A stretch of 41,326 bases of DNA from a virus, in the IMG/VR virus record IMGVR_UViG_3300027985_000861, positions 1-41,326 of that record. One strand, written 5' to 3'. Positions 1 through 41,326 of the stretch are shown piece by piece. A program made the translations under genes and the position numbers. Each line of letters starts with the position of its first letter. Within the stretch, counting starts at the first letter, position 1. The notes beneath the pieces were generated by a model, which was not told where the DNA came from, searched no databases, and saw only the letters and a list, made by a program, of their open reading frames with translations.

Positions 1-144
1 GTTACTTCAACGTAATACGGTGGTGCAATGTAAGGTTCTGAAAATAGGTCAGGCAACAACCAACCAGTCCAATCAAGAACAGATTCTTTGTAAATATCTA
101 CACGGTGCGCCCTTGCATCTGAACTGTGTAATTCTATAAATTGA
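1..144. repeat. Left copy of 144-bp terminal direct repeat
   Basis: Bases 1-144 are identical to 41183-41326. This is either the overlap left by assembling a circular or circularly permuted genome, or a true short direct terminal repeat. An intact reading frame crosses the junction, so the ends are contiguous in the replicating form. Sequence alone cannot decide between the two. Confidence 0.95.
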
Positions 145-359
145 AAATCAGTTTCAGAAAATAGTTGAATCTTTGCCTGACTTCCTAAAATTGGATTAAA
201 TATTTTTTGGTCATCGCCAGGGTATGAAATTACAAGAGGCGTTTCACCTGTTTTTATTTCAGTTGATGAACCGGCAAAGTCACGGCCTAAAATTTCGATT
301 CTGATTGTTTCATCGAAATAGTTTTTAAATTCGTTCCAGTATTTCAGATTGTAACTCAC
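1..359 (-). CDS. Tail protein, N-terminal part (continues at 39274-41326)
   Basis: First 119 codons or so of a 755-residue protein that runs off base 1 and resumes at base 41182 of the circular map, in frame (ATG-like codon at 59 equals 41241). The start is GTG at 359, opening VSYNLKYWNEF. An in-frame TAG lies two codons upstream, so no earlier start is possible. Next upstream on this strand is the tape measure gene at 1062, beyond the tRNA cluster. That places this gene where baseplate, hub or tail-tip proteins usually sit. Seen: position and size. Inferred: tail-tip role. Confidence 0.75.
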   Translation of the reverse strand, partial: MSYNLKYWNEFKNYFDETIRIEILGRDFAGSSTEIKTGETPLVISYPGDDQKIFNPILGSQAKIQLFSETDFQFIELHSSDARAHRVDIYKESVLDWTGWLLPDLFSEPYIAPPYYVEV

Positions 360-372
360 AGGCTATTTTTTA

Positions 373-380
373 CAAATTTA
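373..380 (-). promoter_or_regulatory. Candidate -7 box for the tail gene at 359
   Basis: On the - strand this reads TAAATTTG, the same -7 octamer seen before the other late operons, 14 bases ahead of the GTG start. Unlike those, no TGATnnnTGTCA palindrome lies 27 nt upstream, so it may be weaker or used differently. Confidence 0.4.
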
Positions 381-413
381 CAAAAAAAATCGTGTTTTTT
401 ATATGTAATAAAT

Positions 414-444
414 TTTGTTAATTTAAATTTTGATTGTACATTTG
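414..444 (+). promoter_or_regulatory. Promoter of the tRNA cluster
   Basis: TTTG at 414-417, 19 nt, then TACATTTG at 437-444. This fits the Bacteroidota housekeeping promoter (-33 TTTG, -7 TAnnTTTG). Transcription would start near 451 and run through the five tRNA genes. A 24-codon ORF starts at 449 in the leader, but nothing supports its being real. Confidence 0.6.
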
Positions 445-495
445 CTAAATGAAAAATTTATTTTTACATATACAACAGCCGCGACATCTTTATTT

Positions 496-563
496 AAATA
501 AAGAACAGGTTGGTTATATATAGTAAATAATAATATAATTTATTATAGCCTGTTCATTTATTT
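496..563 (+). other. Long hairpin in the leader of the tRNA transcript
   Basis: AAATAAAGAACAGG (496-509) pairs with CCTGTTCATTTATTT (549-563), with one bulged base, around a 39-nt AT-rich loop that holds a second hairpin, TAATAA/TTATTA. It ends 18 bases before tRNA-Pro. It could be a processing signal or a terminator-like element. The function is not known. Confidence 0.5.
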
Positions 564-580
564 GGATAGGCTTTTTTATT

Positions 581-657
581 TCTGGGTGTTATGCAGATGG
601 TTATACAACGATGCCTTGGAAGCATCGGTTCGCAGGTTCGAATCCTGTCACCCAGAC
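581..657 (+). tRNA. tRNA-Pro (anticodon UGG)
   Basis: Acceptor TCTGGGT (581-587) pairs with ACCCAGA (650-656). Anticodon stem GATGC/GCATC closes loop CTTGGAA, giving anticodon TGG. The T-loop is TTCGAAT. The 3' CCA is not encoded. It is the first gene of the + strand tRNA cluster and lies antisense to the surrounding late genes. Confidence 0.93.
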
Positions 658-660
658 GAG

Positions 661-694
661 TATACGGGTATAGGTTCGAATCCTATTGAGTAAC
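661..694 (+). pseudogene. 3' half of a tRNA (T-arm and 3' acceptor strand), out of order
   Basis: A complete T-arm, ATAGG-TTCGAAT-CCTAT (670-686), is followed by TGAGTAA (687-693). No 5' half precedes it, because tRNA-Pro ends at 657. TGAGTAA is complementary, with two G:U pairs, to TTATTTA at 699-705, which begins a 5' half lying downstream. The halves are therefore in permuted order, as in a circularly permuted tRNA gene or the remnant of a tandem duplication. Confidence 0.6.
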
Positions 695-698
695 TAAG

Positions 699-735
699 TT
701 ATTTATGGTGTAATGGTAGCATGGTTTACGTGTAT
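699..735 (+). pseudogene. 5' half of a tRNA (acceptor strand and D-arm), out of order
   Basis: TTATTTA (699-705), TG, then a D-arm GTGTAATGGTAGCAT (708-722) like that of the adjacent tRNA-Gln. Position 724-728 can pair 4 of 5 bases with 661-665 as an anticodon stem, but no U33 and no clear anticodon is visible. The next tRNA begins at 736, so no 3' half follows. A functional tRNA is unproven. Confidence 0.55.
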
Positions 736-806
736 TGGGATATAGTGTAACGGTAACACACAAGACTTTGAATCTTGTATAATAGGTTCGAATCCTATTA
801 TCCCAA
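736..806 (+). tRNA. tRNA-Gln (anticodon UUG)
   Basis: Acceptor TGGGATA/TATCCCA, anticodon stem CAAGA/TCTTG around CTTTGAA giving TTG, T-arm ATAGG-TTCGAAT-CCTAT, discriminator A806. All stems pair. Confidence 0.93.
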
Positions 807-808
807 CT

Positions 809-883
809 GTGTTAGTTGGCTGTATTGGTTCAGCCGATAGATTGTGACTCTATTGCATGGGGGTTCGATTCCCCTCTAACACC
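809..883 (+). tRNA. tRNA-His (anticodon GUG)
   Basis: Acceptor GTGTTAG (809-815) pairs with CTAACAC (876-882), discriminator C883. Anticodon stem ATAGA/TCTAT around TTGTGAC gives GTG. The base before the acceptor is T808, so the G(-1) usual for tRNA-His and normally encoded in bacteria appears not to be encoded. Confidence 0.92.
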
Positions 884-889
884 TATAAA

Positions 890-961
890 CTTTCGGTAGT
901 ATAATGGATAGTACTTTTGGCTACGAACCAAATAGTGAGGGTTCAAATCCTTCCCGAAAGA
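890..961 (+). tRNA. tRNA-Arg (anticodon ACG)
   Basis: Acceptor CTTTCGG/CCGAAAG, anticodon stem TTTGG/CCAAA around CTACGAA giving ACG, discriminator A961. A34 would need deamination to inosine by host TadA to read CGC and CGA. Confidence 0.92.
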
Positions 962-966
962 CAAAT

Positions 967-1048
967 GCCCAAGTGATGGAATTGGTAGACATAGCAGTCT
1001 TAGAAACTGTAGCATAAACGCATGAGAGTTCGAGTCTCTCCTTGGGTA
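967..1048 (+). tRNA. tRNA-Leu (anticodon UAG)
   Basis: Acceptor GCCCAAG/CTTGGGT, anticodon stem GCAGT/ACTGT around CTTAGAA giving TAG, long class II variable arm (1011-1025), discriminator A1048. The anticodon UAG reads CUN leucine codons; this is not an amber suppressor. It ends 14 bases from the stop of the convergent tape measure gene. Confidence 0.92.
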
Positions 1049-1061
1049 CTTTATATAAATC

Positions 1062-2867
1062 TCACCCAATTACAGACCTCTTATAAGTGTTCCTTTGATT
1101 TGACAAATAAATGTTGTCACCTTTCAAAACAGCCGACAATTTTATTTCATTGTTGCCTGAATTTGAGCCGTATGAACTTGCAGCTGAATATTGATGCGAT
1201 GAAACAGAAAAACCAGTACTTGAACCTGTTGTTGAACCAGTCGGCCCTGCTTTGGCGAATCCTGAAATTGCACCACCTAATAAAACTAAAGCGGCTCCGG
1301 CTGCAATTGCCAATCCTGCTGAAATTGGATTTGTAAATGCCGACTTCAATAATGCCTGAAATGCCTCAGAAGCAACACCCAAACCAATCAGCATTTTACC
1401 AAGTTGTGAGATAAAATTTCCTATAATTGATAATACATTTTGCCCGAAGTCGGAAGGAAATTGTCCTGTTTTTGCAAGTTCACCAAATGCCATGCCTAAT
1501 TCTGAAACAACGTTAACACCAAAATCAGCAATTGAATAAGCTAAGTCTTGCTTAAAGTTCTCCCATTCTGCAAAATATTTATCATATAAATCAGAAGCCT
1601 TTTGTGTATTTGAATTTATTACTTCATTTAGTTTTTCAAATTCAAGTTGTTCTTTTTCTATGATTGGCTTTAATCCGTACTTTTCACGTATCTTATTATA
1701 GTCATCGTATTTGCCTTTTGGTAAAACTGAAACATCTGACGTTAATGTTGATATTGGTGAAATTGGAGTTGTATCACGTTTTTCCCTTAATGTAGTTAGT
1801 GTTTTAATCAGTTTTTCGTTTGCATCAATTTGAGCCAGTGTTTTCTGAATTTCTGCTGTTTGTGAAACACCGTAACCATCAATCGAATTCTTTAAATTTT
1901 CAGTTTCAGTTTTTAAATCTCCAATTGTTTTTTCAACAACAACAGAATTAGAATTCAAAAGTTTTATGAAGTTTAAATAATATTCCTGCGCCGAAGTTAA
2001 TTTTTTTTGGTTCTTTAAAAATTCATCCAAACTTTTTGAAATATCATCAATAGCCTTTTGAGTTTCTTTGTCAACATAACGTGAATTGCTAAAAAATAAT
2101 TTTAAAGCTTTGGCAGATATTTGTAAAGATTCAGGTAATAATTCAACTTCTCGCCTTAATCCTTCGAGTGCTTTTGATGCAGCTGATGTTAATGTTTCTG
2201 AACCTGATAAACTTAATTTAAAATTATCCCAAGATGCTTTTAATTGCTGAACTTTAATAGCATTTGTTTCAATAATTGCTCCTGATTTCTTCATTGAATC
2301 AGCCGCAATTTCACCAACAGCGCGGGCAATATCGGCTGTTGACGCTGTTTCCATTCCAACGCCTTTTAGCTTTTCTTTTAACTGAACTGCTGAAATACCC
2401 AAGTTATCAAGAATCAAAGGCGATTTTCTACCAATACCAGTAACAATTGAATTAACAAGATAGTCAACACTTTCCCCTGTATCTTGTGCGCGTTTTGTCG
2501 CAAATTCAAATAATGAAGCTAAATTTTGAATTGGCAATCCTAAGTTCGAAGCAGAAACAGCACGTTTCATTAATTCCAAATCTGAAACCGTACCTTTTGT
2601 TGCATCGCGTAATCCTTTCAATGTGCTTTCATCGCCAATGCGCATAAAGGCATCGCGCACACCTTCAGCAACACCACCAATTTGAATTAACTCTTTACCG
2701 AACTGAATAATCTTTTGAACAGCAAATGCACCGGCAATCATTCCGCCTATTTTCTTCATGTACTCACCGAACTTATTAGTTCTGTTTTGAGCATCATTCA
2801 TTCCTGATTTAAATTCTTTTGAATCTAAACCAAGTTTAATTAGGAGCGTTGCCAGTAATCCCTTCAT
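1062..2867 (-). CDS. Tail tape measure protein
   Basis: 601 residues that would set tail length and line the tail tube. The call rests on size, the basic coiled-coil-prone N-terminal two thirds, a hydrophobic alanine/glycine-rich stretch near residues 505-545 (SAGLAIAAGAALVLLGG), and its place directly after a frameshifted tail-chaperone pair. The N-terminal MKGLLATLLIKLGLDSKEF resembles tape measure proteins of other Bacteroidota phages. It starts one base downstream of the chaperone stop. At 601 residues it implies a fairly short tail. Confidence 0.9.
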   Translation of the reverse strand: MKGLLATLLIKLGLDSKEFKSGMNDAQNRTNKFGEYMKKIGGMIAGAFAVQKIIQFGKELIQIGGVAEGVRDAFMRIGDESTLKGLRDATKGTVSDLELMKRAVSASNLGLPIQNLASLFEFATKRAQDTGESVDYLVNSIVTGIGRKSPLILDNLGISAVQLKEKLKGVGMETASTADIARAVGEIAADSMKKSGAIIETNAIKVQQLKASWDNFKLSLSGSETLTSAASKALEGLRREVELLPESLQISAKALKLFFSNSRYVDKETQKAIDDISKSLDEFLKNQKKLTSAQEYYLNFIKLLNSNSVVVEKTIGDLKTETENLKNSIDGYGVSQTAEIQKTLAQIDANEKLIKTLTTLREKRDTTPISPISTLTSDVSVLPKGKYDDYNKIREKYGLKPIIEKEQLEFEKLNEVINSNTQKASDLYDKYFAEWENFKQDLAYSIADFGVNVVSELGMAFGELAKTGQFPSDFGQNVLSIIGNFISQLGKMLIGLGVASEAFQALLKSAFTNPISAGLAIAAGAALVLLGGAISGFAKAGPTGSTTGSSTGFSVSSHQYSAASSYGSNSGNNEIKLSAVLKGDNIYLSNQRNTYKRSVIG

Positions 2868-2868
2868 T

Positions 2869-3168
2869 TTAACATTCAGCTTTAAATATTCCTAAGTTTT
2901 CCGCAATTATCATTGCATCAGCGTTTCTTTTGTCAATATATTCCTTCGTGACTTGTTGCTCGTAATCTGTTGGAAGCGGCCACATTGTTTTGATATTTCC
3001 TTTAACTCCGAAATGTTTTGCCATTAAATCATAAATGTTTCTGAACTTTTCAGCATCGTAACTTTCAAGTTTTTGATGCCCTACAATTATGCCTATCGTT
3101 TCAGCCTCACTTAATTTCCAATATTCATCCGGTTTAATTCCACATTGTCCGATAGCATAAGAATACAT
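2869..3168 (-). CDS. Tail assembly chaperone, frameshift-expressed part (GT-type)
   Basis: 99 residues from an ATG at 3168, probably made mainly as the C-terminal extension of the 3180-3563 product. A run of nine A residues in the mRNA (3203-3195) lies in the upstream gene, and a -1 shift there reads SGKSLNYDEMYSYAIG directly into this frame. The protein contains GIKPDEYWKLSEAE, the short acidic motif common in C-terminal parts of tail chaperones. It sits just before the tape measure gene, the classic G/GT arrangement. Confidence 0.8.
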   Translation of the reverse strand: MYSYAIGQCGIKPDEYWKLSEAETIGIIVGHQKLESYDAEKFRNIYDLMAKHFGVKGNIKTMWPLPTDYEQQVTKEYIDKRNADAMIIAENLGIFKAEC

Positions 3169-3179
3169 CTCATCATAAT

Positions 3180-3563
3180 TCAGACTTTTGCCACTTTTTT
3201 TTTACCCAAATAATCGGCTCCGTATTCGCTTGAACGTTTCCAAACTTCGGTTAATTTTGTCAATTCGTCTTTATCTGCTTGTGCTAAACCAAGTGCAAAC
3301 TTATTTATATTAAGTTTAAATTCTTTCCTGTTTTGAATAGCATAACTTTTGGCAGCGCAATAAGCAGCGTAAACAAATAAATCAAATTCGCCGTGTTCTT
3401 TTTTCCAATTGTTCAAATCTTCCGGGGATTCAATTTTGTTATCTTCTCCGAATAAAAAAATCGAATAATTATCAAATGAAAAATTGATTTTTATCTTTCG
3501 ATTAATAAAAAGAAACCCTAATTTAATAGGGTATGAAATCTTTAATGAATACTTGTTTATCAT
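3180..3563 (-). CDS. Tail assembly chaperone (G-type)
   Basis: 127 residues, expected to bind the tape measure protein while the tail tube polymerises. The first 30 residues are beta-rich, the rest helical. The gene ends GGT AAA AAA AAA GTG then four codons to TGA, so most ribosomes stop here and some slip. Its ATG overlaps the stop region of the tail-tube gene at 3563. Assigned from position and the frameshift signal rather than strong sequence motifs. Confidence 0.75.
   Translation of the reverse strand: MINKYSLKISYPIKLGFLFINRKIKINFSFDNYSIFLFGEDNKIESPEDLNNWKKEHGEFDLFVYAAYCAAKSYAIQNRKEFKLNINKFALGLAQADKDELTKLTEVWKRSSEYGADYLGKKKVAKV
3195..3203 (-). promoter_or_regulatory. Probable programmed -1 frameshift site
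   Basis: Nine consecutive A in the mRNA, in register GGT AAA AAA AAA GTG. Codon starts change from the upstream frame (coordinate remainder 2 modulo 3) to that of the downstream gene (remainder 0), which is exactly a -1 shift. Only four zero-frame codons follow before the stop. Confidence 0.75.
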
Positions 3564-4003
3564 TATGCTTCCGGGTCAGGATTTACACCAGTTGTTAATG
3601 CACCGTCAACTTGCAACGTCATACTGAAAGTCTGTGCAGCATCATCACCAAAATCAGCCGAAATATTTGTAATTATGCAACTACCTGATAAAACAACATC
3701 AGCTACAACAGGGTCAGCTCCTGTTTTATCCTGGTAACTTGTTAAAGTTACATCTACTTTAGTTCCGGCCTCTTGGTAGTCAAGAGCATCTTTTAATCCT
3801 TTCAATGTCAGACTTGGCGTTGTGTCGCTGATATTTGATACAGTGAAAGTTCTATTCATCCTTCCATACTCTACGTTTGTATCACGGCCTGAAAGTTTGG
3901 AAGAAACATCAATAGCATTTGAATCAGAATTAAAAGAAGTTGAAGTTTCACCAATCAATAGCGCATCTTCAATTTTTATAAATACTAATGAGCCTGTTTT
4001 CAT
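3563..4003 (-). CDS. Major tail tube protein, paralogue 2
   Basis: 146 residues, beginning MKTGSLVFIKIEDALLIGE and ending with a longer proline/glutamate tail than its neighbour. It is clearly related along its whole length to the product of 4006-4431 (shared NSDSNAIDVSSKLSGRDT and VEYGRMNRTFTV blocks, shared FGDDAAQTFS-like end). Two tandem tail-tube genes are unusual; one may form the tube and the other a decorated or terminal ring. A 71-nt stretch (3855-3925) is identical to 4283-4353, pointing to recent duplication or gene conversion. Confidence 0.8.
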   Translation of the reverse strand: MKTGSLVFIKIEDALLIGETSTSFNSDSNAIDVSSKLSGRDTNVEYGRMNRTFTVSNISDTTPSLTLKGLKDALDYQEAGTKVDVTLTSYQDKTGADPVVADVVLSGSCIITNISADFGDDAAQTFSMTLQVDGALTTGVNPDPEA

Positions 4004-4005
4004 CC

Positions 4006-4431
4006 TTAATTAGTTGTAACTGTTAAAGCACCATCGACCTGTAAAGTAACGCTGAATGCCTGTGCCGAATCATCCCCAAAATCCTGCGATACATTTGTAA
4101 TAATGCAAGTAGCAGAAAGAATTACGTCACCTGTTACGGCAGTTGTTCCTGCTTTTGTTGTGTAGCTTGTTACTGAAACAGCTACTTTTGTACCTGATGC
4201 CTGTGCATCCAAAGCATCTTTTAAACCCCAATAAGTTGCATTCGGAGTAACATCACCAATATTAGTGACCGTAAATGTTCTGTTCATCCTTCCATACTCT
4301 ACGTTTGTATCACGGCCTGAAAGTTTGGAAGAAACATCAATAGCATTTGAATCGCTGTTGAATGATGAAGATGTTTCACCAATAGCTAATTTGGTTGCAA
4401 TCTTCATAAATACCAAAGAACCTGTTTTCAT
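4006..4431 (-). CDS. Major tail tube protein, paralogue 1
   Basis: 141 residues, MKTGSLVFMKIATKLAIGE at the N-terminus, serine/threonine-rich and beta-strand-rich like siphophage tail tube proteins. It lies between the tail terminator-like gene and the second paralogue, two bases from the latter. The N-terminal third is almost identical between the pair; the middle loops (residues 75-110) differ most, which would be consistent with surface variation. Confidence 0.82.
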   Translation of the reverse strand: MKTGSLVFMKIATKLAIGETSSSFNSDSNAIDVSSKLSGRDTNVEYGRMNRTFTVTNIGDVTPNATYWGLKDALDAQASGTKVAVSVTSYTTKAGTTAVTGDVILSATCIITNVSQDFGDDSAQAFSVTLQVDGALTVTTN

Positions 4432-4456
4432 TATTTTTATATATTAACGTTAATAA

Positions 4457-4882
4457 TTATATTTTATCCCATATAGTAAAACGAATACGAATTAATCCAA
4501 TATTTAATGTTCCTGAATCAATTTTAATTTCGGCATCGTTTGAACTTAATAATTCAGTTTCAATTATTTCAAAATTGTTTGTTAATGCAAATGGTTTCGG
4601 GTGGTTAATCAATCCTAAAACAGTATTTTGGGTTGTGTATAAATTCACAAGCGAAGAAACATCTTTGTAAACTACCTGCAAAAGAAGTTCTACTGGATAG
4701 CGATAAAAGTTTTTCGGGCCGTCTTCGTTTTGATAAATTTCACCGATATAAATATATGGATATGCTGAATTATCAGAAGTATCAAAATCATTTAATTTTG
4801 TTCTGATAATCATAGTAGGCAATGCTGATTTTAAGGCAGCAACAAAAGCTAATAATAATTCATATTTGCAATTTCGCATCAA
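4457..4882 (-). CDS. Tail terminator / minor tail protein (gpU-like)
   Basis: 141 residues, first gene of the operon driven from the 4896-4973 promoter. The order connector, tail completion, terminator, tube, chaperone, tape measure, and the size, suit a tail terminator that caps the tube. Motifs are weak: a helical start (YELLLAFVAALKSALP) and beta strands after YPYIYIGEI. The family is inferred from position. Confidence 0.6.
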   Translation of the reverse strand: MMRNCKYELLLAFVAALKSALPTMIIRTKLNDFDTSDNSAYPYIYIGEIYQNEDGPKNFYRYPVELLLQVVYKDVSSLVNLYTTQNTVLGLINHPKPFALTNNFEIIETELLSSNDAEIKIDSGTLNIGLIRIRFTIWDKI

Positions 4883-4895
4883 TAATTATTTTACA

Positions 4896-4973
4896 CAAAT
4901 TTACTAAAATTTTGTTATTTTTAAAAACAATGATTTTTGTCAGTAAATTTTAAAATAAATGTAGTTACATTGC
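4896..4973. promoter_or_regulatory. Bidirectional promoter unit, copy 1
   Basis: Centre TGATTTTTGTCA at 4931-4942. Leftward, the - strand box TAAATTTG (4896-4903) lies 27 nt away and serves the tail operon. Rightward, TGTC is followed by 24 nt and TACATTGC (4966-4973), serving 4985-5669. Confidence 0.65.
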
Positions 4974-4984
4974 AAATAAAAATT

Positions 4985-5359
4985 ATGAAGGCAAATGAAT
5001 TAAGAATTAATAATTGGGTTTATAATAGAACCACAAAAAAAGAAATGCAAGTTTATCCAATGATGATTCCGCAACTTGCACAAATTAATGATGAAAATAA
5101 TATTGAACCAATTCCAATAACACAAGAATGGATTATAAAATTTAATGCTGAAAAAATAAAAGGATACGGCAATAATCGTTTTTGGTATGTTATATTTTTA
5201 GATGAATACAAAGACGAATCAATGCTATTTATTCATTATAGCATTGGTGATAATTTTTGTACGCTAAATGAAGGATACAACGAAACTATAATAAAAAAAA
5301 TTAAATACGTTCACGAACTTCAAAACCTATATTTTGCATTAACAGGAGAAGAATTATAA
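4985..5359 (+). CDS. Phage protein of unknown function
   Basis: 124 residues in a + strand unit embedded in the tail region. The N-terminal MKANELRINNWVYN, the PIPITQEWIIKF segment and the C-terminal VHELQNLYFALTGEEL are features I associate with a small protein widespread in Bacteroidota phages and of no known function. ATG at 4985 is preferred to an upstream start because it lies 12 bases after the -7 box and carries the conserved N-terminus. Confidence 0.75.
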   Translation: MKANELRINNWVYNRTTKKEMQVYPMMIPQLAQINDENNIEPIPITQEWIIKFNAEKIKGYGNNRFWYVIFLDEYKDESMLFIHYSIGDNFCTLNEGYNETIIKKIKYVHELQNLYFALTGEEL

Positions 5360-5378
5360 ATTAAGTAATCAAATTACA

Positions 5379-5669
5379 ATGAAAAAACAATTAGAATTAT
5401 TACGTTCTGAAGAATCAGAACTAAAACACAAATTAGCAGAAAATAAAACAAAACAGAATGTTCTGATAATAGAAATTTACAAAAAAGAATCAGGCTTAAA
5501 TGTTGGTGATAAAGTTGAAATAAACAAAGGCAGAACCGGAGTTATTGACAGGTTTAATGTTAATAATGGAACGGCTGAACCAGTTGTAAGATTATTTAAG
5601 AAGGACGGAACGCCAGGAAACAGAGAAGCGCGGGTTTGGCAATTTGATAAACTAACGAAACTTATATAA
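5379..5669 (+). CDS. Small protein with coiled coil and SH3/KOW-like end
   Basis: 96 residues. Residues 1-38 are a charged amphipathic helix (probable coiled coil). From residue 45 the pattern GDKVEINKGRTGVI is typical of an SH3-like or KOW-type beta barrel, often found in nucleic-acid-associated proteins. It is co-transcribed with the 4985 gene and ends before a clear terminator. Function unknown. Confidence 0.65.
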   Translation: MKKQLELLRSEESELKHKLAENKTKQNVLIIEIYKKESGLNVGDKVEINKGRTGVIDRFNVNNGTAEPVVRLFKKDGTPGNREARVWQFDKLTKLI

Positions 5670-5718
5670 TAAACTAAATTTAATAAATTGAAATAAAACA
5701 TTTAACTAAAACAGTACA

Positions 5719-5742
5719 GGGACTTAAATAGTCCCTTTTTTT
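5719..5742 (+). terminator. Rho-independent terminator
   Basis: GGGACT, loop TAAAT, AGTCCC, then TTTTTTT. It closes the + strand unit 4985-5669 just before the convergent stop at 5741. Confidence 0.85.
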
Positions 5743-6301
5743 ATGTTATTCCATTTAATAATTCTTTTGCAACTTCGCGTCCACGTTTTTCAGTATCAAC
5801 ATTTTTCAAAGCCCAATAGAGATAGCTGTCACCGGCGAAACCAGGATGGTTAACTTTTTTACCAAAGAATCCTTTTTTAACAGTTCCTAAAACTTTGGCA
5901 TTTTTAACCTCAATAATATGCGCTCCATAACCAAATTCAATGGCCGGAGCATATTCTACATTTGTTCCAATCGCGCCTTCATATTCTTTTAAATCGACTT
6001 GAAAATCTGATTTGTATGTTTTACCTTCTGCTGTATAACTTTCTGAATTATCAGCGCGTTTGGCATATTTTTGTCCGAGTGTTTTAATATAAAATGAGTT
6101 TCTTAAACGTGATGTAACTATATGACCGTCAGCTTTAAGTTTTTGCTGTGCAAGTGTCTTAATATCGAAAAGCAAAGTAACGAGCATTTTAAAGGCAGAT
6201 TCAGGAGCCATCTGTAAAAGTTTTTTCATTTGCTTATCGAAATTGGCCTTAGATTGCTGTTGTAATTCAATCGTTGCTCCGCCTCCTTTGCTTGCTGCCA
6301 T
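5741..6301 (-). CDS. Tail completion / head-tail joining protein (HK97 gp10-like)
   Basis: 186 residues. The segment GTNVEYAPAIEFGYG followed by HPGFAGDSYLYWAL is the signature of HK97 gp10-like proteins, which act at the head-tail interface or in tail completion. An alkaline helical N-terminal region precedes it. The start codon abuts the stop of the upstream head-tail joining gene (shared position 6301), so the two are translationally coupled. Confidence 0.85.
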   Translation of the reverse strand: MAASKGGGATIELQQQSKANFDKQMKKLLQMAPESAFKMLVTLLFDIKTLAQQKLKADGHIVTSRLRNSFYIKTLGQKYAKRADNSESYTAEGKTYKSDFQVDLKEYEGAIGTNVEYAPAIEFGYGAHIIEVKNAKVLGTVKKGFFGKKVNHPGFAGDSYLYWALKNVDTEKRGREVAKELLNGIT

Positions 6302-6630
6302 TATTGCTGAGTGTTTGCTATAACTTTTATTTCACGTTTTGCCTCGTTAACTTCTGAAATTGAAACAACTCTAAATTCTTTACTTTCGTAAGTCAGTTTC
6401 ATTCCGCGTGTAATATTAGCTCCACTTTCGTAAATAAATCCAAATTCAAACGTTCTGAAATCAATAGGCAATCCATAACTGATAAGTTCACGCATTGAAA
6501 GCTGACGAGCTGAACACCATGTTTCTGTTGATGTTCCTGCAACCGTTTGCGTTTTACCTCCAATACCGTCATCTGTAAAAGTTCCTGACGTTGTGTATGA
6601 AATTCGCCTATTTAAATTTCCTGTATTCAT
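6301..6630 (-). CDS. Head-tail joining (head closure) protein
   Basis: 109 residues from ATG 6630, chosen because it overlaps the upstream stop by one base (TAATG) and gives the usual MNTGNLNRRISY start; an in-frame ATG exists four codons earlier. The fold signature of this family is a small barrel: N-terminal LNRRI, central TETWCSARQL, and the C-terminal GMKLTYESKEFRVVSISE. It belongs to the connector set between capsid and tail genes. Confidence 0.8.
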   Translation of the reverse strand: MNTGNLNRRISYTTSGTFTDDGIGGKTQTVAGTSTETWCSARQLSMRELISYGLPIDFRTFEFGFIYESGANITRGMKLTYESKEFRVVSISEVNEAKREIKVIANTQQ

Positions 6631-7145
6631 TAAACAATGCAAAATTTAGCCAAATTAGCGTAGCAGTTTTCAGAAAGTTGGGTTATTTGCCCTTCAAATG
6701 TGTTACCCCTGTTTCGGTATTGTTCATCTATTTCACGTAACATCTCATTTTTGATTGCCTGTAAGCAAGTACCTGACGTTTTATATGTTACTTTTATGCC
6801 GTAGTCATTTGCATTGCCTAAAACAGTTACATCGTTTGGTTTAATTATAAATTGTGTTAACCCTGTTTTTATATAGTCAGTAGAAACAACACCGTTTAAA
6901 GTTACTTCTTCAATGCTTGAATGTTCAGGATAAGGCAGCTTTATTTCGTCTGCAATTTCTTCATCAAAATAAATTATAGTCGATGCAATCAAAGAAAGTC
7001 CGGTGAATTCTTCAATCATTTCACGAACGCCTGTTATTATTGTGCCAATCAAAGTGTCATCAGTTGAAAAATCAACTTTCAAGTAAGACTTGACAGTTGC
7101 GGCACTTAACGGCTCCGAACCTGTGACAGTTTTTTTAATTTGCAT
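6630..7145 (-). CDS. Head-tail connector protein (gp6-like)
   Basis: 171 residues. The N-terminal part (VKSYLKVDFSTDDTLIGTIITGVREMIEEFTG) has the short helical pattern of the HK97 gp6-type adaptor that docks on the portal; the C-terminus (LREIDEQYRNRG) is likewise typical. It overlaps the preceding small gene by 11 bases and the following by one, consistent with a tightly coupled connector operon. Confidence 0.85.
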   Translation of the reverse strand: MQIKKTVTGSEPLSAATVKSYLKVDFSTDDTLIGTIITGVREMIEEFTGLSLIASTIIYFDEEIADEIKLPYPEHSSIEEVTLNGVVSTDYIKTGLTQFIIKPNDVTVLGNANDYGIKVTYKTSGTCLQAIKNEMLREIDEQYRNRGNTFEGQITQLSENCYANLAKFCIV

Positions 7146-7341
7146 TTTTCTTTTTCCTTTGTTTTAATTCAGGTTCAATTTTAGTTTGACGTTTTACTTC
7201 TGCAACTTTTGATTCAATCGGTTCTGGCACTAATTCACCATAACCCTTGCGAATTACAAACGCTTCTTGTTCATCTGTTGCATCAAATGTAGTTCCTGCA
7301 TCTCTGCCCCAAAGTCTGCGATTAATTTTAACTTTTCCCAT
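7135..7341 (-). CDS. Small basic protein of the capsid operon
   Basis: 68 residues, MGKVKINRRLWGRDAG at the N-terminus and a strongly basic lysine-rich end. It lies between the signal-peptide protein and the gp6-like connector. I do not recognise a family; small proteins in this position are often virion accessory factors. Confidence 0.6.
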   Translation of the reverse strand: MGKVKINRRLWGRDAGTTFDATDEQEAFVIRKGYGELVPEPIESKVAEVKRQTKIEPELKQRKKKNAN

Positions 7342-7361
7342 AATAAAAAAATTTGAACCGT

Positions 7362-7382
7362 AGCGGGGAAACGAACCCCGCT
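7362..7382 (-). other. Strong hairpin between capsid-operon genes
   Basis: AGCGGGG (7362-7368) and CCCCGCT (7376-7382) around a 7-nt loop. On the - strand a T-run follows 12 bases later (7346-7351), so it may partly terminate transcription after the capsid and 7399 genes, or protect their mRNA 3' end. Confidence 0.5.
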
Positions 7383-7398
7383 TAATTCCAAAATACGG

Positions 7399-7845
7399 TT
7401 ATTTATAAACATAAGTACCTGTCAACTTAGTTGTATCACCTGAAGTACCAGTAACGCCAAATTTATAATAACGTTGTGCAGGATCAGGAATTGTAAAGTT
7501 TAACGTTGCTGCATCGTACAAATTCAACTTTCCAATAATGGAATCATTTACCCTCGCATAAGGTGAGAAGAAAAGCATTTTACCCAAATCATTATTCAAG
7601 TTAAAATAATTTGTTCCATCGTTTGATGCTAAAACTTCAATAGTTCCGTCGGTAGTACCTCCGAGCTGTGTGCATAAAAAAGAAACCGATAAACTTTGAT
7701 AACTACCGTTCAACTGAACAGGGCCAAGATAAATAGTTTCGGCTCCTTTTACAGTATCAACATCAATAGTTTTTAAAACTCCTTTTTGAGCGTTTGCAAA
7801 AATTACAGGCAGCAGTAAAGCGAAAATAAAAATTAATTTTTTCAT
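7399..7845 (-). CDS. Exported or virion protein with signal peptide, in capsid operon
   Basis: 148 residues. Residues 1-19 form a textbook signal peptide (MKK, a hydrophobic core LIFIFALLLPVIF, ANA-Q cleavage). The mature part is beta-rich (EVLASNDGTNYFNL, RYYKFGVTGTSGDTTKLTGTYVYK), resembling small capsid decoration or carbohydrate-binding domains. It lies 11 bases after the major capsid gene. A Sec signal on a gene in this position is odd. No family is recognised. Confidence 0.7.
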   Translation of the reverse strand: MKKLIFIFALLLPVIFANAQKGVLKTIDVDTVKGAETIYLGPVQLNGSYQSLSVSFLCTQLGGTTDGTIEVLASNDGTNYFNLNNDLGKMLFFSPYARVNDSIIGKLNLYDAATLNFTIPDPAQRYYKFGVTGTSGDTTKLTGTYVYK

Positions 7846-7856
7846 CTTACACCTCC

Positions 7857-9104
7857 TTATTGATTAGTAATTTCAGCAATTGTATCGGCAAAAGTATCAG
7901 TAACAAATGCGGCTGAATCGTTTGTTTTAACAATCAAAGAACCTCTCATATAAAGAGTAACAGTTTTCAGCATTTTTTCAGCATCATCTTCGTTTTGGTC
8001 CCAAATCTTCAAGTCCATTCCTTTACGCATCCAGAATTTTGCTTTGGTGAAATCACCAACCAAATAAGAACCGGCTGTCATTCCGTTGTTTTCGATTACA
8101 CGAACACCCCCAATACCAGGTAACGACTGCATAAACGGTGGAAGCAAATAAGCACCTCTGTCATCACGTTCAAGTTCAAGGTCACGAACATCGGAAGGAT
8201 TAAGAATAATATAATTCGGTTTGAAGTTTGCTTTTTTAACCTGAGTTATCGCAAATTTCAAAGCATCATATTTGTTTGGTGTAATTCCTGCGGCTAAGGT
8301 GTCACCGGCTGCACTGAAAGCAGTGGCACCTGTTAAAATACCATCCCATCCGTTAACTGCAACAGTACCAGTCAACAAAGCAGCATCAAGTTTCAATGCC
8401 ATCAATGTTAACAATTCTGTTTGAATTTCAGAAAGCAACCAATCAACATCATCGATAGAGTTGTTTGAAACTTTAATGAAAGCCAAAATATTCTGCATTG
8501 TTACAGATGCAGTTGCATAACCAAGTACAGATTCAGTTACAGAACCACCGGCCAAAGTTGTTTGTGTACCTTCTGTTACAAATCCTGAATTGTCAGTACG
8601 TGTTTTACGGTAAGTGTAATAAACAGTAAGAGAGTTTGCAATTCCAGTCTGAATAATATCCAGAATGAACGGCATTCGGTCTGGAGTTTTATTAACTCCA
8701 ACTTCAAACTGTGGTACGGGCAATAATGAGCCTGTAGTAATTGAGGCTGTTGCGGTTTCAAGGAAAGTTTTAACTTCAAGTTGAAGGTCTTTTACTTTTC
8801 CTTTTGCCAATCCTGAAAGCGTTTCAGCTTCTTTTGTAAGTTTTTCTTTTAATTCAGCAGCAAAAGTCTTAACCTCTTTTGAAGGTTCTTTTTTTGCTTT
8901 CTGAATTTCAATATCAAGGGCATCGAGTTGCTTTTGCATTTCTGCTTTTGCATCTTCCATTTTTTTCAAATCACCTTTTAATTCAGTGATTAATTTTTCA
9001 TTTTCTGCTTTTGCTTCTTTTACGGCTGTTTCAATAGCTTTCTGTTGTTCAGAAATAGCTTTACCATGTTCAGCAAGAGCATCGAGTAATTCCTTTTTTT
9101 CCAC
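7857..9104 (-). CDS. Major capsid protein, HK97 fold, with N-terminal scaffold domain
   Basis: 415 residues. Residues 1-115 are a highly charged coiled coil (delta/scaffold domain) expected to be removed by the protease encoded next door; the mature shell domain starts around TASITTGSLLPVPQF. Conserved HK97-type features follow: SVTMQNILAFIKVSNNSIDDV (spine helix region), YIILNPSDVRDL, and MRGSLIVKTNDSAAFV near the C-terminus. Order protease-capsid is the usual one. Confidence 0.93.
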   Translation of the reverse strand: MEKKELLDALAEHGKAISEQQKAIETAVKEAKAENEKLITELKGDLKKMEDAKAEMQKQLDALDIEIQKAKKEPSKEVKTFAAELKEKLTKEAETLSGLAKGKVKDLQLEVKTFLETATASITTGSLLPVPQFEVGVNKTPDRMPFILDIIQTGIANSLTVYYTYRKTRTDNSGFVTEGTQTTLAGGSVTESVLGYATASVTMQNILAFIKVSNNSIDDVDWLLSEIQTELLTLMALKLDAALLTGTVAVNGWDGILTGATAFSAAGDTLAAGITPNKYDALKFAITQVKKANFKPNYIILNPSDVRDLELERDDRGAYLLPPFMQSLPGIGGVRVIENNGMTAGSYLVGDFTKAKFWMRKGMDLKIWDQNEDDAEKMLKTVTLYMRGSLIVKTNDSAAFVTDTFADTIAEITNQ

Positions 9105-9114
9105 GTTAAAAATT

Positions 9115-9801
9115 TTAATTGCTATTTAAAGCGGTTAATAATTCTTTTTTACCACCAATCAAGGCAGTTACTAACTCATCCTTTGAAATAGCGACTTCTT
9201 CTTTTTTTGGCTCAACATGAGGCGCAACACCAAAAACAAGTGATTTCAATTTCTGAATCTCAAAATTTATTTGTTCGTTTCGTACTATTGAGAGTACGCG
9301 GTCGAATTCTTTACTTAAATAATCAATCTTTTCTTCACCTTTCATTGATTCAATCACGGCCAACGGATTTGCGGCAACAGTCACCAAACTAACCTCAATA
9401 AGTTTAATTTCAGTCAGTAAATTGACTTCTACACCGTCACGAATTTCTGATTTGCTGTTCATTGTGCGGTAACCTATTGACATTTCTTTCAAAATTCCTT
9501 CTTTGACTTTAATCTGAATGTCATCTTCGGCAGCCGAAAGCATAACTGTTAATTTCAATCCGTACTCATCCTCATCAATTGATTGAATCTTTCCTACCGG
9601 ATTCCAAATGTCATGCTGATAGCAAAATGCAATCCTGTCTTTTCGTTCAATCAATGTTTTTGCAAAGGCTCCGCGTTCAATTATATCACCGTATGAATCA
9701 ATATTTCCGAATACAGCACCATATCCAGTAATTATAAGATTTCCGTTTTCTTCTGATTTGTATTCAGTAATATCAAAATTTTTGAACTTAAGATTGTCCA
9801 T
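9115..9801 (-). CDS. Prohead (HK97-family, S78) maturation protease
   Basis: 228 residues. GYGAVFGNIDSYGDIIERGAF is the usual N-terminal block; the catalytic His lies in CYQHD (about residue 62) and the nucleophile Ser in EMSIGY (about residue 110). It would cleave the scaffold domain of the neighbouring capsid protein during maturation. First gene of the operon driven from 9821-9828. Confidence 0.93.
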   Translation of the reverse strand: MDNLKFKNFDITEYKSEENGNLIITGYGAVFGNIDSYGDIIERGAFAKTLIERKDRIAFCYQHDIWNPVGKIQSIDEDEYGLKLTVMLSAAEDDIQIKVKEGILKEMSIGYRTMNSKSEIRDGVEVNLLTEIKLIEVSLVTVAANPLAVIESMKGEEKIDYLSKEFDRVLSIVRNEQINFEIQKLKSLVFGVAPHVEPKKEEVAISKDELVTALIGGKKELLTALNSN

Positions 9802-9820
9802 TACTTATATTTTAATATCA

Positions 9821-9898
9821 CAAATTTACTAAAAAATTGAATAATAAAAAAACAATGATAAATGTCATGAAATTTTAATTAAATAAGATGTATTTTGC
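9821..9898. promoter_or_regulatory. Bidirectional promoter unit, copy 2
   Basis: Centre TGATAAATGTCA at 9856-9867. Leftward TAAATTTG (9821-9828 on the - strand) is 27 nt away and serves the protease/capsid operon. Rightward TGTC-N24-TATTTTGC (9891-9898) serves 9911-10642. Confidence 0.65.
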
Positions 9899-9910
9899 AA
9901 AAAAAACAAT

Positions 9911-10129
9911 ATGAAACTTAAAGACTTTTTAAAAGAATATAATATTTCAATAGATGAATTATTGGAAAATTTTTATGTTATTAATTATAATATTGATAAC
10001 GAAGTACAAGAAAAGCAAAGAGTTAAATTTGGTTCTTTTTCAAAAGAAACTGAATTATATGTTTGCAAAAATACAATTGACATTGAATTAAGAAAGACAC
10101 AAATATTTCCACCACAATTTTATGAATAA
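9911..10129 (+). CDS. Small acidic phage protein, unknown
   Basis: 72 residues, MKLKDFLKEYNISIDELLENF at the N-terminus, looking like a short helix pair followed by strands. First of three small genes on the + strand unit between capsid and minor-head genes. The ATG follows the -7 box by 12 bases. No known family. Confidence 0.65.
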   Translation: MKLKDFLKEYNISIDELLENFYVINYNIDNEVQEKQRVKFGSFSKETELYVCKNTIDIELRKTQIFPPQFYE

Positions 10130-10137
10130 TTAAAACT

Positions 10138-10425
10138 ATGAAATACAAAGCTATTATTTTAACTGAATCAATAGATTCGCACGGAGATAAAATATTAATT
10201 CATGGAGTTAATATTAAAAATGGCAATGTTCCAATTACTGAAAATTTTAATTTAGAAAAAATAGTAGGAATTGCAGACAACTTTAAAAAAGAAAATGATA
10301 AATTGATTTGTGATATTGAAATTTCAGATAAATACAAATATTTAACTCCTGCGATAAGTTTCAGATGTATCGAAAATCATATTGAAAATGGTATTTTTAT
10401 ACATGATAAAATTGAAATTGTTTAA
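10138..10425 (+). CDS. Small protein with prohead-protease-like N-terminal pattern
   Basis: 95 residues. AIILTESIDSHGDKILIHGV and the later KIVGIADNFKKENDKLICDIEIS resemble the strand layout of S78 prohead proteases (compare GNIDSYGDIIERG and PVGKIQSIDED in the 9115-9801 product), but the catalytic His and Ser blocks are absent. It could be a degenerate relative or an unrelated protein with a convergent pattern. Function unknown. Confidence 0.65.
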   Translation: MKYKAIILTESIDSHGDKILIHGVNIKNGNVPITENFNLEKIVGIADNFKKENDKLICDIEISDKYKYLTPAISFRCIENHIENGIFIHDKIEIV

Positions 10426-10495
10426 ATAGGATTATGTACTTCAAATGCTGATAGTTCAATCAAACCGTTAAATGAACAATAAATTATAAAACAAC

Positions 10496-10642
10496 ATGAA
10501 ATTATTTAAAAGACAATCGAAATTAGACAATCTTATAAAAGAGCAACAAAAAACTAATGAATTATTGCGTGAAGTTATTAAATCAATTGAATATCATTCT
10601 GAATTACAACGAAAATATAATTCAGCATACCATATTAAATAA
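10496..10642 (+). CDS. Very small helical protein
   Basis: 48 residues, MKLFKRQSKLDNLIKEQQKT, predicted to be one charged helix. It is the third gene of the 9911 unit and its 3' end overlaps the convergent minor head gene by 8 bases. Supported only by position, start context (ACAACATG) and codon use, so this is a moderate call. Confidence 0.45.
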   Translation: MKLFKRQSKLDNLIKEQQKTNELLREVIKSIEYHSELQRKYNSAYHIK

Positions 10643-11423
10643 TTTCGTGAATAATAGTGCAACGGCAATTAATTACATTAGATGCTCCTCCATCTGGGTC
10701 ACCTGGATATTTCATAAAAGTTCCGTCACCCATATCAAAAGTTTGATTCGGAAGAATACCACCTACTGAATCACTCCATTGTTGGGCGTAAATATGCGAA
10801 TCCCTTATATTTGGCAATCCTGAGTTAGACCAAAACTTTTTATAATTATATCCAGTTGATTGTGCTGCCATTTCAGCAGCCTGGTTTGAAGCTGAAACGA
10901 TTTCGGTTTGTGCTATTGCTCTGGCTCTTGCATAACCATTACCACGAAGATTTACACCTACACTATGATAAAGTTCTGACGTTATCTTATCAATACCCCA
11001 TCCGTTTGTATCGCCTTCGTCTAAAACTTGTCTAATTATATCTAATATTTTAGACTTAGACGTTGAAGTTATAGTTGTAATTTTTTCACCCGACAGAGCA
11101 ACTAACTGGCTTAGTTTATTCTGAAAAACAGATTCATAAATTGCATCTTCTTCACTTGCCTTGCCTTTAATCATATTATTTCTGACCATTACAGCAAGTT
11201 TAGCAGACATAGGATAATAAACCTCAAACATTCGTTTAACAGGTTCTTCGCTTATATTTTCAGCCAATTGAGGCCATTGCCTGAAATCTGTTTGTTTTGC
11301 CTTTTCTAAAAATGATTTGTATTGAATTGTTAAAGCCTGTTTTGCAAGTGAAATTCCTTTTCTTTCGATTGCATTTCTGGCTCTGATAAACTTTTTTTCA
11401 AACTGCTTAGATTGTTGTTTCAT
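10635..11423 (-). CDS. Minor head protein (SPP1 gp7 / Mu gpF-like)
   Basis: 262 residues. The C-terminal block is diagnostic: RARAIAQTEIVSASNQ, then KFWSNSGLPNIRDSH, then NVINCRCTIIHEI with the Cys pair of the family. It is thought to be carried in the procapsid near the portal. It lies downstream of the portal gene in the same operon. The ATG overlaps the stop of a 51-codon gene (ATGA). Confidence 0.88.
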   Translation of the reverse strand: MKQQSKQFEKKFIRARNAIERKGISLAKQALTIQYKSFLEKAKQTDFRQWPQLAENISEEPVKRMFEVYYPMSAKLAVMVRNNMIKGKASEEDAIYESVFQNKLSQLVALSGEKITTITSTSKSKILDIIRQVLDEGDTNGWGIDKITSELYHSVGVNLRGNGYARARAIAQTEIVSASNQAAEMAAQSTGYNYKKFWSNSGLPNIRDSHIYAQQWSDSVGGILPNQTFDMGDGTFMKYPGDPDGGASNVINCRCTIIHEII

Positions 11424-11575
11424 ATTTTGAATATTACAGTTGCAGAATATCCAACTGAAAACTTATATGTTTTCAATTCTGCTATCTGAATGAAAATAAA
11501 TTCAGGATATAACTTATTTATCTTTTTATCAAATTCATCCCAAGTTTTGAAGTCTATTATTTTCGTTTCAATCAT
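11420..11575 (-). CDS. Small protein in the portal operon
   Basis: 51 residues, MIETKIIDFKTWDEFDKKIN. It starts inside the end of the 11568 gene and its TGA overlaps the ATG of the minor head gene, so translational coupling supports it as real. No family recognised. Confidence 0.55.
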   Translation of the reverse strand: MIETKIIDFKTWDEFDKKINKLYPEFIFIQIAELKTYKFSVGYSATVIFKI

Positions 11576-11687
11576 TTTCAAATAATTTTTCAAAAAAGTA
11601 GATTAATTTTCCTATTGAACCATTCAAAAACAGATAAAATAATAATGATGCCAAAACAAATCCTGATATAAATATTAAAAATTTCAT
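11568..11687 (-). CDS. Single-span membrane peptide
   Basis: 39 residues: a hydrophobic span (LIFISGFVLASLLFYLFL, residues 3-20) followed by a charged tail. It overlaps the next gene by 8 bases. It could be a holin-like or accessory membrane peptide, but sits in the head operon. Low information. Confidence 0.45.
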   Translation of the reverse strand: MKFLIFISGFVLASLLFYLFLNGSIGKLIYFFEKLFEND

Positions 11688-11713
11688 TCAAAAAGTCCCA
11701 AAGGTGAACTAAA

Positions 11714-12913
11714 TCATTCAATGAATCTTGCCATTATTTCAGCGTATTTTTTAACTCCAAGCAATGTTAAATGAATACCATCCTGACTGTATTCTGTTTT
11801 TAAATCATCAATATATCCGGTTGCAATTCTGACCTGACCCAATTCGTCATGTATTGGAACTAATGTTGCCAAATTATCCGTACACCATTGAGCTATGTTT
11901 GTATTCCATGTCCTAAGTGTTCCGCATAGAGTTGCATCTATATCATTACGTGGTGCAATGTCACAAATAAGCAACTTTTCAGAACTTGACGCATCGAATA
12001 ATATTTTAATCGCATCCAAATCAGACAAAACCTGCGCCCACGTTCTACCTGTAGCTAAGTCGTTACTTCCAAATCCAAGTATTACAAACTTCGAATGTGT
12101 AGCTAAAGCATTTGGTATCAACAATGACAATCCATTTGCATAAGTATTTGTTGACAGTGCGTGATTTTGATAATTTAAAGTTGAATCTAATGCTAATTTA
12201 GTCCAGTAAAACGGTTCAGATTCTATATTTCCGCCCGGATATGAAACCATGTTTGCCTCTGGGATTGCCAGATATTCACATCCAAACCATTTATTACCAG
12301 TTCCTTGGTTTGCCCCCATCATGGTTGAGCCACCTGCTAACGCAATGTATGGTCTTTGTCCGTACAATTCCATGCAAGCATTTCCAGCCGTTGTTCCTGT
12401 AGTATCAAATGCGTTTGAATCTGATATATCACCTGCAACTGATTTTACTCTGAGAGAATAATTTACCTGCGTAACTTTCGGATAATTCCCTACATCTGTG
12501 TACAATGCCGGAATATCGCCATATTGTACATTAATTGGGGTTAAATCAAACGTTTGAATACCAGTTGTTGTTGGAACAAATGAACTTTCTCCAACAAAAT
12601 CATAAAGAGATGCCGATATGTTATATCTAAAAATTTTAAGTTTCCATGTTGCGCCATTCCTTGCATGTATATTTATTTTTATTGAAGAAATAGTTCCGGT
12701 TTGTCGTATTCCAAAATTTGGGTAAATAATAGTTTTACCTACATCCCCATAAGCGGTCAAATTAGTCCACAATCTTTCATAAATACCACCATAAGGTACA
12801 TAATCAGCCGCTTCCTGCCATGTTTTTATATTACTTATCAATGGATTCAACAATGACCCATTTAGAACATTTCTTAAAACATTTTTTGTAGTATCTTTTG
12901 TTACAAATTTCAT
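11714..12913 (-). CDS. Virion-associated SGNH/GDSL-family hydrolase
   Basis: 399 residues. The SGNH blocks are in order: ALAGGSTMMG (nucleophile Ser, about residue 192), GFGSNDLATG (block III with Asn), and DGIHLTLLG (block V Asp and His, near the C-terminus). Residues 1-170 are beta-rich and probably bind virion or sugar. Such enzymes remove acetyl or other ester groups from surface polysaccharide, so a role in attachment or capsule processing is likely. It sits between portal and minor head genes, which suggests a virion location. Confidence 0.8.
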   Translation of the reverse strand: MKFVTKDTTKNVLRNVLNGSLLNPLISNIKTWQEAADYVPYGGIYERLWTNLTAYGDVGKTIIYPNFGIRQTGTISSIKINIHARNGATWKLKIFRYNISASLYDFVGESSFVPTTTGIQTFDLTPINVQYGDIPALYTDVGNYPKVTQVNYSLRVKSVAGDISDSNAFDTTGTTAGNACMELYGQRPYIALAGGSTMMGANQGTGNKWFGCEYLAIPEANMVSYPGGNIESEPFYWTKLALDSTLNYQNHALSTNTYANGLSLLIPNALATHSKFVILGFGSNDLATGRTWAQVLSDLDAIKILFDASSSEKLLICDIAPRNDIDATLCGTLRTWNTNIAQWCTDNLATLVPIHDELGQVRIATGYIDDLKTEYSQDGIHLTLLGVKKYAEIMARFIE

Positions 12914-13224
12914 ACTGCATTGTAATTGTATGACACATTTCCCGTTGTTACACCGGCAAAATTAACTTTAACAAAATCGCCAGGTTTTCCTGTTATTGCC
13001 ATATATTTACCAACATTAACCACTAATGTTGATGAAATATCACTGCCAGACTCCTCCGCAACATCATAAACTGTACCCCCCACTGATAATTCAATAGTAA
13101 AAGTGGTTGTATCGCTGATGTCATCACTGAACATGTCAATTGAAAATATTCCCGAAGATGGAATTACAGTTACTATTTCCCTTGTAACTTCCAAATCTAT
13201 TGTACCGGATGTCTTTTTTCCCAT
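12910..13224 (-). CDS. Small beta-rich protein upstream of the SGNH hydrolase
   Basis: 104 residues with alternating hydrophobic and threonine-rich strands (GIFSIDMFSDDISDTTTFTIEL; KYMAITGKPGDFVKVNF). Its stop overlaps the ATG of the hydrolase gene, so the two are probably made together. It may be an adaptor or decoration protein anchoring the hydrolase. Family not recognised. Confidence 0.65.
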   Translation of the reverse strand: MGKKTSGTIDLEVTREIVTVIPSSGIFSIDMFSDDISDTTTFTIELSVGGTVYDVAEESGSDISSTLVVNVGKYMAITGKPGDFVKVNFAGVTTGNVSYNYNAV

Positions 13225-13236
13225 TTTATTTAAATT

Positions 13237-14541
13237 TTATTTGTAATCTTCAAAACTTTTATTTGTCTGGTCAATCAAATCATTGGCCATATAATCACTT
13301 AAAAAACCGTCACCCATAGGAATAATAGGCTCATCCATTAATGGATTTTCATTTGGACTTTTACCTGTTGCAATACGAATTTCGTTACCTGTCCATCGTG
13401 CCTGTTTCATCCATTCAACCTTTTCTTTTATTCCTTCCTGCAATTCTTCAACATCTGAATAATCAAATTCAAAACGTAAATCTTTATATTCAGGAATCCC
13501 GTAAATTAAACAAGCATTAAAAGTTTGAGTAACCCTGTCAAGGTTTGGCATAATACAATCAGTCCATGCTGATTTACGGGCTGTTGCCATATTGTTATAC
13601 GTCTTTTGACCGTAACCAAATAATTCAGGCGGAACACCATAAACGGCACATAAAGCAATAATTCCGGCGGAACTCGATTCAATAACGGTCATATCTGCAA
13701 GTTTTGAACCTAAATCAAGTTTACCCATTTTATCCTTTAAAACCAAAGGCAATCCGCGTGTTTTTTCACTCGCTGACTTTTTAATTTCTTTTATTATTTC
13801 GGCTCGCTGCGGGTCTGTTAATCTATTTGGATTCGCATCAATACCATTTCCTGTATTTGCTATTTCCTTGAACAAAACATAAGGAGGAGATTGATTTTCA
13901 AATTGTTTTAATTCAGTAAGTTCAATTTGATTAAGTTTTGATACAGTCCTTGCCGCTGCACGAAGCGGAGAAAGTCCATGTAATGAGCGTTCATTTTTCG
14001 CATTCGGGTTAAATAACTTTGAATGATAAACCTCGTTAGGTTCAAACATTACATTGTAGTTTCCTTCAACTTTATATCCTTTTACTGGTTGAAACATTGA
14101 ACCCTCAATAATTTCAATATCATTTGAAGGAAGTTCAAAAATTTCAGGAACCTTGCCTTTATTTGGCCCTGTAATTAATTGAGGTTTGTAAACAAAAAAT
14201 TCACCGATTGTTAGCAAATAAACTAAGTGAGCTGTTATGAAGTCATCCGTGAAAGTGTCTTTATTTACACGTTCCAAAAAAGTTAAAAGTTCATGGTCTT
14301 TTACTTCTTCCTTATCTCCGTTTGGTAGTTTTTTATAAAGTTTTAAATACGCCTGTTTACGCATCTTGTCTATTCTGTCGATAATCGAATAAACAGATGT
14401 ATTTCCTGAATAGCCTTGTTCGATATATTGGTCAGGGTCATCAGGCATAATATTGGCAGTTCCATCGTGTATTTCGTATTGATAAAGAGCCGTGTATAAT
14501 TTTTTTCGCCAAGATGACGGCATAAAGTCAATTAAGGCCAT
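13237..14541 (-). CDS. Portal protein (HK97-type)
   Basis: 434 residues. Typical segments: HGLSPLRAAARTVS (about residue 190), the ELKQFENQSPPYVLF stretch, and AVYGVPPELFGYGQKTYNN-ATARKSAW before the C-terminal stem. It forms the dodecameric channel through which DNA is packaged. First gene of a late operon, 21 bases from the TAAATTTG box at 14562. Confidence 0.92.
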   Translation of the reverse strand: MALIDFMPSSWRKKLYTALYQYEIHDGTANIMPDDPDQYIEQGYSGNTSVYSIIDRIDKMRKQAYLKLYKKLPNGDKEEVKDHELLTFLERVNKDTFTDDFITAHLVYLLTIGEFFVYKPQLITGPNKGKVPEIFELPSNDIEIIEGSMFQPVKGYKVEGNYNVMFEPNEVYHSKLFNPNAKNERSLHGLSPLRAAARTVSKLNQIELTELKQFENQSPPYVLFKEIANTGNGIDANPNRLTDPQRAEIIKEIKKSASEKTRGLPLVLKDKMGKLDLGSKLADMTVIESSSAGIIALCAVYGVPPELFGYGQKTYNNMATARKSAWTDCIMPNLDRVTQTFNACLIYGIPEYKDLRFEFDYSDVEELQEGIKEKVEWMKQARWTGNEIRIATGKSPNENPLMDEPIIPMGDGFLSDYMANDLIDQTNKSFEDYK

Positions 14542-14561
14542 ATTCTTTTAATTTCTTTTTA

Positions 14562-14640
14562 CAAATTTAGAAAAAAAAATAGTTATTTAAAAATATATGA
14601 TTTTTGTCATGAAATAATAAAATTAATAGTTATAGATTTG
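14562..14640. promoter_or_regulatory. Bidirectional promoter unit, copy 3
   Basis: Centre TGATTTTTGTCA at 14598-14609. Leftward TAAATTTG (14562-14569, - strand) lies 28 nt away and serves the portal operon. Rightward TGTC-N24-TAGATTTG (14633-14640) is a full TAnnTTTG match and serves the interrupted gene at 14672. Confidence 0.65.
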
Positions 14641-14671
14641 ATTATTGTTTAACAATTTAAAAATTAAAATC

Positions 14672-14896
14672 ATGGCACGTAAACACAACGTGGAAGAAGT
14701 GCTTCGTTCGTTATCAAAAAAGCACGATGTAAAAATTTCACAAGAAGAATAAGTATTTATCTTAAATCAAAAACTTAAAGAATCAAAAAACGATTTAGGT
14801 AATGGAAGTTGGGGAAAGATAAGTTTTTTGGTTAATTACACAATTGTTCCGGTTTATCAATGCAATTCTTATGAGGCATTTTTGAAAATAAGATAA
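14672..14896 (+). pseudogene. Small phage gene interrupted by an in-frame TAA
   Basis: 75 codons from ATG 14672 to TAA 14896 in one frame, broken by TAA at 14750-14752 after 26 codons (MARKHNVEEVLRSLSKKH...). The frame stays open and protein-like after the stop (LGNGSWGKISFLVNY), and one base change, TAA to AAA, would restore it. It has its own promoter and terminator. It is either a recent nonsense mutation, a read-through gene or a sequencing error. Confidence 0.55.
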
Positions 14897-14922
14897 GCCG
14901 TTCCATTTCAAATTTAAGTTTT

Positions 14923-14954
14923 AAGCACGTTAATTAATTTTAACGTGCTTTTTT
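14923..14954 (+). terminator. Rho-independent terminator
   Basis: AAGCACGTTAA (14923-14933), six-base loop, TTAACGTGCTT (14940-14950), then a T-run. It closes the 14672 unit where it converges with the large terminase gene. Confidence 0.85.
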
Positions 14955-16170
14955 ATAAATCTGAATAGTTTACAACAACTGATTCATGTTTCCCTGAAAA
15001 TCCTTTTATACTCCATGCATAACGAATTGCATCAATGGAATGGTTTAACCAATCTTTAGGTTGATTGATAAACTTACCATCTTTATCTTGTTTCCACTGA
15101 TAATAACGATTCTCTTTAATTATGTTAGTGCTTTTTGAAGTTACAAGTATTTTTTTGCGTTTTAAAAAGTCAATACCAGCCATTATTGAACCTGGCTTTT
15201 TATCTGCCCCAATTGCATTAATGCCTAAAAGTTGTAATTCAACAATTGACTTTGGTTCAGCAGAATCACAAATAACTGGTTCGTTTTTATATCCTGATTC
15301 GAACAAATATGCTGCTATTTCTGAATTTGTCAATCCCTTGCGATACAAAATCTCATCCAAATAAATACGTTCTTTAAATTCAATTGTTTTAACTATTGAA
15401 GTAGGGTCATTGCTAAAACCAAAATCCAATCCATACCAAAAACCATCAATTTCAGGGAATGTATCTATTTGTTCCCAAATTGAAAATACACGACCTTCCG
15501 TAATTCCGCCCCATTCACCTAAAGCATAAATTTTGTAGTAATTTTTGTCAATGTATTGATAACTTTCAAGTTCTTTCTTATACGCTTCATCAATGAATTT
15601 ATTATCCTGATATGTTGTTTTTATTACAGTTGTTCGTTCTAAAATTTCAGGATTATCAAAGAAATGTTTTTTTATCCAATGTTCTTCATCAATCGGGTTA
15701 AATGTCAAAGTCATTTGTAAGTCATCACGTCCACGCAAACGAAGGTTTAATTGCATAAAGTCATCCTTAGTTAACTCTGATGCCTCCTCAATCCAAACTC
15801 TCGTAATTCCGGCAATAGATTTAATTTTTTCAGGGTCATCCATTCCCTTGAAAAGAATCTGAGAACCGTTCAAAAATTGAATGTATTGAAGTGTTTTATT
15901 TTCTGAATAAATTTCAGAAAGTCCCCAATTATTTAAAATAGTTGTGAATAAAGAAATTACTGAATCCTTGATTGTAGTATTTACTTTTCGTATTACTAAA
16001 AGTTTTTCTTTTTTTTGAAGGCATTTAATAATTTCATGTTGTGTTTGAGTATATGATTTTCCTGAACCAGCACCACCGTAATTTATAACGAACCTTGTTT
16101 TTGATTTTTGGAGTTTAAAAATTAAATCATTAAAAAGTTTATCCTGATTTTGTTGTAAGTTAATCAGCAT
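14953..16170 (-). CDS. terL: Terminase large subunit
   Basis: 405 residues. Walker A GGAGSGKSYT (about residues 32-41), Walker B with catalytic Glu VWIEEASELT (about 137), motif III-like LTFNPID, and the RNase H-type nuclease starting at WYGLDFGFSNDPT with later acidic residue in VICDSAEP. It is the ATP-driven packaging motor and headful or cos nuclease. Its start overlaps the end of the small terminase by 11 bases. Confidence 0.95.
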   Translation of the reverse strand: MLINLQQNQDKLFNDLIFKLQKSKTRFVINYGGAGSGKSYTQTQHEIIKCLQKKEKLLVIRKVNTTIKDSVISLFTTILNNWGLSEIYSENKTLQYIQFLNGSQILFKGMDDPEKIKSIAGITRVWIEEASELTKDDFMQLNLRLRGRDDLQMTLTFNPIDEEHWIKKHFFDNPEILERTTVIKTTYQDNKFIDEAYKKELESYQYIDKNYYKIYALGEWGGITEGRVFSIWEQIDTFPEIDGFWYGLDFGFSNDPTSIVKTIEFKERIYLDEILYRKGLTNSEIAAYLFESGYKNEPVICDSAEPKSIVELQLLGINAIGADKKPGSIMAGIDFLKRKKILVTSKSTNIIKENRYYQWKQDKDGKFINQPKDWLNHSIDAIRYAWSIKGFSGKHESVVVNYSDL

Positions 16171-16651
16171 TTTCTACCGGAGGTTTTACTATTATTTCGC
16201 CTGAATGTTCAAGTTGTTGTTTATCCTGTAACCCCAAATCACGGGCAATAATACTTGAATTTAAAAATCCAGCTGCTGCACCTTCGAACTTTTGTCTGTA
16301 AATAATTTCTCGTATGCGTGTAATGATTAACGAATAATCTTTTGATAATTTATCATTTTTATTCTTTAAAGATTCTTCGAACTGATTGAAATAGTTTACA
16401 TTACAATCTAAATAAGAAACAAGTCCCTGAATGGTAAAAGGGCGCATTTTTTTGCATGTATAGGCATCAACATCCTCTGTATCTCGGCTTGATTTTGTTT
16501 TAATTAATTGTTCTTCAAGAAGTGGATTATCTACGCACCATTCAAAATATTCACATGCTGCCTCCCATAATAATTCAGGAGTATTGAATAATTTATCTCG
16601 CCCATGTTTTGAACGTAATTCCCAAAATCTATTTCCTTTTGGTGCAGCCAT
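16160..16651 (-). CDS. terS: Terminase small subunit
   Basis: 163 residues directly upstream of terL. MAAPKGNRFWELRSKHGRDKLF followed by an aromatic-rich block (LLWEAACEYFEWCVDNPL) and the PFTIQGLVSYLDCN helix-turn-helix-like segment match the small terminases seen in Bacteroidota phages. It would recognise packaging-site DNA. Confidence 0.85.
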   Translation of the reverse strand: MAAPKGNRFWELRSKHGRDKLFNTPELLWEAACEYFEWCVDNPLLEEQLIKTKSSRDTEDVDAYTCKKMRPFTIQGLVSYLDCNVNYFNQFEESLKNKNDKLSKDYSLIITRIREIIYRQKFEGAAAGFLNSSIIARDLGLQDKQQLEHSGEIIVKPPVENAD

Positions 16652-16653
16652 AA

Positions 16654-16758
16654 CTAAAAATAATCAAATCTTAAATTGTAAATTATTATTTCAGCAATTG
16701 CAGCTAAAATTATTAAAGCTGCAATAATTAAGTAAAAATTTTCTTTTAGTTTTTTCAT
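16654..16758 (-). CDS. Single-span membrane peptide upstream of terS
   Basis: 34 residues, MKKLKEN then a hydrophobic span (FYLIIAALIILAAIAEIII). It is the first ORF after the terminase promoter and ends two bases before the terS ATG. Function unknown; the coding call rests on position and composition. Confidence 0.45.
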   Translation of the reverse strand: MKKLKENFYLIIAALIILAAIAEIIIYNLRFDYF

Positions 16759-16859
16759 TGAAATATAAGTAAGTGATTTTAACACTTGAACTGATTACAC
16801 GAATCAGATTATAGTCTTTGATTGCTTTGCAATTCCTAATTAACTTATAAATACCTTGT

Positions 16860-16891
16860 CAAAGTTAGTTGTTTTTTTTGACATTTGCAAT
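16860..16891 (-). promoter_or_regulatory. Terminase operon promoter
   Basis: On the - strand: TTG (888-890), 20 nt, TAACTTTG (16867-16860). This matches the general Bacteroidota promoter rather than the phage palindromic type, and lies just beyond the terminator of the replication operon. Confidence 0.5.
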
Positions 16892-16924
16892 AAAAAAACC
16901 GGGGCTACTATGGTGCAGCCCCGA
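16892..16924 (-). terminator. Terminator of the replication operon
   Basis: On the - strand CGGGGCT, ten-base loop, AGCCCCG followed by GTTTTTTT. It separates the 17020-22537 genes from the terminase promoter. Confidence 0.85.
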
Positions 16925-17019
16925 AAACCAAATCAATAAATCAACCCAAACTAAACCTAACAAATCGCGTATGAATAATCAAATGTATGAAAATTAATTT
17001 GAAATCGCAATATTCGACA

Positions 17020-17187
17020 TCAAAAAATTACAGTTTCGTCACAATAAAATTCGTCATCAAACGGTTCAAATTCTTTCAATTGTTTTATTTCATCGTTTAG
17101 CTTTTCAATTCTGTAAAAAACAATCAAAGTAATTAACCAGGGTAGTGCTGCTACTAAAATTAGTACAGAGATTACAAGTGTTGCCAT
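17020..17187 (-). CDS. Small membrane protein with C-terminal coiled coil
   Basis: 55 residues: one hydrophobic span (LVISVLILVAALPWLITLIVF, in part) followed by an amphipathic helix (YRIEKLNDEIKQLKEFE) and an acidic end. Last gene of the replication operon. No family recognised. Confidence 0.5.
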   Translation of the reverse strand: MATLVISVLILVAALPWLITLIVFYRIEKLNDEIKQLKEFEPFDDEFYCDETVIF

Positions 17188-17198
17188 ATGTTTATTTT

Positions 17199-17522
17199 TT
17201 ATTCAATTTTAATTTTTTCATGAAAATTTACCTTTTTTTCTACTATATTTTTTTCTTTAAAAAAAATAGTCAACCAACTAAAATATTTATTCAAGAACAA
17301 AACAGTTTTATAAAAATTTAATGCAAGTAAAAAATCATGTTCAGTCAACAAATTTTCACCGCATTTAGGACACGCCACATTAATATACGGTCGTATTGAT
17401 TCAATTGGATATTCTGGATTATAATTCTTTAATAAACTTGCTTTAACTTCAAAATTACAATTCAAATTGTCGCACTTTATAGCAGCTTCATTTGAAGTTT
17501 TTAAATCAATTAATTTTCTCAT
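17199..17522 (-). CDS. Zinc-ribbon-like small protein
   Basis: 107 residues with two Cys pairs, CDNLNC (about residues 17-22) and CPKCGENLL (about 51-54), which could form a zinc ribbon; the C-terminal half is hydrophobic then basic. It follows the DnaC-like gene. Possibly a nucleic-acid-binding accessory of replication. Function unknown. Confidence 0.6.
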   Translation of the reverse strand: MRKLIDLKTSNEAAIKCDNLNCNFEVKASLLKNYNPEYPIESIRPYINVACPKCGENLLTEHDFLLALNFYKTVLFLNKYFSWLTIFFKEKNIVEKKVNFHEKIKIE

Positions 17523-17533
17523 TTTATCTTTAT

Positions 17534-18229
17534 TTATTTTCTAAAACTTTCGCCTTTTAGTTCTATGAAGTTGAACATTTCTTTCATTCTATCTGCAATA
17601 ATCTTTTCAATTTTTAAATCTTTTGGATGAAAATTACTCGTGCAATGGGTTAAATAACCTTGCTGAAATAATTCATAACGAATCATAAAAAGTGAATTTA
17701 TTAATTCATTGGCCTGAGTACCGTATATTTTTTCATTTACATCTTTTCCAAATTCATTAATACATAAATGCAAAGGTTTTGATTCTTTCCTGAATCCGAA
17801 ATAATCAAGTGAACCATCTTTTTTGTAAACATCAATAATTTGTTCAACTGAAGTTATTTGAAAACCATTCGGATTTAATTTTTTACCAAAATTATCAGTT
17901 AAAGAAATATGCGCCAGCAACTTTCTTAAAATTGTAAAAATTGTCGATTTACCAACTCCATAATCGCCAACCAAATAAATACCTTTGTTTAAATCATATT
18001 CTCCGGTATTACCAGTGAAATAAATCAAAAGGTTTGTAATTATTTTTGAGAATTCTTTTTTAACTAAGAATCCTTCTCCAACCAATAATTTACCAAAAGA
18101 AATGTAAATATTTTTAATTTGTTTTTCAAACTCTGAAAATTCAAATAATTTTTTTATTGCATTTTCTTTATTTTTCCCAAAATTCGCGTCCTGCATAATC
18201 TCGTTTATCTGTCTCATTTTGTTTGTCAA
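17534..18229 (-). CDS. DnaC-like helicase loader ATPase
   Basis: 231 residues. Walker A VGDYGVGKSTIF (about residues 87-98), Walker B-type LCINEFG (about 150), sensor-1-like HCTSNFHPKDL and a C-terminal DRMKEMFNFIELKGESFR, the arginine-containing block of DnaC/IstB-type AAA+ proteins. It would load the replicative helicase at the phage origin. It overlaps the upstream DUF4373-like gene by 62 bases, a strong coupling. Confidence 0.85.
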   Translation of the reverse strand: MTNKMRQINEIMQDANFGKNKENAIKKLFEFSEFEKQIKNIYISFGKLLVGEGFLVKKEFSKIITNLLIYFTGNTGEYDLNKGIYLVGDYGVGKSTIFTILRKLLAHISLTDNFGKKLNPNGFQITSVEQIIDVYKKDGSLDYFGFRKESKPLHLCINEFGKDVNEKIYGTQANELINSLFMIRYELFQQGYLTHCTSNFHPKDLKIEKIIADRMKEMFNFIELKGESFRK

Positions 18230-18827
18230 TTTTTAAATATTGAAGTGAATTTAAAAGTTTGGATTTCCAATTTTTTATTTTTTTTCCATTTCCATCGTTC
18301 CAGTTATTTTCTTTCCATGCTTTATATTTCAATTCAAGTTTGTGTAAATCCGTATTTGATTGATTTTCTAAAGCGTAATTTTTAAATTCTAAAAATTCTG
18401 GAATATATATTTCTTTACTTTCTTTTTCTTTTCTTTTCTTTTCTTTTATAGCATTGCTGTTGCTTTGCGTTTGCAATGCATTTGCATCATTCTGTATGTT
18501 CTTATTCCATCGTGCTTTTGCGGCTTTTTTTGCATTAAAAGTTTTTCCTTTTCTTAATTTTAATCTATGCATAACTGATTCTGAATAGAATGCATTATCT
18601 TTAATTTTAAATAATCCAAATTCATTAATAATTGATTTAAGAATTACTATATCTATTCGCATTTCAAATGCAATGCGTTCGTAATGCAATTGCATAAATC
18701 CATCATTTTGGTATAAAGATTCAACCAAACCCCAAAAAATTCCATATCCAATCCATCCATGTTTGAACATTAGATTTTTTATTTTTTCATCTTCTCTTGG
18801 ATTATAATCATGTGAAAAATATTCCAT
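18168..18827 (-). CDS. Replication initiation-type protein (DUF4373-like)
   Basis: 219 residues. The N-terminal MEYFSHDYNPREDEKIKNLMFKHG-like start and GYGIFWGLVESLYQNDGFM are the winged-helix domain called Lin1244/Lin1753-like N-terminal (DUF4373), found in phage replication proteins next to a DnaC-type loader, as here. A low-complexity linker (residues 115-140, Asn/Gln then Lys/Glu) joins a C-terminal helical region. Confidence 0.78.
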   Translation of the reverse strand: MEYFSHDYNPREDEKIKNLMFKHGWIGYGIFWGLVESLYQNDGFMQLHYERIAFEMRIDIVILKSIINEFGLFKIKDNAFYSESVMHRLKLRKGKTFNAKKAAKARWNKNIQNDANALQTQSNSNAIKEKKRKEKESKEIYIPEFLEFKNYALENQSNTDLHKLELKYKAWKENNWNDGNGKKIKNWKSKLLNSLQYLKIDKQNETDKRDYAGREFWEK

Positions 18828-18954
18828 AGCTGCAAATTATGGTACTCAAAAAGAGAGGCGGTTGCAGCGATTCAAGAAATGTAGAATCCCGCCACTCAAT
18901 TTGAGTTATTGTTTAAAATTAAATTCAATTATTTATTTCTTGTTCGCTGCATTG

Positions 18955-18962
18955 CAAATATA
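18955..18962 (-). promoter_or_regulatory. Candidate -7 box upstream of the DUF4373-like gene
   Basis: TATATTTG on the - strand fits TAnnTTTG, but no clear -33 TTTG lies 19-21 nt upstream. The leader after it can fold GGCGG/CCGCC with an inner GATTC/GAATC stem (18856-18897), a possible 5' UTR structure. Confidence 0.35.
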
Positions 18963-19006
18963 GTTTAAAAAATTAACTTTTATGTTATAATTTATATTAA
19001 ATTTTT

Positions 19007-19046
19007 AAAAAGGGAGCCGGATATGGTAGTCCGAAATTACTCCCTT
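19007..19046 (-). terminator. Terminator after the MazG-like gene
   Basis: On the - strand GGGAG and CTCCC (19040-19044 and 19012-19016) enclose an inner TCCGGC-type hairpin, followed by TTTTT. It splits the replication block into two transcripts. Confidence 0.7.
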
Positions 19047-19061
19047 GTTACCTAACAGAAA

Positions 19062-19325
19062 TCAATCTTTTCTTTTTTCGTTGTAAAGCGTTTTTTCTTC
19101 GAGTGCTTTTTGAATGTCAATGTTATAGTGTTTGGCATAACAAAGACAAACAATAATAACATCTGCTAATTCCTCTGGTTCATCTGCACTTTCGGCAAAA
19201 AAGAATTCGTTCTTTTCTTCTTCAAGTTTTTTAAAGAATTCGTAAATAGTTGTATTGTCTGAAATTAACCCACGTCTTACAGTTGCGTTGTAATTTCGTT
19301 GCTGTATTTCTTTAAGTGTAAGCAT
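19062..19325 (-). CDS. MazG-like nucleotide pyrophosphohydrolase
   Basis: 87 residues, a single all-alpha NTP-PPase unit. KKLEEEKNEFF (ExxxE metal ligands) and EPEELADVIIVCLCYAKHY (ExxD) fit the MazG motif. Phage MazG-type enzymes hydrolyse (d)NTPs or may lower (p)ppGpp; which substrate is used here cannot be read from sequence. It lies 11 bases after the methyltransferase gene. Confidence 0.8.
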   Translation of the reverse strand: MLTLKEIQQRNYNATVRRGLISDNTTIYEFFKKLEEEKNEFFFAESADEPEELADVIIVCLCYAKHYNIDIQKALEEKTLYNEKRKD

Positions 19326-19336
19326 TTTTATTAATT

Positions 19337-20134
19337 TTAAAATAATGTTGGATTTATTTCATTTAGTTTTGATTTTGCAAAACCTAAATTTTTTATTTCA
19401 TCAAGTTGTTTTCTGTTTTCTTCAATCCATTTAGTAGCATCTTTGTAGAAATTTCGCTTAATTTCAAAACCGAAAGCCTTTCTGCCTAAATTTTCAGCAG
19501 CTACCAACGTCGAACCAGAACCAGCCACAGGGTCAATTACAACTTCACCATGATCAGTGAAAATTGAAATTAAAGTTTCTAATAGTTCCACTGGTTTTTG
19601 AGTTGGGTGAAGTTTTTCGTTTTTAGTATCACGAGGCCAGTCTATGCAGTTAAATATCATTTTGCCGTTATTGTTAAACTTTGGCAATTTTTCACGGTAA
19701 AAAACTAAACCATATTCGCAGTTTCCAACAATCTTCATGTTTGCCTTTAAAACCTGAGCAGAAAAGTTTTTCCGAAAAACTAAATTTATGTAGTTGTTTA
19801 ATCCGTAACGCTTTGCAAGTTCAATGAAATAAAATTGCTGTTCGAATTCACAAAATAAAATCATTGCCGGAGCTTGTCCTTTTTCTTTAGGTTCTTTTTT
19901 CAACATTGTAGAACAAAAGTGCATAAATTCAGCAGGGCGAAAATCTTTGTCAGTATCAAAAAATGATTTTCCTGCAAGTTCTGATTCACCGTTTTTATTA
20001 TCACCATCTTTGTACCATGCAGGATTACTTGCATAAGCATTATTGCCTAAATTGTAAGGCACATCTGCAATTATTAACTGTGCTTTTGGTATTTGGTAAA
20101 CTTTAAAGTTTTGAAAGTGGTCATGATAAAGCAT
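19337..20134 (-). CDS. DNA N6-adenine/N4-cytosine methyltransferase (beta-type)
   Basis: 265 residues. Catalytic motif IV is ADVPYNLG (about residues 24-31, a DPPY variant), and the SAM-binding motif I DPVAGSGSTLVAAENLGR comes near the C-terminus; catalytic-before-SAM order defines the beta class. TQKPVELLETLI is the usual motif just before it. Probably an orphan methylase protecting phage DNA; no restriction partner is adjacent. Confidence 0.85.
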   Translation of the reverse strand: MLYHDHFQNFKVYQIPKAQLIIADVPYNLGNNAYASNPAWYKDGDNKNGESELAGKSFFDTDKDFRPAEFMHFCSTMLKKEPKEKGQAPAMILFCEFEQQFYFIELAKRYGLNNYINLVFRKNFSAQVLKANMKIVGNCEYGLVFYREKLPKFNNNGKMIFNCIDWPRDTKNEKLHPTQKPVELLETLISIFTDHGEVVIDPVAGSGSTLVAAENLGRKAFGFEIKRNFYKDATKWIEENRKQLDEIKNLGFAKSKLNEINPTLF

Positions 20135-20155
20135 AATTTTTACTTTTTAAAAACA

Positions 20156-20167
20156 TGACAAAAGTCA
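20156..20167. promoter_or_regulatory. Palindrome of the phage operator type without a promoter box
   Basis: TGACAAAAGTCA, 22 bases upstream of the methyltransferase ATG. It matches the operator core of the other promoter units, but no -7 box occurs at 24 nt, so it may act as a repressor site. Confidence 0.4.
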
Positions 20168-20170
20168 GTT

Positions 20171-20527
20171 TTATAATTTATGTTCAATTAATGATTCAAA
20201 CTCAAAAAGAATATTAGGGTATTTTTCTTTAAGCCATTGCCTCAAATTTTTCTTTTTGTTAAGTTCTTTTTGTTCGTCAGTAATTTTATAACATGAAACT
20301 TTATTTCCATAAAAATCTTCAATTGATGAAACTTCAATAATTCCATCCTGAAGTAATTCAGTAAGTCGTTTTTTAATTCCTTCGTTTGAAACAAGCAATC
20401 TATCAGAAAGCATATAACTATGCTGATTTGGCCTTGAAAATAGTTCTCTTATAATTCTTGCTCTGTGAGAATTAAATTTCTTTTGATTATTTTCGTCAAA
20501 GTACGCCGAAAGTGAGTTATTGTTCAT
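20171..20527 (-). CDS. Winged-helix DNA-binding protein
   Basis: 118 residues. Residues 20-75 read as a winged helix: RARIIRELFSRPNQHSYMLSDRLLVSNEGIKKRLTELL followed by a beta wing (IIEVSSIEDFYGNKVSCYKI). The C-terminal part is basic and helical. It could be the regulator binding the phage palindromes, but nothing shows that directly. Its ATG overlaps the stop of the upstream gene. Confidence 0.65.
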   Translation of the reverse strand: MNNNSLSAYFDENNQKKFNSHRARIIRELFSRPNQHSYMLSDRLLVSNEGIKKRLTELLQDGIIEVSSIEDFYGNKVSCYKITDEQKELNKKKNLRQWLKEKYPNILFEFESLIEHKL

Positions 20528-21024
20528 TATTTTTTATTTAAAAGGTTATGTTCGTTCAATTTATTCATGAATTGTTTGCGCCAAATTCGCTGATATTCTT
20601 TCAAAAATTTAGGGTCTGAATCTATAATTCGAACACCGTGTATTGCAGTTGCGTGGTCTTTATCCAATAGTTTACCAGATTTATCAAAAGAATATTTCAT
20701 ATATTTATTTAAATACCAAAAAATTAGATACCTGGCAAAAACAACTTCCTCTTTTCGTGTTCTTAATCTTAGCATAGGTATAGTTATTCCGCAGCTATCA
20801 CAAGCAAATCGGTAAATAATATTTACATCAATTTCATCATTTACAATTTGGCTTTCAAATATTTTCAATGAATCTTCTTTATTTAGTTCAATTTTTAAGT
20901 CGAATTTTTTCATATAATAAAATGCTTTATGATTTATGTTTTTTTCGTGGTGAATTTCAATCTTTCCAAGTCCAGTTAAACCGTGTTCTGATTCTTCCAT
21001 TTCAATTATAGAACGTGTATTCAT
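20527..21024 (-). CDS. Protein with DnaA domain IV-like C-terminus
   Basis: 165 residues. The C-terminal RTRKEEVVFARYLIFWYLNKYM then KDHATAIHGVRII parallels the DnaA domain IV helix-turn-helix and its signature (R/K-DHATAIHG versus DHSTVLHA). There is no AAA+ domain. It could bind DnaA-box-like sites at the phage origin or compete with host DnaA. The first 80 residues contain a CDSCG pair and are not recognised. Confidence 0.7.
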   Translation of the reverse strand: MNTRSIIEMEESEHGLTGLGKIEIHHEKNINHKAFYYMKKFDLKIELNKEDSLKIFESQIVNDEIDVNIIYRFACDSCGITIPMLRLRTRKEEVVFARYLIFWYLNKYMKYSFDKSGKLLDKDHATAIHGVRIIDSDPKFLKEYQRIWRKQFMNKLNEHNLLNKK

Positions 21025-21082
21025 TTGTTAATAATTTTATTTAAAGTTTACAAAAATAGTTAATTTGAATAAAAGTTATTAA

Positions 21083-21286
21083 CTATAAAGGCACATAGTA
21101 ACCTACCCAATTTTCTGATTTATCGAATGCACTTCCAACATAACTACGGAGAATGTGAGCGTATTTTTCAGCCTGTTCAAGTTCTTTTAAAGTAAAGAAT
21201 TTAGTAGTTTCTTTTAATTTTATTCCTCGTTCTGTGAATAGTTCTGTTGGTGGTTCCTGTACTTTTTTCTTTCTCATGTTATTCAT
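21083..21286 (-). CDS. Small basic phage protein
   Basis: 67 residues, MNNMRKKKVQEPPTEL, with a middle helix (TLKELEQAEKYAHILRSYV). Its start overlaps the end of the ATPase gene by 8 bases; a second ATG three codons later would avoid the overlap. Family unknown; probably works with the recombination ATPase next to it. Confidence 0.55.
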   Translation of the reverse strand: MNNMRKKKVQEPPTELFTERGIKLKETTKFFTLKELEQAEKYAHILRSYVGSAFDKSENWVGYYVPL

Positions 21287-22367
21287 CTTTTAATAATTGT
21301 CTCAATTTTTCAAGTCCACTTTTTAATTTATCAGAAGATGAATTTTCAACTTTAGTCCAGCTTAATGTTCCGAATACTTCATTAATAAGTGAATTTTTTC
21401 TTTGTTTTGCATCAGCTGTCATTCCAGGTATTTTTATTTCTAAAAGTCCTTTAATTTCTTCTGAAAGTTCAATTCTTTTTCTTTTTTCAATTGCAAAGTC
21501 ATCTTCTGGATTTATTGTATTACCTTCAAAAAGAGAAGAAGATGAATTTTTATAAAAATTAGTTTCTTTTGAATTTCCCCCAATATTTATAAAATCAAAA
21601 TGAGGTTTAAAATCTAAATAGTTAGGTAATTCAAATTCTTTTTGGTTGATACAGTCAGAACGGTCTTTTTCAACAAATGCAAAAAGTCTTTCCTTACCGT
21701 CAATAATTTTTCTTTGCATTTCAATTAAAAGAGATGGCTCATAACTTAGTTCTTTTTCAGTTGCCATTCTGGTTCCTGATTTTATTAATTCTTTTTTACC
21801 GTTTTCATTTTCCTGATATTCATACATATCACCGGCACGACCACAAACAATCATGTGAAGTGAACTATTTAGGAAAGAATCAGTAAATTTTGCCCACATT
21901 GGCTTAATTTGTCCCCAATGTTGAAATTCTAATTGAATTGATGGTTTAAAGTTCTTTTCAACCCAATTTAATCCATATTTTTTTTCAAGTAATGATTTTC
22001 TATCATTATTGTATTGAATTAAATAAGATTGTGTTAATTCACGCCATACATGCGAAATTGAATCAACTATCATAATGGATGCTTGTTGTTCTGCAATTTC
22101 AACGGCTTTCATTAAATCTGAAAATGTTCTCGATTTTTTAACAAAGCAATTAATATTTTCTTTTTTAAATAATGGTAGAATCCAATCAGAACCTTTTTCA
22201 GTATCAAAAAACACAACTGGTTTTTTTAGATTATGTTCTTTTATTAATCCCTTTGCTATTTCAAAAGCTGTTCTTGTTTTTCCTGTACCAGCATTTCCAT
22301 AAATACCTACTTTTGCAAATGAAGGCATATCATTATCTGCAAAAAAATCTTGTAAATTGTTATTCAT
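21279..22367 (-). CDS. Sak4/RecA-like P-loop ATPase
   Basis: 362 residues. Walker A YGNAGTGKTRTAFE (about residues 24-37) and Walker B ASIMIVDSISHVW (about 96-108) with the downstream RxGDMYEY block suit the phage nucleotide-binding AAA_24/Sak4-type recombinases used for single-strand annealing and replication-coupled repair. The C-terminal 80 residues are variable and charged. No SSB gene is recognisable nearby. Confidence 0.75.
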   Translation of the reverse strand: MNNNLQDFFADNDMPSFAKVGIYGNAGTGKTRTAFEIAKGLIKEHNLKKPVVFFDTEKGSDWILPLFKKENINCFVKKSRTFSDLMKAVEIAEQQASIMIVDSISHVWRELTQSYLIQYNNDRKSLLEKKYGLNWVEKNFKPSIQLEFQHWGQIKPMWAKFTDSFLNSSLHMIVCGRAGDMYEYQENENGKKELIKSGTRMATEKELSYEPSLLIEMQRKIIDGKERLFAFVEKDRSDCINQKEFELPNYLDFKPHFDFINIGGNSKETNFYKNSSSSLFEGNTINPEDDFAIEKRKRIELSEEIKGLLEIKIPGMTADAKQRKNSLINEVFGTLSWTKVENSSSDKLKSGLEKLRQLLKDE

Positions 22368-22372
22368 ATTTT

Positions 22373-22537
22373 TTAATTTAAAATGTAATATCCTTTTCTT
22401 AGAATTTTAAATTGTGGTCTTCCTGATATTGTCAAAATTTTTGAATCTGGCATTTTAGCCACAAACTCGCGTTCATTTTCAGTTAATCCATTTTCTCGAA
22501 TAAGTATTGAAATTAACTGGTATCTGTTGATTATCAT
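22373..22537 (-). CDS. Small protein at the head of the replication operon
   Basis: 54 residues, MIINRYQLISILIRENGLTENE, ending ILRKGYYILN. It starts 15 bases after the TACTTTTG box of the N24-type promoter and ends 5 bases before the ATPase gene. Unknown family; the helical N-terminus could be DNA-binding. Confidence 0.55.
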   Translation of the reverse strand: MIINRYQLISILIRENGLTENEREFVAKMPDSKILTISGRPQFKILRKGYYILN

Positions 22538-22551
22538 GATTTATTTTTCTT

Positions 22552-22594
22552 CAAAAGTAAATGTTTTGAATGTTTATAAATATGACAATTATCA
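22552..22594 (-). promoter_or_regulatory. N24-type phage promoter of the replication operon
   Basis: On the - strand TGATAATTGTC (22594-22584), exactly 24 nt, TACTTTTG (22559-22552), a full TAnnTTTG box. It has the same geometry as the four bidirectional units. Confidence 0.65.
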
Positions 22595-22612
22595 TGTTTT
22601 GTATTTAATTAA

Positions 22613-22638
22613 ATAAAAAAGCCGGAATTTAACCGGCT
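22613..22638 (-). terminator. Rho-independent terminator
   Basis: AGCCGG, loop of 7, CCGGCT, then TTTTTT on the - strand. It follows the 22668 gene and precedes the next promoter. Confidence 0.85.
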
Positions 22639-22667
22639 AATAAAAGTGATTAATGATTGAAATTATT

Positions 22668-22859
22668 TCAATTAAGTTTATTTCCCCAAAATTCATTGAC
22701 AAATTGCGTGCGTGTACGTTCAGCATGTTCTTTATTCAGGCAATATCTTTCTTTTGTAATTTTGCCGTTAAATTCAATCCATGCTTTCCAGTTTCCTTCT
22801 GAATCCTGTCCAACTTCAAAAGATGTAACGTAATTTGGTATGTTAAATGTTGTTGTCAT
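22668..22859 (-). CDS. Small early protein, unknown
   Basis: 63 residues, strand-rich (VTSFEVGQDSEGNWKAWIEFNGKI) with a C-terminal helix. Second gene of the two-gene early transcript 23142-22668. Spaced four bases from its neighbour. No recognised family. Confidence 0.6.
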   Translation of the reverse strand: MTTTFNIPNYVTSFEVGQDSEGNWKAWIEFNGKITKERYCLNKEHAERTRTQFVNEFWGNKLN

Positions 22860-22863
22860 AGTA

Positions 22864-23142
22864 TTAATAGTTTATAGTTTGTCCTACCATTAATTTTTCA
22901 ATAGATTTAACTGATTTGCTTTTAAGTTTTGCTTTAAAATCTGAAAACTGAATCAAATTTCCTGAAATATGAAAAGAATCAATAATATCATTTGAATCAA
23001 TTCCAAATTCACCAGTAAGCAATAAACTGAAATCTTCGCGTTCAATTTCAAATTCAAAATCAAAGTAAAATTTATTACATCTGTTTTCAGTTAATTTTGA
23101 AATTTGCTTTTTTAATTCTTGTTCGATGTCAAATAGTTCCAT
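22864..23142 (-). CDS. Small early protein, unknown
   Basis: 92 residues: an N-terminal amphipathic helix (MELFDIEQELKKQISKLTE) followed by alternating beta strands (KFYFDFEFEIEREDFSLLL). First gene after the N24-type promoter at 23155. Candidate early regulator or host-takeover factor by position only. Confidence 0.6.
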   Translation of the reverse strand: MELFDIEQELKKQISKLTENRCNKFYFDFEFEIEREDFSLLLTGEFGIDSNDIIDSFHISGNLIQFSDFKAKLKSKSVKSIEKLMVGQTINY

Positions 23143-23154
23143 ATCTTTTTTTTA

Positions 23155-23197
23155 CAATTTTAATGCAAAAAAAAATATTAAAACATGACAAATATCA
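23155..23197 (-). promoter_or_regulatory. N24-type phage promoter of the 23142 unit
   Basis: On the - strand TGATATTTGTC (23197-23187), 24 nt, TAAAATTG (23162-23155), one mismatch to TAnnTTTG. On the + side a weak TAGTTTAG (23221-23228) could start transcription of cassette array 1. Confidence 0.6.
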
Positions 23198-23242
23198 TAA
23201 TTTATTAAATTGTTTGTTTGTAGTTTAGCTAACGTAATGCAG

Positions 23243-23337
23243 CCCTAACGGTTTGGCTAAGTTTAGTAGCCTGACCACTGACTTTGAAATTTTGATATTA
23301 ACCAAACACAGGCTATTAAATTTAGCCTGTGTTATAA
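23243..23337 (+). repeat. attC-like site a1 (left edge of array 1)
   Basis: AA core AAC 23247-23249, arm 23255-23273 pairs with 23309-23327 (19 bp, two G:T pairs at arm positions 7 and 12), core GTT 23331. The loop is 35 nt and empty. This is the most canonical site by length. Confidence 0.8.
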
Positions 23338-23347
23338 AACGTTTTTT

Positions 23348-23524
23348 ATGGCACACGGGGAAAATGCTGAAAAGTACGGAAATAAAGCAGGTAAAGAATG
23401 GTGGGGGAAACGACCACTTAGTAATACAAACGTAAGTAGAAATAAAGGCATGAAACTATGGAAACGACTATTACATAAAATTGAGCGGAGGGAAGGAAAG
23501 AAACAAGCGCAAAATGTTTTATAA
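23348..23524 (+). CDS. Cassette gene 1.1: small basic protein
   Basis: 58 residues, MAHGENAEKYGNKAGKEWWGKRPL, rich in Lys, Arg and Trp. The whole gene lies inside the cassette whose ends are GTTATAAAACGTTTT and its inverted copy AAAATGTTTTATAAC, and its TAA stop is part of the downstream AAC core. No family with known function is recognised; small basic proteins of this kind could bind nucleic acid. Confidence 0.6.
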   Translation: MAHGENAEKYGNKAGKEWWGKRPLSNTNVSRNKGMKLWKRLLHKIERREGKKQAQNVL

Positions 23525-23799
23525 CGGGCTGCGTGTTTGTGTAGGCTGTTGCCCGAATACCAATAAAGTTGAAACGAGTTACAAACGATTAAACAACAGA
23601 GCGATGGAAGAATTTTTAAATGAACTACTAACCTTCATTGATAAAAAAACAGATTGGAAGGTTAACAATGACACTACTAACTCTCAAGTCATAACTGAAT
23701 TTCTTTATAGAAATAAAGAATTAACTGCCCAATTTATTGCGAGCGTCGGCAAGACGTCCGAAACGAGCGAAAACAGCTTACATAAACACGATGTTAGCT
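23519..23799 (+). repeat. attC-like site a2, enclosing a gene start
   Basis: AAC 23523-23525; arm GTGTTTGTGTAGGCTGTT (23533-23550) pairs with AACAGCTTACATAAACAC (23773-23790), the only mismatches being two G:T; GTT 23793. The loop (about 220 nt) holds the first half of the 23604 gene, whose frame continues through the second arm as LHKHDV. Confidence 0.75.
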
Positions 23800-23975
23800 T
23801 TAGCGAAGCGGTTATATGCCCAGATTGCCATAAATACAAGAGAATGCAGGGAAATGGTATTATGCACCAACTATATGAATATGGTAGCGAAGCGGAGGTT
23901 TGCGATGGTTGCGGAGAAACAAAGATTCTACGCTCCGAAAACTTATGCCAGGAATGCTGGGATAAACTTCCATAG
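23604..23975 (+). CDS. Cassette gene 1.2: chimeric-looking protein with zinc ribbon
   Basis: 123 residues from the ATG in GAGCGATGG. Residues 1-60, encoded inside the hairpin loop of site a2, are a helical charged domain ending SLHKHDV. Residues 63-123, encoded in the next cassette, carry three Cys pairs (CPDCHKY, CDGCGE, CQECW), a probable zinc ribbon. The recombination core GTT lies at the join. Whether the two halves were shuffled together is inference, supported by the same LHKHxV join in two other genes. Confidence 0.6.
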   Translation: MEEFLNELLTFIDKKTDWKVNNDTTNSQVITEFLYRNKELTAQFIASVGKTSETSENSLHKHDVSFSEAVICPDCHKYKRMQGNGIMHQLYEYGSEAEVCDGCGETKILRSENLCQECWDKLP

Positions 23976-23984
23976 CAAACTTAA

Positions 23985-24116
23985 AGCTAACGGCAACTTG
24001 TTTGTTGTCGTTGCGGATTTAGAAGAGCGTCAGCGTCCGACAGGACGTGACGGTCGAAAAAGAAGCAAGACAACGCATAGCATTAACACCGCAATGCAAT
24101 AAACAAAATGTTAGCA
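23985..24116 (+). repeat. attC-like site a3
   Basis: AAC 23989-23991; arm 23998-24016 pairs with 24090-24107 with one bulged T and two G:T pairs; GTT 24110. The loop contains an extra small hairpin, CGTCCGACAGGACG. Confidence 0.75.
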
Positions 24117-24142
24117 AACGGCTTTTATTAAGTATTAAAATC

Positions 24143-24361
24143 ATGACAGATAAAGAATTACAAAAATTAATGGATGACACTTACAAGGCTTGTGTTCACC
24201 ATAAAAGACTTCTCGAAGAATTAGAAGAAGAATATGAAAAGAGATTTGGATTTGACCCTTCAAGTGTAGATGATGACTTTTTCATTGATACATTTCATTA
24301 TGGAAGTGGTAGTAGGGTTACGGTTAAACAAATGGCTAAAAATGCTCTATTGCATTCTTAG
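24143..24361 (+). CDS. Cassette gene 1.3: small helical protein
   Basis: 72 residues, MTDKELQKLMDDTYKACVHHKRL, an acidic coiled-coil-prone N-terminus, then DPSSVDDDFFIDTFHYGSG. It lies wholly inside a cassette with ends GTTAGCAAACGGC and GCTGTTTGCTAAC. Unknown family. Confidence 0.6.
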   Translation: MTDKELQKLMDDTYKACVHHKRLLEELEEEYEKRFGFDPSSVDDDFFIDTFHYGSGSRVTVKQMAKNALLHS

Positions 24362-24370
24362 CTGTTTGCT

Positions 24371-24373
24371 AAC
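24371..24373 (+). repeat. Unpaired left core of a degenerate attC-like site (a4)
   Basis: AAC followed by GCGTATGTTTTCGG (24379-24392), which can pair in part with CCGAATACGC at 24966-24975. No GTT core follows the second arm, so the right half appears lost. The toxin-antitoxin-like pair lies in what would be its loop. Confidence 0.4.
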
Positions 24374-24463
24374 GGTTAGCGTATGTTTTCGGTGTTTCCA
24401 GCGACCTTGCTATGAAAAACAGTCCTAAAAAAATAAAAAAAAGCGAGGGTTTTTTGATTTATT

Positions 24464-24511
24464 TTGTCCAAATATTTGGATAAGTTAATTATTGTCCGTA
24501 AATTTGGACAA
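24464..24511 (+). promoter_or_regulatory. Tandem palindromic operators
   Basis: TCCAAATATTTGGA (24467-24480, perfect palindrome) and TTGTCC-N8-GGACAA (24492-24511) lie directly before the 24530 gene. The shared half-site TTGTCC suggests one repressor bound twice, most simply the helix-turn-helix protein encoded by the second gene. Confidence 0.6.
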
Positions 24512-24529
24512 ACATTAATACTTAAAGAT

Positions 24530-24778
24530 ATGCAATACGTTAAAACAATCAAAAACGAACAAGGTACTTACAACATTCAAGTAAGTATGTGGATTAATTC
24601 TTCAAGTTGGGAAACTGACGGCAATGGTAATCAATTTAGATATGATGTGTTTGTTGAGTTTATCCCAAAAGGAAAAAGAAAAGCATTGTTTGGAAATTTC
24701 ATTGAAGAAGTTAGAAACATTGATATTCAGCGAGCAAAGTTAGAATTTTGGGAACTATTAAAACCAAAAGCAGAATGA
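24530..24778 (+). CDS. First gene of a two-gene, operator-controlled unit (possible toxin)
   Basis: 82 residues from ATG 24530, chosen because the upstream in-frame region overlaps the operators. The sequence (YNIQVSMWINSSSWETDGNGNQF then FVEFIPKGKRKALFGNF) is beta-rich and of no family I can name. Its TGA overlaps the next ATG (ATGA). Size, overlap with a DNA-binding partner and operator placement suggest toxin-antitoxin or a similar autoregulated pair, unproven. Confidence 0.55.
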   Translation: MQYVKTIKNEQGTYNIQVSMWINSSSWETDGNGNQFRYDVFVEFIPKGKRKALFGNFIEEVRNIDIQRAKLEFWELLKPKAE

Positions 24779-24942
24779 TTGATTGGATACGCAAAAACAA
24801 AAAGTTTCTAAGTATTAGGGCAATTGAGCAAGAAATCGGTTGCCCTACTGATACGTTACAGAAATTTGTAAACTGTAGAAATCTTCCTGAAAAGTGGATT
24901 GAACCACTGGAAAAATTCATAAAGGCTTTGAAAAAGCCTTAG
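24775..24942 (+). CDS. Small helix-turn-helix protein (possible antitoxin/repressor)
   Basis: 55 residues, MIDWIRKNKKFLSIRAIEQEIG then CPTDTLQKFVNCRNLPEKW, the pattern of a compact HTH (recognition helix about residues 24-34). It overlaps the upstream gene by 4 bases and is followed at once by a terminator. Likely binds the operators at 24464-24511. Confidence 0.6.
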   Translation: MIDWIRKNKKFLSIRAIEQEIGCPTDTLQKFVNCRNLPEKWIEPLEKFIKALKKP

Positions 24943-24963
24943 TGCGATGGCTTTTTATTTTTT
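24931..24963 (+). terminator. Rho-independent terminator
   Basis: AAAAAGCC (24931-24938) and GGCTTTTT (24949-24956), then a T-run. It closes the 24530-24942 unit; the stop codon lies in the hairpin. Confidence 0.75.
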
Positions 24964-25009
24964 GTCCGAATACGCACGAACTATCAAGCGAGCGATTAAC
25001 CCCGCTTGC

Positions 25010-25137
25010 ATACAACGTTAAATGTTTGTGCAGTTGGGGATTAAAGCCACTGCACTGTCAAAATAATATAAACTTAATAAAATGATATAATGATGAACAA
25101 CGTAGAAAACCCCAATTGCATAAACATATTGTTATAT
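25010..25137 (+). repeat. attC-like site a5, enclosing a gene start
   Basis: AAC 25014-25016; arm ATGTTTGTGCAGTTGGGG (25022-25039) pairs with CCCCAATTGCATAAACAT (25110-25127), differing only by two G:T; GTT 25131. The ATG at 25090 is in the loop and the frame runs through arm and core. Confidence 0.8.
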
Positions 25138-25401
25138 GATGGGCTTGCTTGGAAACATCACATTGCTGAACATTTTGAAAACGGTACTTGTCCTATTCAT
25201 CCAAATGGGGCTGGAAAAGGAGCTACAATATTCACTAATTATCAAAAAATGATTGACTATCTAAAAAAAGATGGCAGACGTTGGTATGTTGCTGAATTAA
25301 AGCTTAAAAATGAACCTTTAATATTTGAGTTTGGTAATGATTATATGGCTACTATTCAAAGAGATTGTCTTTCGGAGCGGGGGTTTAAGCCTTGCATATA
25401 A
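25090..25401 (+). CDS. Cassette gene 1.4: unknown protein reading through an attC-like site
   Basis: 103 residues. The first 14 (MMNNVENPNCINIL) are encoded within site a5; the rest, LYDGLAWKHHIAEHFENGTCPIHPNGAGKG onward in part, within the cassette. The GAGKGATIF stretch is not a proper P-loop. The end (ERGFKPCI) is read from the cassette's 3' terminus, with TAA in the next core. Function unknown. Confidence 0.6.
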   Translation: MMNNVENPNCINILLYDGLAWKHHIAEHFENGTCPIHPNGAGKGATIFTNYQKMIDYLKKDGRRWYVAELKLKNEPLIFEFGNDYMATIQRDCLSERGFKPCI

Positions 25402-25486
25402 CGATGGTAATAAGAAACGTGGCAATTGCACCACGTTTCAAGTTTTTACTGTCGTTTCTTGCCATGTTTTTTATTACGTGTTATGC
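25396..25486 (+). repeat. attC-like site a6
   Basis: AAC 25400-25402; arm 25407-25425 pairs with 25459-25477 (19 bp with two G:T); GTT 25480, giving GTTATGC. The 33-nt loop is empty apart from a second partial copy of the arm. Compact and canonical. Confidence 0.82.
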
Positions 25487-25581
25487 ACTGGCGTTTAACC
25501 ACTTACCTAAATTTGAAACACGGACGTAATAATTATTTTTTAGGGAAGGCAAAAATATTTTAAAAATAAACAACAAAATAG

Positions 25582-25612
25582 TTGCACATGTAATACAAAT
25601 GATTTATACTTG
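25582..25612 (+). promoter_or_regulatory. Cassette-borne promoter 1
   Basis: TTGC (25582-25585), 19 nt, TATACTTG (25605-25612), close to the Bacteroidota consensus. The interval is nearly identical to that at 38477-38507, so both cassettes carry the same promoter module. Confidence 0.6.
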
Positions 25613-25642
25613 TAGAGTATTAATCATTAAAAATTTAGCAAA

Positions 25643-25993
25643 ATGACAAATTCAGAATTAAACAAACTGTCAATCTCAGAACTTAGAGATTTAAGAAACA
25701 GAGTAACCGAAATGTTATCTCTAAAAATGCAAATAGAAGGTAAAATAAATGCAGACTCTTTGCGTATTGGAATGACTGTAAAATACATTGGTGGAACTAA
25801 TAAAATTAAAGATGAAAAATTTAAAGTTCTTAAAATTAACAAAGTTAATGCCCAATGCAAGAGTTATTCGACAGGTATTACATGGAATATTAAATTAGCC
25901 AATATTGAACCATGTGAAGATTCAGAAACAGAAATGCCAGAAAAAATAGTTGGCTATAAAGAATATGAAGCAGAAGGAAGAGGTGAAAGATAA
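25643..25993 (+). CDS. Cassette gene 1.5: small protein with own promoter
   Basis: 116 residues: helical N-terminus (MTNSELNKLSISELRDLRNRVTEML, in part) then a barrel-like region (IGMTVKYIGGTNKIKDEKFKVLKIN) and an acidic end. The layout, helix pair then SH3/KOW-like barrel, recalls the 5379 product. It is the only array 1 gene with a clear promoter of its own and is followed by a terminator. Confidence 0.65.
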   Translation: MTNSELNKLSISELRDLRNRVTEMLSLKMQIEGKINADSLRIGMTVKYIGGTNKIKDEKFKVLKINKVNAQCKSYSTGITWNIKLANIEPCEDSETEMPEKIVGYKEYEAEGRGER

Positions 25994-26027
25994 GTCTGCC
26001 AGTTTCCGCTAAATTCTGGCGGATTTC

Positions 26028-26057
26028 AGCCCTGTATCTTTCGAGTGCAGGGCTTTT
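26028..26057 (+). terminator. Terminator between 25643 gene and the ribbon-helix-helix gene
   Basis: AGCCCTG (26028-26034) and CAGGGCT (26048-26054), then TTTT. It lies 22 bases before the next ATG, so it may work as an attenuator for that gene. Confidence 0.7.
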
Positions 26058-26078
26058 GGTAGTAAAAAGATATAAATT

Positions 26079-26240
26079 ATGGCAAAGACAGCAATATTAA
26101 ATTTAAGGGTAAAACCAGAATTGAAAGAACAGTTAATTAAACTGGCAGAAGAAGATAAACGCTCACTAAATACTAAGTGTGAGATGATGCTTGAATCCCA
26201 AATTGCTTTGGAAAAGCAAAAGCGGGTGGGCAAAAAATAA
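26079..26240 (+). CDS. Ribbon-helix-helix protein, copy 1
   Basis: 53 residues. ILNLRVKPELKEQLIKLAEEDKRS then a second helix (CEMMLESQIALEKQK) is the Arc/CopG ribbon-helix-helix layout, a dimeric DNA-binding fold found in antitoxins and repressors. The last 15 residues (QIALEKQKRVGKK) are almost the same as in the 38911 product, as is the DNA. Preceded at 22 bases by a terminator. Confidence 0.7.
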   Translation: MAKTAILNLRVKPELKEQLIKLAEEDKRSLNTKCEMMLESQIALEKQKRVGKK

Positions 26241-26294
26241 TTATGGCAAGTTTGCACAGGCGTTTAATTGAAATACTGCACTTCTTACGCTTGT

Positions 26295-26427
26295 GTATAA
26301 CGGCTGGCGGTATGATTAGTAGCCGATTACGAAGATATTAACTTTCAAAATTAGATAAACTATGATACGAGATGAAAACTTACAAACTGGCACTAACTCG
26401 GCTATTAATTATGACCGCATGTTATCG
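26295..26427 (+). repeat. attC-like site a7, enclosing a gene start
   Basis: AAC 26299-26301; arm 26307-26325 pairs with 26399-26418 with one bulge and two G:T; GTT 26421. The ATG at 26362 is in the loop; a second ATG (26419) overlaps the GTT core itself. Confidence 0.75.
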
Positions 26428-26646
26428 CCAGTTGTTTTAGAAGCAATTCAAAATGATGCTCAAATAAAAGCATTGAATCAAAGGATGAATGACTTATATA
26501 AGTATTCAACACCTAAATATGTGATGCAAACAAATGGTGAAATAAATGCTGTTAATTCAAAGGAGTTTGACGAAGCAGTTGCAAAAATAGTTGAACAAAT
26601 AGAGTTACGCCAACAACAGATTATGTCTGCCTACAATTGGCGATAA
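26362..26646 (+). CDS. Cassette gene 1.6: small helical protein
   Basis: 94 residues if started at 26362, with the first 19 encoded inside site a7; 75 if started at 26419, where ATG merges with the recombination core. Residues 20-94 are helical and Gln-rich (VEQIELRQQQIMSAYNW). The cassette ends are GTTATCGCCAGTTGT and ACAATTGGCGATAAC. Function unknown. Confidence 0.6.
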   Translation: MIRDENLQTGTNSAINYDRMLSPVVLEAIQNDAQIKALNQRMNDLYKYSTPKYVMQTNGEINAVNSKEFDEAVAKIVEQIELRQQQIMSAYNWR

Positions 26647-26735
26647 CGTTGAACGTATGTGCTGTGCAGCCTTGCACGTACTTTCAACATACAAATACAG
26701 TTTATTGGCTGCATAGCATATACGCATTGTTGTGC
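26641..26735 (+). repeat. attC-like site a8
   Basis: AAC 26645-26647; arm CGTATGTGCTGTGCAGCC (26654-26671) pairs with GGCTGCATAGCATATACG (26707-26724) with two G:T; GTT 26729. Loop 35 nt, no gene. Confidence 0.82.
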
Positions 26736-26758
26736 GTAGTGCTTTAATAATCAAAGCA

Positions 26759-26968
26759 ATGACAAATGCAGAACAAACTATAATTGATGCACTGAAATTA
26801 CAATGGGAGTCCGATTGGATAATTTCAGCAACTAAAAATGATAAAATTAATGCAATAGCATTCTCAATCCACATAGATACCACTTATGTAGATTGCGGTA
26901 ATGTAGAAATAAGCGAAATTACATTAGATGGAACTTGGTTAAGACTATCTGGGTGGTATCGTCTTTAG
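26759..26968 (+). CDS. Cassette gene 1.7: small protein, unknown
   Basis: 69 residues, MTNAEQTIIDALKLQWESDWIIS, a helix then beta strands (AIAFSIHIDTTYVDCGNVEISEITL). It lies in a cassette with ends GTTGTGCGTAGTGCT and AGCATTACGCACAAC; the next cassette shares those ends and part of the leader (AATAATCAAARCAATGACAA). Confidence 0.6.
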   Translation: MTNAEQTIIDALKLQWESDWIISATKNDKINAIAFSIHIDTTYVDCGNVEISEITLDGTWLRLSGWYRL

Positions 26969-26974
26969 CATTAC

Positions 26975-27106
26975 GCACAACGGTGGCAATATAAAATCGT
27001 GCTGGATTACGAATCACGAAACTATCAAACCGCTACAAACATTAATACGATATAAAATATTTAACAACCGCACGAAGCCCAGCATGTTTTATATTGCGTG
27101 TTGTGC
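26975..27106 (+). repeat. attC-like site a9
   Basis: AAC 26979-26981; arm 26986-27005 (20 nt) pairs with 27079-27097 (19 nt), with one bulged T and a single G:T; GTT 27100. This is the one paired site lacking the first of the two G:T positions. Confidence 0.78.
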
Positions 27107-27128
27107 GTAGTGTTCAATAATCAAAACA

Positions 27129-27359
27129 ATGACAATAGACGAAACAAATTTATTGCACAAAAAAGCCGAAACACGAAAAGATGGTGTGTATTCATTTAGA
27201 GGAAACTTATGGGTAGTAAAGAATAATAAATTTGTGGCTTTTGCTGATTACTTTGGCAACTGTTATCAAAGATTTGGCTCATTTAATGCTTCTATTGGCA
27301 AGGTAGAACGATACGACAGAAAGCAAAAGCTAACTGAATGGTTACGTGCGCAGTCTTAG
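27129..27359 (+). CDS. Cassette gene 1.8: small protein, unknown
   Basis: 76 residues, MTIDETNLLHKKAETRKDGVYSFRG, then FRGNLWVVKNNKFVAFADYFGNCYQRFG, a small beta sheet with a basic C-terminus (KVERYDRKQKLTEWL). Reminiscent of short phage cargo proteins but no family named. Wholly inside the last complete cassette of array 1. Confidence 0.6.
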   Translation: MTIDETNLLHKKAETRKDGVYSFRGNLWVVKNNKFVAFADYFGNCYQRFGSFNASIGKVERYDRKQKLTEWLRAQS

Positions 27360-27369
27360 CATTACGCAC

Positions 27370-27433
27370 AACTATGTTGTATATACACCAAAACTATTAA
27401 CAATGACTGATTTTCAAGACATTAAAGTTTATA
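27370..27433 (+). repeat. 64-bp direct repeat at the right edge of array 1
   Basis: Identical to 39199-39262 at the right edge of array 2. The identity starts exactly with an AAC core. It includes the start of the 27403 gene. No matching arm and GTT follow, so it may be a terminal or truncated site. Confidence 0.9.
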
Positions 27434-27672
27434 AATTTGGTTTTATTTTTAATGGTGTAACTTTTTGTTGGTTTAATAAAAACTTGTATAGAATGCCATA
27501 TCAAAAAGAATTACGCTTTTATGAAAAAAGAAAATTAAAAATGCAAAAAGTAGGAAATAGTATTGGATACTGGATTTGTGGTATTTTTAAATCTATGAAA
27601 AATTTAAAACAGATAACAAACGAAATTAATTATAAAGAAGTTATATTAGTAGACCATGGCCTTCCTTTTTAA
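27403..27672 (+). CDS. Gene at the end of array 1, unknown
   Basis: 89 residues, MTDFQDIKVYKFGFIFNGVTFCW, basic and aromatic, with a hydrophobic segment (SIGYWICGIF). The first ten codons are duplicated at 39232, where the gene is cut short. ATG 27403 is chosen because the duplicate keeps it and the upstream in-frame region belongs to the previous cassette. Function unknown. Confidence 0.6.
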   Translation: MTDFQDIKVYKFGFIFNGVTFCWFNKNLYRMPYQKELRFYEKRKLKMQKVGNSIGYWICGIFKSMKNLKQITNEINYKEVILVDHGLPF

Positions 27673-27710
27673 TATAAATGTAGTAATAATAAATTTAAAT
27701 TTTTTAATAA

Positions 27711-27735
27711 AAAAAAAGCCGGTAATTCCGGCTTT
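27711..27735. terminator. Bidirectional terminator
   Basis: AAAGCCGG, loop TAATT, CCGGCTTT with an A-run before and T residues after. It lies between the converging 27403 and 27734 genes; the stop codon of the latter is next to the stem. Confidence 0.8.
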
Positions 27736-28129
27736 AATCTTTAGTAAATTTAATAATAATCGCATCCACAATTCCGTTAACTAATGACGCAATAATTATT
27801 GCCTCTGTTTCTTCTGGTAATTTTGGAATATCAACTAAAACATTTATTAAATTAGTTGCAGATGTTTTCATATTCTCTGTATTTTTTGAAATTACATCAA
27901 TAACGAAATCATGTACAACAACTTTAAATGCAGGTTTTAATTTTTCTCCAAATTTATCATCAATATACGAAATAAGAGCGAAGAAAATATTGTCATCATA
28001 TTTCTCTGCTAAAGTCAATGCTATTTTTGCCCATCCTTTTGCTTCAATCTTTTTGAAATCAAAAACATTGTCAACAAATTCAGCAAATTGTTTTTCTTCT
28101 ACTTTTGTCAAAGTTCCTAATTCACTCAT
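27734..28129 (-). CDS. Unknown protein at the end of the lysis operon
   Basis: 131 residues, mostly helical, acidic at the N-terminus, hydrophobic near the end (ETEAIIIASLVNGIVDAIII). It follows the holin-like gene. It may be a soluble or peripheral membrane factor of lysis. Not recognised. Confidence 0.6.
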   Translation of the reverse strand: MSELGTLTKVEEKQFAEFVDNVFDFKKIEAKGWAKIALTLAEKYDDNIFFALISYIDDKFGEKLKPAFKVVVHDFVIDVISKNTENMKTSATNLINVLVDIPKLPEETEAIIIASLVNGIVDAIIIKFTKD

Positions 28130-28149
28130 AATTTTAAATTTAATAATTT

Positions 28150-28335
28150 TTATTTATCGTAATCTTTTGAAAATAATAATAACGCACCTGAAATTGCCAG
28201 GGCAATATCATTTATATCTATTCCAATTTTTGATTCAATATCAAATCCTAACGCTTTTGAAATTACAACAATTAAAGAAGCAATTCCGAAAGCCGTTGTT
28301 TTTTTGCTTGATTTTATGTTTTCAATAAATTTCAT
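28150..28335 (-). CDS. Holin-like membrane protein
   Basis: 61 residues with two hydrophobic segments, AFGIASLIVVISKALGF (residues 15-31) and IALAISGALLLF (about 44-55), joined by a short acidic loop. Small size, topology and position two genes from the glucosaminidase suggest a holin. Overlaps the phosphoesterase stop by 4 bases. Confidence 0.6.
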   Translation of the reverse strand: MKFIENIKSSKKTTAFGIASLIVVISKALGFDIESKIGIDINDIALAISGALLLFSKDYDK

Positions 28336-29351
28336 AATACTTTGCCGTTTTCAATTAAAGCGTTAAAGAATTTAAAATTGTCATTTTCAGTTCTACGCAC
28401 ATAAGCAAATCCAGCCTGCCAATCATTTAATGGCATATATTTTGGATTCATTTCGCAAAGGCAACCAATTGAATGTGTAGATATTGTTTTTTGATTTATG
28501 TTTCTTGCTGAAAATGAATCTGTCTTGTGAGCATGACCGCAGGCAGAATTTGAACGTGCTTTCATGTACAACCAACGTGCAACACCAACAGGATTAAAAA
28601 TGCCAGTCTTATATTCGTGACCATGAATTATACTCAAGTGTTCAGTAAATTTTACAATTCTTTTATCTTTTATTATTGTTAATTTATATTCATTAAAATC
28701 AAATTTACCATTGTCTGATAAACAATTTTCAAATGTAACAAAATGAACCAATTCAGGTACTTGTCGTAAAACTAAATTTTCAATTCTTTCTTCATGATTG
28801 CCAAGTTTATAAAAAATAGGACAATTAAATTCAAAATTTAGCCTATCAATAAATTCGCGCAATAAATTGAATTCATCAGGCAAATTTCTCATACTTGGGT
28901 CTTGTAAAAATTTACTTCCTTTATAGCAATCAATTATATCACCATTTAAAAGAATTCCGTTTACTTCTTTTTGTTTTAAATATTCAATAGCTGCATTTAA
29001 GTTTTCTTTATTGTAAAACGGAATATGAATGTCGTTTAATATTCCAAGTTTAGTAATCTTATTTGGAATTATAAAAGGCGAATAATCATTTATGTCAGGT
29101 TCAATATATCCATGAAATCGTTCAGAAAATAATTTATCTTCTGGATTCATATTATTATTTAATCTATCTCTTCTAAAATTAGAATATCGAATAGTTCTTA
29201 CACTTGTTCTTACTAATTCAATATTTTTACTGTTATATTCTCCGAAAATTTCAGGATGTTTTATTAAAATTGATTTTGCAAGTGTTCTGGATGGTAATGT
29301 ATATAAATCATTTTCAATTATGAATTGCCTTATATAGTCTAATTTATTCAT
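28332..29351 (-). CDS. Calcineurin-type metallophosphoesterase
   Basis: 339 residues. The five metal-binding blocks are in order: GILNDIHIPF (DxH), LLNGDIIDCY (GDxxD), YKLGNHEERI (GNHE), SIIHGHEY and ACGHAHKTD (GHxH-like). Residues 1-105 are a helical N-terminal region that may be a DNA-end or substrate domain. Phage enzymes of this family act on nucleic acids or nucleotides. Lying between lysis genes it may be a cargo gene. Start overlaps the glucosaminidase stop by 4 bases. Confidence 0.82.
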   Translation of the reverse strand: MNKLDYIRQFIIENDLYTLPSRTLAKSILIKHPEIFGEYNSKNIELVRTSVRTIRYSNFRRDRLNNNMNPEDKLFSERFHGYIEPDINDYSPFIIPNKITKLGILNDIHIPFYNKENLNAAIEYLKQKEVNGILLNGDIIDCYKGSKFLQDPSMRNLPDEFNLLREFIDRLNFEFNCPIFYKLGNHEERIENLVLRQVPELVHFVTFENCLSDNGKFDFNEYKLTIIKDKRIVKFTEHLSIIHGHEYKTGIFNPVGVARWLYMKARSNSACGHAHKTDSFSARNINQKTISTHSIGCLCEMNPKYMPLNDWQAGFAYVRRTENDNFKFFNALIENGKVL

Positions 29352-29854
29352 AATCTTTTTTCAATTGATTTAACCATATCTTTCATTTTGCTACCATAAT
29401 TAGGGTCTGTTGCATATCCTAATTTAGCTATTTCTGCCAAATATAATACAGGGTCTTTAATTGATAAAGCTGATTTATATCTTTCTGATGTTAACAATTT
29501 TGCATAAGATTTAAATGCATCATATTGATTTTCATAATCAGCAAAATATTGATAAACTTTGAATTTATATAATCCTGAAATTGAATCAAATGTTTTTGAA
29601 ACTATTTCCTGACAATTAAATGCATTTGTATTTTTTGAATATTCAGTTGTTAAAACTTTCCTATAACCAAAATCACCTTTTTTAAATTTAATTCCCCAAA
29701 GATTAAAACCTATTGCTTTTTCTCCCCAACCTGATTCAAATGCTGATTGTGCTAAAATGGCAATAGCTGAAATACCATATTCATTTTGAATTTTTTCTGC
29801 AAACGGATAATATTTTTCTATAAATAATTTTGGTTCCATTTGATAATTTTTCAA
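29348..29854 (-). CDS. Endolysin: glucosaminidase (GH73-type)
   Basis: 168 residues. AILAQSAFESGWGEKAIGFNLWGIK carries the catalytic Glu in the AxxESGWG block of GH73/lysozyme-like glucosaminidases, and YxSxxxAF(K)SY/LLTSERY-like repeats of the family follow. It would cut glycan strands of peptidoglycan at lysis. There is no signal peptide, so it needs a holin. Confidence 0.85.
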   Translation of the reverse strand: MKNYQMEPKLFIEKYYPFAEKIQNEYGISAIAILAQSAFESGWGEKAIGFNLWGIKFKKGDFGYRKVLTTEYSKNTNAFNCQEIVSKTFDSISGLYKFKVYQYFADYENQYDAFKSYAKLLTSERYKSALSIKDPVLYLAEIAKLGYATDPNYGSKMKDMVKSIEKRL

Positions 29855-29913
29855 GTGAAATTTTTACGCTAAATTTATATTTCAAAATCGAATCAATTTC
29901 GCGTTCTGTTTTA

Positions 29914-30135
29914 TTATACAATTCTTTCAAAAAAATGCAAAATAGTTGAACCGTACATTAAAATAAAAATAAGGAAAACATACGCACCGATAATTCCATA
30001 TATATATCTATCAATTTTACCCAACTTTTTATCGTGACGTTTTACAGTATTTACAAGACCTTCACTTCCATATTCATCACCAACCAGTGCCTTGTGAATT
30101 TCATGAACCATTGTTTTAAGGTCTTTTTCTTCCAT
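29914..30135 (-). CDS. Small membrane protein of the lysis module (XhlA-like layout)
   Basis: 73 residues: charged helix (residues 1-45, with VNTVKRHDKKLGKIDRY) then one membrane span (IYGIIGAYVFLIFILMYG). This cytoplasmic-helix-plus-anchor layout is like XhlA-type lysis accessory proteins. ATG overlaps the previous stop (TAATG). Confidence 0.6.
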   Translation of the reverse strand: MEEKDLKTMVHEIHKALVGDEYGSEGLVNTVKRHDKKLGKIDRYIYGIIGAYVFLIFILMYGSTILHFFERIV

Positions 30136-30224
30136 TATCTCACGTTTTTTGAAAATTTATATCCTGATAGTATCATTAATGAAATAAGGGTTAATGAAAT
30201 TACAATTAAAATTAAAGTGTTCAT
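30135..30224 (-). CDS. Tiny membrane peptide
   Basis: 29 residues, nearly all one span (LILIVISLTLISLMILSGY) with a basic end. It overlaps the next ATG, which supports it. Could assist lysis. Confidence 0.4.
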   Translation of the reverse strand: MNTLILIVISLTLISLMILSGYKFSKNVR

Positions 30225-30255
30225 AATTAGCAATTTTAATTTACATAAAATTAAA

Positions 30256-30375
30256 CTATTTATTTCTTTTAAGCAAAAATTTTATAAACTTAAATTTTAA
30301 TCTTCTTGCTTTTCGATTTGCTTCCTTATTTTTATTTTTTTCTCTTATTTCTTCGAGTGTTTTTTCTTTTTTCAT
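30256..30375 (-). CDS. Tiny lysine-rich protein
   Basis: 39 residues, extremely basic (MKKEKTLEEIREKNKNKEAN then RKARRLKFKFIKF). It lies six bases after the surface protein gene. A real gene is plausible but the composition is of low complexity. Confidence 0.4.
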   Translation of the reverse strand: MKKEKTLEEIREKNKNKEANRKARRLKFKFIKFLLKRNK

Positions 30376-30381
30376 GACTTT

Positions 30382-31086
30382 TTATTCTGCTATTAATTCC
30401 ATTGAAAACCAAATCATATAAGCACCAGAACAACTATTTGAAATAGATGAAGCTGTTCCAGTTCCAGAAGTTGTATCGTAACTGTATTGTTCAAAATAGG
30501 CATCTGTTCCTGTTGATGTGCTTTCTGTATGATTTTGTGTCCATCCTGAATAACTGCTTGTCAAAGCTAAATTATCGCCCTGTATGAAAAAAGCAACAAC
30601 CAGAGAACCATTATAATTTTTTGAAGGAGTTATTGCTAATGTAGTTGTTGATGTTGGTCCATTGTGCGAATAAGTTTGATAAGGTGTAGAACTATTTACA
30701 TTATTAAATTGATAAACTGTATTGTAATAAAAAGAACCACTTCCTGTATTATATGTTGTTGCCTCTGAACCGTCAGTTATTCGATATGCAATTTCGTAAC
30801 TATTAGAACCGTCATTGTATTCGGCAATTTCTGTAAAACCTGTTGGCGGAGAAACAGAAGTTGAACCATAAACGTAGGAAACGAAAATTAATAGATTTCC
30901 TGACGTTAATGCCGGATAAGTTACTGTTCCTTCATTTGACGCAACAGCACCGGAAGTTAAACCACCATTATTCAAATATGAAGGTGAAACTGTTGCTGAT
31001 TGCGAAGATAAAGAAAACATCATGTGCTGTTGTGCAAAAACTGCACAACTTGAAAACAAAAATATTGCTAAAAGTATTTTTCTCAT
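30382..31086 (-). CDS. Surface or tail-tip protein with signal peptide
   Basis: 234 residues. Residues 1-19 are a signal peptide (MRKILLAIFLFSSCAVFA-Q). The mature part is Ser/Thr/Tyr/Gly-rich and beta-strand-rich, with LTSGNLLIFVSYV, PPTGFTEIAEYND and NGSLVVAFFIQGDN, a pattern seen in receptor-binding tips and fibre-end domains. It follows the long fibre by one base. A fibre tip or exported adhesin is likely; exact role unknown. Confidence 0.65.
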   Translation of the reverse strand: MRKILLAIFLFSSCAVFAQQHMMFSLSSQSATVSPSYLNNGGLTSGAVASNEGTVTYPALTSGNLLIFVSYVYGSTSVSPPTGFTEIAEYNDGSNSYEIAYRITDGSEATTYNTGSGSFYYNTVYQFNNVNSSTPYQTYSHNGPTSTTTLAITPSKNYNGSLVVAFFIQGDNLALTSSYSGWTQNHTESTSTGTDAYFEQYSYDTTSGTGTASSISNSCSGAYMIWFSMELIAE

Positions 31087-31087
31087 A

Positions 31088-33517
31088 TTATTGCTGTTGT
31101 CCGTAAACTAAGTATACATAAGTATTTGTGCCATCATTAGCACAAGTATAAGTAATTGAAGTTGTTTTATTTGTAGTTAAAGTAGCCGTACTACCTATAA
31201 CCCTTTCAGTCAATCCAGTACTGCCGGCATCAGAATATGTATTAATTGTTAAAGAACTAGGAACAGTACCAACATTTAAGAATATTGTTCCCTGCGCTCC
31301 ATCTGATAAATATAAAATAGATAGTGTTGTTGCTGATGAAGTACTAACACTGTATGCACCTATGTTCGCAGATGATGCATTATGTGTTATGCTGGTTGTT
31401 GCTGAACCACTTGTTACATTCTGAATTATGCTATTTCCTCCTGACATATTTAAGCTACCATTTACTATTGTAATCCCACCTAAATATGAATTACCATCAT
31501 TCTGAAATGAATACGAACCGTAATCAGTAGTATTTAATCTGAGTTCAAAATCATCCCACACAAGACTTGAACTATAATTAAAATCAGTTCCTCCTGAATT
31601 CATGTAAGGTATTTGTGTTGTTGTTCCAAAAGTAACACCAGAAGTATTTAAAACACCGCGTGTAATTTCACCATCAGATTGATAATACAAAATACTATCT
31701 GAACTTGCAACATCCAAATTTTTTAAATATAATTGTCCGGCTGCCCTGAAATCAAACCTTAAGGCCGGGTCTGTATTGTAAAATTTTGCTATACTATTTG
31801 TCGTTCCACCTCCGCCGCCTTGTAATTTCAATGCCTCTCCGTATAAACCATCGGTGTTATAAACTTCGAGCGTATAATCATCTAAAGCTGTTGACATTTT
31901 TACAAGTGAGTTCTGAATGCTTGCTGCTCCGATTCCTATATTGCCGGCATAAGTAGCTCCGTATGTGTCAGCAGCAAATATTTTAGCCACATTCGTAGCA
32001 GCTCCTGTACCATCGAATCCTGCCAAATAAGATGCTGTTCCAGTATGTCCAGAAGTTGACCAAGCTAAATTAGATAAAGCTGCATGGTCTGTACTTGCTG
32101 AACTTGTTGTTTGAAACTGAATTATAAGCGGATTTTGAATTTGAATAATATTAGTTGTTCCTTGCTGAACTATAATTTTTGCAACTAAAAGCGAACCAGC
32201 ATAATAAGGATTCAATTCTGGCGGCAATGTTGAAGGAGGCGCAGCGGCTTGTGCATCTGATAAAGCCGTGTACTGATTTTGTCCTTCTATTAAAACCCAA
32301 AATGAAGGGGAATCATATACGTAATACAGCCATTTGTTCGCATACTTGTTGTTGTCAATTGTAGCCAATCCAGTAGTCGTATTGTTATATTGTGTATTTG
32401 AAACCGTTGTTTGACCTGTTGTTCGTGTCCAAGTTCCTGACGTTACATACATTCGTGTAAAAGTATCACCTGTAGATGTGTTAATTGATGAAATAGGGTC
32501 ATAATCATTTCCTCTTAAAATTGCACCTGCTGAAACTGTTAATTGTCTTGTTCCAGTAGACGCAGTTGTAAGTCCGGCCAAATATCTCATTGGCTGATAA
32601 TTAAATTGGCTTAATGTATTTTTATAAATTCCATTCGTAGCAGCATCTATGAAAGGATTTCTAAGTATTCTAATAGTATTGTTTACAATAGTTGCAAATG
32701 GTATTTCATCCCAATTTGAATATAAATATCCAGGACTTGAAACAATTTGCTTATATACAGGATTGCCTGAATTGTAATCAACCAGCAATACAATATTCGA
32801 ATTTTCGGCTATTGTCATTGTTGTATCGTTTACTTTTACGGCTTTAAAGTCAGCATCAATCGCATTTGAAATTTTTATAAATGCCTCACAACTATCAATA
32901 TATATAGTTCCATCTCCATTGTCAGTAATAGATGCACCTAATGAAATATATGGAGTACTTGAATGTGCTATATGTTCTCTTAAATCCCCAAGATGTTCAA
33001 CTTGGCCGTCATTGTTTATATAAAAATTGTCATCATCAACTAAAACAGAATCAATTACAAGACCTTCTGACAATAATTTCAAATATCCATCATTATCATT
33101 ATTGTAAATTAATGAATCGAATAAAACAGTACTTGTGTTTGTCCATTTGCCATCAATTCTTTGTAAAATCTGACCATCAACTGAGCCAGATAATTGAATT
33201 GTATCATTATCGAGTATAATGATATTTGTTTCGAGTGTATCAATATTTCGGCCATCAAAAAAGAAAATTCCATCCGACCATGTTAAACCTAAATCAGAAC
33301 TTAGTCTAAAATATGTGTCACCGGCTTGTCTGTCATCGTGCCACGATGCATTATCAGATGAAAATGAAGCTGTTAAATGTAAGTCATATAACTGTGAAAA
33401 CATTGAATTCAATGAAGTTCGTACACTTAAACCGCTTTGTCCGTTTGTAATTTCTGAATATTGCCCGAATGATAAAAATGAGCAAATTATAAAAATTAAA
33501 GTTAATAATCTTTTCAT
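31088..33517 (-). CDS. Tail fibre / tailspike-like protein with signal peptide
   Basis: 809 residues. The first 18 are a signal peptide (MKRLLTLIFIICSFLSFG-Q). The rest is beta-rich with Ser/Thr/Asn repeats and several fibre-like segments (DGQILQRIDGKW, TDHAALSNLAWSTSGHTGTA, AADTYGATYAGNIGIGA, GGTDFNYSSSLVWDD). HAALxNLxWxxSGHTGT is a motif I know from tail fibres. First gene of the fibre-lysis operon. Export by Sec would be surprising for a virion fibre assembled in the cytoplasm. Confidence 0.75.
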   Translation of the reverse strand: MKRLLTLIFIICSFLSFGQYSEITNGQSGLSVRTSLNSMFSQLYDLHLTASFSSDNASWHDDRQAGDTYFRLSSDLGLTWSDGIFFFDGRNIDTLETNIIILDNDTIQLSGSVDGQILQRIDGKWTNTSTVLFDSLIYNNDNDGYLKLLSEGLVIDSVLVDDDNFYINNDGQVEHLGDLREHIAHSSTPYISLGASITDNGDGTIYIDSCEAFIKISNAIDADFKAVKVNDTTMTIAENSNIVLLVDYNSGNPVYKQIVSSPGYLYSNWDEIPFATIVNNTIRILRNPFIDAATNGIYKNTLSQFNYQPMRYLAGLTTASTGTRQLTVSAGAILRGNDYDPISSINTSTGDTFTRMYVTSGTWTRTTGQTTVSNTQYNNTTTGLATIDNNKYANKWLYYVYDSPSFWVLIEGQNQYTALSDAQAAAPPSTLPPELNPYYAGSLLVAKIIVQQGTTNIIQIQNPLIIQFQTTSSASTDHAALSNLAWSTSGHTGTASYLAGFDGTGAATNVAKIFAADTYGATYAGNIGIGAASIQNSLVKMSTALDDYTLEVYNTDGLYGEALKLQGGGGGTTNSIAKFYNTDPALRFDFRAAGQLYLKNLDVASSDSILYYQSDGEITRGVLNTSGVTFGTTTQIPYMNSGGTDFNYSSSLVWDDFELRLNTTDYGSYSFQNDGNSYLGGITIVNGSLNMSGGNSIIQNVTSGSATTSITHNASSANIGAYSVSTSSATTLSILYLSDGAQGTIFLNVGTVPSSLTINTYSDAGSTGLTERVIGSTATLTTNKTTSITYTCANDGTNTYVYLVYGQQQ

Positions 33518-33530
33518 GTTATCTTTTTTA

Positions 33531-33608
33531 CAAATTTACGAAATTTTGTTGTTATTTTAAAAGTATGATTTTTGTCATAAATTATTTAATTTTTGTTTAG
33601 TATTTTTA
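33531..33608. promoter_or_regulatory. Bidirectional promoter unit, copy 4
   Basis: Centre TGATTTTTGTCA at 33566-33577. Leftward TAAATTTG (33531-33538, - strand) is 27 nt away and serves the fibre-lysis operon. Rightward TGTC-N24-TATTTTTA (33601-33608) points into cassette array 2 and could serve it as a common promoter. Confidence 0.65.
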
Positions 33609-33618
33609 AATTTTAATT

Positions 33619-33727
33619 AACGGTAAATGTAAATTTTCGTAGCGTAAAATATGCGCTACCGTTGATTAAATGAGATAACGATTAAAATTAGTAATAACCA
33701 GCCATGCCGTATGACGCATTGTTAGCG
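33619..33727 (+). repeat. Left edge of array 2: hairpin and unpaired GTT core
   Basis: AACGG (33619) and CCGTT (33659-33663) enclose a TAGCG/CGCTA stem, a small AAC/GTT-bounded structure. A core GTTAGCG follows at 33721, with the same 12 bases GTTAGCGTTTCG as the cassette starting at 36414. I could not find the left arm for that core. Confidence 0.4.
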
Positions 33728-33765
33728 TTTCGTGCTTTATTATTAAACTATAAAAACTAAATTAT

Positions 33766-34068
33766 ATGTCAGAATTTAACGAAAACCAGTTCAAAAAAGA
33801 TACTCCCGTAGTTCCATTTTCAAATGGTTCGGAGTTTGAAAGCTGGCACCACAACAACTGCGACGCTTGTGTTAACTACGACGATGAAAGTGAAAATGAA
33901 GAAAAGGCAAAATGCAAACTTGCTTTTCATCTGGATTTTGGGATGATATCGGGTATTATTCCGCTTTGGGTAGCAAAGGAAATTGGCTGCAAATACAACC
34001 CGCTTTACCAAAGTTGCAAGCTGAGTTCAGAATGTACTAAACTGCGCAAAGGCGATGAGCCTTTTTAG
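33766..34068 (+). CDS. Cassette gene 2.1: cysteine-rich protein
   Basis: 100 residues with five Cys (CDACVNYDDE, KCKLAF, GCKYN, SCKLSSEC) that may bind metal or an iron-sulfur centre, an acidic middle and a hydrophobic stretch (ISGIIPLWVAKEIG). First gene of array 2. I know similar short Cys proteins from phages but no function. Confidence 0.65.
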   Translation: MSEFNENQFKKDTPVVPFSNGSEFESWHHNNCDACVNYDDESENEEKAKCKLAFHLDFGMISGIIPLWVAKEIGCKYNPLYQSCKLSSECTKLRKGDEPF

Positions 34069-34073
34069 CGTGG

Positions 34074-34609
34074 CGGTAACGGTTGGTGTTAGTTGTCGTT
34101 GCGTGAAATTTGCACTGACTTATCATTGAAAAACAAATAAAAAAGCGAAGGGAAGGGCTTTAAACCGACCCATAAATTAAATACTAATTTACATCATGGA
34201 AGAAAAACAAATTAAGTTTGAAACATGGGCAATTGTTGAGTTATTTGGACATAACCAACTTTCTGGAAAAGTGACAACTGAAACAATTGCCGGGCAGGAG
34301 TTTGTAAGAATTGACGTTCCAAAAACCACAAAAGTTCCTGCATTTACAAAGTATCATTTACCAAGTGCCGTTTATGGATTAACCCCGGTTGACGAAGATT
34401 ATGCAACCAGGATGGCTGACAGGATAAATGCACAGCCAATTAATGATTACAAACACAACGAGGTGATTTCTGAAATCATTAAAGAAAAGCTATCCCAAAT
34501 GAGTACCAACATGCTCGAATTTTAGGCGGGTGGGGCTTTTTTATTCTTTGCATCCGCAGAAAGTTCATTTGAAAAGCTGACAAGCAATGCAATTAACACT
34601 TTGTTACCG
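34074..34609 (+). repeat. attC-like site b1 with a whole gene in the loop
   Basis: AAC 34078-34080; arm 34086-34102 pairs with about 34584-34599 (two G:T and a bulged T); GTT 34603. The loop of nearly 480 nt contains the complete 34196 gene. Confidence 0.7.
34196..34525 (+). CDS. Cassette gene 2.2: conserved phage-type hypothetical
   Basis: 109 residues. IKFETWAIVELFGHNQLSGKV, RIDVPKTTKVPAFTKYH and PSAVYGLTPVDED form a pattern I associate with a small protein common in phages of many hosts, without known function. It sits entirely inside the loop of site b1. Confidence 0.65.
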   Translation: MEEKQIKFETWAIVELFGHNQLSGKVTTETIAGQEFVRIDVPKTTKVPAFTKYHLPSAVYGLTPVDEDYATRMADRINAQPINDYKHNEVISEIIKEKLSQMSTNMLEF

Positions 34610-34684
34610 TGCGTATTTCCCAATTTTGGAAGCGTAACGGTTTCAAAATGTTGGTTGCTTTGCTTAGATAATATGCACGGTAAC
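34603..34684 (+). repeat. Gene-less mini-cassette, copy 1
   Basis: 82 bp with ends GTTACCGTGCGTAT and ATATGCACGGTAAC, and an inner stem TTTTGGAA/TTTCAAAA. No ORF. Near-identical copies are at 37593 and 39121. Confidence 0.85.
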
Positions 34685-34759
34685 GATAACTTGTATGTGG
34701 CGTTTAAAACTGCCGATGATGCGAGAACTAAAATTAATTATTAAACTAAATAGTGAGCG

Positions 34760-35053
34760 ATGGGTAAAAAAATAAGTAGCTATAAAGATGCTGACGGCAA
34801 TATGGGATTCCATTTCCATTGCCCTGCATGTGGACATGCGCACGGTGTATTTACAAGTGGAAACGAGAAGCAAGTACCGATATGGAAATGGAATGGCGAT
34901 GAAGAAAAACCGACATTTTCACCTTCAATTAATTGTGTAAACAAGCAGCTTAATACTAAATGCCATTCTTTTGTTGAAAATGGTAATATAAGGTTTTTGA
35001 GCGATTGCACACACAATATGAAGGGAACAACAGTTGAATTACCTGACTTTTGA
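34760..35053 (+). CDS. Cassette gene 2.3: DUF6527-type protein
   Basis: 97 residues. HFHCPACGHAHGV, WKWNGDEEKPTFSPS and CHSFVENGNIRFLSDCTHNM are the successive blocks of the DUF6527 family, a small probable metal-binding protein common in phages and mobile elements. Function unknown. The ATG lies in the recurring context GAGCGATGG. The upstream AAC core (34682) has no paired GTT that I can find, so the cassette boundary is unclear. Confidence 0.75.
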   Translation: MGKKISSYKDADGNMGFHFHCPACGHAHGVFTSGNEKQVPIWKWNGDEEKPTFSPSINCVNKQLNTKCHSFVENGNIRFLSDCTHNMKGTTVELPDF

Positions 35054-35068
35054 GCGTTGGGTAATGTT

Positions 35069-35347
35069 TTATAACGGTGGGTGTTTGTGTAGTGCGTTAA
35101 ATCCGCACTGAATTTAAAACGAGTAATTAACTTTTAAAATACTAAGTAATGAACGAAATTGAAATGATAAACTTATTGGGGAAATTACAGGATATACGAG
35201 ATGATATTTATATACTCGGAAATGTTAAAACGGCAAAAACAAATTTGGAAAATATAATTAAAGAACTAAACTTAAAAATTGAAGAAATAAAAGTGAATGG
35301 TATTGATAACAGCCAAGACAAAGCATTACATAAACACTGTGTTAACG
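35069..35347 (+). repeat. attC-like site b3, enclosing a gene start
   Basis: AAC 35073-35075; arm GTGTTTGTGTAGTGC (35081-35095) pairs with GCATTACATAAACAC (35323-35337) with two G:T; GTT 35341. The loop encodes the first 58 residues of the 35149 gene. Confidence 0.78.
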
Positions 35348-35490
35348 GCAGTGCTTACTTCGTTGATACAGAAAAAGGTGCAATTTGCGTAATTGCTGAA
35401 AACATTTACGGCGTGTTTGAAAAATGCCATAAAGCAGGATACAAGAAAGTTGAAATGATAAAAGCGGCAAGTTTTGATATACTCGAATAG
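35149..35490 (+). CDS. Cassette gene 2.4: protein joined across an attC-like site
   Basis: 113 residues. Residues 1-60 are a coiled-coil-like helix pair encoded in the loop; LHKHCV marks the arm and core; residues 65-113 (GSAYFVDTEKGAICVIAENIYGVFEK in part) are a separate compact alpha/beta unit encoded in the next cassette. The cassette ends GTTAACGGCAGTGCT and AGCATTGCCGTTAAC flank only the C-terminal part. Function unknown. Confidence 0.6.
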   Translation: MNEIEMINLLGKLQDIRDDIYILGNVKTAKTNLENIIKELNLKIEEIKVNGIDNSQDKALHKHCVNGSAYFVDTEKGAICVIAENIYGVFEKCHKAGYKKVEMIKAASFDILE

Positions 35491-35496
35491 CATTGC

Positions 35497-35786
35497 CGTT
35501 AACGGTTGGTGTTTGTGCTGACCGCTTTATCAAATTACTACTGCATTAAATACGAGTTATAAAACTATAAATTACCGAGCGATGGGATTACAACTTAACA
35601 AAGAAGCATACAAAGTTCTGTTAATAGACAAGGACATTGAACTTTTGGAAAAATACTTTCCGGCTTCATCATTAGAAAAACAACACATTATTGATGTACT
35701 AAATTGGAGTGTAGAACAACTTTATCCGAGTATGTTGGAAAAAAGTTCGGACGAGAACAGCGGTTTGCATAAACACGTTGTTACCG
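35497..35786 (+). repeat. attC-like site b4, enclosing a gene start
   Basis: AAC 35501-35503; arm GTGTTTGTGCTGACCGCT (35509-35526) pairs with AGCGGTTTGCATAAACAC (35759-35776), two G:T and one T:T; GTT 35780. Confidence 0.75.
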
Positions 35787-35935
35787 CTATGTTGCCTTTT
35801 CTTGAAGAAATGAGCAAGCACGAGAATGAACAACTTGGTAAACTATTGACACCTTATAGCCGAGAAAAACACGCAAATAATAAATACTGCATTGCAATTG
35901 TAAAAGAGCTTATTGAAAGCAGATTTGGCAATTAG
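35582..35935 (+). CDS. Cassette gene 2.5: helical protein joined across an attC-like site
   Basis: 117 residues, nearly all helical. Residues 1-63 come from the hairpin loop and end GLHKHV; residues 65-117 (AMLPFLEEMSKHENEQLGKLL) from the cassette with ends GTTACCGCTA and TTAGCGGTAAC. Third case of the LHKHxV join. No known family. Confidence 0.6.
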   Translation: MGLQLNKEAYKVLLIDKDIELLEKYFPASSLEKQHIIDVLNWSVEQLYPSMLEKSSDENSGLHKHVVTAMLPFLEEMSKHENEQLGKLLTPYSREKHANNKYCIAIVKELIESRFGN

Positions 35936-36063
35936 CGGTAACGTTGGGGTATGAAATGTAGCGGTTTACTGGCTGATACCATATCACACGATAAGAAACT
36001 AAAAGCGAAGCAGAAAGATTGCACAACCACTGCACCCGCTATATTTTATACCCGTTGTTATGC
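35936..36063 (+). repeat. attC-like site b5
   Basis: AAC 35940-35942; arm 35947-35964 pairs with 36036-36053 (18 bp, two G:T); GTT 36057 giving GTTATGC. Loop 71 nt without a gene. Confidence 0.8.
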
Positions 36064-36098
36064 ACAGTAAATTATTAATAATTAAACACATAAATAAA

Positions 36099-36401
36099 AT
36101 GATTGGATTTACTTTACCTTGGATTTATGCACACTTAATCGGTGATTATTTAATTCAAAACGATTGGATGGCATTGAACAAAAAGAAAAATAGTTGGATT
36201 TGCTTGGTACATGTTTTAACGTATATGATTCCTTTCTTATTCACAAGTATAAACCCACTTGGCTTGTTTTTAATAGCAGCACAGCATTACATACCGGTGG
36301 GGCTATGTGCTTGTGGCGGATTTCGGGCAGATTTTCTGTCGGAACGACAAAGAAAATCAAGCGAGAGCCGACACTCACAAAAAGCACATACACCGCCATA
36401 G
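36099..36401 (+). CDS. Cassette gene 2.6: truncated DUF3307-like membrane protein
   Basis: 100 residues. WIYAHLIGDYLIQNDWMALNKKK and CLVHVLTYMIPFLF fit the start of DUF3307 membrane proteins (HLxGDFLxQxDWMAxNK). The expected continuation after AAQHYI is replaced by sequence read from site b6 (PVGLCACGGF onward), so the protein is cut by the cassette end. The hydrophobic N-terminal half could still insert in the membrane. Confidence 0.6.
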   Translation: MIGFTLPWIYAHLIGDYLIQNDWMALNKKKNSWICLVHVLTYMIPFLFTSINPLGLFLIAAQHYIPVGLCACGGFRADFLSERQRKSSESRHSQKAHTPP

Positions 36402-36420
36402 CATATAGCTGGTGTTAGCG
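36289..36420 (+). repeat. attC-like site b6, core altered to ACC
   Basis: The left core reads ACC (36293-36295) instead of AAC. Arm 36302-36319 pairs with 36393-36409, one bulged T and two G:T; GTT 36414. The first G:T is still 12 nt from the core. Confidence 0.7.
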
Positions 36421-36458
36421 TTTCGGTTTTTTATTTAATCATTCAAAATATTCAAATT

Positions 36459-36872
36459 ATGCCAATAGATTATAAAAAATATCCTAAAAATTGGAAGTCA
36501 GAAATAAGACCTGCAATTCTTAAACGTGCAAATAATTGCTGTGAATTTTGCGGTGTCAAAAATCACTACTTCGGGTTTCGTGGTAATGATGGCAATTTTT
36601 ATAATGATAATTTTATTCATCAACAATTAGAACTTCACGGAATAGATATGTTTGATGAATATATATCCGATGATGCAAAACACTTTCAAATAGTACTTAC
36701 AGTTGCACATTTAGACCACGATACATCAAATAATGATTTTTCAAATTTGAAAGCATTATGTCAAAAATGCCACTTAAATTATGACAAAGAACATCACGCT
36801 AAAAACAGGCGTAAAACTATAAATTCAAAAAAACAACTCGTTGAGCTTCCGTTTCCTGAAACTGAACGCTAA
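36459..36872 (+). CDS. Cassette gene 2.7: HNH endonuclease
   Basis: 137 residues. Zinc pairs CCEFCG (about residues 24-28) and LCQKCH (about 108-113) frame the HNH core HLDHDTSNNDFSNLKAL with catalytic His/Asp, and HHAKNRR follows. A stand-alone HNH nuclease as cassette cargo. The cassette ends are GTTAGCGTT and AACGCTAAC; the TAA stop lies in the AAC core. Confidence 0.85.
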   Translation: MPIDYKKYPKNWKSEIRPAILKRANNCCEFCGVKNHYFGFRGNDGNFYNDNFIHQQLELHGIDMFDEYISDDAKHFQIVLTVAHLDHDTSNNDFSNLKALCQKCHLNYDKEHHAKNRRKTINSKKQLVELPFPETER

Positions 36873-37175
36873 CGGTTGGTGTTTGTGGAGGCTGTTGCCT
36901 CAAATTGTGATAAAGTTGAAACGAGTAAATAACAATTAAATCCGAAGCGATGGAGAATGTTAAAAAATTCCTGAACGAAATTAATGATGGTTATGAATTT
37001 TTTTATGTTGAAAAAGACGGGAAATACTTTATTATAAAATTCGATTCTTTTATGGTTACAGACCAGAAATATGCACAAAAAATTTGCAACGAACTTAATG
37101 GAATGTTGAAAAAAGCGCGGGCAGGCAAGCCCAAAACTACGAGATAAAACAGCTTACATAAACACATTGTTATAA
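36867..37175 (+). repeat. attC-like site b7 with a whole gene in the loop
   Basis: AAC 36871-36873; arm GTGTTTGTGGAGGCTGTT (36879-36896) pairs with AACAGCTTACATAAACAC (37148-37165), two G:T and one G:T-adjacent G/T mismatch; GTT 37169. The right arm equals that of site a2. Confidence 0.75.
36950..37147 (+). CDS. Cassette gene 2.8: small protein within a hairpin loop
   Basis: 65 residues, MENVKKFLNEINDGYEFFYVEKDGKYFIIKF in part, small alpha/beta with basic end (KKARAGKPKTTR). It starts in the recurrent AGCGATGG context and stops one base before the right arm of site b7. Unknown function. Confidence 0.55.
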   Translation: MENVKKFLNEINDGYEFFYVEKDGKYFIIKFDSFMVTDQKYAQKICNELNGMLKKARAGKPKTTR

Positions 37176-37235
37176 ACTGGCCGTTATTCTTCGGTTTCAG
37201 TTTACGCAATCCCTGTTTTACGGCTTGTTTATAAC
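37169..37235 (+). repeat. Gene-less mini-cassette, different family
   Basis: 67 bp with ends GTTATAAACTGGCCGT and ACGGCTTGTTTATAAC, no ORF. It is unrelated in sequence to the three GTTACCG mini-cassettes. Confidence 0.75.
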
Positions 37236-37599
37236 GGTTTGCGCAAGTTGGCGTTGCTGCCAGAAAGTTTATTTGAAATACTAATGTAATAATTATTTTT
37301 TAGGGAGGGAATAAACATGAATTTTTATAGTAAACCATACATATCAATTGGAGGATACAAATGTAGAATGTGGTATCACTTCTCAATTAACTTGATGTTT
37401 AAAAAGAAATATTATCCAGATGGATATTTAGGATATAAGCCTGATTATTATGACGGGTGGTTTCATAGATTTTGCATATATCCAATTAGGATAGATTGGC
37501 ACAAGAGACCTGAATTGTGTGATGGCAAATAATTATGGGCTATTATGCAGTAACGTAACTTTGAAAAACTAATGCAATGCAATTTGCGCTTTGTTACCG
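37229..37599 (+). repeat. attC-like site b8 with a whole gene in the loop
   Basis: AAC 37233-37235; arm GCGCAAGTTGGCGTTGC (37241-37257) pairs with GCAATGCAATTTGCGC (37574-37589), one bulged G and two G:T; GTT 37593. Confidence 0.75.
37317..37532 (+). CDS. Cassette gene 2.9: small aromatic-rich protein
   Basis: 71 residues, very rich in Tyr, Trp and Phe (MWYHFSINLMFKKKYYPDGYLGY, in part). It is preceded by GTAATAATTATTTTTTAGGG, a leader also found at 25526 ahead of the 25643 gene. It lies inside the loop of site b8. No family recognised. Confidence 0.55.
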   Translation: MNFYSKPYISIGGYKCRMWYHFSINLMFKKKYYPDGYLGYKPDYYDGWFHRFCIYPIRIDWHKRPELCDGK

Positions 37600-37673
37600 T
37601 GCGTATTTTCCAATTTTGGAAGCGGTACGGTTTCAAAATGCTAATTGCCTGCTTAAAGAATATGCACGGTAAC
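37593..37673 (+). repeat. Gene-less mini-cassette, copy 2
   Basis: 81 bp, ends GTTACCGTGCGTAT and ATATGCACGGTAAC, inner stem around GGAAGCGGTACGG. Differs from copy 1 at a handful of positions. Confidence 0.85.
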
Positions 37674-37963
37674 GGTGGTGGCATGTACAGTAAATTTAAA
37701 GACTATGAAAGACAAAGTAAAAATTTTTGGGCAAGCAATGATAAATGAGTTGCAAGCTAACGAAGGAAAAGGCAAGTGGGATAATTTGCACCCACTTTAT
37801 TTATGTGCTGAATTGCATTACCATGCTTCTAAATTATACAAAGCATGTGATGAAAACGATAAGCAAAAAATTTTGGAGTATTCCGCAGACTGTGGCAATA
37901 TAGCTATGATGATTGCAGACGTAACGACCTCTTTAAATTTATTGAATATGCCACGTGTTAGCA
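37667..37963 (+). repeat. attC-like site b9, enclosing a gene start
   Basis: AAC 37671-37673; a 24-nt arm (37678-37701) pairs with 37931-37954, two G:T and one A:A; GTT 37957. The longest arm of the set. Confidence 0.8.
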
Positions 37964-38091
37964 ATAACGAAGGGTTGGAACCGAGCGAAGGAGTGGAGTT
38001 TACTTGCAAAAACTGCGGTGGACACACAAAAATCTTTCGTAAATCAACTGGTAAATATAGCTGCGGTGATTGTGCCTTTATTTGCAAGTAA
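37705..38091 (+). CDS. Cassette gene 2.10: MazG-like helical domain joined to a zinc ribbon
   Basis: 128 residues. Residues 1-80 (WDNLHPLYLCAELHYHASKLYKA then EYSADCGNIAMMIADV) resemble all-alpha phage proteins related to nucleotide pyrophosphohydrolases, with paired acidic/His positions; this assignment is tentative. Residues 86-128, from the next cassette, are a ribbon with CKNCGGHTK and CGDCAFIC. The join lies at the GTT core (NMPRVSNN). Confidence 0.6.
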   Translation: MKDKVKIFGQAMINELQANEGKGKWDNLHPLYLCAELHYHASKLYKACDENDKQKILEYSADCGNIAMMIADVTTSLNLLNMPRVSNNEGLEPSEGVEFTCKNCGGHTKIFRKSTGKYSCGDCAFICK

Positions 38092-38096
38092 ATTAT

Positions 38097-38186
38097 TGCT
38101 AACGGACAGGTGTATGAGCCGTGCCTGTTCGGTACTATCGAATTACAACGGCTTTTAATTAGCATGGCTTATACACCATGTTATAA
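38097..38186 (+). repeat. attC-like site b10
   Basis: AAC 38101-38103; arm GGTGTATGAGCCGTGCC (38109-38125) pairs with AGCATGGCTTATACACC (38161-38177), two G:T plus a frayed end; GTT 38180. Compact, empty loop. Confidence 0.8.
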
Positions 38187-38198
38187 CCCGTTTTTATT

Positions 38199-38342
38199 AT
38201 GATTTCAGAAACATTAAAAAAGAGATTAAAAAGTAAAAGCAGAAAGTTGTTAAAGGCAGAAATAATCGATGCAATAAGTAAAATTGAAGATAAAGAAAAA
38301 TTAATAACCCTATGGTATTTAATTCGCCAAAATGGGTTATAA
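38199..38342 (+). CDS. Cassette gene 2.11: very small helical protein
   Basis: 47 residues, MISETLKKRLKSKSRKLLKAE, a basic amphipathic helix then KIEDKEKLITLWYLIRQNGL. It fills a cassette with ends GTTATAACCCGTTTT and AAAATGGGTTATAAC; the stop TAA belongs to the core. Unknown function. Confidence 0.55.
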   Translation: MISETLKKRLKSKSRKLLKAEIIDAISKIEDKEKLITLWYLIRQNGL

Positions 38343-38476
38343 CGGTTGCGGTAAGTTGCGTTATTTCCAGTGCAGCCGGATTGAAAAACTGCCGTTCACA
38401 TTCTTTTTATTTTTAGGGTGGGTTTTTAAGAATAATTCTAAATAGAAAAATAAATCAAAAATAATTAGCAAAATGC

Positions 38477-38507
38477 TTGCACGTGTAATACAAATGATAT
38501 ATCTTTG
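38477..38507 (+). promoter_or_regulatory. Cassette-borne promoter 2
   Basis: TTGC (38477-38480), 19 nt, TATCTTTG (38500-38507), a full TAnnTTTG. The spacer matches that of the 25582 promoter (GTGTAATACAAATGAT versus ATGTAATACAAATGAT). Confidence 0.65.
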
Positions 38508-38865
38508 AAGTAACAAATTAAAACAAAGTTCTTTTATAAACTGAAAATAACGAGTTAAGTTAGCCGATACTTAGCAGGGCGTGATTCACGGTTGAAATAA
38601 ACACTGTGGAACGCTAACAGAATTATGCGCTGTCTTTGATTGCGCATAACCTTTAATCGGTTAGTACAATTGGGTGTTTAACGGTGACCATTGCGAAAGC
38701 ACATCATGTTAATTAAATAAAAGATGTAAAATTATGGCATCTCTGTTGTACGAACTATTGGGTATGTGTAGTGTGCGGAAATGGCAATATTAAGGTGCTA
38801 CACAACTATGAGCCAAACAATGATGCAATTAACGCATTAATCCGACCCGGCAAAAATGAAAAACA
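38508..38865 (+). ncRNA. Candidate non-coding transcript (low certainty)
   Basis: No ORF longer than about 18 codons is seen between a good promoter and a strong terminator. The stretch can fold a perfect TTATGCGC/GCGCATAA hairpin (38625-38653) and holds several AAC/GTT-like cores. It may be a small RNA, a decayed gene, or spacer inside the b11 loop. Confidence 0.35.
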
Positions 38866-38897
38866 AAAGCCTCGTTTCGTTTGATTCGAGGCTTTTT
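38866..38897 (+). terminator. Rho-independent terminator before the second ribbon-helix-helix gene
   Basis: AAAGCCTCG (38866-38874), 12-nt loop, CGAGGCTTT (38887-38895), TT. It lies 14 bases before the 38911 ATG, like the terminator at 26028 before the first copy. Confidence 0.8.
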
Positions 38898-38910
38898 AGT
38901 AAATTTTATT

Positions 38911-39093
38911 ATGGCAAAAGTACAATTACCATTAAGAGTTGATGAAGAAATTAAATCAGATTTGATTAGTTTATCTACCGAAGAAAACCGTTCAGTTAAC
39001 AACTACGTTGAAACAGTTCTTCAAAATCATATTGCTTTGGAAAAGCAAAAGCGGGTCGGCAAAAATAAAAAGAATACCACTGCCGATGATTAG
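38911..39093 (+). CDS. Ribbon-helix-helix protein, copy 2
   Basis: 60 residues. VQLPLRVDEEIKSDLISLSTEENRS and NYVETVLQNHIALEKQK give the strand-helix-helix order of Arc/CopG proteins. It is paralogous to the 26079 product; the C-terminal 34 bp of the gene differ from that copy at one position while the rest has diverged. It would act as a dimeric DNA-binding repressor or antitoxin; no toxin is adjacent. Confidence 0.7.
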   Translation: MAKVQLPLRVDEEIKSDLISLSTEENRSVNNYVETVLQNHIALEKQKRVGKNKKNTTADD

Positions 39094-39120
39094 AACTAAG
39101 TATAATGCAATTTACCGTTT

Positions 39121-39201
39121 GTTACCGTGCGTATTTTCCAATTTTGGAAACGGTACGGTTTCAAAATACAAATTGCCTGATTAAAGAATATGCACGGTAA
39201 C
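39121..39201 (+). repeat. Gene-less mini-cassette, copy 3
   Basis: 81 bp, ends GTTACCGTGCGTAT and ATATGCACGGTAAC. Its final AAC is the first base triplet of the 64-bp repeat shared with array 1. Confidence 0.85.
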
Positions 39202-39262
39202 TATGTTGTATATACACCAAAACTATTAACAATGACTGATTTTCAAGACATTAAAGTTTATA
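39199..39262 (+). repeat. 64-bp direct repeat at the right edge of array 2
   Basis: Identical to 27370-27433. Preceded by a different cassette there, so the junction at AAC is exact in both arrays. Confidence 0.9.
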
Positions 39263-39282
39263 GATTATGTGAATTAAGTTAA
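39232..39282 (+). pseudogene. Truncated copy of the 27403 gene
   Basis: ATG followed by nine codons identical to the 27403 gene (MTDFQDIKVY), then RLCELS and a stop. It overlaps the 3' end of the convergent tail gene by 9 bases. Confidence 0.7.
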
Positions 39283-41326
39283 ATCTACATTTATAATTAT
39301 TGTTTTACTTGCTCCTCCAATTGTAGCTGAAAACGAAATTGAGTATTTACCTGAAGCATTTAAGAAATCAATCACATAATACAAATTGTCATTTACAACA
39401 GTATATGGAACTATTTCTACTGTTATTCCAAAAGCACCATCCTGTAAATAATCATAATAATAATCTCCGCCATCAGGTAATGAATCAACTGTATCACCAT
39501 TTGAAAATTCAGCTAATAATTTAGCTGAGAGTTTATCTGTAAAATTGTATTCAATTACATCAGTTGAATCGTCTTTCCATGTTGCGTCATCAACCCAAAT
39601 ACCATTGTCGTTCCATGCACCATCTTCCAAAATCCACAAAGCATTTTCCCATGCTCCGAATTCCATAAATGAACCTGAAAATATATTTGTTCTGTAATCA
39701 ATTTCACAACTCGCACAAACATATTTTTTAGGTAAAACTTGGTAATCTACAATGCAAGAATCAAACTTTATATTTTGACTTAAAATAGGCAATGTCAATT
39801 TGAATTGTGGTAATTTATAAATAGCTTCATAATCCTTACCAATTAATTCAAGTAATGAATAAGTATTTGAATCGCCTCGTTCATGCCATTCCGATGTAAC
39901 ACCGTCAGAAGTTCTATATCCGTATTCCCAAATTTTAGAATTGTTTGTTACCTCAGGCAAATCACCTCCTACAATTTCAATAGTTTCAGGAACATAAATA
40001 TTTTTTTCGTTTGTTACAATTACTGTTTCTTGGTTTTCATCATAAGCTGATTCATCTTCTTTTACAAAAACAGCAGAAAACTCTTTTAATCTCAAACGAA
40101 TATTGTTTACTGCGCCAATTAACCCACTTTCATTGCCATAAACTTTTAATTCAATATTACCGTCAGTTGGCAATCCTGGTACTGTAAATTCATAATTTTG
40201 CCATTCACCTGAAGTTTCTCCGTTTCTATTCCAACGTCCCCCAAAATAAATGGGTTGAACTCCTTCAACTTCTATATAACTTTGTGAGGTTGTCCATTCA
40301 AATTCATCATCTTCATTTAAGTTAAGGTAATAATCAGTCGTTCCATTTAATTTAATTTCAAATCTAAATCCAGCAGAAACAACGCCAGTATCATATGCTA
40401 AGATATTAAATTGAATTTTAAACAGTATTTTTTGAGATACACTTATATTAAGATATTGAATTGTTTGATTTATATATTTATTTTGGTCTTTCTCTGCAAA
40501 CTGGATAAATGAAGTTCCATCTGATTGAATATATCTTACTGCAAATCCGTAATAAGGTTCAGTCCATTTGTCAATTCTCCAACTCGTATTGCGTTCTGTA
40601 ACATGGTATTCAATCCATTCTGAAAAGTCATAATTAAGAATAAAACTTTCGTATTTTCCTAAATTTTGTAGCCATGAAAATTGCTTCCAACCTGCCAAAA
40701 TATCAAGTTGTGGCGAATTATTTACAATCTGTGAACCCGTTGGCCTTCCAATCTGGAAAGTAGTTACTTTAGTATTGTCAAGTGAAATAAAGTTTCCAAT
40801 CAAATCACTCTTTTTGACAACCATTTCAGAACTTACTTCTTTTATTCTTACAATCCACCATTCGGCATTCATCTGATACAACCTCGCCCCAAATGTCAAT
40901 AGAATATCTGAAATAGCCTCATAAAAGTTCATTCCTGAATAGGCTGAAACATTTATGTAAGTCTGCGGCAATGGTGAATCTGTTTCGTCATCATTTTCAC
41001 CCGAATAAACGTTAATGCAGTCGTTTAAATAAAGGTCTGTTTCAATCTGTCGTAATCCTTCACAAATAACAGAATACAAGTTTGCAAAAGTAACACTTGT
41101 TCCGGCCGGTTCTGATTGTGTATAAGCCTGAACAGTTTCAGGAAAATCAATCTCTTTTAATTCACCCAATCCGCACCTTGCAGTTACTTCAACGTAATAC
41201 GGTGGTGCAATGTAAGGTTCTGAAAATAGGTCAGGCAACAACCAACCAGTCCAATCAAGAACAGATTCTTTGTAAATATCTACACGGTGCGCCCTTGCAT
41301 CTGAACTGTGTAATTCTATAAATTGA
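39274..41326 (-). CDS. Tail protein, C-terminal part (starts at 359 on the circle)
   Basis: About 636 residues of the 755-residue protein before the circular junction, plus the repeated 144 bp. Domains seen: an N-terminal part with ETVQAYTQSEPAG and FYEAISDILLTFGARLYQ (residues about 130-240), a beta-sandwich region with GEWQNYEFTVPGLP typical of carbohydrate-binding-like modules (about 430-470), a Cys pair CASCEID, an aspartate/tryptophan-rich segment (WENALWILEDGAWNDNGIW), and an Ig-like end. Likely baseplate hub or tip protein that contacts the cell surface. Confidence 0.72.
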   Translation of the reverse strand, partial: QFIELHSSDARAHRVDIYKESVLDWTGWLLPDLFSEPYIAPPYYVEVTARCGLGELKEIDFPETVQAYTQSEPAGTSVTFANLYSVICEGLRQIETDLYLNDCINVYSGENDDETDSPLPQTYINVSAYSGMNFYEAISDILLTFGARLYQMNAEWWIVRIKEVSSEMVVKKSDLIGNFISLDNTKVTTFQIGRPTGSQIVNNSPQLDILAGWKQFSWLQNLGKYESFILNYDFSEWIEYHVTERNTSWRIDKWTEPYYGFAVRYIQSDGTSFIQFAEKDQNKYINQTIQYLNISVSQKILFKIQFNILAYDTGVVSAGFRFEIKLNGTTDYYLNLNEDDEFEWTTSQSYIEVEGVQPIYFGGRWNRNGETSGEWQNYEFTVPGLPTDGNIELKVYGNESGLIGAVNNIRLRLKEFSAVFVKEDESAYDENQETVIVTNEKNIYVPETIEIVGGDLPEVTNNSKIWEYGYRTSDGVTSEWHERGDSNTYSLLELIGKDYEAIYKLPQFKLTLPILSQNIKFDSCIVDYQVLPKKYVCASCEIDYRTNIFSGSFMEFGAWENALWILEDGAWNDNGIWVDDATWKDDSTDVIEYNFTDKLSAKLLAEFSNGDTVDSLPDGGDYYYDYLQDGAFGITVEIVPYTVVNDNLYYVIDFLNASGKYSISFSATIGGASKTIIINVDLT
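41183..41326. repeat. Right copy of 144-bp terminal direct repeat
   Basis: Identical to bases 1-144. On the circular map this segment exists once, inside the tail gene. Confidence 0.95.

Follow-up and report, generated by a model that had tools for sequence, protein, structure and literature searches.

Probable integron-like arrays in a tailed phage with genes that lie within, or start within, the loops of attC-like hairpins

In the usual view, an integron mobilizes entire genes that lack a promoter, and the recombination site is a tail at their 3' end. Among the closest described systems is that of the Polaribacter phage P12002L, one attC of which was recombined by IntI1 (PMC9892861). P12002L resembles the locus studied here in having an array of small genes with imperfect hairpins between them, YAAC/GTTR cores and no integrase; it also parses under the same alternating-core model, and the array of its sister phage P12002S has a different content. 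The accessible part of that paper describes neither genes that begin in or fill the loops, nor ORFs running across the right core, nor exchange bounded by AAC. Another comparable element, here by description only, is the OTH-22-1 motif, an attC-like structure starting with RYYYAAC that is found in several phyla outside the annotated attC classes and was proposed as a novel form of attC structured DNA; the accessible text makes no mention of a coding loop (PMC8632094). In resistance integrons, fused cassettes with translation linked across cassette borders and short ORFs within attC are known, but these fusions arise mostly via loss of attC (PMC8876359), whereas the arrays described below retain an intact site, the arm of which forms an in-frame linker. 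A literature search found no account of in-frame fusion across attC or of loop ORFs.

The window, i.e. the whole stretch of 41,326 nt analyzed here, is a complete tailed-phage genome with a 144 bp terminal repeat. It contains two arrays of attC-like cassettes, which, like all other features located below, are on the plus strand: array 1 (23246-27371), whose 3' end is an AAC core, yields chains scoring 39 and 74 with an alternating-core parser, and array 2 (33741-39201) yields chains of 46 and 71, as against scores of at most 18 in 12 random sequences. Along both arrays two types of inverted-repeat-bounded segments alternate: the attC-like hairpin, extending from the L arm after YAAC to the R arm before GTTR, and the body, extending from GTT to AAC and bearing its own extended terminal inverted repeats of 8-28 bp. 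The 68 nt 3' flank of array 1 (27370-27437; the AAC core followed by TATGTTGTATATACACC..) is near-identical (99%) to that of array 2 (39199-39266). Array 2 opens with a right arm half-site, with a clear left arm missing. Searches of Rfam using gathering and E-value thresholds recovered no attC-like family in the array, and a search of a phage database with array 2 returned nothing beyond a match of 108 nt to phages of Flavobacterium columnare.

Like integron attCs, the approximately 20 attC-like sites in the window form imperfect hairpins that begin with YAAC, end with GTTR and have paired inner boxes; spacers and L boxes are present too, and additional bases occur in the 5' arm. They differ in departing from the strict R-box consensus GTTRRRY/RYYYAAC, of which only GTTR holds (the R cores in the window are GTTATAA, GTTACCG, GTTAACG, GTTAGCA, GTTATGC and GTTGTGC), in the terminal inverted repeats of the bodies, in the arrays terminating at AAC on the 3' side and in having coding loops of up to 777 nt. 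The window has no integrase: the complete genome gave no match to the tyrosine recombinase domain (PF00589), and it lacks the IntI with an extra domain beside attI that defines a complete integron. A CALIN is defined by two or more attC sites in a locus devoid of integrase; the window agrees with this in the number of sites and the lack of an integrase, but its sites are attC-like ones that depart from the strict consensus.

A sequence-only reading of this DNA had proposed that four sites, b1, b7, b8 and b11, contain complete genes in their loops, and we found paired arms and genes at all four. Site b1 (T1; 34077-34606, AAC 34078/GTT 34603) has a loop of 522 nt with a complete gene of 109 aa (34196-34525; phrog_29525, E 9e-8), b7 (T7; 36870-37172, AAC 36871/GTT 37169) a loop of 295 nt with the gene 36950-37147, b8 (T8; 37232-37596, AAC 37233/GTT 37593) a loop of 357 nt with the gene 37317-37532, and b11 (T11; 38340-39124, AAC 38341/GTT 39121) a loop of 777 nt with the gene 38911-39093, which is ribbon-helix-helix-like by sequence. 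The four are real but do not exhaust the long-loop sites, whose loops range from 265 to 777 nt in the window: S2 (23522-23796, AAC 23523/GTT 23793; loop 267 nt), T3 (35072-35344, AAC 35073/GTT 35341; 265 nt), T4 (35500-35783, AAC 35501/GTT 35780; 276 nt) and T9 (37670-37960, AAC 37671/GTT 37957; 283 nt), the last with the top arm score of the window (19.2), have to be added.

The same reading named an alternative of its own, namely that the long-loop pairs are accidental pairings of truncated sites. Genuine site damage is indeed seen at T2 (34682) and T6, and b8 taken by itself is no better than five unrelated YAAC positions that score equally well. However, over 20 long-loop sites the arm scores with their own partners sum to 253, whereas permuted partners average 164 (sd 10) and none of 20,000 shuffles comes up to the observed sum; for b1, b7 and b11, no other of the 378 YAAC positions of the window pairs as well as the true left arm. 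Moreover, the arm pairs of b1 (GTGTTAGTTG/CAATTAACAC), b8 (GCGCAAGTTG/CAATTTGCGC) and b11 (CGGTAAGTTG/CAATTTACCG) differ from one another, with each arm fitting its own partner at 9/10 bases versus 6/10 with the others. Because these differences compensate within each pair, and with the long-loop architecture recurring in many contigs, accidental pairing is refuted for the set and retains a negligible probability. Single-strand folding of the top strand recovers the arm pairing at most of the long sites but not at all of them, failing at T3.

Where the loop contains a complete gene, the body of the unit, between the R and L arms, is gene-less and short (61 nt at b7, 75 nt at b8 and b11, and about 80 nt at b1). 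Three such bodies belong to a single repeat family, D1: copy 1 at 34603-34684, with the inverted repeat GTTACCGTGC/GCACGGTAAC, copy 2, delineated by the parser, at 37593-37673, and copy 3, the last body of array 2, at 39121-39201. In classic units the gene sits in the body, while in many other units a single ORF spans both the loop and the body. At least four further long-loop sites (S2, T3, T4 and T9) show the latter pattern, with a start codon in the loop, an open frame through the right arm and a stop just before the next site. The ORFs concerned are those of S2 (123 aa, 23604-23975), T9 (37705-38091), T3 (113 aa, 35149-35490), which crosses the GTT core as ..ALHKHCVNG.., and T4 (117 aa, 35582-35935), which crosses it as ..NSGLHKHVVT.. 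and whose N-terminal part is homologous to the locus L053. Among the sites with shorter loops, ORFs likewise begin in the loop and pass the right arm at S5 (25013-25134, loop 114 nt; ORF 25090-25401) and S7 (26298-26424, loop 119 nt; ORF 26362-26646); further short-loop sites are T5 (35939-36060, 114 nt), which is similar to a P12002L site, and T10 (38100-38183, 76 nt). At b7 the linker is as in L033, but an in-frame stop precedes the right arm.

For loops of 131-350 nt in other viral contigs, an ORF that starts in the loop, passes GTT and ends no more than 25 nt from the next AAC was observed at 16 of 19 sites (0.20 expected), with the GTT read as a codon in all 16; for loops of 96-130 nt it was observed at 14 of 28 sites (0.07 expected). 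The stops of the core-spanning ORFs lie at -1 in 12 cases, where the TAAC core itself forms the TAA, and at -12/-13 in 13. The loop ORFs are under purifying selection, with a pN/pS of 0.06 for L005/L066 and of 0.34 for T4 of the window against L053. An AlphaFold model of the S2 ORF, with a pLDDT of 44, was set aside. A ribbon-helix-helix-like family occupies the body in array 1 (26079) and the loop in array 2 (38911), and loop and body thus look like alternative sites for one gene. The earlier idea of two gene compartments with a doubled cargo capacity is not supported: most units comprise a single gene, which may occupy the loop, occupy the body or span the core, and those with a whole loop gene are the very ones with gene-less bodies.

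Besides other viral contigs, cultured Polaribacter phages have the same architecture, and annotated genes of P12002L also span GTT cores. As a test for clustering of all BLAST ends at the cores was uninformative (null 0.36), we restricted the cases of exchange to long, high-identity matches. These revealed that in relatives a given N-terminal loop is joined to varying C-terminal bodies, and vice versa, with the switch at the GTT core: L005 and L066 have a common loop and diverge after ..ATTGTTA, L005 and L033 have a common body with unlike loops, and L066 and L130 have a common body (98% over 166 nt, from GTT to AAC). Other exchanges end at AAC: L129 and L130 contain an identical stretch of 362 nt from AAC to AAC. 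L130 and L131 have bodies with unrelated flanks on both sides that switch exactly at the 3-4 nt cores; the exchange group of L033 ends at AAC, but its left switch could fall anywhere in the common linker. Coding changes in the right arm are mirrored in the non-coding left arm (AGGCTGTT/AACAGC, reading NS, versus AGGCCGTT/AACGGC, reading NG). As for the loop contents, the same arms do occur in relatives with different interiors, T4 and L010 matching over 88 nt (92%) and 54 nt (94%) around an unrelated interior; the same arms with empty loops were not found. The sister phages P12002L and P12002S, which are 99.6% identical beside the array, have exchanged two sets of methylase cassettes between AAC cores, and P12002S shows a gain of about 1.09 kb adjoining an AAC core. 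At their junction 1 the two sequences switch as much as ~14 nt beyond AAC, and this exchange may therefore have come about by homologous recombination across the similar arms; at junction 2 the switch lies exactly at the 3-4 nt core between unrelated flanks. The evidence on the crossover is thus mixed, with both AAC-bounded and GTT-bounded exchanges.

We consider it probable that these are integron-like arrays of the CALIN type, residing in a tailed phage without a recombinase of their own, in which each site marks the 5' end of the gene to which it belongs. The usual unit of exchange would be one hairpin and the body after it, bounded by AAC cores, which would place the hairpin at the 5' end of the gene, unlike the textbook 3' end. 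The loop would carry the leader together with the start codon and, in many cases, the initial ~60 codons; the right arm would serve recombination and at the same time encode a peptide linker in frame (LHKHxV), with the remainder of the ORF in the body. At b1, b7, b8 and b11 the entire gene fits the loop, leaving a short gene-less hairpin as the body. More rarely, exchange would also take place at the GTT core within the ORF, swapping C-terminal modules in frame. The recombinase would presumably be provided in trans by the host or a co-infecting element. A more specific version, which we offer tentatively as somewhat short of an even chance, is a reversed-polarity integron of Bacteroidota phages, combining the 5' hairpin with folding of the coding strand, exchange at AAC, a XerA-like recombinase at the 3' end in autonomous forms and a second core inside the ORF, recombination at which would build two-module proteins via the arm-encoded linker.

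Under textbook polarity, the unit would instead be the body with the attC that follows it and the crossover would be at GTT; the long loops would be enlarged variable terminal structures, and the right-arm ORFs would join the 5' part of one cassette to the 3' part of the next. The arm-length asymmetry does point to such ordinary bottom-strand polarity with crossover at GTT: extrahelical bases favor the 5' arm by 19 to 6 in the window (counting one likely spurious hairpin), as they do by 11 to 0 in our textbook control, the Shewanella M16-3 integron. The switch at GTT where only a loop or only a body is shared fits as well, as does the likeness of the sites to those of P12002L, a phage with one attC that IntI1 recombined (PMC9892861). 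Yet the cleanest, near-identical exchanges are AAC-bounded at both ends, the arrays end in the AAC of a body rather than in a complete attC, and the R boxes miss the strict GTTRRRY; we therefore regard this reading as unlikely. Equally unlikely, in our estimate, are mosaics generated by homologous recombination between similar arms and leaders, which would need no site-specific recombinase at present. The switch within ~14 nt of similar sequence at P12002L/S junction 1 and the loop interiors swapped between conserved leader and linker would be so explained, but not the exact switches at 3-4 nt cores between unrelated flanks in L130/L131 and at junction 2, nor the retention by the bodies of unit-specific terminal inverted repeats.

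The arm mismatches comprise 129 G.T against 5 A.C, and a recount without wobble credit gave 15:0 in the window and 29:2 elsewhere. This excess suggests that what folds is the coding strand, or RNA, and, being compatible with sense RNA as much as with sense ssDNA, it also suits the view that the hairpins are mainly RNA structures in the coding-strand transcript, with a leader or stability role, and that recombination is incidental. The array layout, the exchange at cores, the occurrence in two contigs of a recombinase gene where the array ends, and the absence of an Rfam match make this view more improbable still.

On the favored reading of site-bearing genes, the recombination site is part of the gene, with the start in the loop and the linker encoded by the arm, and site-specific recombination could therefore make new in-frame proteins, much as exon shuffling does, but in a prokaryotic setting and among the accessory genes of phages. 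This suggests that gene calls misread such arrays, in which some genes would be chimeras of separately mobile modules, and that attC finders misread them too, since loops above ~150 nt would be missed.

With regard to a recombinase source, the integron-integrase model recovered only partial XerC/XerA-like matches in the bacterial genomes behind the loci, with no adjoining array in the DNA examined. The right-arm pattern is present in just 4 of 395 genomes of the class, and accordingly no integrase-bearing host array was identified. Several scans with right-arm variants gave mostly unrelated matches. In two contigs, G412 and G418, a XerA/IntI-like recombinase gene lies after AAC at the 3' end of the array; both enzymes are XerA-like, fall short of the TIGR02249 cut-off and do not align over the segment specific to IntI.

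The genome is interrupted by two blocks of small plus-strand genes, array 1 (23246-27371) and array 2 (33741-39201), both built of YAAC and GTTR cores in alternation. The segment from a left core (YAAC) to a right core (GTTR) forms an imperfect hairpin resembling an integron attC, while the body, from GTTR to the next YAAC, carries an inverted repeat of its own at its ends (about 8-16 bp). Scoring both kinds of inverted repeat, a parser recovered four chains in the window, with scores of 74, 71, 46 and 39, against at most 18 in random sequence of the same composition. Loop lengths fall into classes of 76-88, 112-122, 180-200 and 259-350 nt, plus a few of 357-777 nt.

The sequence-only reading had proposed that four sites of array 2 carry complete genes in their loops, which it took to create two kinds of gene location, between and within sites, and to double cargo capacity. 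The observation is confirmed and extended: b1 (522 nt loop), b7 (295 nt), b8 (357 nt) and b11 (777 nt) are genuine sites and contain the named genes. The interpretation is supported in part. On the reading favoured below, a gene would occupy one of three placements within a single unit: entirely in the loop, the body then being gene-less; entirely in the body; or across the core. When partners were shuffled among 20 long-loop sites, the observed pairing score was reached in none of 20,000 trials. The pairing of b8 is weak if judged alone. Sites b1, b8 and b11 each precede one of three near-identical gene-less bodies, and their differing right arms match their own left arm at 9/10 positions and the left arms of the others at 6/10. 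Taken together, these two lines of evidence exclude accidental pairing.

Sites S2 (array 1), T3, T4 and T9 (array 2) have further long loops of 265-283 nt, in which ORFs start, cross the right arm and GTT core, and end right before the next left core. In a wider set of viral contigs, such core-crossing ORFs occur in 16 of the 19 sites with 131-350 nt loops (0.20 expected) and in 14 of the 28 with 96-130 nt loops (0.07 expected). GTT serves as a codon in every case of the former class, and the TAA of the TAAC core is often the stop. The right arm encodes linkers such as NSLHKHIV, NGLHKHVV and PALHKHFV. Changes in this arm track those in the left arm, which is non-coding and 5' of the start codon; hence, the linker is constrained by pairing. 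Where relatives permit a test, the loop ORFs are under purifying selection (pN/pS 0.06 for loci L005/L066 and 0.34 for window T4/L053). Site b7 retains a recognisable version of the linker of locus L033, with an in-frame stop and a gene-less body behind it, and looks like a truncated member of this core-spanning class.

Related loci display four combinations of N- and C-terminal modules: N1+C1 (L005), N1+C2 (L066), N2+C1 (L033) and N3+C2 (L130). N1 is similar in L005 and L066 as far as ..ATTGTTA and unrelated beyond; C1 begins within the linker shared by L005 and L033 and terminates at an AAC core; and C2 is 98% identical between L066 and L130 over 166 nt, from GTT core to AAC core. Other exchanges run from one AAC core to another: two contigs share one hairpin plus body without a mismatch over 362 nt. 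The cultured Polaribacter sister phages P12002L and P12002S (37-41 kb region) are 99.6% identical adjoining the array, while array content differs at AAC cores: different methylase cassettes lie between the same two AAC cores, and P12002S has an extra ~1.09 kb next to an AAC core, with the switch falling within ~14 nt. The annotated CDS 0059 and 0060 of P12002L extend across GTT cores.

These natural variants are best accounted for if the usual unit is a hairpin with the body behind it. Each gene would then have its own hairpin as its 5' end, and a start inside the loop would be expected rather than odd. Exchange at the GTT core, within an ORF, would be a rarer event that reshuffles C-terminal modules. 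Arm mismatches comprise 129 G.T against 5 A.C, and this strong excess, present in both stem kinds across the two arrays, points to the coding strand, or its RNA, as the one that folds. The extra bases, by contrast, lie in the 5' arm as in a textbook integron control, so that the two features point to different polarities.

The closest known systems are phage CALINs, attC clusters without an integrase. IntI1 recombined one attC of P12002L (PMC9892861); the sites of that phage can be parsed with the model used here and are similar to T5 of array 2. We term the window sites attC-like because they lack the strict GTTRRRY box and the window has no integron integrase. Sites of this kind may also include the OTH-22-1 motif (PMC8632094). 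Fused cassettes and short ORFs within attC are already known (PMC8876359). No intact site combining a coding loop with an in-frame arm was found in the literature searched, mostly non-subscription papers, so its novelty is provisional.

The AAC core of a body forms the 3' end of both arrays of the window, of L033 and of the arrays in another two contigs. The same 68 nt (AAC core, TATGTTGTATATACACC and the small-ORF start MTDFQDIKVY..) close both arrays, intact behind array 1 (27370-27437) and shortened behind array 2 (39199-39266), and are possibly an attI-like end. Directly 3' of the array, those two contigs encode a XerA/IntI-like recombinase of 266-268 aa in the same orientation as the cassettes (L128, contig G412:214-1024; L127, 7389-8194). 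No tyrosine recombinase gene was found in the window, an entire IMG/VR virus record that is probably a complete genome given its 144 nt direct terminal repeat (1-144 and 41183-41326, 100% identity). Its terminase, portal and major head protein genes are all on the minus strand, and a plus-strand cluster of five tRNA genes (582-1048) lies at its start. Neighbouring minus-strand genes contain a 99% identical 77 nt direct repeat (3849-3925 and 4277-4353).

Within array 2, a DUF3307-like gene (36099-36414) is apparently truncated by the degenerate site T6, whose left core is TACC in place of TAAC. The stretch 34681-35072 has a left arm (T2) that lacks a right arm, with a DUF6527 gene in between; the body end ATGTTTTATAAC suggests that its matching start GTTATAAAAC was deleted. 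In array 1, S4 (24371-25017) is a possible long-loop site of ~640 nt containing two small genes, with its right core overlapping the following left core (CAACGTTAAAT).
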